Shown here: positions 1 to 64,000 of the stretch, one piece after another
Layout: every line of letters starts with the position of its first letter
Position numbering within the stretch: position 1 is the stretch's first letter
Source of the DNA: Nitrospira sp.
Lineage (GTDB): Bacteria > Nitrospirota > Nitrospiria > Nitrospirales > Nitrospiraceae
Assembly (NCBI GenBank): GCA_036984305.1
Contig: BQWY01000001.1
Coordinates: forward strand, 3,493,501-3,557,500
Length of the DNA stretch: 64,000 nt
Direction of reading: 5' to 3'
Position numbers and translations under genes: made by a program
The notes under the pieces: generated by a model
What the model was told of the DNA's origin: nothing
What the model saw: only the letters and a program-made list of their open reading frames with translations
The model's database searches: none

Positions 1-538
1 TTGAGGCATTCGTTCTCGCATTCGTGGCTCCCGTCGCACCACAATACGCACTACTTGCGCGCATACGCGGCCGCTCTCAGCTCAGCCCCCGCAAAACAAC
101 GGGACGTGGCCTGCCAGTCGACAGAGTATACACAGCTCCGCGCCATCCATCATCCTGCTCGCACGTTCTTCGCAGAGGCCCCCTCGTGGAGCCAGTCCGC
201 CGCCTAACATCCGAGCGTAGCGGACAAATCGCGCCATGTAGCAGAAGGATGAAACACTGACACAGTCAGGGGAGCAACATTGGCAAGCCTGAGATAGGAC
301 GTGGAATCAAAACCATTGCCGCTGCCATCGGGCCTGGAATGCCACTCACTCGACGGAGAGCAGGGTCCAGGTACATCATCGACCTCTCGCTCATCCCCAA
401 GCGATACAAGCGGAAGAAACAGAATGGGCCGGAAGCCCTTTCCCGGACTCCCGGCCCATTCCTACCGTCTGCACGCGAAGCGGGACGTGCCGGGGAGTCC
501 CTGTGGCACCCCCCGACCCGATCGCCCACGACGCCGGC
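1..538. other. Region downstream of nxrB, no gene seen
   Basis: No reading frame here has a plausible start, ribosome binding site or recognisable protein. The short open frames are overlapping and of low complexity. The only structure I see is the terminator-like hairpin at 422-461. A gene may have been cut by the left window edge, but nothing supports one. Confidence 0.5.
422..461 (-). terminator. Probable terminator of the nxrAB operon
   Basis: An 11-bp perfect inverted repeat (GAATGGGCCGG / CCGGCCCATTC) has an 18-nt loop and lies about 80 nt after the nxrB stop codon. On the minus strand it is followed by a T-rich but interrupted tract (CTGTTTCTTCC). The stem is strong and the U-tract imperfect, so termination is likely but not certain. 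Confidence 0.5.
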
Positions 539-1828
539 TTACAACCAGGTGACCCGCTCGGCGGGCCGGATGTAAATCGGCTCTTCGACCTGAATGCGGG
601 CCACTTCCTTGCCCGACTTGTTGAAGCCCAGCACGGTGTCGTTGTACATCTCGAACCGCTTGCCGTGAATCTGGGTCTCGAACACCTTCGGCCCCGGAAT
701 CACGTCGTAGCGGAAGATGATCTGCTGGCTGGCTCTCCAGAGTTGGAGGACCGCCAACAGCTCCCGGCTCGGCACCAGGTACTTCTCAATGGCATTGTCC
801 ACCCCCGGCCCGAACATCTGCCGGTTGTAGCCGCGCGGCGCATGCCGCGGCGGAATGTAGTAGCCATTGGGCTCCGTGCCCCACTGCGGATACAGCGGCA
901 GGGCCACCTGCTCCACGCGAATCGCGTAGTACAAGGGGTGCCACCGATCCTCGGCCCACAAGCCGTCCTCGCCGATGCGCACCAGGCTCTGCATGCGGAT
1001 CTTGCCCACGCAGGCCGCCATACAGCGCGTCTCCATCGGCTCGCCGCCCGTCAAGGGGTCCTTCCCCTCGATACGCGGATAGCACGCAATGCACTTCTCC
1101 GACACCCGGGTCGTCCCCCGGTACATCGGCTTCTTGTACGGACACTGCTCCACGCACTTCTTGTACCCCCGGCAGCGGTTCTGGTCGATCAACACGATGC
1201 CGTCTTCCGGCCGCTTGTAGATCGCCTTGCGCGGACAGGCCGCCAAGCAGCCCGGGTACGTGCAGTGGTTACAGATCCGCTGCAGGTAGAAGAAGAACGT
1301 CTCATGCTCGGGGAGCGAGCTGCCCGTCATCTTCCACGGTTCATCCCGCGAGAACCCCGTCTTGTCGATGCCCTCCACGATGGCGCGCATCGAGGTCGCC
1401 GTGTCCTCGTAGATGTTGACGAACCGCCACTCCTGGTCCGTCGGGATGTAGCCGATCGCCGCCTGGCCCACCTTGGCCCCCGCGTCGAAAATCGTCATCC
1501 CTTCGAACACCCCATAGGGCGCATGGTGCTTGCGGCCCACCCGCACGTTCCACACCTGCCCCCCGGGGTTCACCTGCTCGACCAACTGCGTGATCTTCAC
1601 GTCGTAGAACTGCGGGTACCCGCCGTAGGGCTTGGTCTCCACGTTGTTCCACCACATGTACTCCTGGCCCTTCGAGAACAGCCAGGTCGACTTGTCCGCC
1701 ATCGAACAGGTCTGACACGCCAAACACCGATTGATGTTGAACACAAAGGCAAACTGCCACTTCGGATGCCGCTCCTCGTACGGGTACAGCATCTTCCGTC
1801 CCAGATGCCAGTTATACACTTCAGGCAT
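539..1828 (-). CDS. nxrB: Nitrite oxidoreductase beta subunit NxrB
   Basis: Electron-transfer subunit of nitrite oxidoreductase, carrying electrons from the molybdenum subunit NxrA towards cytochrome c. The 429-aa length is that of Nitrospira NxrB. Four cysteine groups are visible in order: CLACQTC near residue 35; CNHCTYPGCLAACP; CRGYKKCVEQCP; and CIACYP followed by CMAAC. They fit three [4Fe-4S] clusters and one [3Fe-4S] cluster of the NarH/DMSO-reductase beta family. There is no signal peptide, so export would be by co-transport with the Tat-signal-bearing NxrA. A strong AAGGAGGAG site precedes the ATG, and the gene starts 75 nt after nxrA ends, so the two are co-transcribed. Confidence 0.97.
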   Translation of the reverse strand: MPEVYNWHLGRKMLYPYEERHPKWQFAFVFNINRCLACQTCSMADKSTWLFSKGQEYMWWNNVETKPYGGYPQFYDVKITQLVEQVNPGGQVWNVRVGRKHHAPYGVFEGMTIFDAGAKVGQAAIGYIPTDQEWRFVNIYEDTATSMRAIVEGIDKTGFSRDEPWKMTGSSLPEHETFFFYLQRICNHCTYPGCLAACPRKAIYKRPEDGIVLIDQNRCRGYKKCVEQCPYKKPMYRGTTRVSEKCIACYPRIEGKDPLTGGEPMETRCMAACVGKIRMQSLVRIGEDGLWAEDRWHPLYYAIRVEQVALPLYPQWGTEPNGYYIPPRHAPRGYNRQMFGPGVDNAIEKYLVPSRELLAVLQLWRASQQIIFRYDVIPGPKVFETQIHGKRFEMYNDTVLGFNKSGKEVARIQVEEPIYIRPAERVTWL

Positions 1829-1903
1829 TGGATCTCCTCCTTCTCATGATCAAATGGTGGATAGGTCGTCTCATCGGCGGTGGCGACATCGCGCTCGCCG
1901 TCC

Positions 1904-4900
1904 TTAGACTTTGATCTTGATGTGCTCGCCTTTGAGCCACTTGATCATGAACTCGTTCTCCTGGCCCGGCGTAAAGCCCGTCCGGACCGGCTCCCACGGC
2001 CCACGCGCCCCGATGCCGCCGTCTTCCGCCTTGGTGATGCGGATCAAGCATTCCTTCGGGGTGGTGTTGATCGCGTGGTTGTCGACTTGATAGCCCCACT
2101 TGAACTTCCACGCCACGGCATGCTTGCCCGGCAAGGAGTCCAACTGGTGCATCGGCATCAACCAGTTCCGGGTAAAGGACTGCTGGGCGCCATACCGGAA
2201 GTTCGACTGATAGCCGGTATCCAGCGCGATCGCGCGTCCGTCCGGACGGGTCTCGTGCCCCTTGACCGACTTCGCCGTCGACACGTACGGGGCATGCTTC
2301 GCCATCGTCACGTGGTACGGATAGGCCGGGTTGTACTTGGCCCGGATCATCAACCGCGCCACCTTGTAGTACGGATCACTCGGCCGCCAGCCGCGATACG
2401 GCCGGTCCACCGGGTTCCCGTCCACATAGACGTAGTCGCCGTCGTTGATCCCGCGGTCCTTCGCCGCCTGTGGGTTGATGTGCAACTGGTGCTCGCCGAC
2501 CCCCGGCGTCCGCTTGTCCATCCGGTACGGATCGCCGAAATTCGACTCGTAAATCTGCACCCAGTCGTTCACCGACCACTGGCTGTGCACCCGGTGCCGG
2601 GTCTTCGGGGTCACGCAGTAGAACTGATACCCCTTCTCCCACAACGGGTTGCTATGGCGCTTGATGTCTTGCCACGGCAACTTGACGTTACGGACCGTCT
2701 TGTCGTCGTGGTGCTGCGCCGTGATGGGAATCCCGTAGTCGTCCGGCCGGACGTACGGGTTGGTGGAGAAGATCGCGTTCGGCAGATACGGCGTGGCCTC
2801 AGGCCCCTCGCGGTGGACAATGAAGTTTTCGCCGTATTCGATCGTCTCCGGCTCCGTCCGGTAGTTCTCGTACCGGCCGGTGCGCGTCCACATCGGCTTG
2901 GATTCGTTGGTCTCCTCCCAGAACGGCATGCGCGGATAGGTCCGCACCATGACCATCCAGCCCTTTTCCGACTTCAGCAACACGTCGGCGCTGTAGCCGT
3001 AGAAGGTCGAGGAAGCATCCAACATGCGTTGCACATAGGCGTCCACCCGGTTGATGATAACCATCCGGAAGTAGTTCCGGAACCGCTCGTCGCCGGTCAT
3101 CTCCGTCAACTTGATGGCCACACCGGTCGTCGTATCCAGGTCGTTGCGGGTGTCGTACAGGGGGCGGATGCCGCCCTTCCACACCTGCACCCACGGATTC
3201 GACACCGTCACCGTCATTTCCGGATAGGTAAACTCCATCCAGGAATTGACGCCCATCGCCACGTCGTTATGGTTGACGTCCGAGGTCATCTCGATGTCCT
3301 GGGTCACCAGCATCTCGATGTTCGGATCGACGTTCTTCACCATGTCGTAGTGGTGCTTGGCGTTGTTCAACACGTTCACGTTGGCGACCCACCGCACCTT
3401 GGAGGGCGTCGGCATGTGGGTCTTGCCGGTGAACACCTTGCGGCCATACTTCGGCGTGTTGACGATCAAGGCCGTATCGCCATGGTTCCAGTACCCGACT
3501 TCCTCACCATAGTAGTACGACTTGGTCTTGATCGTTTTGCCGTGGGCTTCCGGATCCAAGGTGATGTTGAAGGGATCCTCGCCCGTGTGCACCGCCAACC
3601 CCGCACCTGACCAGGGTGTCGAGGTCCACACGCCGGCCTTGTAGTTGCCGGCCCAGGTGTGCTGCCCCGTCCCGAACTTTCCGACGTTGCCCGTGATGAT
3701 GAGCACCATCGCGGCCCCGCGGGAGTTGATGGTCTGGTGGAAGTAGTGGTTCGTGCCTTCGCCGTTATGAATCGACGCCGGCTTGATCGTGCCCGAATCG
3801 CGCGCCCAGCGGACCAGCAGGTCCTTCGGCGTGCGGCAGATCTGGTGGGCCGTATCCAGGTCGTAGTCCTGGAAATGAACCAGGTACATCTGCCAGACCG
3901 GCATGGCGTCGACTTCGCGGCCGTTGAGCAGCTTGACCCGGTAGGTGCCGGTCAGCGCTGCATCGATGCCGCTGTTCTGGAAATGCCAGCCGACCTGCTC
4001 GCGGTGCAACGGCACGGCCTGGCCCTTGGCCAAGTCCCACACCATCATGCCGCCCAACCGTTCCACCTGCTCCGGCTTCAACGACTGCACGCGGCCCGAA
4101 TAGCTCTTCGAGAAATCCGGGAACTGGTAGTCCTTGACCACGTCCCGCGGATCCAAGAATTGCAGCGTGTCCGTGCGCACCAGGATGGGCGCATCGGTGT
4201 AGCCCTTGAGGAAATCGACATCGTGCATGTTCTCGTCGGTGAGGATCTTCATCGCGCCCAGGAAGATCGCGTTATCCGACTCCGGCCGCAGCGGCATCCA
4301 GTAATCCGCGCGATAGGCCGTCGGATTGTACTCCGGCGTGATCACGACGATCCGCGCGCCGCGCTCGATCGACTCGAGCTTCCAGTGCGCTTCCGGCATC
4401 TTGTTCTCGACGAAGTTCTTGCCCCAGCTGGTGTTCAGCTTGGAGAAGCGCATGTCGGAGAGGTCGATGTCGGAGGCCTGCGCGCCGCACCAATACGGGT
4501 TCGATGGGTTCTGGTCGCCGTGCCAGGTGTAGTTCGACCAGTACCGGCCGCCCTGCGCCTGCTGCGGGCCCACCTTGCGGATCCAGCTGTCCAACAACGA
4601 ATAGCACCCGCCGTTCATCCGGGTAATCGCCATCTTGCCGATGATGCCCAGCACCGGCATGCCCGCGCGGTGCTTGAAGCAGCGGGTCCCCGCGCCCTTC
4701 ATCATCTCAATCATCTCCGGCGGATAGCCCTGCTCGCGCAACCGCCGCGCGCCCGCTTCGCCGCTGTACCGGGTTCCGATGACGATCATGCCCTTGGCCA
4801 CGTAGGTGAAGGCCGTGTCCCAGGACACGCGCATCATGTCGTCCAGATAGCGGCTGTCGAATTTGTACTTGTGCTTGGTCTCCGGCGTGAGTTCCGGCGA

Positions 4901-5341
4901 GCCGGCGTCCATCCACGCCTTCCAGCCCTTGCGCATCAACGGGCCCTTCAACCGATACGGGCCGTACACGCGGCGATGGAAGGTGTACCCCTTCAAGCAC
5001 ATGCGCGGGTTGTGCGCGAACGTCCCGCGGTTGCCGTAGAGGTCTTCGTAGGTCTGGTGATCGTAGTTCTGCTCGACGCGCATGACGACGCCGTTGCGCA
5101 CGAAGGCGCGGATCCGGCAGCCGTGCGTGTCGTTGGGTGAGCAGCACCAGGTAAATGACGAGTCATACCGATACTGATCGTGGTAGACGCGCTCCCACGA
5201 CCGGTCCGGATAGTCGCCGAGGGGGTTGCCCACCTCGATGACCGGCTGCAAGGCCGTCAACGCCAACGCCTTGTCGGCAATGGCCGCTGCCGCTACCGTG
5301 CCCGCCGTGACCTTCAAAAACTGTCTTCGTGAAAGAAACAT
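1904..5341 (-). CDS. nxrA: Nitrite oxidoreductase alpha subunit NxrA
   Basis: Catalytic subunit of nitrite oxidoreductase; it oxidises nitrite to nitrate at a Mo-bisMGD centre. The protein is 1145 aa, type II DMSO-reductase family, of the periplasmic Nitrospira/anammox kind. The N-terminus SRRQFLK followed by a hydrophobic alanine-rich stretch is a twin-arginine signal. Cysteines 66, 67 and 75 plus a later MCLKG cysteine form the FS0 iron-sulfur site. The start at 5341 was chosen over an in-frame extension to 5614 because it has GGGAGGTG at correct spacing and begins exactly at the Tat signal. A sigma-54-type promoter lies about 130 nt upstream, and the regulator and kinase genes are next upstream on the same strand. 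Confidence 0.96.
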   Translation of the reverse strand: MFLSRRQFLKVTAGTVAAAAIADKALALTALQPVIEVGNPLGDYPDRSWERVYHDQYRYDSSFTWCCSPNDTHGCRIRAFVRNGVVMRVEQNYDHQTYEDLYGNRGTFAHNPRMCLKGYTFHRRVYGPYRLKGPLMRKGWKAWMDAGSPELTPETKHKYKFDSRYLDDMMRVSWDTAFTYVAKGMIVIGTRYSGEAGARRLREQGYPPEMIEMMKGAGTRCFKHRAGMPVLGIIGKMAITRMNGGCYSLLDSWIRKVGPQQAQGGRYWSNYTWHGDQNPSNPYWCGAQASDIDLSDMRFSKLNTSWGKNFVENKMPEAHWKLESIERGARIVVITPEYNPTAYRADYWMPLRPESDNAIFLGAMKILTDENMHDVDFLKGYTDAPILVRTDTLQFLDPRDVVKDYQFPDFSKSYSGRVQSLKPEQVERLGGMMVWDLAKGQAVPLHREQVGWHFQNSGIDAALTGTYRVKLLNGREVDAMPVWQMYLVHFQDYDLDTAHQICRTPKDLLVRWARDSGTIKPASIHNGEGTNHYFHQTINSRGAAMVLIITGNVGKFGTGQHTWAGNYKAGVWTSTPWSGAGLAVHTGEDPFNITLDPEAHGKTIKTKSYYYGEEVGYWNHGDTALIVNTPKYGRKVFTGKTHMPTPSKVRWVANVNVLNNAKHHYDMVKNVDPNIEMLVTQDIEMTSDVNHNDVAMGVNSWMEFTYPEMTVTVSNPWVQVWKGGIRPLYDTRNDLDTTTGVAIKLTEMTGDERFRNYFRMVIINRVDAYVQRMLDASSTFYGYSADVLLKSEKGWMVMVRTYPRMPFWEETNESKPMWTRTGRYENYRTEPETIEYGENFIVHREGPEATPYLPNAIFSTNPYVRPDDYGIPITAQHHDDKTVRNVKLPWQDIKRHSNPLWEKGYQFYCVTPKTRHRVHSQWSVNDWVQIYESNFGDPYRMDKRTPGVGEHQLHINPQAAKDRGINDGDYVYVDGNPVDRPYRGWRPSDPYYKVARLMIRAKYNPAYPYHVTMAKHAPYVSTAKSVKGHETRPDGRAIALDTGYQSNFRYGAQQSFTRNWLMPMHQLDSLPGKHAVAWKFKWGYQVDNHAINTTPKECLIRITKAEDGGIGARGPWEPVRTGFTPGQENEFMIKWLKGEHIKIKV

Positions 5342-5473
5342 TGCTTGCACCTCCCTGGTAAATGAACATTCACCAACCGATTCTGATTCAAACCTTTCTT
5401 TCCACCACCTCCTCTCGTTCTCGGCAAAAAGTGATGCTCTAGCTGTGCAAAGGACTAGAGCAGCCTTCAGTAC

Positions 5474-5490
5474 AGCAAGGACGCTGCCAG
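5474..5490 (-). promoter_or_regulatory. Putative sigma-54 (-24/-12) promoter of nxrA
   Basis: Read on the minus strand the sequence is CTGGCAGCGTCCTTGCT. Compared with the sigma-54 consensus YTGGCACGRNNNTTGCW it differs at two positions, and the GG (-24) and GC (-12) pairs are spaced exactly as required. The start site would be near 5463, giving a leader of about 120 nt before nxrA. The adjacent gene encodes a sigma-54 activator, which supports the call. No transcript data are available here. Confidence 0.6.
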
Positions 5491-5581
5491 GGAGTGCTGC
5501 ATAGGTACTATAATGAATTTGAATATGTAAGGCATTGGAATAATTCACAAAATAATCATGATTCGCATAAGGAAGCAGGCT

Positions 5582-5597
5582 TTCACGATCTCGTGAA
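5582..5597. promoter_or_regulatory. Inverted repeat, candidate enhancer for the sigma-54 activator
   Basis: TTCACGA, a 2-nt spacer, then TCGTGAA: perfect 7-bp arms. The centre is about 125 nt upstream of the predicted nxrA start site, a usual distance for binding of an NtrC-family activator. A second, looser repeat (AGCTGAT ... ATCAGCT, arms at 5633-5639 and 5659-5665) lies further upstream. The binding protein is inferred, not shown. Confidence 0.4.
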
Positions 5598-5870
5598 CTC
5601 CGGTAAATGCACATTTGGATATGCGACAGGGAAGCTGATCGTTACAAGATCACACACAATCAGCTACTTACGTTATGAAATGAAAATATGCAGTGGTGCT
5701 TTCGGGTGGCAATACCTACGAATTCGATATGTTTTCGACCAGTCTGCCGCAGACTGTTACCGATTCGGAACGAAGGGATGGGTGGATGCAGGACGACAAG
5801 GTGGGGAAATGTGACCGGTGGGACCCGGTGTCACGGAAGGGAAACGTAGCATGGGCAAAGACAATGCTGG

Positions 5871-7331
5871 CTACGTTTCTTCCTCCTCGAGGTATCGCTT
5901 CATCAGGAGCGCGAAATGCTGTCTTGGAATACCACTGCTTTCGGCTGCGCGACTGATCACTCCATCATGGACCGCGAGTCTGGATCGAAGGTAGCGGCGA
6001 GTAAAATCAGCCAGCACGCGGCGCTTGGCATCCATGTATTTTAGATCGAGATGCGAGGAGGTATCGTCCGACCCGTTCTCCCCGATCGAAGACGGCAGCA
6101 CGAGTGCTCGAACGGCGTCCCCCCCGATGACATCCCTTTGAGCCAGCATGACCGCCCGCTCGACGACATTCCGTAGTTCTCGAACGTTTCCCGGCCAGGG
6201 GTAGGTGCTCAGTTCTTCAATGGCCGAGGGGTCGAGCCGCACTTGGGGCTTACCCATTTCACGCCCACATTGCTCCGTCAATCGCCGTGCGATTGCCGGG
6301 AGGTCCTCGATGCGCTTGCGAAGGGGAGGAACACGGATCGTGACGACGGCCAAACGAAAGTAGAGATCCTTTCGGAAGGATCCGTCACGCACTCGAGCCT
6401 CCAAATCCTGATTGGTCGCCGCAATGACTCGCAGGTCGACGTGCTTGACGCGGGTCCCCCCTAGCGGACGTACCTCGTTGTCCTCCAGAACACGCAACAG
6501 CTTCGATTGCAGAGGAAGCGGAAGCTCGCCAATTTCGTCCAGAAAGACGGTGCCCCCATTCGCCAGTTCGAACAAACCGGGTTTTTCCGTGATGGCTCCG
6601 GTGAACGCCCCGCGAACGTGCCCGAACAGTTCACTTTCCACCATCCCGTCCGGGACGGTCGCACAATCGATCACCTGAAACGGCTTCGACCGTTCGGGGC
6701 TGGATTCATGAATGGCTTTCGCGATCAAGCCCTTCCCGGTCCCCGTCTCTCCCTGGATCAGGACAGTCGATCGAACGCGTGCGGCGTCTTGGATTTCCTG
6801 GGTTAGTCGATGGAAGGAAGGACTGACGCCGACCAGTTGTCCGACTTTGGTTTCCTGATTCAAACTCCGCTCGTATGCCGAATTGCGCCTGAGTATCTCG
6901 GAAAACCGAATTGCGCGGTGTACGCGCATGCCCAGATCCTGGGCGTTCACCGGCTTCAGCAGATAGTCATACGCCCCGCGGCGCATGGCCTCGACGGCGT
7001 GCGCCACCGCCCCGACCCGGGTCACCACGAGCACCGGAAGATTGGGGTCCAGTTCCTGAATCTGGCTGACGAGGTCGAGCCCGTCGATACCCGGCAGGAT
7101 AAAGTCAGTAATGATCAAATCGATGGGCTGCGTGGCCACGGCTTGGAGTGCTCCTTCTGCCGTCGCACGCACCTCGAGACGTATTTCGCCTCTCGTCGTC
7201 TTGAGATCAGCCTCCTCGAGCGCGTGGAGCATCAATTCCGTGTCGCTCGGATCGTCCTCCACGACCAAAATGGTAAAGGGGGCCGTACGACTCGGCCGTT
7301 GAGTGTTCTGCGTAGTCGCGGCGCCGCTCAT
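5871..7331 (-). CDS. Sigma-54-dependent response regulator (REC-AAA+-Fis HTH)
   Basis: NtrC-family transcriptional activator of 486 aa. The receiver domain (about 20-140) has VVEDD and the phospho-acceptor Asp76 in [10 protein letters not shown]. The AAA+ domain has a Walker A GETGTGKG, the sigma-54 contact loop GAFTGA and Walker B FLDEIGE. A short Fis-type helix-turn-helix ends the protein ([16 protein letters not shown]). Its ATG overlaps the stop of the upstream kinase gene by 4 nt, so the two form one operon. It lies directly upstream of nxrA, which has a sigma-54-type promoter, and is therefore its likely activator. That link is an inference from position. Confidence 0.93.
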
Positions 7332-9418
7332 GACTCCTCCCGAAGCGGCTCGAGTGCGTCGAGGACGTGCACCTTGGTCGCAGGGGGAGGGTTTTCAGGC
7401 ACGCGAAGTGCTGCAAGAAGCGGAAGCGTAAATCGAACCCGGCATCCCCGTCCTTCCACGTCCTCCACCCATATTCGACCGTCGTACAGTTCCACGATCC
7501 GCCGGACGATGGCAAGACCGATGCCGGTCCCGTCTTCCTTCGCGGGATTCAACCGCACGAAGGGATCGAAGACCCTCTCGCGATGAGCGGGGGGAATTCC
7601 GGGCCCGTTGTCCGTCACGGCAAACACCGCACGATTGTCTATGCACTCGGCCGACACAATGATCGTGGGATCCTGGCTGCCCCGAGAGAATTTCACAGCA
7701 TTGGAGATGAGATTGTCGAGAATCTGATAGAGATAGGCGCGATGACAGGCGACGGGCGGCAAACCGGGCTTCCTGATGACCCGCACTCGGGCCGTCTCCA
7801 ATTCATTCGCACGCGCCTTCACAATGTCGTCCAAGACCAGGCTCGGATCGACCGGCTCCAGCGTTTCCTGGCGCCCCCCGACCCGCGCCAGCGAAAGAAT
7901 TTGCTCCACCCTTCGGCCTAATTCCGTCCCGTTTTGCTCGATGAGGTTCAGTAGCTTCTCCGCGCGCGGGTTGCCTTGCAACTCGAGTTCCTTCCGCAGC
8001 AATCCGCTCAAGCCGCCCATTCGTTCGGCTGGCCCCTTTAAATCGTGCGCGATCGACTCACCCAGATGTTCCAATTGCCTGAGTCGCTTTCGAGTGCGCT
8101 GCTCTTTCTGATGGACGGCATCGTACATTCGCGCATTGTCGATCGCCGAGGCCGCCGCACCGGCCAGGCTCTCCGCCATCCGAACATTCCATGTGCCGGC
8201 GGGGATAGCCTGTTCGGAGAGGAATGCGATGACACCACACGAGGCACCCCGCGACAGCAGGGGAACCGCCAGCATGCTATCTCCGATGAGATTACGACGG
8301 ACCATCTCCGGACGCGTATCCTTCCGCAGTTCCTCCCCGATCGCTGGCCGCCTCGTTTCAAACGCTTGGACGGAAATCGGCAACTCCTCCCACAACATGA
8401 CAGTCTTGCGGAGACGGTCGGCAAAGTCACCAGACGCCGCCTCAACGATCCAACAGCCCATGGACTCGTTTCGGCTGAGCACGACGCAGACGTCGGCTCG
8501 CATCGGACTCACGGCCATGTCGGCGATTTGTTGTAGTACCGAATCGATACCGCCTTGACTAATGGTACTGATCTGAAGGCTCACGCTGTGTAAGAGCTGC
8601 AGTTCTTGGATATCCGCCGAAATTCGTCTCACCATTTCCTCGCATGAGCGCGCCAGCTGGCCGATCTCGTCCGACGAGGTGACCGCGTTCAACCCCCGGG
8701 CTACAGCCCCGTCTCCATCACGAGCGAATTGCAGCAGCGTGTTACGGATCAGCTCCAGGGGTCCCGTCAACGATCGTGCCAACTGCCGTACGCCGAAACC
8801 GCCCAGAATGAGTCCCACGCCAACCGCTGCCACGAGTCCCCAGAAGGCCCTTGTCGAGGAGGCCTCGATGTCGAGATCCAAACGCTCGAGGTGCCGATCC
8901 AAACCATCCTCTATGTTCCGCAGATCTGAACGAATTTGGTCCGACAGCTGTAACCCTTTCCCGGACCGGACGTATTCCAGCACTTCATCAAGGCTGCCGC
9001 GTTCGACCTTGTCGAGCAAGAGATGTTTGCTTGCCAACAGGCTGTGCATCCGATTCCCGATATCCGTCAGATCTCCGGAGACACCGGGAATCCCCGCCAC
9101 CAGTTGGCGCGCGCGGACCAGCGCCGGGTCCAACTTTCCTTCCGCCTCGCGCAATGGATCGAGAAACGTGCGATTCCGCGTTAACAAATAGCCTCGAAAG
9201 GCGTCCTCGATATCGATGGCGAGTCGACGAAGTTCTTGCGTTTGCTCGCGGGCGAGCAGAACCCGATGACGCTCGTGCTGCGTCTCGAGGAGGCTTCGAA
9301 TGAGCGTGGCATGGACGGCCAGAATCGCCACCATGGGAACCACCACAATGAGCAACACCACCCAGACCTTACGCTGGATGGCGAGCCGGTCCCACCAGGG
9401 TGGTGTTGCACCGTTCAT
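7328..9418 (-). CDS. Membrane sensor histidine kinase, partner of the nxr regulator
   Basis: 696-aa kinase. TM1 at about 18-37 and TM2 at about 191-210 flank a roughly 150-residue, mostly helical periplasmic domain (CHASE3-like in look). A HAMP region, a GAF domain (about 275-432), a HisKA dimerisation helix with His458 in IAHDLKGP, and a HATPase domain with N box NLISNAVKF, DNGPGIP and GTGIGLAIV follow. All catalytic boxes are intact. The gene overlaps the response regulator by 4 nt. The periplasmic domain faces the compartment where NxrA works, so nitrite or redox state is a reasonable but untested signal. Confidence 0.93.
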   Translation of the reverse strand: MNGATPPWWDRLAIQRKVWVVLLIVVVPMVAILAVHATLIRSLLETQHERHRVLLAREQTQELRRLAIDIEDAFRGYLLTRNRTFLDPLREAEGKLDPALVRARQLVAGIPGVSGDLTDIGNRMHSLLASKHLLLDKVERGSLDEVLEYVRSGKGLQLSDQIRSDLRNIEDGLDRHLERLDLDIEASSTRAFWGLVAAVGVGLILGGFGVRQLARSLTGPLELIRNTLLQFARDGDGAVARGLNAVTSSDEIGQLARSCEEMVRRISADIQELQLLHSVSLQISTISQGGIDSVLQQIADMAVSPMRADVCVVLSRNESMGCWIVEAASGDFADRLRKTVMLWEELPISVQAFETRRPAIGEELRKDTRPEMVRRNLIGDSMLAVPLLSRGASCGVIAFLSEQAIPAGTWNVRMAESLAGAAASAIDNARMYDAVHQKEQRTRKRLRQLEHLGESIAHDLKGPAERMGGLSGLLRKELELQGNPRAEKLLNLIEQNGTELGRRVEQILSLARVGGRQETLEPVDPSLVLDDIVKARANELETARVRVIRKPGLPPVACHRAYLYQILDNLISNAVKFSRGSQDPTIIVSAECIDNRAVFAVTDNGPGIPPAHRERVFDPFVRLNPAKEDGTGIGLAIVRRIVELYDGRIWVEDVEGRGCRVRFTLPLLAALRVPENPPPATKVHVLDALEPLREES

Positions 9419-9543
9419 GGTCCCTGCCGTCCGATGGGTGGTGGATGGGGTCGACGGGTGTCCACTGGAGGGTAGCCTAGGGGCTGATCTCGCGATGTGT
9501 CAAGCTGGGTATTTCCGCATTGGGTCTCCGTATGCACCAGCAT

Positions 9544-12255
9544 TCATCGGCGGGTGAGCGCCTTGCGGACCTCCATCATGAGGAGCGGGGATGCCCCCAT
9601 CACACCGATCATGGCCCAATCCTCGATGGGCAAAGGCGCCGTTTTAAAGATCGGCCACGCGACAGGCCAAGAGAGAATAACAGCCTGGATTCCGAGGGAC
9701 ACGGCGAAGGCGAGTAGGAGCGATGGATTGGTGCCGACGCCAAGCTGAAACAGCGAGAGCCGGTCGCTCCGGCAGTTGAAGGCATGGACCAGTTGCGCCA
9801 CGACCATGACACTGAACGCCACGGTGCGAGCCTGCTCCACGCCTTGATGCCAGACGTAGAGGCTCATGCTGAAGGCCGCAAGCGCAACCACACTGAGCAG
9901 GAGTCCCTGCTCCCCGACGGCCGCCAACTGCTCGCGGTCGAGCAGGCTGGCTGTCGGAGGCCGCGGCGGGCGCTGCATGAGCTCTGGATTGGGTGGATCA
10001 ACCGCCAGCGCGAGAGCAGGGAATCCGTCTGTGACCAGATTCATCCAAAGGATTTGGATGGGCAACAGCGGCAACGGGAGCCCCGCCAGCGCCGCAAAGA
10101 GCATGACCAGCACTTCACTGACGTTGCACGACAGGAGAAACAGCACCGTTTTCCGGATATTTTCGAAGATACCCCGTCCTTCCTCCACGGCCGCCGCGAT
10201 AGACGCGAAATTATCGTCGGTGACGACCATGTCCGCCGCTTCCTTGGTCACATCGGTTCCGGTCACGCCCATCGCAACACCGATATCGGCGGCCTTGATG
10301 GCCGGGGCATCGTTCACCCCATCTCCGGTCATCGCCACGATGGCCCCCCCCGATTTCCAGGCGTTGACGATGCGGAGCTTGTGTTCGGCCGAGACCCTCG
10401 CATACACACTCACATCTTTGACGCGGGTGGTCAGCGCCGCATCGGACAGCCGATCCAGCTCAAGTCCTGACAGTGCTTCGAGACGACCGTCACGAAGCTC
10501 CAGTTCCCGCGCAATGGCCAGCGCCGTATCCTTGTGATCGCCCGTGATCATGACCGTATCAATGCCCGCCGCGCGACAGACCCGAACCGCTGCCCTCACC
10601 TCCGGCCTCAGGGGATCTTTCATCGCGGCCAGCCCGAAGAAGATCAATTGCCTCTCCAATTCCTGCGGGCGGAAGCTCTCCGGAACCCGCTCCAAAGGCC
10701 GGCGCGCGAACCCCAGCACACGCAGGGCATGGTGCGCGAAGTGCGCATTTGCCTTCAGGATGCGTTCACGGTGAGAGTCGGTCAATGGCTCGACCCGGCC
10801 TTCAAGAGTCAGGCCCTTCGTACACTGCCTCAGCAGGACGTCGGGGGCGCCTTTGACGTAGACGACCGGACCATCCGGTGTCTCGCGCACAATCGACATC
10901 ATTTTGCGCTCGGGATCGAACGGGACTTCACCTAAGAATCGCTGTGTGCGCTCCATTCCTTGCCGATCGAGTCCAGCTTTAGCGGCCGCCACCAAGAGCG
11001 CGCCCTCGGTCGGATCTCCGACAAGACACCAGTTGCCCGATTTCTCTTGGAGTTCGGCACCATTACACAGGACTCCAACAGCAAGAAGCTCCCGTAGCGC
11101 CACCGGCAGGTCCGGAAGAGGGCGGCCAGACTCGAGAATCTCACCTGCAGGCGAATACCCCTCCCCAGTCACTTCGAATTCGCGATCTGCGGCAAGAAGA
11201 CGCGTCACGGTCATCTCGTTCTTGGTCAGCGTGCCCGTCTTGTCGGTACAGATCACGGTGGCCGACCCCAGGGTTTCGACGGCCGGGAGCCTTCGAATCA
11301 ACGCATGGCGTCGCACCATTCGAGTCACGCCCAGAGCCAAGGTAATCGTGACCACGGCCGGAAGCCCCTCTGGAATCGCGGCAACGGCCAGGCTCACGGC
11401 CGTGAGGAACATCGTCACCGCCGGTTCCCCACGCAAATAGCCCAACGCGAATACGATCGTTACCACACTCAACGCCAACCAGAGTAGCGTGACCCCGAAC
11501 TGTTCCAACCGACTCTGCAGCGGCGTTTGGGCTCGCTCGGCTTCGGTCGCGCGCTGTATCAGGGCGGCGATCTTACCGAGTTCAGTACTAAGCCCCGTCG
11601 AGGCCACCAGCGCGCGCGCCTTCCCCGAGACCACCACCGTGCCCATGAACGCCATGTTCGTTCGATCTGCGACAGGCAGCTCGGCGTGTGGGACCGCTCG
11701 GACGTTTTTTGCAACCGGCGTCGACTCACCGGTCAGAGACGCTTCCTGCGTCTGAAAGTTGGTGGCATAGGTCAAACGGACATCGGCTGGAACGCGATCT
11801 CCAGCCTCCAATAAAACGAGATCTCCTACGACTACCTCGCGCGCCGGAACGGACTGTGTGACACCGTCTCGGATCACTCGCGCCACTGCAACGGACATCG
11901 TTCGGAGCGCCGCCAGGGACCGCTCGGCCCGGAATTCTTGTACGAACCCCAGGATGCCGTTCAGCAGCACGATGGCGAGAATAGCCGCCGCATCGAGCCA
12001 GTCCTCCAAGAGGCCGGACAGCACAGCGGCTCCGATCAGCACCCAGACGATCAGGCTGGAGAATTGGGAAAGAAAAAGCGTGACCAGGGACGGCGGAGGA
12101 GTTTCCGGCAACTCATTCGACCCGCCGCGTGCGAGGCGGTGTTTTGCCTCGTCCGAGGACAGGCCCTGATCAAGGTCGCCGTGGAGACGCGCGGCCATCT
12201 CCGAAGGGGAGAATGTCCAGACGGCGCCGTTGACATCGATCGTCGAGTGAGCCAT
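9544..12255 (-). CDS. P-type Ca2+-transporting ATPase (type IIA)
   Basis: 903-aa cation pump of the inner membrane, probably exporting Ca2+. The order of parts is the family's: N-terminal cation-ATPase domain, actuator domain with TGES, M4 with PEGLP, phosphorylation motif ICTDKTGTLT, ITGDH, the hinge TGDGVNDAP, then C-terminal helices. The calcium-binding residues of SERCA are recognisable: M5 has NVSEV (N..E) and M6 has NLVTDGFPALAL, close to the SERCA motif. A Mn2+ or mixed-ion pump of the same class cannot be excluded. It stands alone, with 125 nt before the kinase gene. Confidence 0.9.
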   Translation of the reverse strand: MAHSTIDVNGAVWTFSPSEMAARLHGDLDQGLSSDEAKHRLARGGSNELPETPPPSLVTLFLSQFSSLIVWVLIGAAVLSGLLEDWLDAAAILAIVLLNGILGFVQEFRAERSLAALRTMSVAVARVIRDGVTQSVPAREVVVGDLVLLEAGDRVPADVRLTYATNFQTQEASLTGESTPVAKNVRAVPHAELPVADRTNMAFMGTVVVSGKARALVASTGLSTELGKIAALIQRATEAERAQTPLQSRLEQFGVTLLWLALSVVTIVFALGYLRGEPAVTMFLTAVSLAVAAIPEGLPAVVTITLALGVTRMVRRHALIRRLPAVETLGSATVICTDKTGTLTKNEMTVTRLLAADREFEVTGEGYSPAGEILESGRPLPDLPVALRELLAVGVLCNGAELQEKSGNWCLVGDPTEGALLVAAAKAGLDRQGMERTQRFLGEVPFDPERKMMSIVRETPDGPVVYVKGAPDVLLRQCTKGLTLEGRVEPLTDSHRERILKANAHFAHHALRVLGFARRPLERVPESFRPQELERQLIFFGLAAMKDPLRPEVRAAVRVCRAAGIDTVMITGDHKDTALAIARELELRDGRLEALSGLELDRLSDAALTTRVKDVSVYARVSAEHKLRIVNAWKSGGAIVAMTGDGVNDAPAIKAADIGVAMGVTGTDVTKEAADMVVTDDNFASIAAAVEEGRGIFENIRKTVLFLLSCNVSEVLVMLFAALAGLPLPLLPIQILWMNLVTDGFPALALAVDPPNPELMQRPPRPPTASLLDREQLAAVGEQGLLLSVVALAAFSMSLYVWHQGVEQARTVAFSVMVVAQLVHAFNCRSDRLSLFQLGVGTNPSLLLAFAVSLGIQAVILSWPVAWPIFKTAPLPIEDWAMIGVMGASPLLMMEVRKALTRR

Positions 12256-12615
12256 GTCGAGAGGATCGCGCTCCTGCCATGCAACCTCGCACAGGTGCCG
12301 GAGGAGCTTTGTGGCTTCGCACTCAGCCGGGCCTGACAGTTTGCAAAATCAAGACCACCGAGACGCAGAGTCGAATCGAGAAGAGTTCGGTGCCCCCATT
12401 AGGGACCCACCAAACGCCACCTCGGCCTGCGCGGACATCTGCCCCGACGGTCCCGGTCAAAATGTGGAGTTGTGCCTCAGGAGGAACAAAAACAGCCGAC
12501 CCTGGTGAGGAGTCGTGACGCGACCGAGCCCACGCGGAGCGCCACCTCGGCGCTCCGCGGCTTCGCTAAGAACCAACCGACCGGCCTGTTGGCCGTTACC
12601 CATGGTTACCGGGAT
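12256..12615. other. Intergenic region with a strong hairpin
   Basis: Between the Ca2+ ATPase start and the end of the cupredoxin-like gene. I see no protein gene. It contains the 11-bp hairpin at 12533-12559 and presumably the ATPase promoter, but no convincing -35/-10 pair stood out. Confidence 0.5.
12533..12559. terminator. Perfect 11-bp hairpin after the cupredoxin-like gene
   Basis: CGCGGAGCGCC, a 5-nt loop, GGCGCTCCGCG, located 57 nt past the stop codon of the minus-strand gene. The stem is very GC-rich, but no T-run follows on either strand. Transcription termination or 3'-end protection are both possible. Confidence 0.4.
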
Positions 12616-13554
12616 TTACCGGTAGGTTTGCTTTTCTACCGACGGCACAATCTGACTCTGGACATCCTCGGTAATGGTGTAACGAATAAACGGATTCTCC
12701 ACGACCTGATTGGCATACAGCCGTCCCGTAGGCGCCGGAATTTTCACCTCCAACACAGCACTTTCCTTCGGCGCAATGGTCACGTCGTATTGTTGTTCGT
12801 CGCCCAGATAGGGATGCCAAATGGAAACCTTGTACGTGCCAGGAGGGATGTTGGAGATCTCAAACTTTCCTGCCTTGTCGGTGATCGCATAATACGGATT
12901 TTTCATCGCCAGCGCCCAGCTTTCCATGTAGGCGTGAAATCCGCACTGCATGAGGAAGACGCGGCGGCCGCGCGTCATTTTGACCGTCTGAGTCGTCAGC
13001 GACCCTTCGTGATGCTTGTGGACCTTGTCGCTGAGGTTGGGCATTTTCGGATAACGTGAGCTGATGGGTAGCGGCACATTGAACAATACGCGTGGTCCCA
13101 AATGCGACGTTTCGTAGGCCTGAATATCGTGCATGGCCGGGTCCATATTCACAACCTGGACCTCGTGCTGATCGCGCACCAAATTGACGAACGGCATAAA
13201 CGTGCAATCGATGGCCTCGATGCGAGGAGGTGTATAGTCCGGCCATGCCTTTCCCTTGTCGATGGCCTCGATGTAGACGACCACATCCTGGAACGCGCCG
13301 TTTTCGCCCACGTGGAAGGGCTGGAGCAAACGCCACCCGCGGCCGTCTGAAATGCGCCCGCAATAAATGGCGTCCGGAAGGGTCGTCAAATTGTACCCCT
13401 TGGGCATGGGAACCTCGCCCTCTAACACCAGACTGCCCGTTAAGGTGCCTCCGTCCGCCACTGTGATCTCCTCGTATCCAAACGCCCGGTGTTCGGCAAC
13501 GATCGCCACACCGAGCGCCAGGATCATCATGCTCTTCATCAGCAAACGATTCAT
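12616..13554 (-). CDS. Exported cupredoxin-like / carboxypeptidase-regulatory-like protein
   Basis: 312 aa with an N-terminal signal peptide (MNRLLMKSMMILALGVAIV...). The central part resembles a cupredoxin fold, as in proteins often annotated 'methylamine utilisation protein'. A histidine in NMDPAMHDIQ and the cluster MQCGFHAYM (Cys-x2-His-x2-Met) look like type-1 copper ligands. The C-terminal part (GKFEISNIPPGTYKVSIWHP) is a typical carboxypeptidase-D regulatory-like beta sandwich. The start at 13554 has GAGGAGG 8 nt upstream and is preferred to a longer frame starting at 13632. A periplasmic copper electron carrier would suit a nitrite oxidiser, but copper binding is inferred from ligand spacing only. 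Confidence 0.75.
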   Translation of the reverse strand: MNRLLMKSMMILALGVAIVAEHRAFGYEEITVADGGTLTGSLVLEGEVPMPKGYNLTTLPDAIYCGRISDGRGWRLLQPFHVGENGAFQDVVVYIEAIDKGKAWPDYTPPRIEAIDCTFMPFVNLVRDQHEVQVVNMDPAMHDIQAYETSHLGPRVLFNVPLPISSRYPKMPNLSDKVHKHHEGSLTTQTVKMTRGRRVFLMQCGFHAYMESWALAMKNPYYAITDKAGKFEISNIPPGTYKVSIWHPYLGDEQQYDVTIAPKESAVLEVKIPAPTGRLYANQVVENPFIRYTITEDVQSQIVPSVEKQTYR

Positions 13555-13658
13555 GTTCGTCGCCTCCTCGTGTTCCTTGCACCGTGGGATGCCGGCCCTC
13601 GTACCGGTATTCCACCGGTACACACCGCACACGGCTGGTCCAGTCCAGTACTGATACC

Positions 13659-14003
13659 TTATCCGAATGCGTCACGCGCCTGCGGAACATCCGGAGGATG
13701 AAACAGTGATCTGTCCAAGAGTGGGACCGGGCTCTTCATCGATCGATCCGGCGGGAGCGCTCCGATGAAAGTTTGACACGGGGTTGTTACGGTGGGAGGA
13801 ATCGACAGCCCTTCGACAATGACGACATGAAGGCCGTCAACGGAGCAACCCGGATTCCACATGGTCGTAGGCGTTCCTAGCATTTGCATGAGCACGCAGA
13901 GACAGAGCCCCACCAGCATGAAACCGTACGGGAGAGCAGCCGCACCGCGGACACCCGATCGGTGTATGACGATTTTCTTGAACGCGCTGGGCCAATACCA
14001 CAC
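13659..14003 (-). CDS. Small membrane-anchored hypothetical protein
   Basis: 114 aa with a GTG start 4 nt after the stop of the upstream gene and an AAGGTG-like site inside that gene's end, suggesting translational coupling. One hydrophobic segment (about residues 25-43) is followed by a proline-rich tail of no recognisable family. The reading frame and spacing are the only support; it could be spurious. Confidence 0.4.
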   Translation of the reverse strand: MWYWPSAFKKIVIHRSGVRGAAALPYGFMLVGLCLCVLMQMLGTPTTMWNPGCSVDGLHVVIVEGLSIPPTVTTPCQTFIGALPPDRSMKSPVPLLDRSLFHPPDVPQARDAFG

Positions 14004-14007
14004 GATG

Positions 14008-14694
14008 CTATTTCACCTTCGACAAATCCGCGTCGAACTCGGTCATTTTCCCGTCAGGAAACATCACGTACACTTTGGTCTTCGCGGTCGGATCGAACGA
14101 ATCATAGGCGAATCGGGCGGTAAACCGTGACCGGTAGGCCGGCCCCTCGCCCTCGTTCTTGCGGCCACGATCCGCCTGGCCGACATCAACAGGCTCGATA
14201 TTCTTTCCTTTCTGTCGAAACGCGATCTTGACCCCCTCGGCAAAGTATTCGTCATCGCCGCACAGTTGGACCTCGACCTCCAGGTTCGGCATCTCGACCA
14301 CCTTCTTGATGTACTCATCCGGCATCCGTACGTTTTTCTCCTTCTTCTTACTTTCCATGGCTTCTTGCCGGCCGAAGGCTTCCAACCTGTATCGTTTCGT
14401 CCGCAGAATGGCGCTGGTCCCGCAGGGCTCCTTTTCGGGATCCGCTCCCACCCGAGTCTTGAGCGACGCCTGCTGGATAATTTTCCTCACTTCCTCCTGT
14501 GATGCCTTCTCGTCCTTTTCCAGTGCCTTCGTCATGGGAACACGTCCCTCTTCAAGGGCTTTCTTGGCCTCATCCATACTCAATGTCACGTCAATGGCCG
14601 TCGCTGGCCCTGATATCCCCAGGATCATCGCTGTAGTGAGAGCGAACCAACTACCGGCTCGAGTGTTGCGAACTCTGCAAATGAATGCCCACAT
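14008..14694 (-). CDS. Exported hypothetical protein
   Basis: 228 aa. A near-ideal ribosome binding site (AGGAGGTCGAC) precedes the ATG. An N-terminal signal peptide probably ends near GPATA-ID. The mature part begins with a charged, helical stretch rich in Lys and Glu, then a beta-rich region ending in a segment about expressing a 'DGKMTEFDADLSKVK' tail. Only two cysteines are visible in the mature part. I do not recognise the family. It is likely co-transcribed with the small membrane gene that follows it. Confidence 0.75.
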   Translation of the reverse strand: MWAFICRVRNTRAGSWFALTTAMILGISGPATAIDVTLSMDEAKKALEEGRVPMTKALEKDEKASQEEVRKIIQQASLKTRVGADPEKEPCGTSAILRTKRYRLEAFGRQEAMESKKKEKNVRMPDEYIKKVVEMPNLEVEVQLCGDDEYFAEGVKIAFRQKGKNIEPVDVGQADRGRKNEGEGPAYRSRFTARFAYDSFDPTAKTKVYVMFPDGKMTEFDADLSKVK

Positions 14695-14810
14695 GTCGAC
14701 CTCCTGAAACGTGGCCGGACCCGCATGGATGGGCGACCCGCCGTTAAAATTCCTATTCTAGGTGAACGGGAATGCTGTTTCAACGGCGGGGACGAGGTTC
14801 GGAAGCCTTC

Positions 14811-15458
14811 TCACGGCTGTTCGAAATACGACGCAAAAAAAGGCCAATTCGCATATGGATGCCGTCTGTAGAGATCGTCGACGTCGACCGGAACAGTGCA
14901 GCCTGCGCGGGTGAGTAGATCCGCGGTAGTGCGGAGCGGCAACCCCACGACTGCAGTATAGTCGCCGTGAATCCGTTCGATCAGTGCGCCTCCATGTCCC
15001 TGAATGGCGTAGCCGCCTGCCTTGTCGAGGCCTTCGCCTGTAGCCAGATACGTTTCGAACTCGGACTGAGTCCATCTCCGCATCTGCACGTCGACTCTTG
15101 ATAGGGCTGTCTCTTCAAACTTCGCAGCCGCATGCATGACGGATATTGCCGTCCAAATGCGATGGGACCTACCTCGCAGCTTTCCCAGCACGCTCCGGGC
15201 TTCGTCGAGAGAGCGAGGCTTTCCTACGACCCGACCATCAAGGTCTACAAGCGTGTCACACCCAATAACGAGGGCCTCGGGATGAAACATCGTCACAACA
15301 CGGGCCTTCCCGCGCGCAAATTCGCTACACTGATACGGCGCACCGACCCCGCGTCTGACGACCTCTTCAAATACCGGCGCGACGATGTCGAAGGGGATAG
15401 CAAGTAACGCGAGCAGTTCCTGACGCCGTGGAGATGTCGATGCCAGCACCAGGCGCAT
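14811..15458 (-). CDS. maf: Maf-like nucleoside triphosphate pyrophosphatase
   Basis: 215-aa Maf/HAM1-fold house-cleaning enzyme that hydrolyses non-canonical or pyrimidine NTPs to NMP and pyrophosphate. Family motifs are all present: N-terminal LASTSPRRQELL, GCDTLV, KPRSLDEA, DKAGGYAIQG and GDYTAVVGLPL. The start at 15458 was chosen because the protein then begins at the conserved N-terminal strand and overlaps the dus stop by one base (TAATG), so it is translated by coupling. The more exact substrate (dTTP/UTP or m7GTP) cannot be settled by eye. Confidence 0.92.
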   Translation of the reverse strand: MRLVLASTSPRRQELLALLAIPFDIVAPVFEEVVRRGVGAPYQCSEFARGKARVVTMFHPEALVIGCDTLVDLDGRVVGKPRSLDEARSVLGKLRGRSHRIWTAISVMHAAAKFEETALSRVDVQMRRWTQSEFETYLATGEGLDKAGGYAIQGHGGALIERIHGDYTAVVGLPLRTTADLLTRAGCTVPVDVDDLYRRHPYANWPFFASYFEQP

Positions 15459-16648
15459 TAGGAAGACAGGCCGATCTGGGGCGAAAACCGATCGACCGGA
15501 GGTGTTGGAGTGAAGCCGGAACTCGGGATGGCTTTGTATTCTCCATGCGCAACGCCGAACTCGTGCAGAATAGCCTCCACATCCGAGACCCCGGAGGCTC
15601 GCACCATGCGGGCGCGAAGTTCGGCGGCGTGGCGGAACCCTTTGCAGTACCATGCCAAGTGCTTGCGCACATGGGGAAATCGCTTACGCCCACACAACGT
15701 TTCGAACAGCCGGGCATGATCGAGCATGGCCCGAAGGCGGACAGACGGAGCGACCGCGGGATTCCATTCGGTGGCGATAGGTTTCCGCTCGAACTCCCAC
15801 CGCCCTCGTGCCAGAGCTGCTTCCCTAAAAAACCAAGGCTCCCCCAAGACGCCTCGTCCTACGAGCACACCGTCCACTCCTGTTTCGTCGATTCGTGATG
15901 CGGCCTCGGCAAGTGAGCGGATATCCCCGTTGCCGAGCACGAGCGTGCCGGTGCCGCTCGCACACCGGGCGGCTCGCGCGATCGCCGACCAATCAGCGCG
16001 ACCTCGATACATCTGTTCTAACGTCCGGCCATGAATGGTGATCGCGGCGGGGCGGCTCTCCAGGAGCCACGTCATCCATCGTTCGATCACGTTCAGATCG
16101 TACCCAAGCCGCGTTTTGATGGACAATGGCAAGATTCTCCGTTGCGCCGGAGCCGCGAGGCCGCGCACCTCGTTCATCTGCTGAATCAACTCCAGCCGGC
16201 CAGATCGCAATCGATCTCCAGATAACTTGGCACCGGCAGCCCAATCGTCAAGGCCTCGACGAGCGGCCTCCACGATACGCCTGGCCAATTCGGGGGTTCG
16301 GATCAGGCCGGCGCCTGAGCCGGAATGAGAGACGCTCTTCGACGGACACCCCATGTTGATGTCGAGGCCGTCAAACCCCAACTCCCCGATCACCTGTGCA
16401 GCCACGTAAAACAACTCCGGGTCCTTGCCATAGATTTGGGCCACGACCGGCCGCTCGGCTTCACTGTACTGAAGTGAATCGAGGACGTAGTCCGGCGCGC
16501 GACAAACGTCGTGAACATGAGTGAACTCGGTAAAGGTAACGTCCGGTTTTCCATACCGGGCAACCAACCGGCGGAAGGGCGCGTCGGTGACGCCGTCCAT
16601 CGGCGCGAGACCGAAGATTGGATGGGGGGTTCGTGTCCAAAAACTCAT
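15458..16648 (-). CDS. tRNA-dihydrouridine synthase
   Basis: 396-aa FMN enzyme that reduces uridines in tRNA. The TIM-barrel signature APMDGVTDAPFRRL opens the protein. The NMGCPSKSV motif carries the catalytic cysteine, and HGRTLEQMYRG and GNGDI follow as in DusA/B/C proteins. About 60 C-terminal residues beyond the barrel form the usual helical tRNA-binding part. The start codon overlaps the stop of the upstream DUF692 gene by 4 nt. Which Dus subfamily is involved is not clear to me. Confidence 0.92.
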   Translation of the reverse strand: MSFWTRTPHPIFGLAPMDGVTDAPFRRLVARYGKPDVTFTEFTHVHDVCRAPDYVLDSLQYSEAERPVVAQIYGKDPELFYVAAQVIGELGFDGLDINMGCPSKSVSHSGSGAGLIRTPELARRIVEAARRGLDDWAAGAKLSGDRLRSGRLELIQQMNEVRGLAAPAQRRILPLSIKTRLGYDLNVIERWMTWLLESRPAAITIHGRTLEQMYRGRADWSAIARAARCASGTGTLVLGNGDIRSLAEAASRIDETGVDGVLVGRGVLGEPWFFREAALARGRWEFERKPIATEWNPAVAPSVRLRAMLDHARLFETLCGRKRFPHVRKHLAWYCKGFRHAAELRARMVRASGVSDVEAILHEFGVAHGEYKAIPSSGFTPTPPVDRFSPQIGLSS

Positions 16649-18105
16649 TGAACGACCTCGGCCGGCCGCCCCATTGGGGTGGTGGCTTGTTCGTATGCCG
16701 ACCGCATGCGTTCCGCCTCATCCTGAGCCAATGGCCACGCTTCTGGGAGCCGCTCCCGCACGAACTCCACAAACCGTTCAAGCTTGAGCATAAAAAAATC
16801 GAATGATACCGGCAAGGGCCGCCGCTGCGCGAACCAAAACGGCACGAACGCCTCCAGCGGGACACCGAACTCCGAGAGCCGTGCACAGGTGACAGGGAAT
16901 AAGTCGACAAGATCGCCGCCCCAATGAAGCAATTCGTGCCGGAGATAGTGCTCCCGGTAGAGCGACAGGCACGGCGGCTCGACCGGCATCATCTCGCGCC
17001 ACTGTTCAGGGTCGCGATGGCCCAAGACGACATCGAGATACGTGGCCTCAAGCGCCTCGGCTACATCTCCCGCATCTGGCGCGACGGCTTCCCACCGGAA
17101 CGGTCCGCAGTCTTGGCTGTTCTGCAGGGTCGGAAGGGAGCCATGCCGTCGAGCCAAAACGGGTTCGTACCGCTGGCGGAACGACTCGAACTCGTCCACG
17201 ATGAGGGTGGTGGACTTCGTATCAACCTCCAGGGCGACGCCTCTGAGCGCACTCAATCGAGGCTGTGCTAGAACTTGGTCGAGCATATCGAAGAGTACAG
17301 AAGGTATGGGTGCAGCGTGCGCGTCCAACCACCGGGGCTCCTGCGCGCCCTCGGCTTTCCTTACCGCGGCATGTTCGCTCAATCCGGCCACGTGAATTTC
17401 GACAACCCGGTCCAGTGGAAACGCCTCCAGAAATCGCTGGACGAACCGCTCGAGCGATTCTCCCTCGGATCGGACTCCATATCGGTAGTGTGTCCACAGA
17501 TGGCCGATATCCATGACCAGCCCGCAGGGAATCCGGTCTACGATGAAGCGGAAAAACTCCGCTACCGAAAGATTGCCCGCACCGAAATAGGTTAGCGGTG
17601 GTAGCTCCAGCAACAGCAGCGGACCCCTTCCGTCTCTTGCTCCCCCCTCACGGTCCAACACGGCCTGCACATACGACGACTGCTCGGCCGTCACTTCGGC
17701 CACCGCTTCGGCAAATACCGGTGGGAGGTACGTTCCAAGTGGAAAACCAGCAAGGACCTTGGTCGCGCATTCGTGATTGAGCCACGCACTGTCCAGGATG
17801 CGACTGTGCTCGGCGGCCAGTCTCAAGTCGAAGGGAGGAGGACATCCCTTTGCCCAACCGGGCTGCGTCAGCCAGAGTCCTTCGGCATGATACGGCATAT
17901 AAAGGTTCGGATAACTTCGCCGGAGCGACGCCAACATGGGTGTAGAGGCCCGGAAGAGCTCAGTGAAACTCGGTAGGCACCCTCGACAGGCCAGTGCTGT
18001 CATCACTTCGGAGAAATCCGGCTGATAGGCATCCGCCGACAGTCCAACACCGTGGAATGGAATTCCCTCGACTCGATGACAAAATTCGGCTATGACAGTG
18101 TTCAT
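16645..18105 (-). CDS. DUF692 / MNIO-family protein with a long C-terminal extension
   Basis: 486 aa. The first roughly 300 residues resemble DUF692, the multinuclear non-heme iron oxidase family whose members modify cysteine-containing peptides. Metal-ligand motifs can be matched one by one: MPYHAEG, LLLELPP (Glu), VMDIGHLWTHY (Asp, His), EIHVAG (His), LDAHAAP (Asp, His) and ALEVD (Glu). A C-terminal domain of about 170 residues is mostly helical and unfamiliar. No small cysteine-rich precursor peptide gene is next to it; instead it is fused by 4-nt overlaps to dus and maf. The start is ATG 18105; a TTG at 18129 is the alternative. No clear ribosome site precedes either. Confidence 0.7.
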   Translation of the reverse strand: MNTVIAEFCHRVEGIPFHGVGLSADAYQPDFSEVMTALACRGCLPSFTELFRASTPMLASLRRSYPNLYMPYHAEGLWLTQPGWAKGCPPPFDLRLAAEHSRILDSAWLNHECATKVLAGFPLGTYLPPVFAEAVAEVTAEQSSYVQAVLDREGGARDGRGPLLLLELPPLTYFGAGNLSVAEFFRFIVDRIPCGLVMDIGHLWTHYRYGVRSEGESLERFVQRFLEAFPLDRVVEIHVAGLSEHAAVRKAEGAQEPRWLDAHAAPIPSVLFDMLDQVLAQPRLSALRGVALEVDTKSTTLIVDEFESFRQRYEPVLARRHGSLPTLQNSQDCGPFRWEAVAPDAGDVAEALEATYLDVVLGHRDPEQWREMMPVEPPCLSLYREHYLRHELLHWGGDLVDLFPVTCARLSEFGVPLEAFVPFWFAQRRPLPVSFDFFMLKLERFVEFVRERLPEAWPLAQDEAERMRSAYEQATTPMGRPAEVVQ

Positions 18106-18210
18106 AAACAATGCAGGGGCGCCACACAATTGTACAGTGCGCGGTCAGTCTACCCAGAGGATGGATTGTTTGACAAGAAACGTCCGCTTCCGGGTCCAGC
18201 CGAAGGTGTC

Positions 18211-18219
18211 TGGTATACT
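18211..18219 (+). promoter_or_regulatory. Possible extended -10 promoter for the CBS-PilZ gene
   Basis: TGGTATACT matches an extended -10 (TGnTATAAT, one mismatch) 68 nt before the ATG at 18287, in the gap between divergent genes. The -35 region is weak. Confidence 0.35.
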
Positions 18220-18286
18220 TTCTCAGGTCGCTGACAAGCCCTAAGAATCGGCTCAGGACGCCACTTGGCAGGAATCTGATCGACGC

Positions 18287-19054
18287 ATGAACGCCGCAGG
18301 CGACAACGTGTCATCGCACTCACAGGGCGCCGATCCCATCACGGTGTCCCAAATGATGACTCCCGGGGTCGTGCAAATTCCGGGGGACATTACGGTCGCG
18401 AAAGCCGCCTTTCTGATGCAGAAGGAGCAGATCCCCTGCCTGCTCGTGAAAGATACGGACGCCCGCACGGGGATCGTGACCTACACCGACATTGTGAAGA
18501 AGGTGGTGGCCCAAGGGCTGGAACCGCAGGATGTCCAAGTGCGCACAGTGGTCTCGCGCCCGGTCCACACGATCGAATTCGACCGCCCACTAGAGGAAGC
18601 GTCCACGCTCATGGCCGTCACCGGGGTTCCCTTGCTTATTGTCATGCGCCAGGGTCAACCGGTAGGCGTCTTGCGAGCCCGCGACTTGGTCTATATGACC
18701 AAGCGTTGCACGGTACGCATTCCCGCCACCGTGTGGACGCATGACGGCAAGAGCGCTGCCGCCAAACAGCATGGGACGATCACCAATTTGAGTCATCTGG
18801 CGGCAGCCGTCGAGGGTCCGCTTATGATTCAATCGGGTGCGCAGGTGGGGGTTTCATTCACTCTCCCGGATGCGGAAAACAGCATTACCGCCTATGGACG
18901 CGCCGCCGTTCAGACGAAGCTCGGGGAAGGGCCGCCGTCGCGCGGGTGGTCGTTGGACATTCAGTTTACCCACCTCACAGCTTCGGATCAGTCGCAGATC
19001 CGATCGTGGGTCTCGCAGCAGCCGGACCAGGACTCCGCCCCCAAAAACCAATAA
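18287..19054 (+). CDS. CBS-pair protein with C-terminal PilZ domain
   Basis: 255 aa. Residues about 20-135 form two CBS repeats (MTPGVVQIPGDITVAKAAFLM ... TGIVTYTDIV and VHTIEFDRPLEEA ... PVGVLRARDLVYM), a nucleotide-sensing module. Residues about 145-245 look like a PilZ domain, which in family members binds cyclic-di-GMP. The RxxxR part is present (RCTVR), while the second motif reads NLSHLA rather than NxSxxG, so c-di-GMP binding may be weakened. No membrane segment. The combination would let adenine nucleotides and c-di-GMP act on one protein; its target is unknown. Confidence 0.82.
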   Translation: MNAAGDNVSSHSQGADPITVSQMMTPGVVQIPGDITVAKAAFLMQKEQIPCLLVKDTDARTGIVTYTDIVKKVVAQGLEPQDVQVRTVVSRPVHTIEFDRPLEEASTLMAVTGVPLLIVMRQGQPVGVLRARDLVYMTKRCTVRIPATVWTHDGKSAAAKQHGTITNLSHLAAAVEGPLMIQSGAQVGVSFTLPDAENSITAYGRAAVQTKLGEGPPSRGWSLDIQFTHLTASDQSQIRSWVSQQPDQDSAPKNQ

Positions 19055-19080
19055 CCTCGCGTCCGCAACGCGAAGGGTTT

Positions 19081-19108
19081 TTGACGCGCCTTCACGACCT
19101 GGTACAAT
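19081..19108 (+). promoter_or_regulatory. Probable sigma-70 promoter for the LOG-family gene
   Basis: TTGACG, a 16-nt spacer, then TACAAT preceded by TGG (extended -10). The start site would be near 19115, shortly before the candidate start codons at 19133 (GTG) and 19148 (ATG). Confidence 0.5.
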
Positions 19109-19132
19109 AGAACTCTCAAACAGCCCCGGTTT

Positions 19133-20206
19133 GTGGATCACGACACCATGAGCACCCCGGAACGATCACTGATCATGCGTATAAAGACCTTGCCGTCGAA
19201 AGAGTCCATGCTCTCCCAACTTCAGATCTTGTTGGATAGCAGCGAGGATGACCCGCAAACCAACCTCATGAAGGAGATCCTGGCCAACGTGCTGAAATTG
19301 CACGATGCCCAGTTGGAGTTGCTCGACCTAAAAATCATCAACCGCACCCTGAAGGAACTCCGGCACGCCTTCGGCGTCTTTCACGATTATCGTGACCGGC
19401 CGAAGATTTCCATCTTCGGCTCCGCCCGCACACTCCCGAGCGACCCTGTGTATCAGCTGGCCAGTCGCTTCGCCCGTCGGGTTGTCCAGGAAGGCTACAT
19501 GGTGATCACCGGGGGCGCCGACGGCATCATGCGGGCTGGGCAGGAAGGCGCGGGGCGGGAGAACAGTTTTGGCGTCAACATCATGCTGCCGTTCGAACAG
19601 GGCGCCAATCCGACGATCGCGGACGACCCCAAACTGATCACGTTCAAATACTTCTTTACGCGCAAGCTCATCTTCCAGAAGGAGGCTGACGCGATCGCCC
19701 TCTTCCCTGGGGGTTTCGGCACGCATGACGAGGGGTTCGAGGTCCTGACCCTTGCCCAAACCGGCAAAAGCGATCCCAAGCCGATCGTCTGTTTGCAAAC
19801 ACCGGATTGCCAGTACTGGGACCACTGGCGTGCCTTTTTTAAGGAAGATCTCCTGAGCCGTGGGTTGATCAATCAGGAGGACCTGAGCCTCTTCCGGATT
19901 GTCGATTCGGAAGAAGCGGCGGTACAGGAGATCCTGACGTTCTATCGCCGCTACCACTCGCTACGATTCGTGGGACGTCAACTCGCCATGCGGTTGAAGA
20001 CCCCGATCACGCAGGCACAGCTCGTTCAGATCAACGAGCGATTCACCGATATCTTGCACGATGGCAGCTTCACGCTTCGGGATGCCCTTCCCGAAGAGCT
20101 GGACGAACCCGCGCTCAGGGATCTCCCTCGACTCGTCTTCGCGTTCAACCGACGCAGTGCCGGTCGCCTGCGGCAGTTGATCGATCATCTCAACCACCTC
20201 TCATGA
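19133..20206 (+). CDS. LOG-family nucleotide-processing protein
   Basis: 357 aa. The Rossmann-like core carries the LOG motifs: ISIFGSAR, ITGGADGIMRAGQEGA and PGGFGTHDEGFE, the last being the PGGxGTxxE active-site motif of cytokinin-activating phosphoribohydrolases and related nucleosidases. The enzyme probably cleaves nucleoside 5'-monophosphates to base and ribose 5-phosphate. An N-terminal extension of about 80 residues and a C-terminal one of about 90 distinguish it from the minimal 190-aa LOG. The start is uncertain: with the promoter at 19081-19108, ATG 19148 or 19174 could be used instead of GTG 19133; none has a clear ribosome site. Confidence 0.85.
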   Translation: MDHDTMSTPERSLIMRIKTLPSKESMLSQLQILLDSSEDDPQTNLMKEILANVLKLHDAQLELLDLKIINRTLKELRHAFGVFHDYRDRPKISIFGSARTLPSDPVYQLASRFARRVVQEGYMVITGGADGIMRAGQEGAGRENSFGVNIMLPFEQGANPTIADDPKLITFKYFFTRKLIFQKEADAIALFPGGFGTHDEGFEVLTLAQTGKSDPKPIVCLQTPDCQYWDHWRAFFKEDLLSRGLINQEDLSLFRIVDSEEAAVQEILTFYRRYHSLRFVGRQLAMRLKTPITQAQLVQINERFTDILHDGSFTLRDALPEELDEPALRDLPRLVFAFNRRSAGRLRQLIDHLNHLS

Positions 20207-20275
20207 GAGGGCTGCTCCCGAGGCCTAGTTCACCGGTTGGCCTCCCGCAGGTAGGCGTGCTATGGTGAAAGCCGT

Positions 20276-21163
20276 ATGCCTTTGACCTCAACGCCTCGTG
20301 TCTCGGTGCCTCCTGACATCGTGCTGTATCATGCTGAATGTGCGGATGGATTCGGCGCCGCGTGGGCCATTTGGAAACGCTTTCCGATCGCGCGATTCCA
20401 GCCGGTCAAGCACGGAGAGCCGCCTCCGAACGGACTCGCCGGTCTCCACGTCGTAATGGCGGACTTCAGCTACCCGCGCGAGGTCCTCGACCGCATCGCC
20501 GACGAAACCAAGAGCTTCCAGGTGTTGGATCACCATATTACGGCCGAGCACGCATTGGCTGGATTCTCGCAGGCCTACTTCGATCAAACTCGGTCCGGCG
20601 CCGTCTTGGCGTGGGAGTGGGCCCACGGCACCGACGCACCCTGGCTCCTCCGCTACATACAGGACAAAGACCTGTGGAATTGGGCACTCCCCCGAAGCCG
20701 CGAAGTCAACGCGGCGATCGCCGCCTATCCCTTCGACTTCGCCGTCTGGTCGTCGTTCGAACAGGCCACGCTCGAGCGGGAAGGCACAGCCATACTTCGC
20801 TACGAGGCCGAATTGGTCGGAAAGATCGCCGGACACGCCGTCATGGTGGACTTTCAAGGCTATCGCGTGCCGGCCGTCCACAGCGCCGTGTTGACGAGCC
20901 AGATCGGTGAGCGGTTATCCGTGGGCTATTCGTTTTGTATCATTTGGCACGACAAGAATGGGCGACGCTATTGCAGCTTCCGCTCCCGTGAGGACGGCGC
21001 CGACGTCGGGACGCTGGCCGCGTCCCTGGGGGGCGGCGGCCATACGCACGCCGCGGGTTTTTCTCTTCCTCTTGGAGCCGACGGCACAGCACCACCGCTG
21101 GTCGCCTTTCAGCCGATTCCCGGGACCATCGTAAAGCTCGGGACCGAACCGCCGCGCCGATGA
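20276..21163 (+). CDS. DHH-family phosphoesterase
   Basis: 295 aa. The DHH domain has YHAECADGFGAAW, MADFS and the hallmark LDHH motif. The C-terminal DHHA1-like part carries GGGGHTHAAGF, which binds substrate. The family includes oligoribonucleases/nanoRNases such as NrnB and cyclic-dinucleotide phosphodiesterases; the length and lack of a membrane segment fit the nanoRNase type. Its stop overlaps the rhomboid start by 4 nt. Confidence 0.85.
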   Translation: MPLTSTPRVSVPPDIVLYHAECADGFGAAWAIWKRFPIARFQPVKHGEPPPNGLAGLHVVMADFSYPREVLDRIADETKSFQVLDHHITAEHALAGFSQAYFDQTRSGAVLAWEWAHGTDAPWLLRYIQDKDLWNWALPRSREVNAAIAAYPFDFAVWSSFEQATLEREGTAILRYEAELVGKIAGHAVMVDFQGYRVPAVHSAVLTSQIGERLSVGYSFCIIWHDKNGRRYCSFRSREDGADVGTLAASLGGGGHTHAAGFSLPLGADGTAPPLVAFQPIPGTIVKLGTEPPRR

Positions 21164-21897
21164 TCCCTCTGTCGGACGACAACCCGACCGAACGTCCCCC
21201 CGTCGTCACCGTCTCCGCAATCATCGCCTGCGTCCTGGTGTTTCTCTACCAAGCCAGTCTCCCGGCACACCCAGGAGAAGCCTTTGTGTACCGATACGGG
21301 GCCATCCCCGCCATTGTCACCGGCCAGGCTGGCCTGCCGCCGGAATTAGCCGCATTGCCGGGTTACGCCAGTTTGGTCACCAGCATGTTCCTTCACGGCG
21401 GGTGGATGCATTTGATCGGGAACATGCTCTATCTCTGGATTTTCGGGAACAATGTCGAGGATGCCATGGGGCATGGCCGCTTCGTCGCCTTCTACCTGCT
21501 TTCCGGCGTGCTCGCTGCCTACGCGCACATCGTGACTGATCCGTCCTCGACTATTCCTATGGTCGGGGCCAGTGGCGCAATTTCTGGAATTCTTGGTGCG
21601 TATATTGTGCTGTTTCCTCACGCGCAAGTACTGGTGCTCATTCCTCTCGGCATGTTCACACGGATGATGCACGTTCCCGCCTGGATCGTGTTGGGCCTGT
21701 GGTTCGGCATGCAGGTATTGAGTGGCGGGATGAGCCTCGGCCGTGAAGGCGGCGGCGTGGCGTTCTTCGCGCACATCGGCGGGTTCGTCGTCGGCATGAT
21801 TCTGATCGTGATTTTCAAACGCCGCGACGTCCGCTTGTTCGCGCCAGCGCACGAAAGCACCTGGGCGGCGACCCACCGCCGCTCACGGTGGCACTAG
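21160..21897 (+). CDS. Rhomboid-family intramembrane serine protease
   Basis: 245 aa with about six membrane helices. The catalytic serine lies in GASGAISG and the histidine in FFAHIGGFVVG. HGGWMHLIGNMLYLWIFGNNVED is the conserved loop/helix-2 motif of the family. It cleaves membrane-spanning segments of unknown substrates. It overlaps the DHH gene by 4 nt, so the two are co-translated. All active-site residues are present. Confidence 0.92.
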   Translation: MIPLSDDNPTERPPVVTVSAIIACVLVFLYQASLPAHPGEAFVYRYGAIPAIVTGQAGLPPELAALPGYASLVTSMFLHGGWMHLIGNMLYLWIFGNNVEDAMGHGRFVAFYLLSGVLAAYAHIVTDPSSTIPMVGASGAISGILGAYIVLFPHAQVLVLIPLGMFTRMMHVPAWIVLGLWFGMQVLSGGMSLGREGGGVAFFAHIGGFVVGMILIVIFKRRDVRLFAPAHESTWAATHRRSRWH

Positions 21898-21991
21898 TTG
21901 CTCAGTACCGACCCCACGACCGACTTGACCGTACCGCACCGGCGCGGTCCAATCAGTTTTGAGAGCGTTCGGCTTGCCTTTCGCTCGGGCC

Positions 21992-23875
21992 TCAGGCCGC
22001 GTCGAGTACGTCTCGGACTTTGCGGAGCAGTTCGTCCTGCCGATAGGGCTTTTGGAGATAGTAGCGGGAGGAAATGCGATGGGATTTGATGGCTTCCTCC
22101 GGGTAGTTGGAGGTAAAGATGGCTTTAACGATTGACCTCTGGCTGAACAGCCGCTCCGCGAGTTCAGCCCCGCTGATTTCGGGCATCACGAGATTGCATA
22201 GCACGAGCCGGATGTTGCCGCCTTCCTGTTGCGCCAGCAACATGGCTTCCACACCGGACTGCGCCTCCAGCACCTGATATCGCGCCCGCCGCAACGCGGC
22301 CACCGTCCACTTGCGCAGGCACTCATCTTCCTCGACGACCAAGATCCTTTCCACCCCATCCGCGCACAGCGTCGGCTCCACGCTGGGCACGATTTTGGCG
22401 CGTTGTGACGATTCCAACCTCGGCCAGGCAATGGTGATCTCCGTTCCTCTCCCGGATTGGCTGGCAATCGACAGTGTCCCTCCCAACCTGTCGACCAGCG
22501 TCTGGACCTTGCTCAGACCCATTCCCCAAGCACTTCCTCGCGATTTCGTCGTGTAGAACGGTTCGAGTAATCTCGCCTGGGCTTCGCCGCTCATGCCGCA
22601 ACCGGTATCGCGCACGATGAGCTGAGCCCTGCGTGCAGCGGGCGGAGCCGCCCCTTCGTCGGCTATGCTCCGGGTGGCAAGGGCAAGATGGCCCCCGGTT
22701 ATCATAGAATCCCTCGCGTTCATGACGAGGTGGAGGATGATGTACTCGACCATTCCCGGGTCCGCTTCAACGAAGCCACCTTCGGGTGCGAGATCCAACG
22801 AGAGGATAATTCCCGCAGGCAACATTTCCCGAATCGTCAGTTCCAGTTCGCCCAGCACCGTGTTGAGCGAACACAACTCGCGCTTCACCGGCTCGTGTTG
22901 GAGAAGAGCCTGCAGCTGCGTCGCCACGGTAGCCGTCCGCTCCCCAGCCAGCAGCACCTGCTCCACGTGTTTGATGAGCGGGTCATCCCGCTTCAGCTTG
23001 GCGCGAAGCGCACCGCTCTCTCGGCCGGTCTGACGCGCGATATCCTGCAGCATCGTGGCAACCTGCTCGGCCAGGCGCTCCATGTGTACCCGTCGCTCAT
23101 TCTCCACCGGCGGTATATTCCGCGTTCGATCAACGACGACTCTCGGCTCTGACGTGGATTGACTCGCCGCCTCCCCCCGTTTCGCGGCAGCGAGGGCGCT
23201 CTTCAATTGGGCAGTCTCGTGCAGCAAACGATCGCGGGTGAGGAGCAGATGTTCTTCCTCGAGGCGTAGTTCCGCCAGTCGATGCGAAAGACCCTCGCCC
23301 CGACGACGCTCACTTCCAAGTTCCTCCAGCGTCAAGCCGTAAAACACCCCCATCATCAAGAGGACCGGTACGCCCATCATTTGTCCGACGGATAACTCCC
23401 CGGTCGTGACGACACCTTCGGCCAATAACCCTCCATAGCCAATACAGACGACCATCGACAGAGCCAGCATATGACCTAGGCTCCGGACGGACGTCGCGAT
23501 GAGGATCAAGAGGAAAAAGGAAAGATAGAAGTCTTCCCTCGCATTACCGGCCAGGTAGACGGCCGCGGCGCTCATGAGTGTATCGATCCCCACGAGCCCG
23601 TTAATGAACCAGCGAGACTGGAGGGCCGACTTCGGCATGACCAGGATGGCGAGGATACTAACGAGCAGGCCGCCGACCCCCAGTTCGGCCATCCACCGGG
23701 ACACGACCGATTCATTCCCAAACAGCAGTTCGTACGACAACACGATCGCGACGAGACTCTGCAAACAGGCATACCTCGAACGCGGCTTTGCCAGCCAGAG
23801 CATGAATCCCCTCGGAGACACGATGGGAAGGACATTGGACGGATGAAGGTCGAGAGACGCGATGACGTTGCTCAT
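21992..23875 (-). CDS. Degenerate hybrid sensor kinase (no phospho-His, no phospho-Asp)
   Basis: 627 aa. About six N-terminal membrane helices (residues 35-185) are followed by a coiled coil, a HisKA-like helical pair, a HATPase domain and a receiver domain. In the HisKA segment the usual LAGGIAHDFNNL reads LAEQVATMLQDI, so the phospho-accepting His is Thr274. In the receiver, the usual aspartate is Asn561 (LVLCNLVMPE), although the acidic pocket (VVEEDE) and the lysine (LQKP) remain. The ATP-binding boxes look intact (HLVMNARDSM, DTGCGM, WGMGLS). It may therefore bind ATP and signal by shape or by pairing with another kinase. The gene is otherwise unbroken. Confidence 0.85.
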   Translation of the reverse strand: MSNVIASLDLHPSNVLPIVSPRGFMLWLAKPRSRYACLQSLVAIVLSYELLFGNESVVSRWMAELGVGGLLVSILAILVMPKSALQSRWFINGLVGIDTLMSAAAVYLAGNAREDFYLSFFLLILIATSVRSLGHMLALSMVVCIGYGGLLAEGVVTTGELSVGQMMGVPVLLMMGVFYGLTLEELGSERRRGEGLSHRLAELRLEEEHLLLTRDRLLHETAQLKSALAAAKRGEAASQSTSEPRVVVDRTRNIPPVENERRVHMERLAEQVATMLQDIARQTGRESGALRAKLKRDDPLIKHVEQVLLAGERTATVATQLQALLQHEPVKRELCSLNTVLGELELTIREMLPAGIILSLDLAPEGGFVEADPGMVEYIILHLVMNARDSMITGGHLALATRSIADEGAAPPAARRAQLIVRDTGCGMSGEAQARLLEPFYTTKSRGSAWGMGLSKVQTLVDRLGGTLSIASQSGRGTEITIAWPRLESSQRAKIVPSVEPTLCADGVERILVVEEDECLRKWTVAALRRARYQVLEAQSGVEAMLLAQQEGGNIRLVLCNLVMPEISGAELAERLFSQRSIVKAIFTSNYPEEAIKSHRISSRYYLQKPYRQDELLRKVRDVLDAA

Positions 23876-24070
23876 AGGGAATTACCAAAGGCAGGGAGTA
23901 CGATGAGCAACCCTCGTGCCTCGTCGACTTCAGGACAAGTGTCACGTTTTCCAGCGGTTAACGGGAAGTATCCATTACGCGTCAGCAACAAAGCTGTACC
24001 ATCGTAACAAAATGGTGCCAATCCCCTTTCACCGCGGGACTTTTCACAGTGCCGGGGCGAGACGGAATCG

Positions 24071-24600
24071 TTACCTGACCAGCGCAAGCTCACGGACCAG
24101 GCGAGACGACAATGGACACCAATGAGCATCGGGAATCACGCGCGCACGCACCTGCGACAAGTGATCTTCAAGATAGTGGACCGCTGCGTCGCACCGCTCG
24201 TCGGTCTGGTAAGAAAATTCGATTGTGGTGGGATCGAGATGAAAGCGCCAGAAAGCGTTTACGGCTGAGGCGAGGTGACGATCCTTCCGCTGACACGCTT
24301 GGCGAGCTTTCTTTCCAAGGTGTCGCGCGCCTCACGAATCCGGACGGGATCCGTCAGTTTGAATACGAAGCGATCGCCCAGGAGGGTCTCCATTTCGAAG
24401 AAGGCCTCTTCTTCAGACGCGCGGAATCCCGTCGGTAACGGGCTCACCACGCCTGATTCTGCGACACGTTTCTTTTCCTGCGATCCCGGTGCCGAAGTGA
24501 TGGGAGGCCCTTTGGGGCGAGTCTCGGGCTATCGCTCGCAAGCAAGGGTCAGCACTGTCCCGACGATCGCCAACGCATAGCCGCACGAGCACCTGTTCAC
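24071..24600 (-). pseudogene. BP74-like lipoprotein gene broken by a stop and a frameshift
   Basis: The intact form would start at GTG 24600, overlapping the purK stop by 4 nt, with a lipoprotein signal ending LTLAC. An in-frame TAG follows almost at once (24529-24531). Beyond it the frame continues with FVFKLTDPVRIREARD and VSGRIVTSPQP, then hits TAA at 24259-24261. One frame over, homology resumes (NAFWRFHLDPTTIEF ... CDAAVHYLEDHL ... HWCPLSSRLVREL) and ends at 24071. This order matches BP74/DUF7482-type secreted proteins. One missing base near 24259 (CCG TA[N] AAC) explains the shift. Two lesions make a pseudogene more likely than a sequencing error. Confidence 0.75.
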
Positions 24601-25775
24601 GACGCCGCCTCTTCATGGAGGCTTGCGAGTAGTCGTGTGACACGCGTTCGAACGGTGTCCGCCGTTTCGCCCGTCACAGTCACATGGCCCATCTTTCGCC
24701 CAGCGCGCGCCTCTTTCTTACGATACAGATGCAGGTGCGTACCGGGCTCCGCCAGCAGGGCGGACAGACGATCAGCCCGCGTCATGCGGACCGCTTCCTC
24801 GCCAAGGAGATTGATCATCGCGGCTGGTGTGGTCAGCCGAGCCTCACCGAGCGGGAGCCCGCAGAGGGCTCGGACTTGCTGTTCGAACTGCGAGACCGTG
24901 CAGGCATCGAGTGTATAGTGTCCGGAATTATGCGGTCGTGGGGCAATTTCGTTGATCAGGAGGGATCCATCTGCCGACTGGAACAATTCCACACAGTAGA
25001 CGCCGGGACTGTCCAGCGCTGACACAGCCGCCGCACTCATCCGCTGCGCCCGTTCGCTGATCTCAGGCGCTATCGGAGCAGGCACGGTCGTCACGCGGAG
25101 GATGCCGCGTTCGTGCACGTTTTCGACAACGGGATACACGCGAGCCCGTCCATCGCATCCCAGGGCGATCAACACGGATAGTTCCTGGACGAACGGTACG
25201 ACGGATTCCAAGATCCAACTGAGGCCCTTGGTTGGGCGCACGGGCAGCATGTGCTTGATCGAAGCGAGATCACTCGTCGTCTCGACCCGCCACTGTCCCT
25301 TCCCATCATATCCGGCCGTGGCGGTTTTCAGGATGCAGGGATAACCGATCGAAGGCATGTGATCTACATCGCCGGCGGACCGAATTTCCGCAAATGCCGC
25401 AACCGGCAATCCTCGCGCTGAGAGAAATCGCTTCTGCTCCCCCCGATGCTGGATCGTCCGCAACACACGGCACCCGGGGCGCACCGGGACGACAGCCCCG
25501 AGCCGTTCGCACAGCATCGCTGGGACGTTTTCCCACTCATAGGTTGCCGCCGCGAGCCCGTCCAAAAATTGGGCCACACCATCTTCGTCGGAAAACGGAA
25601 GGGTGATCGATCGGTCAGCCATGCGATGCGCAGGAGCCTCGGCATCCGGATCCCATACCGCGACTCGGTACCCGAGCCGACGGGCTGCATTCGCGAACAT
25701 CGCCCCAAGTTGCCCCCCGCCCAGTACACCGACTAAGGCTCCAGGATCGATCTGCGTGGGCTGCTGCACTGTCAT
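24597..25775 (-). CDS. purK: N5-carboxyaminoimidazole ribonucleotide synthase PurK
   Basis: 392-aa ATP-grasp enzyme of purine synthesis; it carboxylates AIR with bicarbonate and ATP to give N5-CAIR. The N-terminus VGVLGGGQLGAMFANAARRLG is the family signature. YDGKGQWRV is the glycine-rich ATP loop, ELSVLIALG and INEIAPRPHNSGHYT are the metal- and substrate-binding stretches. The start at 25775 fits the family length; a GTG at 25838 directly after the purE stop would add 21 residues without homology. It lies directly downstream of purE. Confidence 0.95.
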   Translation of the reverse strand: MTVQQPTQIDPGALVGVLGGGQLGAMFANAARRLGYRVAVWDPDAEAPAHRMADRSITLPFSDEDGVAQFLDGLAAATYEWENVPAMLCERLGAVVPVRPGCRVLRTIQHRGEQKRFLSARGLPVAAFAEIRSAGDVDHMPSIGYPCILKTATAGYDGKGQWRVETTSDLASIKHMLPVRPTKGLSWILESVVPFVQELSVLIALGCDGRARVYPVVENVHERGILRVTTVPAPIAPEISERAQRMSAAAVSALDSPGVYCVELFQSADGSLLINEIAPRPHNSGHYTLDACTVSQFEQQVRALCGLPLGEARLTTPAAMINLLGEEAVRMTRADRLSALLAEPGTHLHLYRKKEARAGRKMGHVTVTGETADTVRTRVTRLLASLHEEAAS

Positions 25776-25838
25776 GGCTTGAAGGCCCGATGAGATTCGA
25801 CAACACCGACTCGAACGGGTGGGCGAAACGGCATCCAC

Positions 25839-26402
25839 TCAGGTGGAAGAGGCAGCGCGCCCTTTGGTGGCTCGCCTCCGAAGGAAATCGGGCTGCTGTG
25901 CCATCACCGTGTCCGTCTGCTCAGCCCGAAAGATCATCAACCGTTCACGAATGTCCGGATAGCGTCCCGCTAAGATCTGCGCCGCCAACAGGCCGGCATT
26001 TTCCGCGCCACCGATAGCTACCGTCGCCACCGGTACCCCGCGAGGCATCTGCACAATGGACAACAATGAATCCATGCCCTTCAAGTGTTCAGTGGGAATC
26101 GGCACACCAATGACGGGCAAATAGGTCTTCGCCGCCAGCATGCCCGGCAGATGCGCCGCACCGCCCGCCCCGGCAATAATGACCTCGACCCCCCGTGACG
26201 GAGCCCGCTCGGCATACGCAAAGAGACGATCGGGCGTCCGGTGGGCCGAGACGACCAGCAACTCGTTGGGAATACCCAACTGGGTAAGCATCGCAACAGC
26301 CTTCTCCAGTACAGGAAAATCACTCTTGCTGCCGCCCAGCACGCCGACGAGCGCGCGGCCGCTCCGAACTCTGGCGTTGGCTTGCGGACGTCGTGATGCC
26401 AT
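25839..26402 (-). CDS. purE: N5-CAIR mutase PurE
   Basis: Converts N5-CAIR to CAIR, the step after PurK. 187 aa from ATG 26402; the homologous part begins at [50 protein letters not shown] and [25 protein letters not shown]-type motifs are the class I PurE active site. A longer start at 26456 is possible. It is the first gene of the purE-purK pair and lies divergent from the secretion operon. Confidence 0.95.
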
Positions 26403-26522
26403 TCGTTTGCGCACGGCTGTGATCGATCCTTCAGATCCTACGTTGGGCGCCCACATTAGCGTGCCCTCCCGGGGAGGTCAAGAAGGACTACGCACGGTTG
26501 ATTGCCGCGGAGCCTATTCGAT

Positions 26523-26552
26523 TTGACCCTTGCCGGGGCATTAGCATATGAT
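26523..26552 (+). promoter_or_regulatory. Probable promoter of the exporter operon
   Basis: TTGACC, an 18-nt spacer, then TATGAT: a fair sigma-70 match, 35 nt before the ATG at 26588. Confidence 0.45.
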
Positions 26553-26587
26553 TTTTCGAGAATCTCTTCGCTATTCGGGGACATCTC

Positions 26588-28030
26588 ATGTCACCGCAGC
26601 GGCTTATCCCAGGTCTTCAATCGAAAGTCCGGTCGTTCGTGGATCGTCCGAGCGGGCTTGACAAGCTCGTGGTGGACGACCTGGTTGTTTCACAGAAACT
26701 CCAATCGTGGGAAGCCGTTCAGATTCCCGATCGACTCCGTTTCTCCTCGCGGGTCGCGCTCGCTATTTTATTGGCATTTCTCGCCATCATCGCCTTCGTT
26801 CCTTGGACACAAACCATCACGGTGACTGGGCAATTGTCCGCATATTCGCCCTACGAACGGCCCCAATGGATCGAGTCGCAGATCACGGGGCGTATCAACC
26901 GCTGGCATATCCTTGAAGGGGTCCGCGTGAAGCAGGGCGACTTGATTGTCGAACTCGACGACTGGGATCCCAACTACATGGCCCCGGACCTCTTGGCCCG
27001 GCTCCAGGAGCGGAAGGTCGCACTGGATCAGACACGCAAGGCCGCCATGGAGCGGGCGGAGCAGTTGGAAAAGCGAATCAAAGAAATGCAGAATCTCGTG
27101 AAGGCCGCCGTGCCGTCCGCCGCGGCACGTGTCGTCGAGGCTGAAAATAAGGTCCGTGAGGCGCGGCAAAAGGTCGAGGCCATGAAAATTGCCGTGGCGA
27201 CGGCCGAACTGAATGTGGATCGACACAGACAGCTTGCCGAACAGGGACTCGTGTCGCAGCGTGAACTGGAACTGGCCATTCAAGGCGCCATCGGGTCAAA
27301 GGCCGATCTGCAGGGGGCGCAGGCGGCGCTCAAGGCGGCCGAGCAGGGCATGATGGCGCTGAGCTATGGACGGGAGCAGATCAACGCCGAGGTATTGCAG
27401 CGGCTCATGGAGGCCGAAGCTTCCCGCGATGCCGCGATCGGAGATGCCGCCAAGGCGACCAACGAGTTGGCCGACATCGAACTTCGATTGTCGAATGCCA
27501 CGCAAAGGCGCATGGCCGGACGAGTGTACTCGCCTATCGACGGAACCGTGGTGAGAATGGTACAAGTCGGACCCGGCGAGACCGTGCGGCAGGGCGACAA
27601 GCTGGTCCGGATCTCTCCCAACAGCGTCGACAAGGCCATCGAGATGACTGCGGATGGCCTCGATGCTCCCCTGCTCAACGTCGGACGTAAGGTGCGGTTG
27701 CTTTTCTACGGCATTCCGGCTATTCCCATCCCCGCCTGGCCGGAAATCATGGCTGGCACCTACGGCGGCGTGATCAAGGTCATCGATCAAGTCGATGACG
27801 GGAAGGGCAATTTTCGGTTCTGGGTGGTTCCCGATCCGGATGACCGCCCTTGGCCGGACCAGGCCCATGTCCGCCAGGGCACAAAAACGATGGGATGGGT
27901 CATTCTGAACCGCGTGCCGCTCTGGTACGAGATGTGGCGCCGCTTTAACCTGTTCCCGCCGGATTTCCAGGAACGACCTCCTAGCCTGATTGATACGCTC
28001 CTCCCGCGAGCCGGTACCAGCGCAAAGTGA
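26588..28030 (+). CDS. HlyD-family membrane fusion (periplasmic adaptor) protein
   Basis: 480 aa. A cytoplasmic N-terminus of about 55 residues and one membrane helix (about 57-77) are followed by a lipoyl half-motif (GRINRWHILEGVRVKQGDLIVELDD), a long coiled-coil hairpin (about 130-300, rich in Ala, Glu, Gln and Lys) and the second lipoyl half (GRVYSPIDGTVVRMVQVGPGETVRQGDKLVRI-like). A beta-barrel end closes the protein. This is the adaptor that links an inner-membrane exporter to a TolC-like channel. It opens a four-gene operon with both partners. Confidence 0.9.
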   Translation: MSPQRLIPGLQSKVRSFVDRPSGLDKLVVDDLVVSQKLQSWEAVQIPDRLRFSSRVALAILLAFLAIIAFVPWTQTITVTGQLSAYSPYERPQWIESQITGRINRWHILEGVRVKQGDLIVELDDWDPNYMAPDLLARLQERKVALDQTRKAAMERAEQLEKRIKEMQNLVKAAVPSAAARVVEAENKVREARQKVEAMKIAVATAELNVDRHRQLAEQGLVSQRELELAIQGAIGSKADLQGAQAALKAAEQGMMALSYGREQINAEVLQRLMEAEASRDAAIGDAAKATNELADIELRLSNATQRRMAGRVYSPIDGTVVRMVQVGPGETVRQGDKLVRISPNSVDKAIEMTADGLDAPLLNVGRKVRLLFYGIPAIPIPAWPEIMAGTYGGVIKVIDQVDDGKGNFRFWVVPDPDDRPWPDQAHVRQGTKTMGWVILNRVPLWYEMWRRFNLFPPDFQERPPSLIDTLLPRAGTSAK

Positions 28031-28154
28031 TGGCGGCGCCGACCCGATTGGCTTCAAGCGCTTGCGGAAACAGCAGGCGGCCGACTTGTCACGCTTCCTA
28101 TCACTTACGTCTGACGATCTCATCGCTCACAATAGGACTCGAAAGGAGTGCCCC

Positions 28155-29639
28155 ATGCGCGTGACTACTGCCCTGTTCGCCACGATGACGCTGACGCTTT
28201 CGGTCGTCCTTGCCGCGCCGACAGTCCACGCGCAAGCCCCTCCAACCAAGCCGCTCCCTGAGATTCCCCTATCGCTCGATGAAGTGCTCGCCTGGGTGGA
28301 TCGCGCTCACCCGCTGTTGAAAAGTGCCGGGACGGACAAGATCGTGGCGCGCGGGAGACTGCTGAAGGCGCTCTCGTCGTTCGAGCCGGCGCTGGTCAAC
28401 GATACGGAGCTGGAGCGATTTATCTCGAGCTCGAACCCGCAAAAGGGCACGCAAACTGGGGGCTTCAACGACACCTTCATCGATTTCCGGCATCCTTCCG
28501 GCATCAAGGCCATCGCGGGGTATCGCCATTCCATCGGAGACGCCGTGATTCCTGATCTTCGATTGGGAGGTAACAATCAGCAGTTGCTGGTGGGCGCCTC
28601 AATTCCCTTGTTGCGGGGGTTGCTCATTAATCCCGAATCCGCAGAGCTCCAACGCTCGGAATTCGCCGATCCCCGTGCCGACATTAAAGTGGCGGAAACC
28701 CGCCAAGGACTCTTTCTGGCCGCGGCGACGCAACTTTGGGACTGGGTCTCGGCCGCAAAGTTCGTGGACGTGGCCACGCGTGCGCAGGCGGTGGCCGAAG
28801 ACCGGATGAAGCAAATTGAACAGCGTGCCAAGGCCGGGGCCGTCGCCCCACTCGACGTCGTCGAAGCCAACCAAGAAGTGCAGCGACGCAAAGAATCGGC
28901 CATCACGGCGCAACGCCTGTTGGAACAGGAACAGTTCAAGATGTCGCTCTTCCTCTGGGAGCGGGATGAACCGGTTCGCCCTTCTCCCGCCCGCGTGCCA
29001 GATTTTCCCGCCTTGCAAGCGTCGCCAGCCCCCGAGGACGTCCATACTCATAAGTTACGGGCAAGGACGGACCGACCCGAAATACGCGAGATCGATATCG
29101 AGGCAAAGATCAACAATATCGATCTTCAGTTGGCCAAGAACAATCTCCTCCCGAGCTTGGACGCGGACGCGACCCCGGCCCGCAGTCCCGAAAAGTTTGT
29201 CCTAGGACTCGGATACAAGTTCGGCCTCGAGCTGCGCGTGCCCCTGATGCAGCGTCGAGGACGAGGCGAGATGTTGGAAGCCCAGGGAAAGGCAGACCGC
29301 CTTGTCCTCACCCAGAAATATCGTGAGCAACAGGTCGTGGTGGACGTCGACAACGCACTATCTGCCATCGAGCGCGCCAAGGAACGCATCGCGGCCGCGG
29401 CAGACTCGCTCCGCCTCGCTCATACTCTTGAAGAGGGCGAGCGATTTCGATTCAGTTTGGGAGCGACCAGCGTTCTCTTCGTCAACCTGCGAGAGCGCAA
29501 CGCGGTCGATTCCGAGGTTCAGTTGATTCGAGCCAAGGCTGACTATCAGAAAGCCCTGGCGAACTATCAGTGGGCAATTGGAGCCTGGGCGAAGAGCGTC
29601 GGGATGGCGGTCCCGGTCAACTACGCGCCGATTCGATGA
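28155..29639 (+). CDS. TolC-family outer membrane efflux protein
   Basis: 494 aa beginning with a signal peptide (MRVTTALFATMTLTLSVVLAA...). GAAAGGAGTG lies at correct distance before the ATG, which is why this start is chosen over a frame opening at 27990. Two long helical stretches rich in Ala, Glu and Arg correspond to the paired TolC repeats; strands such as LGLGYKFGLELRVPLMQR would be in the barrel. It forms the outer-membrane channel for the adaptor encoded just upstream. Confidence 0.88.
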   Translation: MRVTTALFATMTLTLSVVLAAPTVHAQAPPTKPLPEIPLSLDEVLAWVDRAHPLLKSAGTDKIVARGRLLKALSSFEPALVNDTELERFISSSNPQKGTQTGGFNDTFIDFRHPSGIKAIAGYRHSIGDAVIPDLRLGGNNQQLLVGASIPLLRGLLINPESAELQRSEFADPRADIKVAETRQGLFLAAATQLWDWVSAAKFVDVATRAQAVAEDRMKQIEQRAKAGAVAPLDVVEANQEVQRRKESAITAQRLLEQEQFKMSLFLWERDEPVRPSPARVPDFPALQASPAPEDVHTHKLRARTDRPEIREIDIEAKINNIDLQLAKNNLLPSLDADATPARSPEKFVLGLGYKFGLELRVPLMQRRGRGEMLEAQGKADRLVLTQKYREQQVVVDVDNALSAIERAKERIAAAADSLRLAHTLEEGERFRFSLGATSVLFVNLRERNAVDSEVQLIRAKADYQKALANYQWAIGAWAKSVGMAVPVNYAPIR

Positions 29640-29787
29640 GCGGCACGGGAAGCCGCCTAGGATGGTAATTTTTCAGCCTGTTTGGTACCGTAGGCCGTAG
29701 AATCCGGTGTATGAACCGCGTGCGGGACGTACATCGCACGTCGCGGCAATCGTCCGAACCCATCTGAGGATCTGGGCATCCAGCTTC

Positions 29788-31467
29788 ATGGAACCGGTAT
29801 CACACGCGGCCCATCACCGTGCCTCCCTCGCGATCCGGGACGTGCTTGCCCGTGTGGGGGTCTTGCTCGGCAGCGAACAGCGGCTCCTCTGGCTTATCGT
29901 ATCTTACGCAGTGGCAATCGGCCTCTTCTCGCTCATCGTCCCGCTGACCGTTCAGGAACTCGTCAACACCTTCGCATTTGCCATTGAGCCCATTACCATC
30001 GTCACGCTGACGGCGATTATCATCGCCGGCCTCCTGTTCGTGGGGGCATTTAAGGCGTTCCAGTTCTACGCCGACGAACTCCTTCAGCGTCGTGTGTTCG
30101 CCCGGGTCGCACTGGGCATGACCGAGCATCTCCCGGACGTCAAGGTCGCTGGATTCAAGCCTCGCTATGCCAACTACTTCGCCGAAGCGGTGTTTATGCA
30201 GCGTGCGCTATCAAACATGCTCATCGAGCTCATCGATGTCTTCATCGGCGGCGCCGTCGGCATGACGCTGCTGGTCTTCTATCACCCCTACTTTCTAGGC
30301 TTTAATCTTGTGTTTGCGACGGGGGGAGCCGTCGTGATCTTTGTCTTGAGCCAGGGAGGGTTACGAGGCACTGTCGAGGTCGCTCATTGGAAGTACGACA
30401 TGATGCATTGGATGCAGGAAATTTCGTACAACCTTCTGCATTTCAAGTCTGCAATCAGCAAGCCGTTTCTGCTCAAGCGTACCGACGCCTTGCTCGGTCA
30501 TTATATGGCCGCACGACGCACGCGGTTCGCGGTCCTCATGCGCCAGTATCTTGGCTCCGTGCTCTGGCAAGCGCTCGGCCAAGGCGGCGTTATCGCCACC
30601 GCCGGCTGGCTGCTTTCGAGCGGCGAGCTCACGCTCGGTCAGCTTGTCGCCGCACAGGTGGTCGTTGGGAACCTCATCAGAAGCTTTGAAGCGCTCGTGA
30701 AGAAAATGTCATCGATTTTTTACTTTTTCACGGCGCTTACGGAATTGGATTTTGTCTTTTCGCTGCCCAAGGCTGATCCACGGCCGGCCTCGGCGATTCC
30801 GCTTCCGGACCCGGCGTTGTACGGCGTTCATCTCTCGTGCACGAACCTCGGTCTCCGCCAGGAGACCGGTGAGCCCTTCTTCTCCAATCTCGATCTGGAG
30901 GTGACGCCTGGGGAGAAAGTTGGCATCTTGACATCTTCACAGGGCACCAAGAAGGCGCTGGCCAGGGTCCTGGCGGGAGTTGAATCGCCGACCACCGGAG
31001 TAGTTCGATATAACGGGGTCGACCTTCGTCATGTCGATATGGACAGTATCAATCTCTGCCGCGGCTTCGTGCTGGATTCCCATATGACGTTGTTCGAAGG
31101 GACTGTCGAGGACAATATTACCCTGGGTCGACCTGACATTCCCTATAGCGATCTACGTTGGGCCTTGCGCTTTGCGGAGCTTGAAGAGGATATCGACGCC
31201 CTGCCGCACGGCATGAAGACATCGGTTCGTTCGCCGGGCGTGGTCTTCTCGACCGCCCGAATCCTGCGCATCCTGTTGGCGCGGGCGATCATCACACGTC
31301 CTCAGCTTCTGATCATCGACGGCCTGCTGCACATTCTCAATCCCACCCATCGCGAGACCATTCTGCGACGGCTGTGTGCGAAAGAGGAACCGTGGGCGGT
31401 CGTCTTTGTGTCCAACGATCCGGCGCTCATTCCCTATGTGGATCGGCAACTTGTCCTGGAAGGATAA
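29788..31467 (+). CDS. ABC-exporter-like protein with degenerate nucleotide-binding domain
   Basis: 559 aa. An exporter-type membrane domain with about six helices (to about residue 330) is followed by an NBD-shaped domain. The NBD's overall path is clear (GEKVGIL, GVVRYNGVDLRHVD, LFEGTVEDNITLG, LARAIITRPQLLIID), but every catalytic motif has decayed. Walker A reads TSSQGTKKAL with only Lys388 kept. The Q-loop Gln is Leu, the LSGGQ signature is FSTAR, the Walker B Glu is Gly512 and the switch His is Asn543. ATP hydrolysis looks impossible by the usual route. The frame is intact and sits in an operon with adaptor and TolC genes. A GTG at 29707 is a weaker alternative start. Confidence 0.85.
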   Translation: MEPVSHAAHHRASLAIRDVLARVGVLLGSEQRLLWLIVSYAVAIGLFSLIVPLTVQELVNTFAFAIEPITIVTLTAIIIAGLLFVGAFKAFQFYADELLQRRVFARVALGMTEHLPDVKVAGFKPRYANYFAEAVFMQRALSNMLIELIDVFIGGAVGMTLLVFYHPYFLGFNLVFATGGAVVIFVLSQGGLRGTVEVAHWKYDMMHWMQEISYNLLHFKSAISKPFLLKRTDALLGHYMAARRTRFAVLMRQYLGSVLWQALGQGGVIATAGWLLSSGELTLGQLVAAQVVVGNLIRSFEALVKKMSSIFYFFTALTELDFVFSLPKADPRPASAIPLPDPALYGVHLSCTNLGLRQETGEPFFSNLDLEVTPGEKVGILTSSQGTKKALARVLAGVESPTTGVVRYNGVDLRHVDMDSINLCRGFVLDSHMTLFEGTVEDNITLGRPDIPYSDLRWALRFAELEEDIDALPHGMKTSVRSPGVVFSTARILRILLARAIITRPQLLIIDGLLHILNPTHRETILRRLCAKEEPWAVVFVSNDPALIPYVDRQLVLEG

Positions 31468-31485
31468 CGGAACGGAACAACACCT

Positions 31486-32229
31486 ATGCGCGCTAAGGGG
31501 AAACTGGAATTCGGATGGTCCCGGATCGTGCTCAGCCTTCTAATCGTCGGGCTGGGGTGGCTCGGGGGGCAGGAACTCAGCGCGATCGATCAGGATCTTC
31601 GCGTGATGTACACCGAGTATACGCTTGGAGCAACCGATCTGGCTCATTTGATGGCGGACACGATTCGCTATCGCAACACAATCGTGCGCGCGCTCGAGGC
31701 AAAGGATCAAAAGGAATTCGAGCGGATCACTGGCTCCCTGCCCGAGCTCAGAGCCAAAATCCAGCATGGGATCGATCGCTATGCGGCGGCAAGCTTGCGG
31801 GTATCACGCAGCGGACGAAGCGAACCCGAGGACCTCCAAGCCGTCCGCTTGAGCCTGGACGATTACTTTCACACAGCCAATCGTACTATTGACCTGTTGG
31901 TCCAAGAGTGGGCGGCGCCCAATCCCGCTCAGGCGACGGCGCTTCGTCGTAAGGCCGAGCACCACGCGGCCGAAAATGCCGGCCCCAAGATGATCCAATT
32001 GAGTATCGCGCTCGATCGACTGCTGGAGACCATTGCCGACGTCGCTAAAGACATGCGGGACGAAGGGACGCGCACGATTCGTCTCACGAGCATGCTGTTG
32101 TTCTTCGGCAGTCTGTTTCTCGCGGCGCTGAACCTGCTCATGGGATTCCGGCGGACCCGACCAGCGGCTGCTCCCTCCTCTGCCGATTGGCCAACTTCCG
32201 TCCGCACGGCCGAGCCGCCGCACGCATGA
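31486..32229 (+). CDS. Membrane 4-helix-bundle sensory protein without output domain
   Basis: 247 aa. Two membrane helices (about 12-30 and 198-218) enclose a roughly 165-residue all-helical periplasmic region like the 4HB_MCP ligand-binding domain of chemoreceptors. After the second helix only about 30 residues remain, with no HAMP, kinase or methyl-accepting part. It follows the ABC gene by 18 nt and is the last gene of the operon, so it may act directly on the exporter. Confidence 0.7.
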   Translation: MRAKGKLEFGWSRIVLSLLIVGLGWLGGQELSAIDQDLRVMYTEYTLGATDLAHLMADTIRYRNTIVRALEAKDQKEFERITGSLPELRAKIQHGIDRYAAASLRVSRSGRSEPEDLQAVRLSLDDYFHTANRTIDLLVQEWAAPNPAQATALRRKAEHHAAENAGPKMIQLSIALDRLLETIADVAKDMRDEGTRTIRLTSMLLFFGSLFLAALNLLMGFRRTRPAAAPSSADWPTSVRTAEPPHA

Positions 32230-32316
32230 ACACGACGGCCCACGGCTGCGGACGACGAGCACGTTCGCAATGCACCCGCGTCGAGTGAACAGGTGCGCGA
32301 GACCCCGTCTTCGACC

Positions 32317-33060
32317 TCAACCTGCCTCCCAGCCGCTCGTGCGACCCACAGCGTGAAGCAGTTTTTCCCGCTCGGCCTGCGAGAGATCTTTCCACGTCCC
32401 CACTGGCAAATCGTCCAGAGTGACGTGCATGATCCGAATGCGTTGGAGCGCAGTGACTCGATAGCCAAGTGCCTCGCACATGCGTCGAATTTGACGGTTA
32501 CGCCCTTCCGTCAATACGATGTGAAAGCACCGCTTCTCCGCAGCCCACACTTTACAGGCTAAAGTCGGACGTCCCAAGACCGTCACACCCGCGGCCATTC
32601 GGTCCAGGAACGCCTGATTGAAGGGTCGATCGACTTGCACACGATATTCCCGTTCGTGCCCGAACTCGGCGCGCAGGATCTCATTGACCAAGTCCCCGTC
32701 GTTGGTGAGAAAAATCAGACCGGAGGAATCCTTGTCCAAACGACCCACCGGAAAAATGCGACTGGGGTGATTGATCGTCGTGATGATGTTTCCCTCGACC
32801 TCTAATTCGGTGGTGGTCGTAATCCCGATCGGCTTGTGATACTTGATGTAAATCCTTTCGTGTCCCCAGGCGACCGACCGTCCGTCAAGCGTCACGCAAT
32901 CGTTCGGGCTGACCACGTCGCCCAGTACGGCGCGCCTACCGTTGATGGTGACACGACCCTCCTCGATCAGACGATCGGCGCCGCGACGCGATGCCAGCCC
33001 ATGTTCGGTAAAGAATTTATTGATTCGAATCGCGCCTGGTTGATTGCGGAAGGTCGTCAT
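32317..33060 (-). CDS. rluF: 23S rRNA pseudouridine synthase, RluF type
   Basis: 247 aa. An S4 RNA-binding domain (INKFFTEHGLASRRGADRLI) is followed by the catalytic domain with VGRLDKDSSGLIFLTNDG, the aspartate motif of the RluB/E/F group. NRQIRRMCEALGYRVTALQRIRIM is close to RluF, which modifies U2604 (E. coli numbering). The start at 33060 gives the family length; an upstream extension to 33381 has no homology. It is last in the polyamine gene row, with a 91-nt gap. Confidence 0.88.
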   Translation of the reverse strand: MTTFRNQPGAIRINKFFTEHGLASRRGADRLIEEGRVTINGRRAVLGDVVSPNDCVTLDGRSVAWGHERIYIKYHKPIGITTTTELEVEGNIITTINHPSRIFPVGRLDKDSSGLIFLTNDGDLVNEILRAEFGHEREYRVQVDRPFNQAFLDRMAAGVTVLGRPTLACKVWAAEKRCFHIVLTEGRNRQIRRMCEALGYRVTALQRIRIMHVTLDDLPVGTWKDLSQAEREKLLHAVGRTSGWEAG

Positions 33061-33151
33061 GGCCGAGCATCGTGGCTGAGAACACGGATCTGATAATTGA
33101 AGACCGCGGTCCGACCAGGCCCACTTGCAGCGCTGAAACAGTAGTAGTTGA

Positions 33152-34084
33152 CTAAGGCCGTCGTCGGTGAGCGTGTACGATCCCGAGCATGCGATAGATG
33201 AGTCGTGCCACAGAGAATTGAGGCGCGACGAAGCCGTCGATCGGAGCGATTTCGCTGACGTCCAATCCCACAATGCCTGGTCCTGCAGCCAAGGCTCGCA
33301 CGAGATTGAGGGTATCATACCATCCCAGTCCGCCCGGCTCCGGTGTACCCAGCGCCGGGACGATGGAGGGATCGAGACCATCGCAGTCGAAGGTCAGGTA
33401 CACCGGACCGGAGCAAGCCTTGACCACCTCCGGGATCCATCGGCCGGCGAGTCCCCCGTAGGGTCCAAGAGGATCCAGTATGGTCGCCGCGAAGAAGGTC
33501 GAAATGCGTGGGGTGCGCCGCATGAGTTCGATCTCCTCCGGGCAAACCGACCGAACTCCCACCTGAACCAACGAAAGCCCATCCTCCACAACGCGTGCCA
33601 TCACGCTGGCATGACTGTACGGATTGCCTTGATAGGCCTGGCGCAGATCTCCGTGCGCGTCAATTTGAACCACGCACATGGCCGGCGTCGCCTGCGCGTA
33701 CGCCCGAATCGCTCCCAAGGCGCCGGTGTGTTCCCCGGTCAGCGTCACGGCAAATTTCCCGGCACCCACACTGGGAGCGACATAGGCCTCGATCGCATCG
33801 ACGGCCGCTCGGTCGGTCCTCCCATCAAGCGCAAGCGGCGCTGCCGTGGCGATCCCGCCCCACGCCTTAAACGATTCATGACCCAACCCTTCGTCGTAGA
33901 GCTCGACCTGGTGCGACGCCGTCACGATGGCGCCCGGCCCATGATCGGAACCCTGTATGTAACTGGAGGTGTGTTCGTAGGGAGCTAATAGCACATGGAC
34001 ACCGGCGCGACTGGGGTCGCACCACGGCTCGTCCAATCCAAGGAAGTTGTCCTGAAGCCCGAGCCAGCCCGGTGGAAGCGTCAT
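33152..34084 (-). CDS. speB: Agmatinase (ureohydrolase family)
   Basis: 310 aa manganese enzyme; hydrolyses agmatine to putrescine and urea. The ligand motifs of the arginase/agmatinase fold are present: GEHTGALGA (His), IDAHGDLR (DAHxD) and LTFDCDGLDPS (DxDxxDP). The gene lies 118 nt after a pyruvoyl arginine decarboxylase, which supplies agmatine, making agmatinase much more likely than arginase or formimidoylglutamase. Confidence 0.9.
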   Translation of the reverse strand: MTLPPGWLGLQDNFLGLDEPWCDPSRAGVHVLLAPYEHTSSYIQGSDHGPGAIVTASHQVELYDEGLGHESFKAWGGIATAAPLALDGRTDRAAVDAIEAYVAPSVGAGKFAVTLTGEHTGALGAIRAYAQATPAMCVVQIDAHGDLRQAYQGNPYSHASVMARVVEDGLSLVQVGVRSVCPEEIELMRRTPRISTFFAATILDPLGPYGGLAGRWIPEVVKACSGPVYLTFDCDGLDPSIVPALGTPEPGGLGWYDTLNLVRALAAGPGIVGLDVSEIAPIDGFVAPQFSVARLIYRMLGIVHAHRRRP

Positions 34085-34202
34085 CCTAGTTGCAGGTCAT
34101 GGTGCCTACCCACGAGAGGGTTGGACCCCGTAAGCCGGCAGCAAACCCTCTTGTACGTAGCCCCCACAGGTACAACACTGTGGGACGGCCTGGGAGGAAA
34201 CC

Positions 34203-34769
34203 CTACCCTCGACGTTTGGGCAAATTTTCTGAGGGAATGAACACTGCGAGCGCGACCACGGTCGTCCATCGTCCGGCCTTACCGATGGCCGACTGGGTAA
34301 TGTTCAACGTGCGAACGATCTTGCCACCCATCTTGAAGACCTGTTCTCGTTCTTTCCACGCCGAATTGGGATCGAATTCCACACCCAGTGTAGTGGCCAA
34401 CATTTGGGCCGCCAAGTCTTCGGTATACTCCCCCGTCTCTTCGTCGGTCTCTCCGTGTGCATGGTGCTCGGAGAGATATCCATAGCTGCGCCTGTCTGTC
34501 GGAATGGCCAGGCCGATTGACGCGGAAATTAAACGATTGCGTTCATTGGTCTCCGAGCGCGCCATGACGCAAAAGGTGATTTCCCCGGGATTGAGCAGCT
34601 TTTCCCCGCGTTTCCTCGGCATGATCTTGCAATTGGGCGGCAGGATCGACGACACGCTCACAAGGTTGCAGTAGGCCACGCCCGCTGAGCGCAAGGCCTG
34701 CTCAAACGACGCGAGCTTCTCGCGGTGGACTCCGACGCCTCGCGTGAGAAACAAGTGTGTGGGAACCAT
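34203..34769 (-). CDS. pdaD: Pyruvoyl-dependent arginine decarboxylase
   Basis: 188 aa; decarboxylates arginine to agmatine. The self-cleavage site [10 protein letters not shown] is clear: the Ser-Ser bond breaks and the second serine becomes the pyruvoyl cofactor. Other family marks are [15 protein letters not shown] and TTLGVEFD. Length is normal. With the agmatinase it forms a complete arginine-to-putrescine route. Confidence 0.93.
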
Positions 34770-34950
34770 ATGCCCCTTTCCACCCTACGGGAAACGCTCC
34801 GCTCGTTAGCGGGAACGCGCTCGCCAATTCGCCCGACGTGTTCACCGAGATCGACTATGCTGCAGCAGCATGCGGGAGGCAGTTGTACCAACTTGCCTAT
34901 CGTTTCGCAACAGGTTCCGGACAAATTTTACCGATTTGTTACGTGATTGG

Positions 34951-36390
34951 TTACGAGCTACCGTCGTCGCGTAGGTTGAGGACCAGAAGCCGGGGTTCTG
35001 TCATCTCCTCCATGGCGTATCGCACCCCTTCGCGGCCGAGTCCAGAATCTTTCACCCCGCCATACGGCATATGATCGGCTCGAAAGGTGGGGATCTCGTT
35101 GGCCAGCACCGCTCCTACCTCCAACTCCCGAAATGCCTGAAAGATTCGGTTCACGTTCCGCGTAAAGATCCCTGCTTGCAACCCATAGGGGGACTGGTTG
35201 ATAGCCTCGAGGGCCTCTTCGAACACCCGATAGGGCGTGATCGCCACCACCGGGCCGAAGACCTCCTCGCACGAGACCTTCATGCTGGGATCCACATCCG
35301 TCAGGACGCTGGCCTGCACCACAGTTCCCTGCCGAGCGCCTCCCAACAATACCCGAGCGCCCTGATCCCGAGCCTCTTGGATCCAAGATTCGATCCGGAC
35401 TGCAGCCGCTTCATTAATCACGGGCCCGATTGCGGTTTCGTCCTTGGTGGGATCTCCGGACTTGAGGGCGCGTACCTTAGAGACAAACATGTCGACGAAT
35501 CGCTCGCGGACGGATTCATGGACGAAAATACGTTGGACGGAGATACAGGTCTGTCCAGCATAGCCATATCCCCCAACGGCGCATCGCTCGGCGACCACCT
35601 CCAGATCGGCGTCTGGCTCCACAATCACGCCGGCGTTGCCGCCCAATTCCAGCAGGACGCGTTTCTTTCCGGCCTTGTTCTTGAGCATCCACCCGACCGG
35701 AGCGCTGCCCGTAAAACTGAGGACTTTGAAACGTGGATCTTCCACGAGCGTCTGCGCCAGTTGGTTGTCGCACGGCAGTACGTTCAACGCCCCCGCGGGC
35801 AGCCCGACCTCGCGAACCACTTCGCCCAACAGCAACGCGGTCAAGGGTGTCTGCGGAGCCGGTTTGATCAAGATCGCATTGCCCGCGGCCAAGGCAGGAG
35901 CCACCTTATGCACGACGAGATTGAGCGGGAAGTTGAATGGCGTAATACCGAGCACCGGCCCCACCGGAACGCGGCGCACCATCCCGAGATAACGCTCCAT
36001 ACCCGGGGTCCAATCAAGTGGGACGACTTCCCCGCCCAGGCGCTTGGCCTCCTCAGCAGCGACGACCAAGGTTTGGATGGCCCGAGCCACTTCCCGGCGG
36101 GCATCGCTAATCGGCTTCCCCGCTTCGGCCACCATCAACGCGGCAAATTCTTCCTGCCGCTCCCGCAGTCCGGAGGCGATTGCCGTGCAGGCACTCGCAC
36201 GAGCATGGCCAGGAAGCCTCGCCATGTGAACGGCCGCCTCGACCGTTGAACGCACGGCCTCTTCCGCGACGATCGCGTCAGCCAGACACACCTCCGCGAC
36301 GATGGCGCCATTGTGTGGATTGCGTACGGTGTCACGACGAGATGTCGTTGGACGTCGGTCTCCGACGATCGGTAGGCGGGGTTCGCTCAC
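34951..36390 (-). CDS. NAD(P)-dependent aldehyde dehydrogenase
   Basis: 479 aa with the ALDH fold. The catalytic cysteine is in GYAGQTCISVQRI and the general base glutamate in LLELGGNAGVIV. GITPFNFPLNLVVHKVAPALAAGN forms the cofactor entry, and the SFTGSAPVG motif is present. Its sequence style is that of lactaldehyde / non-phosphorylating glyceraldehyde-3-phosphate dehydrogenase relatives. In a polyamine gene row it could oxidise aminoaldehydes, but that is only a guess from position. Confidence 0.88.
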   Translation of the reverse strand: MSEPRLPIVGDRRPTTSRRDTVRNPHNGAIVAEVCLADAIVAEEAVRSTVEAAVHMARLPGHARASACTAIASGLRERQEEFAALMVAEAGKPISDARREVARAIQTLVVAAEEAKRLGGEVVPLDWTPGMERYLGMVRRVPVGPVLGITPFNFPLNLVVHKVAPALAAGNAILIKPAPQTPLTALLLGEVVREVGLPAGALNVLPCDNQLAQTLVEDPRFKVLSFTGSAPVGWMLKNKAGKKRVLLELGGNAGVIVEPDADLEVVAERCAVGGYGYAGQTCISVQRIFVHESVRERFVDMFVSKVRALKSGDPTKDETAIGPVINEAAAVRIESWIQEARDQGARVLLGGARQGTVVQASVLTDVDPSMKVSCEEVFGPVVAITPYRVFEEALEAINQSPYGLQAGIFTRNVNRIFQAFRELEVGAVLANEIPTFRADHMPYGGVKDSGLGREGVRYAMEEMTEPRLLVLNLRDDGSS

Positions 36391-36430
36391 GGGATGGCGT
36401 GCCGGCTCGCACTCACGCGTGGTGCCTGGC

Positions 36431-36691
36431 TCACACAGACTCTCCGGTTTCCACCGGTTGGGTGGTTCCCGCCTGCACGGCGGCTCTGGCTTTCGCGATC
36501 AGTTCTTCGGTCCCCCAGTCTTGAATCGCCTCAAGGGTGAATGCTTCGTACGTGGACACGCCGTTGCAGGAGGGACACCCCGGGCGTGGGACCTTCCGCC
36601 AATACACTTCTCCAAGGCACGACAGACAGACCCACAGATCAGGATCGCCTGGATTGACGTGCACGGGCCAGAATGTCTGTGCGGTCGCCAT
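36431..36691 (-). CDS. Small zinc-ribbon protein
   Basis: 86 aa with two Cys-x2-Cys knuckles, CLSC and CPSC, 15 residues apart, typical of a zinc ribbon or rubredoxin-like fold. AGAGGTGCTC precedes ATG 36691. It sits 22 nt after the DsbA-like gene and 41 nt before the aldehyde dehydrogenase, so it is co-transcribed. Function unknown. Confidence 0.7.
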   Translation of the reverse strand: MATAQTFWPVHVNPGDPDLWVCLSCLGEVYWRKVPRPGCPSCNGVSTYEAFTLEAIQDWGTEELIAKARAAVQAGTTQPVETGESV

Positions 36692-36712
36692 GAGCACCTC
36701 TTGATAAAATGG

Positions 36713-37456
36713 TTATCGCACTCCACCCACGCTCACTCCCGTCGTCGTTTCGGAGTGCTTGGACAGCGACGGTTGCGGAGCGCTCCCGGGACTACGGCGA
36801 AGAAACTCCTCGATCTGCTCCTGAAACACTTCGTACGGGAACGCACCGGGAACGGTGACCGGCGTAGTCTGACGCCCCGACATGTCCTGCGTCAAGAGAA
36901 TCACGAAGCCAGGAGTTCCACGAAATCCCCATCGGCGGCCTTCCTCACGATCGGCAAAAATCGCGTCGAGATACGCGCCGTCGCGAAGGCACGACAAAAA
37001 TTTCCGGGAATTGAGTCCCAATCGTTCGGCGTCCTGCGCCAACGAGCCCGCCTCAAGATCGGCACCCGGAGAAAACAACCGATCGTGCATTTGCCAGAAT
37101 CGACCCTGCTCGCCGGCGCAGCGTGACGCTAACGCGCCGACCACCCCAGGACCCTGATCCGCACGGGGAAAGTCTCGATAGTAATAGCGGACCTTGCCGG
37201 TATCAATGTAGCGCGATTGAAGGATCGGCCATGTCTCTTGGAAAAATTTGGCGCAAAACCCGCACGTAAAATCGGAATACTCGATGATGGTAACCGGCGC
37301 ATTTGGATTGCCACGGAGACGCGCATCCTCCCGAAAGGCTTCGGCGGACCCCGATACGAGAGCGGCCATCAACATCAAGCCCGCCAACACTCGGCCCAGT
37401 ACACGCATAGGCCGGGGCTCCGGGTGCTTCATCATCCATGTGGATCGGTCCATCAT
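36713..37456 (-). CDS. Exported DsbA-like thioredoxin-fold protein
   Basis: About 247 aa. A signal peptide (VLGRVLAGLMLMAALVSG) is followed by a thioredoxin fold with a CGFC active site in EYSDFTCGFCAKFF, an inserted helical domain with two more cysteines, and a cis-proline loop RGTPGFV. This is the DSBA/protein-disulfide-isomerase type that oxidises or isomerises periplasmic disulfides. Several ATGs (37456, 37453, 37435, 37432) are possible starts; the first sits best after a weak purine-rich site. It follows the DHS-like gene by 10 nt. Confidence 0.85.
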   Translation of the reverse strand: MMDRSTWMMKHPEPRPMRVLGRVLAGLMLMAALVSGSAEAFREDARLRGNPNAPVTIIEYSDFTCGFCAKFFQETWPILQSRYIDTGKVRYYYRDFPRADQGPGVVGALASRCAGEQGRFWQMHDRLFSPGADLEAGSLAQDAERLGLNSRKFLSCLRDGAYLDAIFADREEGRRWGFRGTPGFVILLTQDMSGRQTTPVTVPGAFPYEVFQEQIEEFLRRSPGSAPQPSLSKHSETTTGVSVGGVR

Positions 37457-37466
37457 GAATCTCGTT

Positions 37467-38621
37467 TCAGCCGCGGGCCCCACCTCGTCGGCCGGTGCGG
37501 CGACGACCGTGGCGCCCGCCCCCGACGCTCCGGCGACGCTTGCGTTCCAGCAATCCCATCATCAGGATAGGCCATACCACGGTGGCATCGCTCAACACCT
37601 CCGCAAATCGCCCGCCCTCCGAGGGAGGGACGAATTTCCCCCAGGAGATTCCTTCTTGATAGGTGCAGCCGCTCAGGCCCCCCCAATAATCCGGCTCGGG
37701 ACAAATTCGTAGGCCATACTGAAACCGTGGTGGAGGGACATCCAGTCCGAGACGCAGATTCCCGATCTCCACATAGGGGCCGACTTGCTGTGCCCAATTA
37801 CGCGGGACGCCACCGCCAATGGTAAAAATGCCAAGCCGTTTGGCGTCGATGACATGGTCCGTATAACTGTTGAGGTCGAGATAGGGGTTGAATGAGGGAT
37901 GATACTGGTGCAACGCACGCCGCACACCGCGATCGCCGTCCTTCTTCTTGGCATTGGCCCGTGCGTGGGCCAAGAATTCGCGCATGGCCCAAATCCCGAC
38001 GTCCAACCCCATTTCTGAATCGGTGAACGCAGGAATGTAGACGGGTACCTTTTTGCGATAGGCGCTCTTGAGTATTCCAGCACCGTCGAACTCCTCGTCA
38101 AGGGTGCGCCCCACTTCACGGGTCAAGCGCTCGGAGGAAAGCGGAGTGCGCATATCCATTCTCTTCAGCGTCTGCGTCACAACGTGCTCCACGTAATTGA
38201 GATTCGCCTCCATCTCAAGTGTATCGTAGACACGGTTGTAGCCCTTGCTGAACAATTCTTCGTCGTCCATTGATGGATCATGCCGGTAATGCGTCTTGCC
38301 AGTCGACTCGCTGAGTCCGTGTGCCACCAGGGCGCCCGTCGACACCACGATCTGCACCATTCCCTCGTCGATCATCCGGCTGATGATCTTGCCCATCTTG
38401 GCGATCGTCATCGCGCCGGACAGCGTCATCACGACCGTGCAGTTCGGGTCCTCAACCATGGCGCAGAGGACCTCAAAGGCTTCGCCCAACCGACGACCGC
38501 CGAACGCCGTCTTCTTCATGGCCCCCAGCAGGTCTGTGAAGGAGCCAACCTGATCAGGATCGAGCGGTTCCAGCGCGTCTAGACCGTCCTTCGCACCGTC
38601 GTGGAACTTGCGTGGTTGCAT
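37467..38621 (-). CDS. Deoxyhypusine synthase family protein
   Basis: 384 aa. The NAD-dependent DHS fold is evident in VMTLSGAMTIAKMG, STGALVAHG, VPVYIPAFTDSEMG, FTIGGGVPRNW and SGCTYQEGISWGKF, the last holding the catalytic lysine of true DHS. Bacteria lack eIF5A, and bacterial members are known or proposed to transfer aminobutyl groups in polyamine synthesis, for example making homospermidine. The neighbouring pdaD and speB genes, which make putrescine, support such a role. A very basic tail (RKRRRSVGGGRHGRRR...) follows the domain. AGAGGAG precedes ATG 38621. Confidence 0.88.
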   Translation of the reverse strand: MQPRKFHDGAKDGLDALEPLDPDQVGSFTDLLGAMKKTAFGGRRLGEAFEVLCAMVEDPNCTVVMTLSGAMTIAKMGKIISRMIDEGMVQIVVSTGALVAHGLSESTGKTHYRHDPSMDDEELFSKGYNRVYDTLEMEANLNYVEHVVTQTLKRMDMRTPLSSERLTREVGRTLDEEFDGAGILKSAYRKKVPVYIPAFTDSEMGLDVGIWAMREFLAHARANAKKKDGDRGVRRALHQYHPSFNPYLDLNSYTDHVIDAKRLGIFTIGGGVPRNWAQQVGPYVEIGNLRLGLDVPPPRFQYGLRICPEPDYWGGLSGCTYQEGISWGKFVPPSEGGRFAEVLSDATVVWPILMMGLLERKRRRSVGGGRHGRRRTGRRGGARG

Positions 38622-39097
38622 AGCGCTCCTCTGTTGGACCGTCATCACGACAGCCCAACCGCCGGTTCGTTATACACAACCCACTCTGAGGGGTCAATTG
38701 ACGGCGCGAAACCATCTCGGAGAGCGCGACCGTTTGCAGGGGCACACATACACACCTCGAAATTCTTGCGAAGCACGGCGCAACAACAAGACGCGATCAT
38801 CGGTCACAACGTTCCCAAAAGAGTCACCGCAATCGCATCATCTCCACATTGGAGCGGCGCCGTACACGTTTCATTCGTCGGCCGGAGAGGGGACGCCTGA
38901 TGACATCGAAACGATACGCAGCGAGATTTTCATTGCATATTCCCATCCATCTCCGCATACCAAGTAGCCGGCGTTCCACGCGCAAACGCCGATCCGATGT
39001 CTTTGTAGGCCGATTACGGCAGGACGCAGCTTGACACTACCGGAGGGTAACCATTAGTCTGAACGATCGGCCATTACTCGCACCTAGGAGCTACCTC
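38622..39097. other. Divergent intergenic region
   Basis: Separates the minus-strand polyamine operon from the plus-strand lipoprotein gene. I see no protein or RNA gene. It must hold both promoters; a weak candidate for the plus strand is TTGACA at 39031-39036 with ATTAGT at 39053-39058 (16-nt spacer). Confidence 0.5.
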
Positions 39098-39802
39098 ATG
39101 CCGCCCCTCGCCCCTCGCCCGATCTATTTCCTCCCCGTTCGCTTGATTGGACTGTATACGTGTCTGGCTGGATCTCTTTTGGCTGCTGGTCTGGTCACCG
39201 GGTGCTCATCCGCAGGGCCCGCAAAGTTCGGCCAAGGCTCGGTCGCCACGGCAGGTCTCTCTCAGAGCAACTTTCGGATTCTCAAAAGTAACGTGCAAGG
39301 GGACAGTTATGGCTTTCGGTTGCTCGGCTTCATCCCCATCGTCCCGGCTCGAGTAGCGGACGCCAAAGCAGATCTGTACCACAAGTTAGACCGTAGCGGG
39401 GTACAACTGGAGGGACGTTCGATCGCGCTCGCCAACGCCACGGAGGACGAAAACCATTATTACTTCATTATTGGAAGCGTTCCACGCATCACGCTGACGG
39501 CGGACATTGTCGAATTCATGGAGGCCCGGTCACCCGTGGATCCGAGCTTAGGGCGCGCGACTGAGCCGATGACCCGTGCCTTGGTTCCTTCTTCCATCTT
39601 AAAACCGTCCGCGCTCAACTCCCCCCCACCCAGTAAACGGGCGACCGTTCCCCAGGGTTCATCGACGCCCAAGGATGTCCCCCCCGCGCCAGCCTCCTCT
39701 CCGCCCAGGGTCGCTCCGATCGAGATGGACGCACCGATCGCCGAATTCGACATCCCGCCATTCGGATCCACGAAGGGTCAGAACGGCAGCGGCCCCAAAT
39801 AG
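39098..39802 (+). CDS. DUF6567-type lipoprotein
   Basis: 234 aa. Lipobox LVTGC follows a hydrophobic stretch, so the protein is a lipoprotein. The core (SQSNFRILKSNVQGDS..FRLLGFIPIV...A.ADLYHKL, ending ITLTADIVEF) matches the DUF6567 pattern as I remember it. A proline- and serine-rich C-terminal tail of about 80 residues is added. TAGGAG lies just before the ATG. Function unknown. Confidence 0.78.
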   Translation: MPPLAPRPIYFLPVRLIGLYTCLAGSLLAAGLVTGCSSAGPAKFGQGSVATAGLSQSNFRILKSNVQGDSYGFRLLGFIPIVPARVADAKADLYHKLDRSGVQLEGRSIALANATEDENHYYFIIGSVPRITLTADIVEFMEARSPVDPSLGRATEPMTRALVPSSILKPSALNSPPPSKRATVPQGSSTPKDVPPAPASSPPRVAPIEMDAPIAEFDIPPFGSTKGQNGSGPK

Positions 39803-40031
39803 CAATCTTTTCCACCGTCTCTTACTCGTCGCGGGTTCCGTCTGGGGGAGCTGCATGACCGTCCCAGCTACGTCGGTTTCTCCAGTGATCAGCCTACCCG
39901 TTCTCCCAACCCCATGAAGGTCCTACTTGACAGAGCGTTCAATCGGCGGTACCCCTATGCCCTAAAGGGGGAACGTGGGCTCTCGACGCTCCCGTTCCCA
40001 TAGTCATCTAACCCAATTAATGAGGCGCGTC

Positions 40032-40325
40032 ATGAAGAAAGCCATCGGCATCGCTGCAATTGGGCTCGCAACTCTCCTTTTCATGGCAGGGCAATCGTCC
40101 GTCGTTTCCGCCGCCGGCCTCCCAGACTCCTCCATTATATCCGTGCTGCATAGCAAGCTTGCTGGGCACAATGCCGCCTACCGGGGTGTGGACGCCTGTT
40201 CCACAAAAGGATCCGTCCTTCTGCACGGCACGGTCAAGTCTGAAGAACTCAAGATGAAGGCCGAAGAATATGCAAAGAGCATCAACGGCGTCACCGAAGT
40301 AAAAAACGATATTGTTGTGAAATAA
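40032..40325 (+). CDS. Exported BON-domain protein
   Basis: 97 aa. A signal peptide ending near VVSAA precedes a single BON domain (SIISVLHSKL ... GSVLLHGTVKSEELKMKAEEYAKSI.GVTEVKNDIVV), the small fold of OsmY-like periplasmic proteins thought to bind membranes or phospholipid. GAGGCG precedes the chosen ATG; another ATG at 40020 is in frame. Confidence 0.85.
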   Translation: MKKAIGIAAIGLATLLFMAGQSSVVSAAGLPDSSIISVLHSKLAGHNAAYRGVDACSTKGSVLLHGTVKSEELKMKAEEYAKSINGVTEVKNDIVVK

Positions 40326-40797
40326 TCGGATGCCCGACAGTGGGGGGGCGTGTTTTTTCCCTCTCTGCGTGCAGCGGTAGGCAAGGCTATCTGCGGTTGC
40401 GACTCTTGAATGGTCTAAGGAGTCGCAACCGCCCTCTTCGCCAGATTCCCCTCGACTAAGTTTTCTTCCCGTTCGTGTGGTAAAGGTCGTGTTACTCGGT
40501 TACCCACTACTGCACGGCCGGAGGGGGAGGGGCGTGACACTACCCTCCGCAAAGCAAGCTTGAGTAAACTGGGGTATTTGCCAGCTTCGTTTGCGGAGAC
40601 ACGCGCTATTCTGGTGGTTGTCCAGGTTCGGATCTACATGGGTGCAACTGCGCCGTGGGCACGGGATCGATACAACGCGCAGAGGCGTGATATCACCTGG
40701 CCCAACCCGATTCAAACAAGATACACCCGCTTGGGATTGAACGAAATGGACATGCCGGTGCAGCTTGAGAAGCCACGACCGTAGAGGTGCTTGAGAG
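40326..40797. other. Intergenic region with a long hairpin
   Basis: No gene supported. A 13-bp perfect hairpin at 40393-40432 is the main structure. Confidence 0.5.
40393..40432. terminator. 13-bp perfect hairpin, possible terminator of the BON gene
   Basis: GCGGTTGCGACTC, a 14-nt loop, GAGTCGCAACCGC, 68 nt after the BON stop codon. No T-run follows, so it may be a rho-independent terminator of poor form or a structured RNA element. Confidence 0.4.
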
Positions 40798-41607
40798 GTG
40801 CATGGACCACCACAAAGCTTGGGCAAATGGCATGCTATCAACGGTCAAGGTGTACGTACCCCAACCATCGCCCTTCTCTTCGCAGCCATCTTCTGTGCGG
40901 GGTGTGAGTCTACTGAAGACGAACTCAAGACGGCGCACCTACAGATTCTCGACAAGAGCCTCATTGCCTCTCGCTCGATTCTGGACCAGCTCAAGACGAA
41001 GTCCTTGCCGCCCGCCACACACGACGTCCATTTCTTTTTTGACTACAACGTCATCAATCAGATTTTTGATGCCATTACTCCGTACACGTTCCCGTTGCCT
41101 TCGAATGCAAAGGTGACGGTCTCCATTCTGTCGATAACCATTCATAATATCGGCGCGCTGCCCACCGTTCATCTCAAAGCAACCGCTCGTCGGGAAGCAC
41201 TCACCGTCCCGGTAGAGGCGACGGGCCTTGTCACCCTAGTCAAGAACCGCCAGACCGGCCTGTTAACGATCGGCCTCCAGGTGCAGTCGTTCATTCCCAA
41301 GCTGACGTGGTATTGGTTCGAACTCTCCAAGGGGGATTTGGTCAAGACGATTTTGGAGTCGGAAGTGGAGCAGATTTCCGAGAAACTTCCAGTCTTACAG
41401 TTACCGCTTGCACACGAAGTTCAGTGGGGTGCATCGGCATCAACTCAACACATGACGATACGGACCAGCGATCCGGTCTCCCAAACGGAAGGGTCGACGT
41501 TGGAAATGAAAATCCGGTATCCGTCTACCGAAACCAGGAAGTTGGTCACCGTCACCGATTCGGTCTTCCTCTTGTCTGGCATCCACCTCTTCACGGTGCT
41601 GAAGTGA
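40798..41607 (+). CDS. Predicted lipoprotein of unknown family
   Basis: 269 aa from a GTG start. The segment TIALLFAAIFCAGC is a lipoprotein signal with lipobox, so about 36 residues precede the mature cysteine; this is long and the true start may be further in. The mature part is alternating beta strands (LTVSILSITIHNIG, GLLTIGLQVQSF). It shares a 4-nt overlap (GTGA) with the next gene, also a lipoprotein with a similar lead (HDVQVALN / HDVHFFFD), so the two may be distant duplicates. Confidence 0.65.
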   Translation: MHGPPQSLGKWHAINGQGVRTPTIALLFAAIFCAGCESTEDELKTAHLQILDKSLIASRSILDQLKTKSLPPATHDVHFFFDYNVINQIFDAITPYTFPLPSNAKVTVSILSITIHNIGALPTVHLKATARREALTVPVEATGLVTLVKNRQTGLLTIGLQVQSFIPKLTWYWFELSKGDLVKTILESEVEQISEKLPVLQLPLAHEVQWGASASTQHMTIRTSDPVSQTEGSTLEMKIRYPSTETRKLVTVTDSVFLLSGIHLFTVLK

Positions 41608-42440
41608 CCAGGATTGTCCCCATCATATGCCTAGTCGCCATGATCGGCTGTTCAGATACAGATTCGGTCGATAAAACCATCGCTGCCCGCAAGGCAGAAC
41701 TCGCATCTGTAGAGCGGGAGATCGAGCCGCACCTGGGAGACGCATTTCATACAACCCACGACGTGCAGGTCGCTCTCAACGTTGCGACGATCGGTGCGTG
41801 GTTTCAACAAACAAGCACGCCGGATTTGACCATATCGGCCGAGGGGATACACAGCTCAGGTTACCTTGCGTACAAACCGAAATCGGGGAAAGCGCGATTG
41901 GAACCCGCGCATGACACACACCTCTCTGTCACGCTCTCCGGCCTCGATGCCACAGCAGCCGAAGGACGAGTCACCTGGTCGGCCCAGGTCGCCGCCCACG
42001 CCGAAGCGAACGTTCGGACCTACGGGGTCAACGCCAAGCGAAATGTGAGGTGCGCAGGGAACCTACCAAAGGCTGACTTTTCCGGCAGACTTCTACTCGA
42101 GCCTGGTGCTCCCGAATCCATTTCCTATGCGCTTCTTTTTTCACATCCCTCCACGATAGATATCAAGGTCGCATGCCGACTAGGCAAATTGGGGAGGCAT
42201 GAGATCCCAATGAAAGAAGTCGTTCCTAAGCTTGCAACGGGCAAGCTCCCACTCACGCTGACAAGCGAGGGGGGCGTATCGATTCCAGGCGCATCTCCAG
42301 CCATCACGTACCATTACACACTGTCTCCCGATGACGCATCCCTCCGCCCGGACGAGGCTCACATCCGTGTCGCTTCCGGCGCTATCCGGTATCATAGCGA
42401 TGTCATGGTCACCGTTAAAAAAGATACGGGCGATGAATAG
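41604..42440 (+). CDS. Predicted lipoprotein, partner of the preceding gene
   Basis: 278 aa from GTG 41604, overlapping the previous stop. A short signal ending VAMIGC gives a lipoprotein. The mature region starts with a charged helix (KTIAARKAELASVEREIEPHL) and continues as beta strands. Not recognised. The paired, overlapping layout suggests two subunits of one envelope complex. Confidence 0.7.
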   Translation: MTRIVPIICLVAMIGCSDTDSVDKTIAARKAELASVEREIEPHLGDAFHTTHDVQVALNVATIGAWFQQTSTPDLTISAEGIHSSGYLAYKPKSGKARLEPAHDTHLSVTLSGLDATAAEGRVTWSAQVAAHAEANVRTYGVNAKRNVRCAGNLPKADFSGRLLLEPGAPESISYALLFSHPSTIDIKVACRLGKLGRHEIPMKEVVPKLATGKLPLTLTSEGGVSIPGASPAITYHYTLSPDDASLRPDEAHIRVASGAIRYHSDVMVTVKKDTGDE

Positions 42441-42910
42441 GAGAGTCACTCGAAAATGGTCTTGACCCGGCATCCGGATGAACTGCCTTGAGACCCACCA
42501 TCAACAGTGACCTGCTCAGTGTTCAAGTCTGCCGAGGCACCAGCAGCAAGCGCGGCACCTAGCGTTTGGAGCGCCGAATGCTCCAACAGTCCAATGATCA
42601 TCAAAGTTGCCACGGCTTGATGCGTCGCGTGGCTTGAATGTCGTTCCGTCTCGGTAGGCGACGCTCCACTCGCTAGCCGTGGCATGACAACCATGCTATG
42701 CGGCAATTGATCTGAATCGTGAATTCCACACTGCTCGTCTTCGATGTTTCTCCGTTCAGAGCATCAGCAGCGTCTTCGTGTCACGTGCGGTCGGATTTCC
42801 CTCCACTTGGGGAAATGCTCTACATGGAGAACCGTTGATCGAACAGTAGCACGGGTATTCCTCTGTGATACGCTCAGTCCAATTCGCTGCATCGCTTGGC
42901 TCCAATTGGG
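42441..42910. other. Intergenic region with one weak reading frame
   Basis: A minus-strand frame at 42446-42706 (86 aa, small residues, no clear ribosome site) could encode a small protein, but I cannot support it. No structure otherwise. Confidence 0.4.
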
Positions 42911-43225
42911 TTACTGTTGCATTGCCACGATCTTGTATTTGATCTGTTCGTAGATGGCGCGCGGAAGAATCCTCTTCAAGACCAACTCGTCTTTCCGAGC
43001 ATACGGCCGGCCTTTAATGACTTCCTTGGCGTAGGCGTCGCCGATACCGGGGAGGGCCTTGAGCTGTTCCTCAGTGGCCGTGTTGATATCGAGCAGTTCT
43101 TCTTCCTCGGTGGGGACCGAAGGCCTCGCCGAGACCGCGTCCGAGGTGACCACCAGGATTGAACTGAGGAAGCATGCGCACGCTAAACTGACCACAAGAT
43201 ATCGGCTTAGTGCGTTTACCCACAT
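42911..43225 (-). CDS. Exported helix-hairpin-helix (ComEA-like) protein
   Basis: 104 aa. A signal peptide or anchor at the N-terminus is followed by an acidic linker and a double HhH motif (DINTATEEQLKALPGIGDAYAKEVIKGRPYARKDEL), the DNA-binding module of ComEA. GGAGGT precedes the start. Such single-domain proteins may bind incoming or external DNA in the periplasm. It stands alone. Confidence 0.88.
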   Translation of the reverse strand: MWVNALSRYLVVSLACACFLSSILVVTSDAVSARPSVPTEEEELLDINTATEEQLKALPGIGDAYAKEVIKGRPYARKDELVLKRILPRAIYEQIKYKIVAMQQ

Positions 43226-43593
43226 ACATACCTCCGAGTTCGTCTGAATTCCTTCCCCACAACTTTCTCGCTCAGATCCTGCACCGCATCCAACGTACCC
43301 GCATCGTCTTGACCTCCTCAGCGGTCACGCCCTCCTTGCCGAAGTAATCCCTTCCGATCAGGCGACGGGTCCGCGAAAGAATTTCTGCGTCTGGGTCGCC
43401 TGCGATGCATCGACCGCACAACCGGAGCGCAACACAAAAAAGACCCAGCTGTGTACTTTGGTAAGAGACTCTGCTTGGTCATCGTGCGCCCCCTCATGGT
43501 TCCAGCGTCCTAAGAGGTGGAGGGGCATTTGCCAGGAGAAGCAAATGCCAGGGCTCGGGGGCACGGAGCCATTCCTCCACCCGTTCTTCTCGT

Positions 43594-43629
43594 AAAAAAA
43601 CTCCTGCCAGCAAACCTGCTGGTAGGAGT
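43594..43629 (-). terminator. Intrinsic terminator
   Basis: On the minus strand a 13-bp stem with one G/A-type mismatch (ACTCCTACCAGCA / TGCTGGCAGGAGT, 4-nt loop) is followed directly by seven T. This is a classical rho-independent terminator. The transcript it ends would come from the debris region to its right; no intact gene remains there. Confidence 0.75.
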
Positions 43630-44004
43630 CATTAGCCGAGGCCACAGCTCGGCAGTTCAGGTGAACCCCATCACCTCATTGATTGTTCTATGTCTGCCAG
43701 TAACATCGTTTGGTGGCTTTCACGTATCGCCCTCTCGGATTCGGTGCTCACCGTTCATCTACTTCGCAAGTCTCAGGCCTGGTTCAATGTTCTGAATAGC
43801 GCGCGGTTGCGAGCAGCAGTGAGGCCAGACAGCTAAACTTGCACCATGCTTTCAGTGCGAATTCGCGCCACTTGACGAACCCGGATCTCTCCCATGATGA
43901 GAACGTCGTAACAATGATCCTGACTCTATGCGATTACTTGAAGTCTGAACAGGGAGCAAGGCGGGTCAGGATCTTCGCGTCCCACCCCACATCCTTTCAT
44001 CGAG

Positions 44005-44196
44005 GTGCACTCAGCCCTGCTGGGCCATTCGACCAAAGCCATGATGACTGTGCAGTATTCACGTGGCGGGCATGACTGGAATCGGATGCTACGGGAGCGA
44101 CCATGCTACTCGAACCGATCTACACGACCCCGAATTGATCCAATGGTCTGTCTTATGGACCACTTCCCGAGGCAACGACTCCATTCGAGAAAGTAG
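44005..44196 (+). pseudogene. Remnant of a tyrosine recombinase (integrase) C-terminus
   Basis: The frame reads VHSALLGHSTKAMMTVQYSR, which matches the end of phage-type integrases: the conserved GH of the LLGH motif and the catalytic tyrosine in QYSR. In a different frame just upstream, QDLR resembles the HDLRHT arginine motif, so the gene is broken by frameshifts. Nothing of the N-terminal or core domain remains. Homology ends near 44090; the rest of the frame is not conserved. Confidence 0.55.
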
Positions 44197-44226
44197 CTAA
44201 CGCACCGGAAGATCAGGAGAAAGAGT

Positions 44227-44276
44227 GGTGGTCCCAACGGGATTCGAACCCGTGTCTGAGCCTTGAGAGGGCCAAC
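44227..44276 (-). tRNA. tRNA-Glu (CTC) 3' fragment
   Basis: On the minus strand the sequence has an anticodon loop CTCTCAA (anticodon CTC), a T-arm ACGGG-TTCGAAT-CCCGT, the 3' acceptor strand TGGGACC and an encoded CCA. The matching 5' half (starting GGTCCCA with a D-arm) is absent; unrelated AT-rich DNA replaces it. It is therefore a truncated gene, the kind left at an attachment site by an integrated element. Confidence 0.65.
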
Positions 44277-45136
44277 CATCTGAGAAGTTGAGTAAATCTG
44301 TAACTACTTAGTTAACGGGCGGTCTTCCCAAATTACATCAAGAATCATGCAGTTACATCCACCGAAGCCAGCGAGTGGAATTTTCATTCAGTCTATACTC
44401 TTCATACAATTCTTTCGCTTCTGTCACGCTGGTGTCACGATCCAGCGAGAGCGGATTGACCAGACCTCGGACTAAAGTGTGACCTAGAGAACGACTTTTC
44501 TGACCTGCGGGTTCGAAGGCTGATTAGGTAGAAATTAGTAACTTACTACCCTGTCTCTGGTTTCCCGCTTTTATCAACAATGCCGGGGAGTTCTGACATT
44601 CCATCTGTTCTGGTCTTTTCCATGGATTTCGGTCCTTTTGAGCCTGTTTGAGCACAAAATTAGCACGTTGATTTCGTTATACGACCTGCGGGTTTTTGGT
44701 CACAACCAGACGGCACAGAATACCACGAAACTGCGCCAGATGAGGATGGCGAGGATGCAGACAAATGAAAATCGCGGCAAGATTTCCGCAACTCTGCAAC
44801 CTCGGCACAGCCACTTTCCAGATGGAAAAGTCCCCACGCCCCCCTAGTCCCACAATTCGTCGGCACCGCCGCAGTCGCCGAGTGGGTCGCGCTATTGGGG
44901 GGGGTATAGCAAGAAATCCCTCGCCATTACCGCTCGGGCCCAAGCAGATTGCCGGTCAGCGTAGCGGCATCGATCTACTGCATTCTAGAATTCCTCTATT
45001 TATGAACGTGTCGGCGGCTTTTGGTACATGACCCGTTCTTATCTGCTGTGATTAAATGGTTGTATATTGACGACCTTTCGGTGAATGGATAAGATCCCGC
45101 CCGCATCAATACGAAATTCCTAGTTCCACTCCGCGG

Positions 45137-45328
45137 ATGGTTTGTCGTAGCATTTTGTGCGTACTATTGCTTTGTTCAGCTACATCCTGGGCAGTAGATG
45201 CGGAAGATAACCTCTTTTCCGATCAGTTGCCCATAAGCGACTGCGAAATGAAATTTATGCACCGTTACAAACCTAATGTGACAGGTCGATCTCCAGAGGA
45301 TGTGTGCTCCTCGGTCAACGAGACATAA
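45137..45328 (+). CDS. Possible small secreted protein
   Basis: 63 aa with an N-terminus like a signal peptide (SILCVLLLCSATSWAVDA) and a short polar remainder with two cysteines. No strong ribosome site and no recognised family. Weakly supported. Confidence 0.3.
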   Translation: MVCRSILCVLLLCSATSWAVDAEDNLFSDQLPISDCEMKFMHRYKPNVTGRSPEDVCSSVNET

Positions 45329-45526
45329 CCACGGGTGAACTTCTGGCTTCTGACACCTCTTGGGACCTTACGATCGGAGTGTGGCCATAAAAACTGGGTG
45401 ATTTTTACTATATGAGAATAGTACGTAGACAATCTCCGTGTTCAGAATCGGAGGGGACTGTCGAGAACTGAGACAAATAGTTTGCTGGATCTCTGTTCTC
45501 AGTAACAAACGCGAGGCCCTCGCCCT

Positions 45527-48500
45527 GTGCCATTACAAACGTCACGACTCGTCATGGCCGGGCTCGGCTCGCGTGGCGATGCCCCACCCGACGCAATTCA
45601 ACCCCCGCTGCGCGACGGCGTGCACCTGCGCTGGGAAATGGCACGCGAGCTGGGCTTTCCGTGGTACGGCTTCTTCCTGTTTCGGCGCGAGCACCGCCAT
45701 TCCGAGCAGATCTGTATCGGTCGTGGGACAGCGAACCTCAAACCGGGCCCGTGGCCGTCCACGACCTTGGCCCTCCCCCAAGGCGAATTTTCCAGCGATC
45801 GCCCGCTCCTACTCACGGACGATTTCTCCGTCGCAGGCGTAGTCGAGTTCGATCTCCGCGACCGCCGCTATCTGCGTTTCACGCTGAGTGGCGGCCGAGT
45901 CGCCTCAGCCGTCGAAGTGCGCATCGGCTTTCGCAAAACGCGCACGGCGGGCAAGCCGGTTCGCGTCATCGCGCAATTCGGTGGTGTAGACATCACGCAG
46001 ACAGCGGTGTCCGGTACACCCAGACAAGTCGTAGTCGCGCGCCTCGAAGCTGATGCGATCACTTCGGTGGAATTCAGCAGCGAAGACGCGGCACTGATTG
46101 ATATCTGCTTTACGCCGGTCGATCAGAGCGCCACGTCGGGCTGGAAGCCGCTCAAACGCTTCAAATATCCGCTGGCCTTGCCGGTGCGACACCCGAATTA
46201 CCCCGCAAGTCCCGGCGCAACAGACATGGTGGCATCCCGGAACGAAGCGCTGAGCCGCATTCTCTACGGCCCTTCTGCCCCCTGGTCCGCATCGTTTACC
46301 GAGTTGCACGACACCCTGAGATTGCTGGTGGCCAGCGGACCGGGCGGCGCGCCGATGGCAACCAAACTGTTGCCATCCGTTCCCGGCGTGCCTTCAGCAC
46401 CCAATGGTCCGGTGCCACATCTCGAGGACTCGCCCGCGCTCGATCTCGTCCTGTTGACGACACTAAATCGGGCGATTGCCGAGATGGTCGGCCTGTCTTT
46501 CGTCGATGACACGGCCGCTCCGGGTACGCGCTACGACTATCTCATCGTCGCAAGCTGGATGGGCGCTGGCGGGAATTCCGCGAGCGCCATGCTGAATGAG
46601 ATCGCGACGAATGGTTTTGCGAACATCGATGGATACATCGTGTTCAACAAAGCCGTGGAGCCCACCCCGGCCCTCGCAGCACCCACGGGCCTGCGCAGCT
46701 ACGCGCTGCCGGGCTCAACGCTCGCAGGCCAGGGCAGCACGCTCATTGACGCGACCAACAACGCCGGCCTGCACTGGACCATCTCAATGTCCGGCGGATT
46801 CCTCACGCCCGGCCAATCCGTGATGTATCTGGTCTGGCGCGCTGATTCCGGCAACGGCAACACACCAGCCGCGGCGCCCTTCAATCTGCTGACCAAGTCG
46901 CCGGTGCTGGTGACGGAACCCGTCTTGCCGCCTGGCTCGACACCACAGCGTGCATCAGACTGGCCGCCGTTCCCGCTGCATTTCATCGACATCGGCCTCG
47001 CCGAAGGCTGGTACGGTTATACGACCAGCGGCATCGACATCTTCGGCCGCCACAGCAAGCAGAGCACGAGCGCGAAGTGGTTCCAGTGGAGTCCGGTGCC
47101 AGATCCCGAGCCCTGGTACTACATCAATCCGCCGGCGAATCAACTCGTTCATCCCACTGCCGTAAGGCTTCTCGACAAGTCCCCTCCACCGCCACCCACT
47201 GCGATCGAAGCGTTCGCGCTCGATCCCGCTGATCCCACGGTACTGCGAGATGCTGCATACCAGGCTTGGTTCAACTCGCTGAGCCCGCCAGAACGCCAGT
47301 CCATAGTCGGCTTGCGTGTTCGCTGGCAATGGACCGCGGACCAGATGCGGCAGGCTCCGGATGCCAAAGAGTTTCGGATCTATTTCCAGTCTGGGCGCAC
47401 CAATGTGCTTCTAGGGCGTATTTCCGCTGTCGCCGCCACCAGCGCAACCGAAACAGAGGTGACGACGGACATCGCCACTCCCACGGTGGATAATGCGCTG
47501 ATCGGCGCGTCACTGCGAGTCGGCTCGTTGTCGTTTCCCATCGTGGGCAGCGCTGGCGGCAATCCGCTCAAGGTTCGTGTCACCAACCTCGGTCTCACGG
47601 TCACTGCCGGAACGGTGTCGCTCACCAACGGCTCGCCGAACGTAACGGGTGCGGGCACTACATGGCACGCCGGCATGATCGGCCTGCAGTTCAACGTGGC
47701 CGGCACGCCGGAGAGCTATCGGATTCTCAACGTGGACAATCCGACCACTCTGCGCCTGTCCTCCGTGTATTCCGGGGCCACGGCAGCGGCGCAGAACTAC
47801 ACGGTCTTCGATGTTCGTCCACCGTCGAGCGGAGCGATCACGATCATCATCCCTGAGCGCTACGCGACAGGCTCGGTGTCTGCGACGAACGGTTCGGCCA
47901 CCATCATAGGCGCCGACACACAGTGGGCCGCGCCGCTCGTCGGGATGGTGTTCAAGGTCGAAGGCGACGCCGGCCGCTATCGTGTGGCCGCCGTGAACTC
48001 TCCGACCGAGCTCGTGCTCGATCACGCATACACTGGCCCGACGCGCACCAATCTCACGTACGCGGTCACGTTTCCGCTCTTCACTGACTATCGCGTACCG
48101 ACAAACTGGACCGATCGCACCTACGTCGTCGGCTTCAACGATCACGTACAAGTAATTGTCGACGGTGCGGGCCGGCCGCTGCGCAAATATGAAGTGCTGA
48201 TTCCCGCAACAGGCGACGCATTCCGCGGCGGCGTACCTCTTGTCACGTCACTCGCCGATCCAGTCGCGTACGCGCAGGTGAGCGTCAGCACCGCAGACAA
48301 CCGGCCACATACGCCGGACTCCCCCAAGTGGGCAACAGGACACTTCGGCAATCGGCCTGGCAATGAGGGCAGCGTCGGCAGCATGGCCACAATCTTCCGC
48401 GTTAGGCGCGAGCCGCCACCGCCGCCCGTGCCGCCGCCAGATGCGGAGAAAGTGTTTGCTACACCGGCGGACTATCACAGCAAGTCGTTCTATACGTATC

Positions 48501-49636
48501 GCTGGACACCCGTCGCGCACGTACGCACTCATGTCTTCCGTGCAGTCGACGATGCTGTGTTCCAGGAAGACTGGCGCCATCGGCCGCGGCCGGCAATGAA
48601 TCCCGGCGACTTCAGTCAGTTTCCCCAAGGCGAACCGCGCTGGGACCTGCTGAAGCGCCAGCAGGTGAGCGCCGAGCTCGATCAGCTCAATGGATTCCCG
48701 CAAACACCTGCCGGCAAGGCGCAAGCGCTCGCACGCTATCGCACGCTTTCGAATGATGGGCTGCGTGTTCTCGCCGGACTACCGGACAACGATCGCGCCT
48801 TCACTCAGATCACAACGTACACGCTGGACCCTGAGGACACCGCGAACTTCGATCGCCGCGGCCCGGACAGTCCTGCCAACTACGCGCCCAATCCAGGCCT
48901 GCGAGCCTACATCGACACGCTCGATGGGCGGAGCACGAACCGGTACTTCTATCGCGCAGCATATGTCGATGGCGCGAACAACATCAGCCCACTGAGCCTC
49001 TCGAGCCCACCGGTGTGGCTTCCAAACGTGGTACCGCCACGTTCGCCTGTGTTCACGCGAATCCTCGGCGGCGATCGGTCTGTAATGGTCCGCTGGGCTT
49101 CGAATCGCGAGACCGATCTCGCTGGATATCGCCTCTACCGCGCGGACAACAAGAGCGCTTCAAGAGATTTGCGTCTGATGACGCTGGTTCATGAAGAGCC
49201 CGTTCCTGCCGGGGATCCCGCCGCGCGGCCCGCCGAGGTGTCCTTCACCGATACGCCGGTGCCGGGGCTGCTGACCTTCTACTACCGTCTCGTGGCTGTC
49301 GATTCAGATGACAATGCATCTTCGCCTTCCTCGGCAGTAGCCGGTCGCGCGTATGACGAGAGCCTGCCCGTCGTCCCTGTTCCGGCCGTTGCATGGGTGA
49401 GTACCGCCGGCGTCACGCGCGCGCAGATTACTTGGAACAGCCCGGACGAGACCATGCTCCAGCGCCGCGACCCTGGCCGCTCATGGGTTGAGGTCGCCTC
49501 CTGGCGCCCGCCGGGTGCGTACACGATTCGCGATCCCTTCTCCGAGCCACAGAACACGTACGAGTATCGACTGTGGAGTCGCAAAGCCACGGGAGCCGTC
49601 AGCAAAGGCGCTGGCGTCACGCTCGTGCACGAGTAG
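45527..49636 (+). CDS. Large beta-rich protein with tail-like repeats and FN3-like ends
   Basis: 1369 aa, first gene of a four-gene cassette. No signal peptide or membrane helix is seen. The N-terminus (PPLRDGVHLRWEMARELGFPWYGFFLFRR) is distinctive but unfamiliar. Two tandem repeats at about 695-762 and 782-848 follow the pattern GTVSLTNGS...TW..G..F.V.G....YRI..V..PT.L.L...Y.G, which I know from phage tail and receptor-binding proteins. The C-terminal third has FN3-like sandwiches (about 1170-1270 and 1282-1360). Start codon is GTG 45527 or ATG 45554. Likely a structural or adhesive protein. The next gene starts 9 nt after its stop. Confidence 0.8.
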   Translation: MPLQTSRLVMAGLGSRGDAPPDAIQPPLRDGVHLRWEMARELGFPWYGFFLFRREHRHSEQICIGRGTANLKPGPWPSTTLALPQGEFSSDRPLLLTDDFSVAGVVEFDLRDRRYLRFTLSGGRVASAVEVRIGFRKTRTAGKPVRVIAQFGGVDITQTAVSGTPRQVVVARLEADAITSVEFSSEDAALIDICFTPVDQSATSGWKPLKRFKYPLALPVRHPNYPASPGATDMVASRNEALSRILYGPSAPWSASFTELHDTLRLLVASGPGGAPMATKLLPSVPGVPSAPNGPVPHLEDSPALDLVLLTTLNRAIAEMVGLSFVDDTAAPGTRYDYLIVASWMGAGGNSASAMLNEIATNGFANIDGYIVFNKAVEPTPALAAPTGLRSYALPGSTLAGQGSTLIDATNNAGLHWTISMSGGFLTPGQSVMYLVWRADSGNGNTPAAAPFNLLTKSPVLVTEPVLPPGSTPQRASDWPPFPLHFIDIGLAEGWYGYTTSGIDIFGRHSKQSTSAKWFQWSPVPDPEPWYYINPPANQLVHPTAVRLLDKSPPPPPTAIEAFALDPADPTVLRDAAYQAWFNSLSPPERQSIVGLRVRWQWTADQMRQAPDAKEFRIYFQSGRTNVLLGRISAVAATSATETEVTTDIATPTVDNALIGASLRVGSLSFPIVGSAGGNPLKVRVTNLGLTVTAGTVSLTNGSPNVTGAGTTWHAGMIGLQFNVAGTPESYRILNVDNPTTLRLSSVYSGATAAAQNYTVFDVRPPSSGAITIIIPERYATGSVSATNGSATIIGADTQWAAPLVGMVFKVEGDAGRYRVAAVNSPTELVLDHAYTGPTRTNLTYAVTFPLFTDYRVPTNWTDRTYVVGFNDHVQVIVDGAGRPLRKYEVLIPATGDAFRGGVPLVTSLADPVAYAQVSVSTADNRPHTPDSPKWATGHFGNRPGNEGSVGSMATIFRVRREPPPPPVPPPDAEKVFATPADYHSKSFYTYRWTPVAHVRTHVFRAVDDAVFQEDWRHRPRPAMNPGDFSQFPQGEPRWDLLKRQQVSAELDQLNGFPQTPAGKAQALARYRTLSNDGLRVLAGLPDNDRAFTQITTYTLDPEDTANFDRRGPDSPANYAPNPGLRAYIDTLDGRSTNRYFYRAAYVDGANNISPLSLSSPPVWLPNVVPPRSPVFTRILGGDRSVMVRWASNRETDLAGYRLYRADNKSASRDLRLMTLVHEEPVPAGDPAARPAEVSFTDTPVPGLLTFYYRLVAVDSDDNASSPSSAVAGRAYDESLPVVPVPAVAWVSTAGVTRAQITWNSPDETMLQRRDPGRSWVEVASWRPPGAYTIRDPFSEPQNTYEYRLWSRKATGAVSKGAGVTLVHE

Positions 49637-49645
49637 GAGCGAGAC

Positions 49646-51619
49646 ATGCCGGACATCGCAACGTTGAAGGCGCGTTACTTTCTCGGGGCCGTTGACGCCG
49701 ATCCGCCGACCGAGCCAGTACCCAGCACGTTCGACAACTGCAAGGTCACGCCGCTCATAGACGCATCGAGCTACAACGCGGAGCTCGAAGCGGCGCTCGC
49801 CACCGTAGGCACCGGACCCGATGCAGCCTCCAATGCAGGGCACTTCATCCTGCTGCACAACTGGTGGCTCGGACTCTCAGGGGGCGACTACAAAGGCATC
49901 AAGGGCATCGGTGGCTCGAATGGTCCGACGGTCATCAGCTCCGATCCCTACTTTCTCGATGGCCCACCCGATCCAGGTCCGCCACCCACCGGCGGCACGC
50001 GCAAGCTACTCGACATCCTGAAGGACAAGGCGCGTGTCGGTGTCGACGTGCGTGTGCTCGGCTGGATCAGCATCGGAATCATGGGCGATTCCATCTACAA
50101 CTTCTTCGCCAACCTTATCTCGTACGACATTCCTTACAGCAGCGTGAATGCGCAGACGATGCAGTCGATCGCCGACCTGCGCGCGGACGACACGTTGCGC
50201 CCTCACATGAACGCGGTCCTGAACACGATCGGCCACACCGCTGCCGCAACTCATACCAAATTCGTAGTCATCGGCACGAATGCGAAGACGGTGGGATTCA
50301 CGGGTGGCCTCGATTGCACCAACATACGCTGGGCGCATCCGACGCATCCGAAGGCAGGAGAATTCTGGCACGACGTCATGACCAAGATCGAAGGCCCCGC
50401 GATGCAGGCGCTATACGACTGGTTCAAGGATATGTGGTCGGAAAATCTAAAGCGCTCCGTGACGCGCTTCCATTTCGAAGGCAAGGAGATGCCGAGCTTC
50501 CTGCCACGCACGCCAGTGCTGCCGGCACGGGCACTGCCTCCAGATCCACAGCCAGAGAACCACTCGGTGCAGAGCCTGCGCACCGTGCCGAAGTTCAACT
50601 ACAAGTGGTACAACTGCCTGCCCCAGAATCCGCCGGCCTCCTTCGCTCCGCAAGGCCTGTTCGAGATTCGTGCCGCGCTCCGCAAGGCACTGCGTGCGGC
50701 CGACACCTACATCTATATGGAAGACCAGACTTTCTGGTCTCGTGAAGTCTTCGACTGGGTGAACGAAGCAATCAAGAATAGTCCGGATCTGCGCGTCATT
50801 CTCCTCACCAACGGGCGAACAGATCCGCTCGATCCGGAGTTCGCAGGCGGCCATCTTACCGGCGCGATTAATCACCATCTGCTCAAGGATCTGACGCCGG
50901 CTCAGATCGACCGCGTGCGCTTCTACAAACGCATGCTCGGCGACATTCCCGCGACCGACGATGCGGGCAACCCCCTCACCATCGATGTCATCTCCGCCGC
51001 AATGGTGGACGGCAAGTGCCACCTCGCCCTGTCGGAGATCTCGAGCGTCAACATTCCAGAGAACAAGATCAGAGCGCAGAACTTGGTGCTCGGCAACGCG
51101 GGGGGCACTCACAGGATCGTCGGCAATCCGGCAATCACGAAGAACAATCCCGTCGTCGTGGCCGTGAATCCCGTTGGTGGCGCGTGCCCGGTGCCGGGAA
51201 CGTACGCATTCGGGCAGCGACTTGGCATGGTCATTCATACGAAGAGCACGCTTATCGACGATGCGTGGGCGTTCATCGGCTCAGCGAACATCATGCGCCG
51301 CTCGCTATACTCGGACTACGAGCACTGCATCGCCATGCTCGATCCGGCGGAGATTCTGGTGAGGGACTACCGTTCGGCGCTGTGGTCAGATCACTTCCGA
51401 CATCCTACCCCTTCGGACTTCAACGACATCCAGGCGGGTCTGCATGCCTGGGAGTCCAGCTGGTTTGCTGCCGGTGCCGCGCCTGCCCGGCCGGAGCTTC
51501 TCGAGCCCATTGCGCTGCCGATGGAGCCGGATCTGCTGCTCACGGATGAACAGAAGACGAAATACAACGAGTACGAAGATGTTGACTCGCGCGAACCCTG
51601 GGGAGGGCTCTGCCCATGA
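49646..51619 (+). CDS. Phospholipase D superfamily protein
   Basis: 657 aa. The second HKD site is canonical: HTKSTLID (His531, Lys533, Asp538) followed by GSAN. The first half-site reads HTKFVVIG (His203, Lys205) followed by GGLD; the usual aspartate is missing. Both halves of the bilobed PLD fold are recognisable by DVRVLGW, FTGGLDCTN and YIYMEDQTFW. Substrate is open: phospholipid, nucleic acid or other phosphodiester. No signal peptide. Its stop overlaps the start of the giant gene by 4 nt. Confidence 0.85.
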   Translation: MPDIATLKARYFLGAVDADPPTEPVPSTFDNCKVTPLIDASSYNAELEAALATVGTGPDAASNAGHFILLHNWWLGLSGGDYKGIKGIGGSNGPTVISSDPYFLDGPPDPGPPPTGGTRKLLDILKDKARVGVDVRVLGWISIGIMGDSIYNFFANLISYDIPYSSVNAQTMQSIADLRADDTLRPHMNAVLNTIGHTAAATHTKFVVIGTNAKTVGFTGGLDCTNIRWAHPTHPKAGEFWHDVMTKIEGPAMQALYDWFKDMWSENLKRSVTRFHFEGKEMPSFLPRTPVLPARALPPDPQPENHSVQSLRTVPKFNYKWYNCLPQNPPASFAPQGLFEIRAALRKALRAADTYIYMEDQTFWSREVFDWVNEAIKNSPDLRVILLTNGRTDPLDPEFAGGHLTGAINHHLLKDLTPAQIDRVRFYKRMLGDIPATDDAGNPLTIDVISAAMVDGKCHLALSEISSVNIPENKIRAQNLVLGNAGGTHRIVGNPAITKNNPVVVAVNPVGGACPVPGTYAFGQRLGMVIHTKSTLIDDAWAFIGSANIMRRSLYSDYEHCIAMLDPAEILVRDYRSALWSDHFRHPTPSDFNDIQAGLHAWESSWFAAGAAPARPELLEPIALPMEPDLLLTDEQKTKYNEYEDVDSREPWGGLCP

Positions 51620-54600
51620 ACCAGCAGGAGCTCACTCCAGTCTTCGTCAACATCGGGCAGCTCGCGAAGTGGCCCGCGTTTCTGCCGCAGATCCAGGACG
51701 GCTCAATATTAGAGCACGTGTGGGCGCAGGCCTTCGAATCGTCGGCCTCACCCGATCTGGTGCAGGCGAAGACGACGCTCTTCATCGACAAGGAGATCGT
51801 GCTCGGAATTCCCGGCCTCGACGCGGTTGCGCTGACCGTGGCCGCGGGTTCGGGCGGCACGATCATTCCGCTCGAAGTGGAAGTATTCCCGGAGCTCTTC
51901 ATCCGCATCAGCGACGTGCCGCTCGCGTTGCGCCTCAAGATGGACTTGTTCCGCCCCGTGCGGCCCGTTGGCACGCCCCAGCCCGGTCAGCCGCGGCAGT
52001 TCGAGATTGATCCCGACAAGAACTTCGTCGACATCCAGCTCGCTCGCGTCACGCTCGAAATAAATGCCGATGGAGGCATCAACATCCAGGTGAACGGCGG
52101 CATTGATTTGCCACCGTGCATGCTCGGCGAGAGCAACATCGTCATCGAGGCGAAAGGTATCACGCTGCACCTCGATCCGGACTCGCCGCCGGCCGGCAAA
52201 CCGGTCGGCTGGCGCGGAATTCACATCGGGTCGGCCGCGCTGTATCTGCCGGGCGAGCTCGCAGGCGTCGTCGGCAATCTGTCGCTGACCGATGCTTACA
52301 TCGGCAATGGCGGCTTCTCGGGCACGGTTGGCAGCACGTGGACGCCGGCTCTCACGGCCAGCCTCTTCGGCATGCAGTTCTCGCTGAAGCAGGTGTCTCT
52401 CACGTTCGTGCAGAACTCGCTCACCACCGGATCGATCATCGGCGATGCGACGCTGCCCTTCTTCGATGCGCCGCTCGAAGTGGAAATCTGCCCGAACATG
52501 AATGGGCCCTTCCTCGTGCGGCTCACGAGCCCCGGCGGGCTGGTCACGCTCACGAAGCCCGGCATCCTCAGCCTCGCCGTGGAGAACCTCGGATTCAAGG
52601 TCGACAGCGGGCTCTTCACCGTCATGCTGAGCGGCAAGATCACACCGCTGGTCGGCGGGCTCGACTGGCCCGCCTTCACCGTGCGTGAGCTCTCGATCGA
52701 TTCGCAGGGACACGTGCATGTCGATGGCGGCTGGCTCGATCTGCCGAACCAGTCCGCGCTCGACTTCCACGGCTTCAAGCTCGAAATCACCAAGATCGGC
52801 TTCGGCAACAGCGAAGACGGCGGCAAGTGGATCGGCTTCTCCGGCGGGCTGAAGCTCGTCGACGGACTCTCGGCCGGGGCTTCGGTCGAGGGCCTGCGCA
52901 TCACCTGGTACGACGATGGGCGGCCGGTGGGTGTCTCCCTGAACGGCGTGGGCATTGAGCTGCTGATTCCCTCGACGCTACGGCTGAAGGGCGCCATTTC
53001 CTATCGCGATCTGATGGTCGGCTCCGAGCACGTGCATCGCTTCGATGGTCGCATCAAGCTTGAGCTCCTCGCGCTCGACTTCAGTGTCGATGCCACGCTT
53101 GTCGTCGGGACGGCAACCGGCCCGCAGGGTCAGTACACCTTCCTCGCGATCTATCTTGATGTCGAGCTTCCCGCGGGCATTCCGCTCGGACCAACAGGCA
53201 TCGGCCTTTACGGCATGGCGGGCCTTTTCGCAATGAGCATGGAGCCCGACAAGCACCCGGACGAAGAATGGTACGGCATCGGTCCTGGCGAAGGCTGGTA
53301 CCACCGCGGCACCGTGGGCGTCACGGACCTCGCGACGAAGTGGGTGAACCGCCGCGGCAGCCTCGCGCTTGGCGCGGGCGTCACGCTCGGAACCGTGGCA
53401 GACAATGGTTTCTGCTTCTCCGGCAAGATGCTGCTGGTCCTGGTGTTCCCCGGCCCGATCCTGATGATCGAGGGCAAGGCGAACATCCTGCGCGAGCGTT
53501 CGGCGCTCGACGAAGAGCCCATCTTCCGCGCGCTCGCCGTGCTGGACGGCCGGGCCGGCACCCTGCTCTTCGGCCTCGACGCGCAATACAAGTACGGCAC
53601 GGGCGGCGAGCTCATCGACATTCGCGGCAGCGTCGAAGCGTTCTTCAGCTTCGTCGATGCGAGCGCGTGGCATCTGTACCTTGGCGTGCGCGACCCGCGC
53701 GAGAAACGCATCCGCGCGCAGATCCTGAATCTCTTCGAAGCCAATGCGTACTTCATGCTTGACGCGCGCCAGCTCGCGATGGGCGCGTGGGTCGGCTACG
53801 ACAAGTCCTGGAAGTTCGGCCCGCTCAAGGTGACCGTGGAGGCCTGGATCGAAGGCAACGCGGTGCTCAGCTGGAAGCCGGTGCATCTCACCGGCGATCT
53901 GTGGCTGCATGGCAAGGCGGAGCTGTCCGTGTTCGGCTTCGGGCTTGGCTTGAGTGTCGACGCGCGCTTCCAGGCGGAAGTGTTCGATCCCTTCCACTTG
54001 CTCGCGAGCTTCTCGGTCGGCATCAACCTGCCGTGGCCGCTGCCGGATTTCAGCGCCACCATCAAGCTGGAGTGGGGCCCGGACCCGGTCAATCCGCCGC
54101 TGCCGATGCCGCTCAAGGAAATTGCAATCGAGCATTTCAAGGTGACAGAGAGCTGGCCACTGCCGCGCAGTGGCGCCACGCCTTTGCTGCTACCGAACTA
54201 CGATACCGATGGGGATGGCTTCCGAAGCGATCCAACACCACCCTTCGCGACACAAGTGCTCGCACCGGCACCGGCCTACGCACCGGTCGTGCCGCTTGAC
54301 TCACGTCCGCACATCACGTTTGGGCGCTCCGTCCACGATGCCGCGCTCGTCGGAGTGAATGCACTGCCGGTGATCCCCGCCTACGAGCGCATCGGTGATC
54401 CGCAAAAGAACCAAGGGCCGGTTCAGGCCAAATACCTGCTGACCGAAGTCGCGCTCGACAAGTGGGCGGGCAGCGGCTGGACTGCCGTTGCGCGCAAAGG
54501 CACGACAGCGAATCCGCCCGGTGTCGAAGCGATGTTCGGCTCCTGGGCGCCGATGCCGGCCATGCCTGATGGCAACGGCGAGAACACCGGACAGGTGAAA

Positions 54601-57600
54601 CTCTGGCTCTGGTCGAAGTCTGGATTCGACTACTCGCGGCACAGCGGCCGCGCGTGGGAAGACTGGTTCACGGATCGCTTCGACGGTTATCCATGCCCGC
54701 CCCCGCTGCGGGATCGCACCGTCTGCTGCAACCTCGAAGGTGTCGACCCCGAGAGGCTGATCACCGCGCCCTGGCAATGCCCGAACACGCCGGAGATCCT
54801 GCTGTTGTGGGTGAATCCCAAGATCCTGCACGTCGATATTCTGCCTAGGTCGATCCAGGGCAAAACGCACGCGCTGTGTTTCACCGAGCCGGGGCCAATC
54901 AACGACTGGGGCCCGACGCTCTTCATCCAGTTCCCGGTGGCGCCAGTCAAGGGCGCGCGGATCACTGTCGTCTCGCAGGGCGACACGCGCATCGAAGCGC
55001 TCGCCTTCGATGCGGACGGCCAGCAGTTCGGCACATTCACGCCGGTGAACAACGTCATCGTCGTGAAGGGCAAGACGTGCACCAGCGTCGTCGTCCGCAG
55101 CCCGAAGAAGTTCTGCGTGCTTGAGGTATGCGTCGTCATCGGCCCAAGCAAGGAAGATCTGCAGGCGCTCGAAGACATGATCCAGCACGCGCAGGATGAG
55201 CTCGCGCGCTGGTCGCAGAAGGGTGCGGTGTTAGAGCCCTTCACGACGTACCGGCTGAAAGTCGTCACGCGCATCGAGACGACAGACGATCCGATCGGCG
55301 ACTTCGATCACACCGAGTTCGGCTACTTCAGAACCGAAGGTCCGCCGGGGCTCGTTAATCCCTCGACGCCCATCGGCTCGCCGGGCGAATTCCAGAGCGC
55401 GCTGCGCGACCTCAACCGCTACGTGCGGCAGACAATTCCGCGCACGGTGGCTGGCGCGGACGAGAAACCGTCGTTGCCGCGGCCCGTGTATCGCGGCTAC
55501 GACGTCGGCGTCGAGTTCAATGAGGACTACGTCGACCTCATGTATCGCATCAGCCGGCGCGATCTCGGGCTCTACCTCTTCGACAACAACAATCGCCCGG
55601 TGCGGGACGCGCGCGGGCGGCTCATTGCCCTGACAAACCGGTGGGGTACTGCGGAAACGCTTGCGCTCACGCAGACCGACACACACTGGATCAGCACGAT
55701 CAACGCCACCGCGTGCGTGAAGCTCGACACCACGGGCATCCCACACTCGGTGACACTGACTTCCGCAAACGAAGCGCAAGTGCTCTCGGCCGATACGCTA
55801 TACGAAGCGCGGCTCGTGCCCCTGTTGCTGCATGACTCATTCGCGACGCCCGCACTCGGCGCGACGATCGATGGGCCTGCCGGCACACTCGACGGCTGGG
55901 TTGTCCTCGACGAAGGCACGAACGACGCGCCTTCGCACTGGGAGATTCGTGAAGCTGGCGTACCGTCGGCACGATACATCGTGCAAACCCGCAACACATG
56001 GGGCGGAACGGTGGACGGCGGGGACCCGGTGAAGCCCGGTGCGCTGCTGTTGCGCGCGGACAATCCAGCCTTGCCAGCCGATCACGCCGAACAGCCAGGC
56101 AACTGGACCGATTATCGCCTCAACGTGTACGTGCGTTCGGAGGACGACGACGCGATCGGTGTGGTGTTCCGCTTCGTCGACCGCTACTGGCACTACCGCT
56201 TCGTGATGGATCGCGAGCGCCGTTATCGCCGGCTACTGCGGATTGCCGCTGGAACGACGACCGTGCTCGCAGAGGACGACTTCATCTATCAGAAGGATCA
56301 GGATTATCTGATCACGGTCGAGGCCATAGGCGGCTCGCTCCGCATCCACCAGGACCGGGAACCCGTGTTCGCTGCGGAAGATGCGAGCATAAGCCACGGC
56401 CGCATCGGCTTCTACTGCTGGGGGAACCAGGGCGCGCGCTTCAGCGACGTCACCGTCGATGACTATCGCGCCGCTGCGCCCGTGCCTTACCGATTCAAGT
56501 TTACAACGTCCTCGTTCGTGAACTTCTTCCATCACCTGCACAGCTATCAGGACGAGACGTGGCGCGTCGATCTCCCCGCCGGCACGGACATCGCGCCGGA
56601 AGTCGCGCACGCGGTCGCTCCCGGACCGGTGATTGCCGAGCCCGAGGCCCGCGCGTATGAAGCCCTGGTGGGCAAAATCAGCGCCGCTGCCGACGCGCCG
56701 CCTGAGGCAACCGAAACGCGCGTGAGTCGCGTGGATCAGGATGGAAATGCCCTCGCGCTTTGGATCGAAAGCCCGGAACCCATCGACTGGGCCCGCACCG
56801 ACATCTTGGTCGCGAGTGTGGCGCGCTCCGTGGAGGCGCCGTCCGTGCCCAGCGTTCTGAAGCTTACCGATGTGACATTCGCTCACACACCGGCAGCCGA
56901 CGATGAATCCGTCACGCTGCTGTTCCGGAACGCCGTGAGTCCCTCGGACTGGGCGATTCAGCATCGGCGTGTGCCGGGCCCGCTGACGATGCCTACAGAA
57001 GGCGCGCTGCTCTTCCGCGACGATTTCGCCGGAGAGGACCGCGGCCTGCTCTTCCACGAAACGTTCGGCTCGAATGCGCTCGATCACTATCAGATCGTCG
57101 ACGAAGGCTCGCAGCTCGGCCCGTCAATCTGGAGCGTGAGCGGCGGACAAATCCATCAGACGAGCAACGTGTATGGCGGCTCGGTAGCAGCCTCCGATGC
57201 GGCGAAGCCGGGAACCTACGCCATCGTCGGGCGCGGTGACTGGCGCGACATCCGTGTGCGCGCCACACTCAGCGCGCAGGACAACGATAGCATCGGCATC
57301 GCGTTCCGCTGGAAGGACAGCGACAACTATTACCGCTTCTCCATGGATGCCGAGCGGAGCTTCCGACGGCTCGTGAAGAAAATGAATGGCGTCGTCTCCG
57401 TACTCTGGGAAGACGCGGTCGCCTATGCGCTAAATCAGACGTATGACATTGACGTCGTGGCCGTCGGCGATCGGCTGATCGGCTATCTGAACAACCAGCT
57501 GCTGTTCAACGTGCGTGACGCGGAACTGCAGCAGGGCCAGGTTGGGCTCTATTGCTGGGCGAATCAATCTGCTCACTTCCATGCGCTCGACGTCGAACGC

Positions 57601-60300
57601 GCGACGGGGCTGTACATCCTGTGGGAGCCCGCGTTCAACGACATGGGCGGCCTCGAGACTGTCGTGGAGAACATGGCGCAGGGGCTGCCTGTGCAGTGGA
57701 ACGCTGCATCGGGAGTGCTGCGCCAGTCCTCTGGCGTGTTCGTGCCCGACACGACAGCGCACAAGCCGGGCACTTACGTTGTGGGCGGCGAAGATCGCTG
57801 GTCCGACATCGTGATCTCGGCAACGCTGCAGTCGAGTGACCCGGACGCACTCGGTGTGATGTTCAGGTACGTCGATCGTGACAACTATTACCGCTTCTCG
57901 ATGGAGATGACGACGCCTTACAGGCGGCTTATCCGGAAAGTGGGCGGCGTCGTGTCTGTGCTCTGGCAGGATGCTGTGCCGTTGGTCACGGGCCAGACGT
58001 ATGCGCTGACGTTGCGCGCTCAGGGTCCACGTCTCACCGGCTATCTGAATGGCCAGATGCTGTTCGATGTCTACGACTCTGCGCATATCGCCGGCCGCGT
58101 GGGCTTCTATACCTGGGCCAACTCCGACTCCAATTTCTCGCGAGTGCTCGTCACGAATGCGACGCGCCAGCTCGATGCGTGGACGCTGAATGATGAAGGC
58201 ACCGTCGGTGGGCCATCGATATGGCGACTCGGCCACGGTTGGCTACGCCAATCTTCGAACATCGGCGGCGGCGCCCTGCCGGATGCGCCGGGCACGTATG
58301 CCATCTGGTCTAGTGGCGCCGCGGATGCTCGTATCCGCGTGCGATTGCGCTCGGATGCGAATGGCGCCATCGGCATCGCGTTCAGATTCAGCGATACGCG
58401 CAACTACTATCGCTTCTCGGTAAGTAACTCCCCGCCCTATCGGCGGCTCATCAAGAAAGTTGACGGCGTCACCACAGTGCTGTGGCAGGACGTGACCGGA
58501 TTCCCGCCTGGCAGCGTCCTCGACTGGACATTCGACGTCATAGGCGGCGTCATCGCGGGCTATGCGGCGGACGCGCAGGTCTTCCGTGTCCTCGACACTT
58601 CGCTCGCGACGGGCGATATCGCGCTTTATTGCGCCGGCAACGATGGCGCGTGCTTCGAAGACATCGAAGTTCGCGTACCGCCGCTACAGGCATACGCGTT
58701 GTTCGAAGATCGCTTCGCGACCGGTGACATGACTGCGTGGAACGTGCTCGACGAGGGGACATCATCAGCCCCATCGGCCTGGAACGTGGTCGGCGGATAC
58801 TTGCAACAGACATCGGAGATCTTCTCGCAGCCCATCGACCGCGATACGTTGGACAAGCGCGGCACACTGGCACTCGCTGGAGACCCCGCGTGGCGCGACT
58901 ACGTGTTGACTGTGCGCGTCAAATCAATCGACGATGATGCGGTAGGCGTAGTAATGCGGTACCTCGACGCCACTCACTTCTATCGCTTCTCGTGGGACAG
59001 CCAGCGCGCCTATCGACGTTTCGTCAAGAACGTTGGTGGAGTCTGGGCGCTACTCTGGGAGGACAATGCAGCCTATGAAGTGGGTCGCGAGTACGAACTA
59101 ACGTTTGTGCTAGACGGGTCTGCACTGCGCGGCTATCTCGATGGCGTGCCGCTCTTCGTAGTGGTCGACTACGACATACCGGCCGGTCGGATCGGGCTGT
59201 ACACGTGGGGCAATGCTCTGGCGCAGTTCAGACAGATCGCCGTGTATCCCCTGGCGCCGCTCGCTCATCGCCATCTGCTCGATGATCCGTTGCAGGTGGA
59301 AGTGGCGCGCCGCTGGATGCCCCTCGGCGAAGGCAATATCGGTGGCCCCTCTGCGTGGAGTGTGGTGGATGGCTGGATGACACAGACGTCGGCCATCCGG
59401 GACGACGCGCCACCCGACAGTACCGACAAACCAGGCACTTACAATCTGACCGGCGAGCTCGACTGGCAGGACTACCGCCTGAGCGTTCAGATGAAATCGG
59501 ACACGACCGCTGGCATCGGCGTAATGTTCCGCTATCGCAGTTCAAACAACTACTACCGGTTCTCGATGGATGCCGCGCTGGGTTACCGGCGTCTGATCCG
59601 CAAGGTCGGTGGCGTAGTGACAGTGTTGTGGGAAGACATGGTTGCGTACGTTTCAGGACGCGTCTATCTCACGACGATTGATTGCACGGGCAATCGAATC
59701 ACGGGCTATCTGAACGGCCTGCCGTTGTTCAGCGTTGAAGATGACGCACATGCTGCTGGGCGCATCGCTTTGTATAGCTGGGGCAACACCGCCGCAAGCT
59801 TCAACGAAGTGCGTGTGACTCCTGCGTCCTGGATGACGTACTTCCAATTCGGTGCAGAAAAGGTGCGAGCGGCAGGCACGCGCCTGAGACTGTTCTCAGG
59901 CAATGCCGCTGATGCGCCCGCGGCGGTACCGCTCGAAGAAAGACGTTTCCGGGCCATGCTGGGCGACCGAGGCCGACCGCAACTGACCCCTCAGTCAGTG
60001 CCGATACGCCTGATCTCGCCAGTTCCGGCCGTGGCTCAGCAGCGTGTCTTCATCGACGGCTCACTATTCGCCGCGAAGGCAGTTACTCTCCTGCGCAAGG
60101 CAGATCGAACAGGTTTCTTCATCATGGCCCCAACGGCTGGAGCGCCAGGCACACTGTTCGCTAAAGGCCAGCATCAGCTCCGTCTGACTTATCGCCGCAA
60201 TAACAAGACGCACGAGCCCGAGAGTGCGCTGCTGAGCCAGGCCGGAGAAGCCACAGACGAAGCAGTTACACTTAACATTCCCTGGAGTACGCATGCCTGA
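51616..60300 (+). CDS. Giant (2894 aa) repeat protein of unknown function
   Basis: No signal peptide or membrane segment. Residues 1 to about 880 are beta-rich strands with regular hydrophobic alternation (e.g. GGIDLPPCMLGESNIVIEAK; LPAGIPLGPTGIGLYGMAGL) and may correspond to a DUF6603-type region; that name is from memory and not verified. About 880-1400 is a mixed linker. From about 1403 to 2740 lie six related, lectin-like units of 170-215 residues, then a 150-residue C-terminal domain. All parts are in one uninterrupted frame of 8.7 kb. It overlaps the PLD gene by 4 nt and the following gene by 8 nt, so translation is coupled throughout. Confidence 0.85.
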   Translation: MNQQELTPVFVNIGQLAKWPAFLPQIQDGSILEHVWAQAFESSASPDLVQAKTTLFIDKEIVLGIPGLDAVALTVAAGSGGTIIPLEVEVFPELFIRISDVPLALRLKMDLFRPVRPVGTPQPGQPRQFEIDPDKNFVDIQLARVTLEINADGGINIQVNGGIDLPPCMLGESNIVIEAKGITLHLDPDSPPAGKPVGWRGIHIGSAALYLPGELAGVVGNLSLTDAYIGNGGFSGTVGSTWTPALTASLFGMQFSLKQVSLTFVQNSLTTGSIIGDATLPFFDAPLEVEICPNMNGPFLVRLTSPGGLVTLTKPGILSLAVENLGFKVDSGLFTVMLSGKITPLVGGLDWPAFTVRELSIDSQGHVHVDGGWLDLPNQSALDFHGFKLEITKIGFGNSEDGGKWIGFSGGLKLVDGLSAGASVEGLRITWYDDGRPVGVSLNGVGIELLIPSTLRLKGAISYRDLMVGSEHVHRFDGRIKLELLALDFSVDATLVVGTATGPQGQYTFLAIYLDVELPAGIPLGPTGIGLYGMAGLFAMSMEPDKHPDEEWYGIGPGEGWYHRGTVGVTDLATKWVNRRGSLALGAGVTLGTVADNGFCFSGKMLLVLVFPGPILMIEGKANILRERSALDEEPIFRALAVLDGRAGTLLFGLDAQYKYGTGGELIDIRGSVEAFFSFVDASAWHLYLGVRDPREKRIRAQILNLFEANAYFMLDARQLAMGAWVGYDKSWKFGPLKVTVEAWIEGNAVLSWKPVHLTGDLWLHGKAELSVFGFGLGLSVDARFQAEVFDPFHLLASFSVGINLPWPLPDFSATIKLEWGPDPVNPPLPMPLKEIAIEHFKVTESWPLPRSGATPLLLPNYDTDGDGFRSDPTPPFATQVLAPAPAYAPVVPLDSRPHITFGRSVHDAALVGVNALPVIPAYERIGDPQKNQGPVQAKYLLTEVALDKWAGSGWTAVARKGTTANPPGVEAMFGSWAPMPAMPDGNGENTGQVKLWLWSKSGFDYSRHSGRAWEDWFTDRFDGYPCPPPLRDRTVCCNLEGVDPERLITAPWQCPNTPEILLLWVNPKILHVDILPRSIQGKTHALCFTEPGPINDWGPTLFIQFPVAPVKGARITVVSQGDTRIEALAFDADGQQFGTFTPVNNVIVVKGKTCTSVVVRSPKKFCVLEVCVVIGPSKEDLQALEDMIQHAQDELARWSQKGAVLEPFTTYRLKVVTRIETTDDPIGDFDHTEFGYFRTEGPPGLVNPSTPIGSPGEFQSALRDLNRYVRQTIPRTVAGADEKPSLPRPVYRGYDVGVEFNEDYVDLMYRISRRDLGLYLFDNNNRPVRDARGRLIALTNRWGTAETLALTQTDTHWISTINATACVKLDTTGIPHSVTLTSANEAQVLSADTLYEARLVPLLLHDSFATPALGATIDGPAGTLDGWVVLDEGTNDAPSHWEIREAGVPSARYIVQTRNTWGGTVDGGDPVKPGALLLRADNPALPADHAEQPGNWTDYRLNVYVRSEDDDAIGVVFRFVDRYWHYRFVMDRERRYRRLLRIAAGTTTVLAEDDFIYQKDQDYLITVEAIGGSLRIHQDREPVFAAEDASISHGRIGFYCWGNQGARFSDVTVDDYRAAAPVPYRFKFTTSSFVNFFHHLHSYQDETWRVDLPAGTDIAPEVAHAVAPGPVIAEPEARAYEALVGKISAAADAPPEATETRVSRVDQDGNALALWIESPEPIDWARTDILVASVARSVEAPSVPSVLKLTDVTFAHTPAADDESVTLLFRNAVSPSDWAIQHRRVPGPLTMPTEGALLFRDDFAGEDRGLLFHETFGSNALDHYQIVDEGSQLGPSIWSVSGGQIHQTSNVYGGSVAASDAAKPGTYAIVGRGDWRDIRVRATLSAQDNDSIGIAFRWKDSDNYYRFSMDAERSFRRLVKKMNGVVSVLWEDAVAYALNQTYDIDVVAVGDRLIGYLNNQLLFNVRDAELQQGQVGLYCWANQSAHFHALDVERATGLYILWEPAFNDMGGLETVVENMAQGLPVQWNAASGVLRQSSGVFVPDTTAHKPGTYVVGGEDRWSDIVISATLQSSDPDALGVMFRYVDRDNYYRFSMEMTTPYRRLIRKVGGVVSVLWQDAVPLVTGQTYALTLRAQGPRLTGYLNGQMLFDVYDSAHIAGRVGFYTWANSDSNFSRVLVTNATRQLDAWTLNDEGTVGGPSIWRLGHGWLRQSSNIGGGALPDAPGTYAIWSSGAADARIRVRLRSDANGAIGIAFRFSDTRNYYRFSVSNSPPYRRLIKKVDGVTTVLWQDVTGFPPGSVLDWTFDVIGGVIAGYAADAQVFRVLDTSLATGDIALYCAGNDGACFEDIEVRVPPLQAYALFEDRFATGDMTAWNVLDEGTSSAPSAWNVVGGYLQQTSEIFSQPIDRDTLDKRGTLALAGDPAWRDYVLTVRVKSIDDDAVGVVMRYLDATHFYRFSWDSQRAYRRFVKNVGGVWALLWEDNAAYEVGREYELTFVLDGSALRGYLDGVPLFVVVDYDIPAGRIGLYTWGNALAQFRQIAVYPLAPLAHRHLLDDPLQVEVARRWMPLGEGNIGGPSAWSVVDGWMTQTSAIRDDAPPDSTDKPGTYNLTGELDWQDYRLSVQMKSDTTAGIGVMFRYRSSNNYYRFSMDAALGYRRLIRKVGGVVTVLWEDMVAYVSGRVYLTTIDCTGNRITGYLNGLPLFSVEDDAHAAGRIALYSWGNTAASFNEVRVTPASWMTYFQFGAEKVRAAGTRLRLFSGNAADAPAAVPLEERRFRAMLGDRGRPQLTPQSVPIRLISPVPAVAQQRVFIDGSLFAAKAVTLLRKADRTGFFIMAPTAGAPGTLFAKGQHQLRLTYRRNNKTHEPESALLSQAGEATDEAVTLNIPWSTHA
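55822..59835 (+). repeat. Six tandem lectin-like protein repeats within the giant gene
   Basis: Units begin near residues 1403, 1798, 1999, 2186, 2359 and 2549; a 180-residue spacer divides units 1 and 2. Shared pattern: DEGT..PS.W.V..G.L.Q.S, then PGTYA, then D.IGVMFRY.D..NYYRFSM....YRRLI.K..GV..VLW.D, then GYLNG..LF.V.D....GRIGLY.W.N....F. The form recalls concanavalin-like / DUF1080-type jelly rolls that bind carbohydrate. The units are diverged, not recent DNA duplications. Confidence 0.8.
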
Positions 60301-60862
60301 AACGGGCTACTCGCACGCCGGTCTTGGGTTCGGTTTCGAGGTTCCGCAGGGCTGGACGCTGGACCTGGATTCCGCGAATCCCCGCTTCCCGGTGATAATT
60401 TCGATGCGCTCAAATACCGAGCGCATTATGGTGGCCATTAGGGCTACACTAACCGTCAATAGCGCTGAGCGAGCCACGTCGATGAAGGACGAGCTGGCCG
60501 CACGAGGTATTGATGCCAAACCGGTCGCAGCTGCGCTAAGTTTTCCAGGCACCGGAAATGTCGCGACAGTCGAGTTTCAGATCGGTGGCCAGCAACAGCA
60601 GTGGATATCGATGGTCACTAACGGTGTCGAGTTTTCGTTCACTCACACGGGTTCATACGAGATCGTGAGGAAAGGCCTCGAACACATAGCCGCGACCTTT
60701 CGCATGCCGCAGGCCGAGCAGGCTCGCCAGTTTCTGATCGCCCGAGCACCGCAGAGTCCGCAGGCGCGTGCGGAGGACCTTGAGCGCATGAGTCATTTTC
60801 AACGGGTGGCCGCGCGGTTCAATGTGCCACCAGCGAAGCGGCCGGGAAAGAGAAGCGAGTAA
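60293..60862 (+). CDS. DcrB/PsbP-fold-like small protein
   Basis: 189 aa, last gene of the cassette. The start FGFEVPQGWTLDLDS...IIS and the later VEFSFTHTGSYEIVRKGLEHIAATFRMP follow the pattern of DcrB/PsbP-like proteins (strand-turn-strand with a final helix), but without their signal peptide. A basic C-terminal tail (PPAKRPGKRSE) follows. The 8-nt overlap with the giant gene links it to that system; a chaperone or adaptor role is possible. Confidence 0.7.
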   Translation: MPETGYSHAGLGFGFEVPQGWTLDLDSANPRFPVIISMRSNTERIMVAIRATLTVNSAERATSMKDELAARGIDAKPVAAALSFPGTGNVATVEFQIGGQQQQWISMVTNGVEFSFTHTGSYEIVRKGLEHIAATFRMPQAEQARQFLIARAPQSPQARAEDLERMSHFQRVAARFNVPPAKRPGKRSE

Positions 60863-61360
60863 GTCCCCGCCTCTTCCCCAACCGTAGAACGGATGGGAGG
60901 GGAGCACCTCATACTACATGTGCCCAAGAAGAACCAGGCGCATGTACCGAAGCAGAAGTCAGTCGAACCAAAATAGGAGTATTTTCATATCGAGCCAGGT
61001 GGATAGCGGGCGAATCCAAACCACCGTACACGATGGCGTGTATACCCTGCCATTGGTGAGCTCTAATATTTCTCTGTGCAACGGCAGGACGGCGACCGCA
61101 CCCTCATCCCCCTCATGAGTGAAAGTCGAATCCGGTGTCCCATTCACCTTGAAGCAGAATCAAGGTGAGCGCGAGGGTTGCCCCTCCGCAGGTCGCTCCC
61201 AAAGGCTGTAGACAAACAGTTAGAGGGGAACGGCAACACAAATACTATGCCGACACCGTGTTATTCCCATTTCGGAGGACAATGGAGAGTTTACAGAAGT
61301 TACCAAGCCGCCAAGAGACTACCATCTGAGGTTCATCGGTGGGCAATGACCGAGCGGGGT
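60863..61360. other. Intergenic region between the cassette and the IS element
   Basis: No supported gene. A 9-bp perfect hairpin (TCACCTTGA / TCAAGGTGA, 7-nt loop) at 61144-61168 is the only structure noted; without a T-run it is only a possible terminator for the cassette. Confidence 0.45.
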
Positions 61361-61370
61361 TGTGTCAAAA

Positions 61371-61389
61371 ATCTTTCGCACTTTCGTTG
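61371..61389 (+). repeat. Left terminal inverted repeat of the IS256-type element
   Basis: ATCTTTCGCACTTTCGTTG matches the reverse complement of 62679-62697 with one mismatch. A further 9 bp (CCTTGATCT, 61393-61401) also has its inverted copy, at 62664-62672. Confidence 0.85.
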
Positions 61390-61404
61390 GCTCCTTGATC
61401 TAGC

Positions 61405-62614
61405 TCATGCCGTGGCGGCTTCTTCCTGAACGGCATGCGTCAGCGTTTCCATGGCGAGATACCGTCGTTTCCCCCATTTGGTACTCGCGATGTGGCGCAG
61501 TCGGGCCGCGTTCAACATGAGAGCGGAGTGGCCATCAGGAAAGGCCCCCACGACGCGCGTCCGTCGCCGAATTTCCCGGATGATCCGTTCCAGCGGGTTG
61601 TTCGTCTCAATCTGCCGCCAGTGATTGCTCGGAAAGGCAAAGTAGGCGAAGGTTTGGTGCGCCACCGCCTCGACGAGCTCGGCCGCCTTAGCCAGGCGCA
61701 GGTGCTTCAGCTTGGTGAGGACATCGGCGACCTTGCGTTCTGCGCCGCGGCGATCTTCCTGCGCATGGATCGCTTTGAGCATACGGGCCACCTCGGCCAC
61801 CTTGCCGGATGGCACGTGGCCGAAGACGTTCCGATAGAAATGCACGACGCAGCGCTGCCACTGGGCCTCGGGAAACAGCTCGGCGGCCGCCTCGACAAGG
61901 CCCAGGCACGCATCCGAGATGATCAACTGCACGCCGCTGAGACCGCGCTCCTTTAAGGACCGCAGAAACCCGCGCCACCCTTCGAGATCCTCTTTCTGCC
62001 CTTCGGCGACCCCCAGGATCTGCCGGTGCCCATCCACGCCCACGCCGATCGCCACCAACACCGACACATTCCGCACTTCTCCCGCCCAACTGCGCTTCAG
62101 CACCACGCCGTCCAGATATAGGTACGGAAACGCGCTATCCAGACTTCGCGTCCGCCACGCCTCAATATGCCGGTAAATCTTCTGGTTCAGCCGACTGACG
62201 GTCCCCGAGCTGACCCGGGTGCCCACAGCGCTTCCGTGATGTCTTCCACCCGTCGCACACTCACCCCCGCCAAGTACATCTCGACCAAGGCTTCTTCGAC
62301 CGAGGATTCCCGCCGCCGATACCGCTCAATGATCGCCGTCTCAAAGAGCAACCGTCGCAGTTTCGGCATCTTCAGCGTCACGGGGCCAGCCTTCGTCTCC
62401 AGCTTCCGCTGATAATGGCCGGCCCGGGTGTAGGCCCGCTCCGCGGCACGCTCGTACCGGCTCGCGCGACAAATCGTCTCCGCTTCGGCTTCCAGCAGCC
62501 CGTTGAGCGTCTCTTCGACGCTCGACGCACCACCTCGGCGATATGGCCCTGCAGCGGCCCCGTATCCACCCGAATCGTCTCTGTAAGCGCATCCCCCTCC
62601 GGCTGCTCTGTCAT
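61405..62614 (-). pseudogene. IS256-family transposase, broken by two frameshifts
   Basis: Starts at ATG 62614 after an ideal AAGGAGGAGG site. The protein begins TEQPEGDALTETIRVDTG; at about 62520-62535 the frame shifts and continues as VEETLNGLLEAEAETICRA ... RYRRRESSVEEALVEMYLAGVSVRRVEDITEALW. A second shift near 62225 leads into TRVSSGTVSRLNQKIYRHIE and the catalytic core with YLDGVVLKRSW (Asp), IISDACLGL (Asp) and NNPLERIIREIRRRTRVVGAFPDG (Glu). All three DDE residues are present, but no single frame links them. The element is probably immobile unless helped by another copy. Confidence 0.85.
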
Positions 62615-62678
62615 GGTGTTCCTCCTCCTTGATAGGTGACCCGCTTACCGCTCCCCGGCAAACAGATCAAGGCCACCA

Positions 62679-62697
62679 CAACAAAAGTGCGAAAGAT
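62679..62697 (-). repeat. Right terminal inverted repeat of the IS256-type element
   Basis: CAACAAAAGTGCGAAAGAT, the inverted partner of 61371-61389 (18 of 19 positions). Confidence 0.85.
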
Positions 62698-62719
62698 ATG
62701 TTACGTCATCGCATCCATC

Positions 62720-64000
62720 TCATGGCCTGATTGGCGTGGAGATAGGTAGATCTCGTCCCCGGGCGAAATCGAAGAGGGCCGGCCGTTGAATTGAAACCAA
62801 TGTGGGGCTTTCGGGTCTATCCAGCGGGGTAGCGGCCTTCGCTTTCAGCTTACCCTCGCGGTAGTCTTTGTAGAGGCTCGGCACCCGCTCGGCTCCGTAG
62901 CTCAACCACTCCGATAACTGGATATACGAATCCGTGGGCTTGTAGTTCGCCTTGTTCTCCGTGAGCCCTTCGCGGACCAAGGCATAGCTCAACAGCCCTT
63001 GCTGTGTCTTCTCCGTCTCTAAGGCATATTGATCGCGCTGACTGGCCGCCAAGATGCGCATACCCTTATCGAAGGCCAGCTGACCTAGCCCGCGGCTCCC
63101 CATCGGGCCGGGTTTGAACTCTTTGTCCTCTACCGAGGCTGCACTGTGACAGGCATCGACAATCATGACCAACTCTCCCGCATCCAGCGACCGGAGCCAG
63201 ACTGAGAGCTCTTCACTGGAAATGGCGTGCTCTAGCAGGTCTTTTCGTCCCCTGCCCGCCCCAAGGTCGGACGGCATCAGGTAGAATTGCCCCCGCTGGT
63301 CGGTGTCGCCATGCGTGGAGAAGGCGAGCAATACAAAATCCTCCGGCCGGGCCGACTGCAGCTGATCGGCATTGGCAATGCCCTGCAGAAGCGCCGCGTC
63401 AACGGACCGACCCGCGAGCGTCTCGATCACCGCTTGGATTCGGGCCTTGGTCGCATCGTTAGTCACTAGCTGGCCAGCCTGCTCCCCTGTCCCAAACTCA
63501 CTCACCAAGGTGATGGGGATCACCTGGGTCTCTCCGAAGACAGGTTGGCCCGTATCAGGATCCGTTACTTGACGCAGCCGCGCGCTCAGCTCGGCACCCA
63601 ACGTTTGCGCATCTCGAGCGGCATAGCTCAATCGACTCAAGGCGTCCTGCTCATACGCATTCACGCCGATGGTCACGACATATGCGCGGCCGGGCCGCGG
63701 GCGGAGAGCTGTAGGGATTGGCACGGTGATCCGGGCCGTGGCACTCTTCACGCGATCCACATTGAAAGCGTAGGCGGAGAGCTCGATGTCCTTCACCCCG
63801 GTCTTGCGGGGCAACCGAATGCCGGAGAAGGTGATAGTCGTCACCCCGGTCGCCGGATCGAGCGTGATTCGATGGCGCTCACGCCAGCGGGCCAGTTCCT
63901 GCTCCCGGCTCTGCCCCACATCGCCTTCCTCGTCTTCTGGGGCAGGAGACTGGGCCACCAGTTGCCCGTTCCGGAACAGCCGCAGGTCATACGCCCCGCT
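62720..64000 (-). CDS. Caspase-like (peptidase C14) protein, 5' end outside the window
   Basis: 426 residues are visible, open at the right edge (SGAYDLRLFRNGQLVAQ continues upstream). The caspase-like domain (about 105-370 of the visible part) has VVTIGVNAYEQD, the catalytic histidine in LLAFSTHGD and the catalytic cysteine in MIVDACHSA. A beta-sandwich segment precedes it. In many relatives such a segment (DLRLFRNGKLV) connects WD40 repeats to the protease, so a WD40 sensor part is likely upstream. The IS256-type element ends about 15 nt from its stop codon. Confidence 0.88.
   Translation of the reverse strand, partial: SGAYDLRLFRNGQLVAQSPAPEDEEGDVGQSREQELARWRERHRITLDPATGVTTITFSGIRLPRKTGVKDIELSAYAFNVDRVKSATARITVPIPTALRPRPGRAYVVTIGVNAYEQDALSRLSYAARDAQTLGAELSARLRQVTDPDTGQPVFGETQVIPITLVSEFGTGEQAGQLVTNDATKARIQAVIETLAGRSVDAALLQGIANADQLQSARPEDFVLLAFSTHGDTDQRGQFYLMPSDLGAGRGRKDLLEHAISSEELSVWLRSLDAGELVMIVDACHSAASVEDKEFKPGPMGSRGLGQLAFDKGMRILAASQRDQYALETEKTQQGLLSYALVREGLTENKANYKPTDSYIQLSEWLSYGAERVPSLYKDYREGKLKAKAATPLDRPESPTLVSIQRPALFDFARGRDLPISTPIRP

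What the first reader, a model, noticed from the sequence alone, without database searches (positions are those of the whole stretch)
45527..60862. Undescribed four-gene cassette with a 2894-residue protein and a PLD enzyme
Four genes over 15.3 kb are packed with a 9-nt gap and overlaps of 4 and 8 nt: a large beta-rich protein with tail-like repeats, a PLD-family enzyme, a giant with lectin-like repeats, and a small DcrB/PsbP-like protein. None has a signal peptide or membrane helix, and the set is bounded by integration debris and an IS. The layout suggests a laterally moved machine: an enzyme plus two giant carrier or adhesive proteins, perhaps released by lysis or by a contractile system elsewhere. 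I do not know of a described system with this composition.
Basis: partly seen in the sequence, partly recalled or inferred. Interest (0 to 1): 0.8.

Follow-up and report, generated by a model that had tools for sequence, protein, structure and literature searches.

The report
Two giant proteins flanking a swappable enzyme
A rare, uncharacterised bacterial gene set makes two giant adhesive-looking proteins and an enzyme; the giants stay together across distant phyla and on plasmids while the enzyme between them is exchanged, which suggests an unknown modular machine for acting on membranes or cell walls.

Summary
The four genes are real, at the stated coordinates and with the stated spacing. 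Three of them (A, FN3-rich, 1369 aa; B, phospholipase-D-type enzyme; C, 2894 aa, DUF6603-related plus six LamG-like repeats) form a conserved operon. The same order A-enzyme-C occurs in two Acidobacteriota MAGs, in a further unnamed Acidobacteriota genome, and on Mycetohabitans plasmids, one of them conjugative. More divergent C-A-X versions occur in Alphaproteobacteria, other Nitrospirota and Acidobacteriota. A and C diverge in step (r=0.97) and are found together in the same 4 of 396 Acidobacteriota genomes. B does not follow them: the two closest A/C sets (58-61% identical) carry unrelated B proteins, one PLD, one with SGNH-like motifs; a divergent set carries an M15 peptidase domain. Gene 4 is unique to this genome and not part of the core.

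No core member has a signal peptide and no secretion genes adjoin. The host has an eCIS about 1 Mb away; a link is possible but unproven. Best reading: a modular carrier-plus-hydrolase system acting on envelopes or lipids outside the cell (inferred; nothing shown functionally). The Mycetohabitans copy was mentioned in 2011 as 'three large hypothetical proteins' without function. Neither structure prediction reached useful confidence.

The parts
45527..49636 (+). Gene A: 1369-aa FN3-rich protein with N-terminal hallmark DGVHLRW-x5-LGFPWYGFFLFRRE
   Evidence: ORF; homologues 34-42% identical overall next to every close C copy; FN3 similarity of the C-terminal part to PDB 5z06/2dmk
47396..48088 (+). 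Insertion in A (about aa 624-854) holding two 70-aa phage tail-fibre-type repeats; absent from Mycetohabitans A
   Evidence: PHROG 1980 E 2e-19; BLAST blocks 163-623 and 855-1255 are nearly contiguous in the homologue
49646..51619 (+). Gene B: phospholipase-D-superfamily enzyme, 657 aa; two HxK sites (H203/K205 and H531/K533/D538), the first without the D
   Evidence: Pfam PLDc_2 and PLDc above cut-off; closest solved relative plant PLD-alpha 6kz8, E 0.0015; motifs
51616..60300 (+). Gene C: 2894-aa protein, DUF6603-related N-terminal half plus LamG-like repeats
   Evidence: ORF; 45-52% identity to Mycetohabitans (annotated DUF6603) and Thermoanaerobaculia proteins
52756..54111 (+). Most conserved DUF6603-type core of C (aa 381-832), predicted all-beta with long antiparallel strands (low confidence)
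   Evidence: Alignment A8, 38-59% identity; AlphaFold2 mean pLDDT 45, about 60-80 over the first 140 aa
55933..59850 (+). Six LamG/jelly-roll (PF06439-type) repeats of C, centred near aa 1514, 1893, 2079, 2252, 2443, 2634
   Evidence: Pfam; DNA repeat family D1; motif positions for five of them, the sixth read from the translation
60293..60862 (+). Gene D: 189-aa protein without family match, overlapping the end of C in this genome only; accessory, not core
44005..44280 (.). Upstream flank: tRNA-3'-end-like fragment and integrase-end-like remnant (boundary debris)
   Evidence: ARAGORN finds no intact tRNA
61364..62704 (-). Downstream flank: IS256/Mutator-family element with terminal inverted repeats and a broken transposase frame

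Best explanation
The cassette is one copy of a rare, laterally spread, uncharacterised gene system: two giant beta-rich proteins (A, a chain of FN3-type domains; C, a DUF6603-type sheet followed by LamG-like, sugar- or surface-binding repeats) that travel together, with a separate enzyme encoded between or after them that is exchanged for other hydrolases. Most likely A and C form an adhesive scaffold that holds or presents the enzyme and brings it to a target envelope outside the producing cell, where the enzyme cuts phospholipid (PLD here), perhaps ester-linked lipid or polymer (SGNH-like motifs elsewhere), or peptidoglycan (M15-type domain in JdFR-86). Shown: the operon, its recurrence in the same order across phyla and on plasmids, co-divergence of A and C, and replacement of the enzyme. 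Inferred: that the three proteins form a complex, that they work outside the cell, the hydrolytic activities, and the target. The route out of the cell is unknown (no Sec signal in the core; lysis, or a system encoded elsewhere).
For: Same order A-PLD-C in Mycetohabitans plasmids and a Thermoanaerobaculum MAG; A-(SGNH-motif protein)-C in a Thermoanaerobaculia MAG and in Acidobacteriota genome G753. C-A-X in Rhizobium tropici, Azospirillum oryzae, JdFR-86 and the host's own family; X carries an M15 peptidase domain in JdFR-86 or, in four other loci, a mostly degenerate PLD domain (hhalign 98.6%). A and C identities correlate over 21 pairs (r 0.97, exact Mantel 2/5040). In 396 Acidobacteriota genomes A occurs in the same four that hold strong C, plus one broken remnant. 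L042 and L043 share A at 58% and C at 61%, but their B proteins are unrelated. LamG and FN3 domains. One divergent FN3-protein/C-like pair (G581) and another C-like protein (G763) have clear Sec signals, pointing to an extracytoplasmic site in relatives.
Against: No signal peptide, membrane anchor or secretion gene in any core copy. No conserved immunity gene, as an antibacterial toxin would need. The SGNH assignment rests on motifs only (no Pfam, NCBIfam or PDB match). In several C-A-X loci the PLD-like domain lacks the HxK residues, which fits a structural role better than a catalytic one.
Confidence: 0.45

Rival explanations
1. The set is a cargo or accessory module of an extracellular contractile injection system (eCIS) encoded elsewhere in the same genome.
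For: The host has an eCIS-type cluster (C1:373666-398943; sheath, tube, baseplate-like genes, a 1088-aa protein with a DUF4157-like leader). All five type-1 A-enzyme-C carriers examined have an eCIS or sheath gene: own genome, G467, G468, G753, M. rhizoxinica by literature (PMC11297309). In Acidobacteriota 3/3 type-1 carriers against 4/50 controls, Fisher p 0.0015.
Against: Sheath genes are common in the host family (57/172). JdFR-86 (100% complete), G607 and G772 carry A/C without a sheath. The set is not inside an eCIS cluster where looked at: 1 Mb away here, about 40 kb away with ordinary genes between in G467. A, B and C have no BLAST similarity to the host's eCIS proteins. Only three Acidobacteriota cases, with large genomes and possibly related.
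Confidence: 0.2
2. A lipid-handling body: the DUF6603 sheet is an amphipathic lipid-binding surface, and the enzyme remodels phospholipid of the producer itself or of scavenged membranes for nutrition or storage.
For: Enzymes are mostly lipid-active types (PLD; possibly SGNH). Among the listed structural matches to the DUF6603 core, the one with the lowest rmsd is the apolipoprotein B-100 beta belt (9bde_A, Z 9.1, rmsd 3.4 over 149 residues), with TamA/BamA barrel walls also listed. No secretion signals in core copies.
Against: The model is low confidence (pLDDT 45) and long antiparallel sheets match many unrelated proteins. LamG and FN3 repeats and the M15 peptidase version do not suit an intracellular lipid role.
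Confidence: 0.2
3. Effectors of the conjugative type IV secretion system or of other host-specific secretion, acting on eukaryotic partners (the view raised for the Mycetohabitans plasmid copy in 2011).
For: pBRH02 carries a T4SS and the same three-gene cluster (PMC3102044); some carriers are plant- or fungus-associated (Rhizobium tropici, Mycetohabitans).
Against: The window's genome, JdFR-86 and the Acidobacteriota MAGs carry the set with no such genes beside it; proteins of 1300-2900 aa would be unusual T4SS substrates (general knowledge).
Confidence: 0.08
4. An ordinary secreted adhesin cluster with an unrelated enzyme gene inserted between.
For: Domains are typical of adhesins; B's best match (Paracoccus, 32%) lies in another context.
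Against: A PLD or another enzyme-like gene occupies the slot in all type-1 copies from three phyla, with overlapping or 9-35-nt junctions; a PLD-type domain recurs in the C-A-X type.
Confidence: 0.07

Closest known systems
Mycetohabitans rhizoxinica pBRH02 cluster RBRH_03371 and neighbours (PMC3102044)
   Same: Same three genes in the same order, 42-44% identical in A and C; described in 2011 as a cluster of three large hypothetical proteins, one with a PLD domain
   Different: No function, family or wider distribution was described; B is only 28% identical over part of its length; no gene D
DUF6603 family (Pfam PF20248)
   Same: C belongs to the same superfamily by transitive similarity: G772 C scores 41.8 bits (cut-off 27) and matches window C at E 1e-26; NCBI names the Mycetohabitans protein DUF6603
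   Different: Window C itself is not detected by the Pfam model; it adds a long C-terminal LamG array
Eukaryotic-type phospholipase D (e.g. plant PLD-alpha, 6kz8)
   Same: WHD...EGP and GSAN...RRS motifs and the second HKD site
   Different: First HKD lacks its aspartate; similarity is weak (E 0.0015) and confined to the motifs; activity untested
Extracellular contractile injection systems
   Same: Present in the same genome and in the other type-1 carriers (PMC11297309)
   Different: The cassette has no sheath, tube, baseplate or ATPase and lies far away
Polymorphic toxin and Tc-type toxin systems
   Same: Conserved large carrier parts with an exchangeable enzyme; works like them at the level of modularity
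   Different: The enzyme is a separate protein, not a fused C-terminal domain; no immunity gene; no RHS or Tc-type Pfam match

Membership tests
Phospholipase D superfamily (gene B) | Profile match above curated cut-off | tested here: met
   PF13091 40.7 bits (cut-off 27), PF00614 28.2 (21.9)
Phospholipase D superfamily (gene B) | Two HxKxxxxD sites | tested here: inconclusive
   Second site complete (HTKSTLID); first has H and K (HTKFVVIG) but no D
DUF6603 (PF20248) (gene C) | Score above the family's gathering cut-off | tested here: not met
   No match at E 0.1 for window C; 18.4 bits for L042 C (cut-off 27)
DUF6603 (PF20248) (gene C) | Homology to a protein that meets the cut-off | tested here: met
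   G772 C 41.8 bits; window C vs G772 C E 1e-26
Extracellular contractile injection system | Sheath, tube, baseplate and ATPase genes in the cluster | tested here: not met
   No such match in the four proteins; sheath genes only at C1:0.375 and 2.222 Mb
Polymorphic toxin system | Toxin domain fused to a conserved N-terminal delivery part | tested here: not met
   Enzyme is a separate ORF in all type-1 copies
Polymorphic toxin system | Adjacent immunity gene | tested here: inconclusive
   No conserved small gene; D is unique to this genome
Tc toxin complex | TcA/TcB/TcC-type domains | tested here: not met
   No Pfam match of that kind in A, B or C
Anti-phage defence system | Match to defence protein models | tested here: not met
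   PADLOC: only weak PLD-motif matches to DrmC (16 bits) in B
Sec-secreted adhesin | N-terminal signal peptide | tested here: not met
   None in the core copies by hydropathy; present only in divergent relatives G581 and G763

The most novel reading that the evidence does not exclude
A previously undescribed kind of macromolecular machine: A and C assemble into a large, signal-less extracellular (or released) particle that carries an exchangeable envelope-degrading enzyme, spread by plasmids between phyla and possibly cooperating with contractile injection systems.
Probability: 0.22. Interest if true: 0.85.

Novelty: new variant of a known kind. Interest (0 to 1): 0.58.

Why it matters
It turns a set of unnamed giant genes into a definable, mobile gene system with a testable design rule (fixed A and C, exchangeable enzyme) found in a Nitrospira-type bacterium, soil Acidobacteriota, rhizobia and fungal endosymbionts. 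If the enzyme is delivered to other cells, it would be a new route of antagonism or host interaction; if not, it gives a first functional lead on DUF6603 proteins.

Tried and rejected
Pfam, PHROGs, NCBIfam and PADLOC on all four proteins gave an enzyme function only for B. Gene D: no PDB, Pfam or relative match. AlphaFold2 of A (aa 1-1200, 3 sequences): pLDDT 26, unusable. AlphaFold2 of the C core (4 sequences): pLDDT 45; its fold matches (BtuB, BamA/TamA, ApoB) are mostly with rmsd over 20 A and were not used as evidence of family. First alignments were too diverse to scan with. Scans of viral contigs and phage records with C found nothing, so no phage origin is indicated. Composition: GC 62% against 60% for the first 42 kb of the window, codon usage of A, B and C within the host range, so recent transfer is not shown by composition. 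No second copy of the tRNA fragment was found in the loci fetched, so no island ends could be set. Weak PLD hits in about 750-770-aa proteins of other genomes of the family are a different PLD group, without A or C beside them. A PLD cluster on a Paracoccus plasmid (L029) holds B's nearest match but no A or C, and its unknown neighbours match no Pfam family above cut-off.

Full report
What is there. The four ORFs lie at 45527-49636 (A, GTG start), 49646-51619 (B), 51616-60300 (C) and 60293-60862 (D), with the reported 9-nt gap and 4- and 8-nt overlaps. B is a PLD-superfamily protein whose nearest solved relative is plant PLD-alpha. C has a DUF6603-related N-terminal half and six LamG-like repeats. 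A is FN3-rich with a 231-aa insertion of phage tail-fibre-type repeats that its Mycetohabitans homologue lacks. D matches nothing above a cut-off.

Relatives. tblastn of plasmids found the same A-PLD-C order on Mycetohabitans records (four records, two inspected in full), among them the conjugative plasmid pBRH02. A scan of 84,980 genomes with a C alignment found two Acidobacteriota MAGs with A-enzyme-C (L042, L043) and JdFR-86 with C-A-M15 peptidase. Further C-A-X sets lie in Rhizobium tropici, Azospirillum oryzae, several genomes of the host's own family (G005, G358, G378) and Acidobacteriota; Paracoccus aminophilus has a C-A pair. In the host's family only 6 of 175 genomes, the host included, have a C relative, and the window's copy is far closer to Acidobacteriota and Mycetohabitans copies (44-48% in the first 1100 aa of C) than to those (about 25% over a 390-aa core). 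This pattern implies lateral transfer, though base composition does not date it as recent.

The giants belong together, the enzyme is exchanged. Over seven sets the pairwise identities of A and C correlate at r 0.97 (exact Mantel 2 of 5040). In a sample of 396 Acidobacteriota genomes strong C (E below 1e-100) occurs in four genomes, and A in exactly those four plus a broken remnant in a fifth. B breaks the pattern. L042 and L043 are the closest pair in A (58%) and C (61%), yet L043 has a PLD (57.6 bits) and L042 an 815-aa protein unrelated to it, with GDSW, GGND and DExHL motifs of the SGNH-hydrolase type that are conserved in the G753 homologue. That last assignment rests on motifs alone; no profile library supported it. 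The JdFR-86 third protein has an M15 peptidase domain above cut-off (29.1 bits, cut-off 23.2). In four C-A-X loci the third protein holds a PLD-like domain (profile probability 98.6%), in most of them without the HxK residues, so the PLD module recurs even where catalysis seems lost.

Where it acts. None of the core A and C proteins has a signal peptide by hydropathy and no secretion genes sit beside them. A divergent FN3-protein/C-like pair (G581) and another C-like protein (G763) carry clear Sec-type signals. Surface-binding domain types and envelope-directed enzymes point outward, but export is not shown. A contractile link is suggested by all five type-1 carriers having eCIS or sheath genes (PMC11297309). 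It is weakened by a 33% base rate in the host family, by carriers without any sheath and by physical separation.

Structure. Only window and the search for related loci sequences could be folded, so alignments had 3-4 rows. A failed (pLDDT 26). The C core gave an all-beta model with about 20 long antiparallel strands at low confidence; the fold matches (outer-membrane barrels, ApoB-100 beta belt) are treated as a lead only.

Previous knowledge. No paper in the library mentions DUF6603. The B. rhizoxinica genome paper mentions the pBRH02 cluster in one passage as three large hypothetical proteins, one with a PLD domain, in the context of possible T4SS substrates (PMC3102044). The system is therefore undescribed in function, distribution and modularity as far as this library shows, but not wholly unseen.

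Verdict. Observation confirmed; interpretation partly supported: a genuine, laterally spread, modular system of A, an exchangeable enzyme and C, with D accessory and the mechanism inferred. It works like a modular carrier-effector system but fails the membership tests of the known ones that could be tested.

Noticed in passing
window 43616-43684 (-): Fluoride riboswitch (RF01734, 55 bits) with no crcB seen in the next 700 bases; the next gene on that strand is a 104-aa helix-hairpin-helix (ComEA-like) ORF with a signal-like N-terminus at 42911-43225.
   Followed up: partly
window 62720-63958 (-) and L015:11149-14784: A caspase-like (Peptidase_C14) gene at the window edge has a second copy about 10 kb further on, 99.5% identical over 408 aa; the second ORF is 1211 aa and WD40-rich.
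   Followed up: partly
G000:C1:373666-398943 (L011, L012): eCIS-type cluster: 670-aa sheath, tube, DUF4157-leader-like 1088-aa protein, baseplate- and spike-like genes.
   Followed up: partly
L029 (NZ_CP102356.1 116864-142315): Paracoccus plasmid cluster: PLD related to gene B amid seven unknown 700-820-aa proteins, a tyrosinase and a trypsin-like protease; no Pfam family above cut-off in the unknowns.
   Followed up: partly
window 61364-62704: IS256/Mutator element whose transposase reading frame is broken: the N-terminal part lies in another frame.
   Followed up: partly
L085 (G468:C108): The Thermoanaerobaculum MAG that carries A-PLD-C holds a second, divergent C-A type locus (2155, 1664 and 1152 aa).
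   Followed up: no
L091 (G581:C256) and L093 (G763:C30): Divergent DUF6603-like giants with Sec-type signal peptides; the G763 one has four PKD domains.
   Followed up: partly
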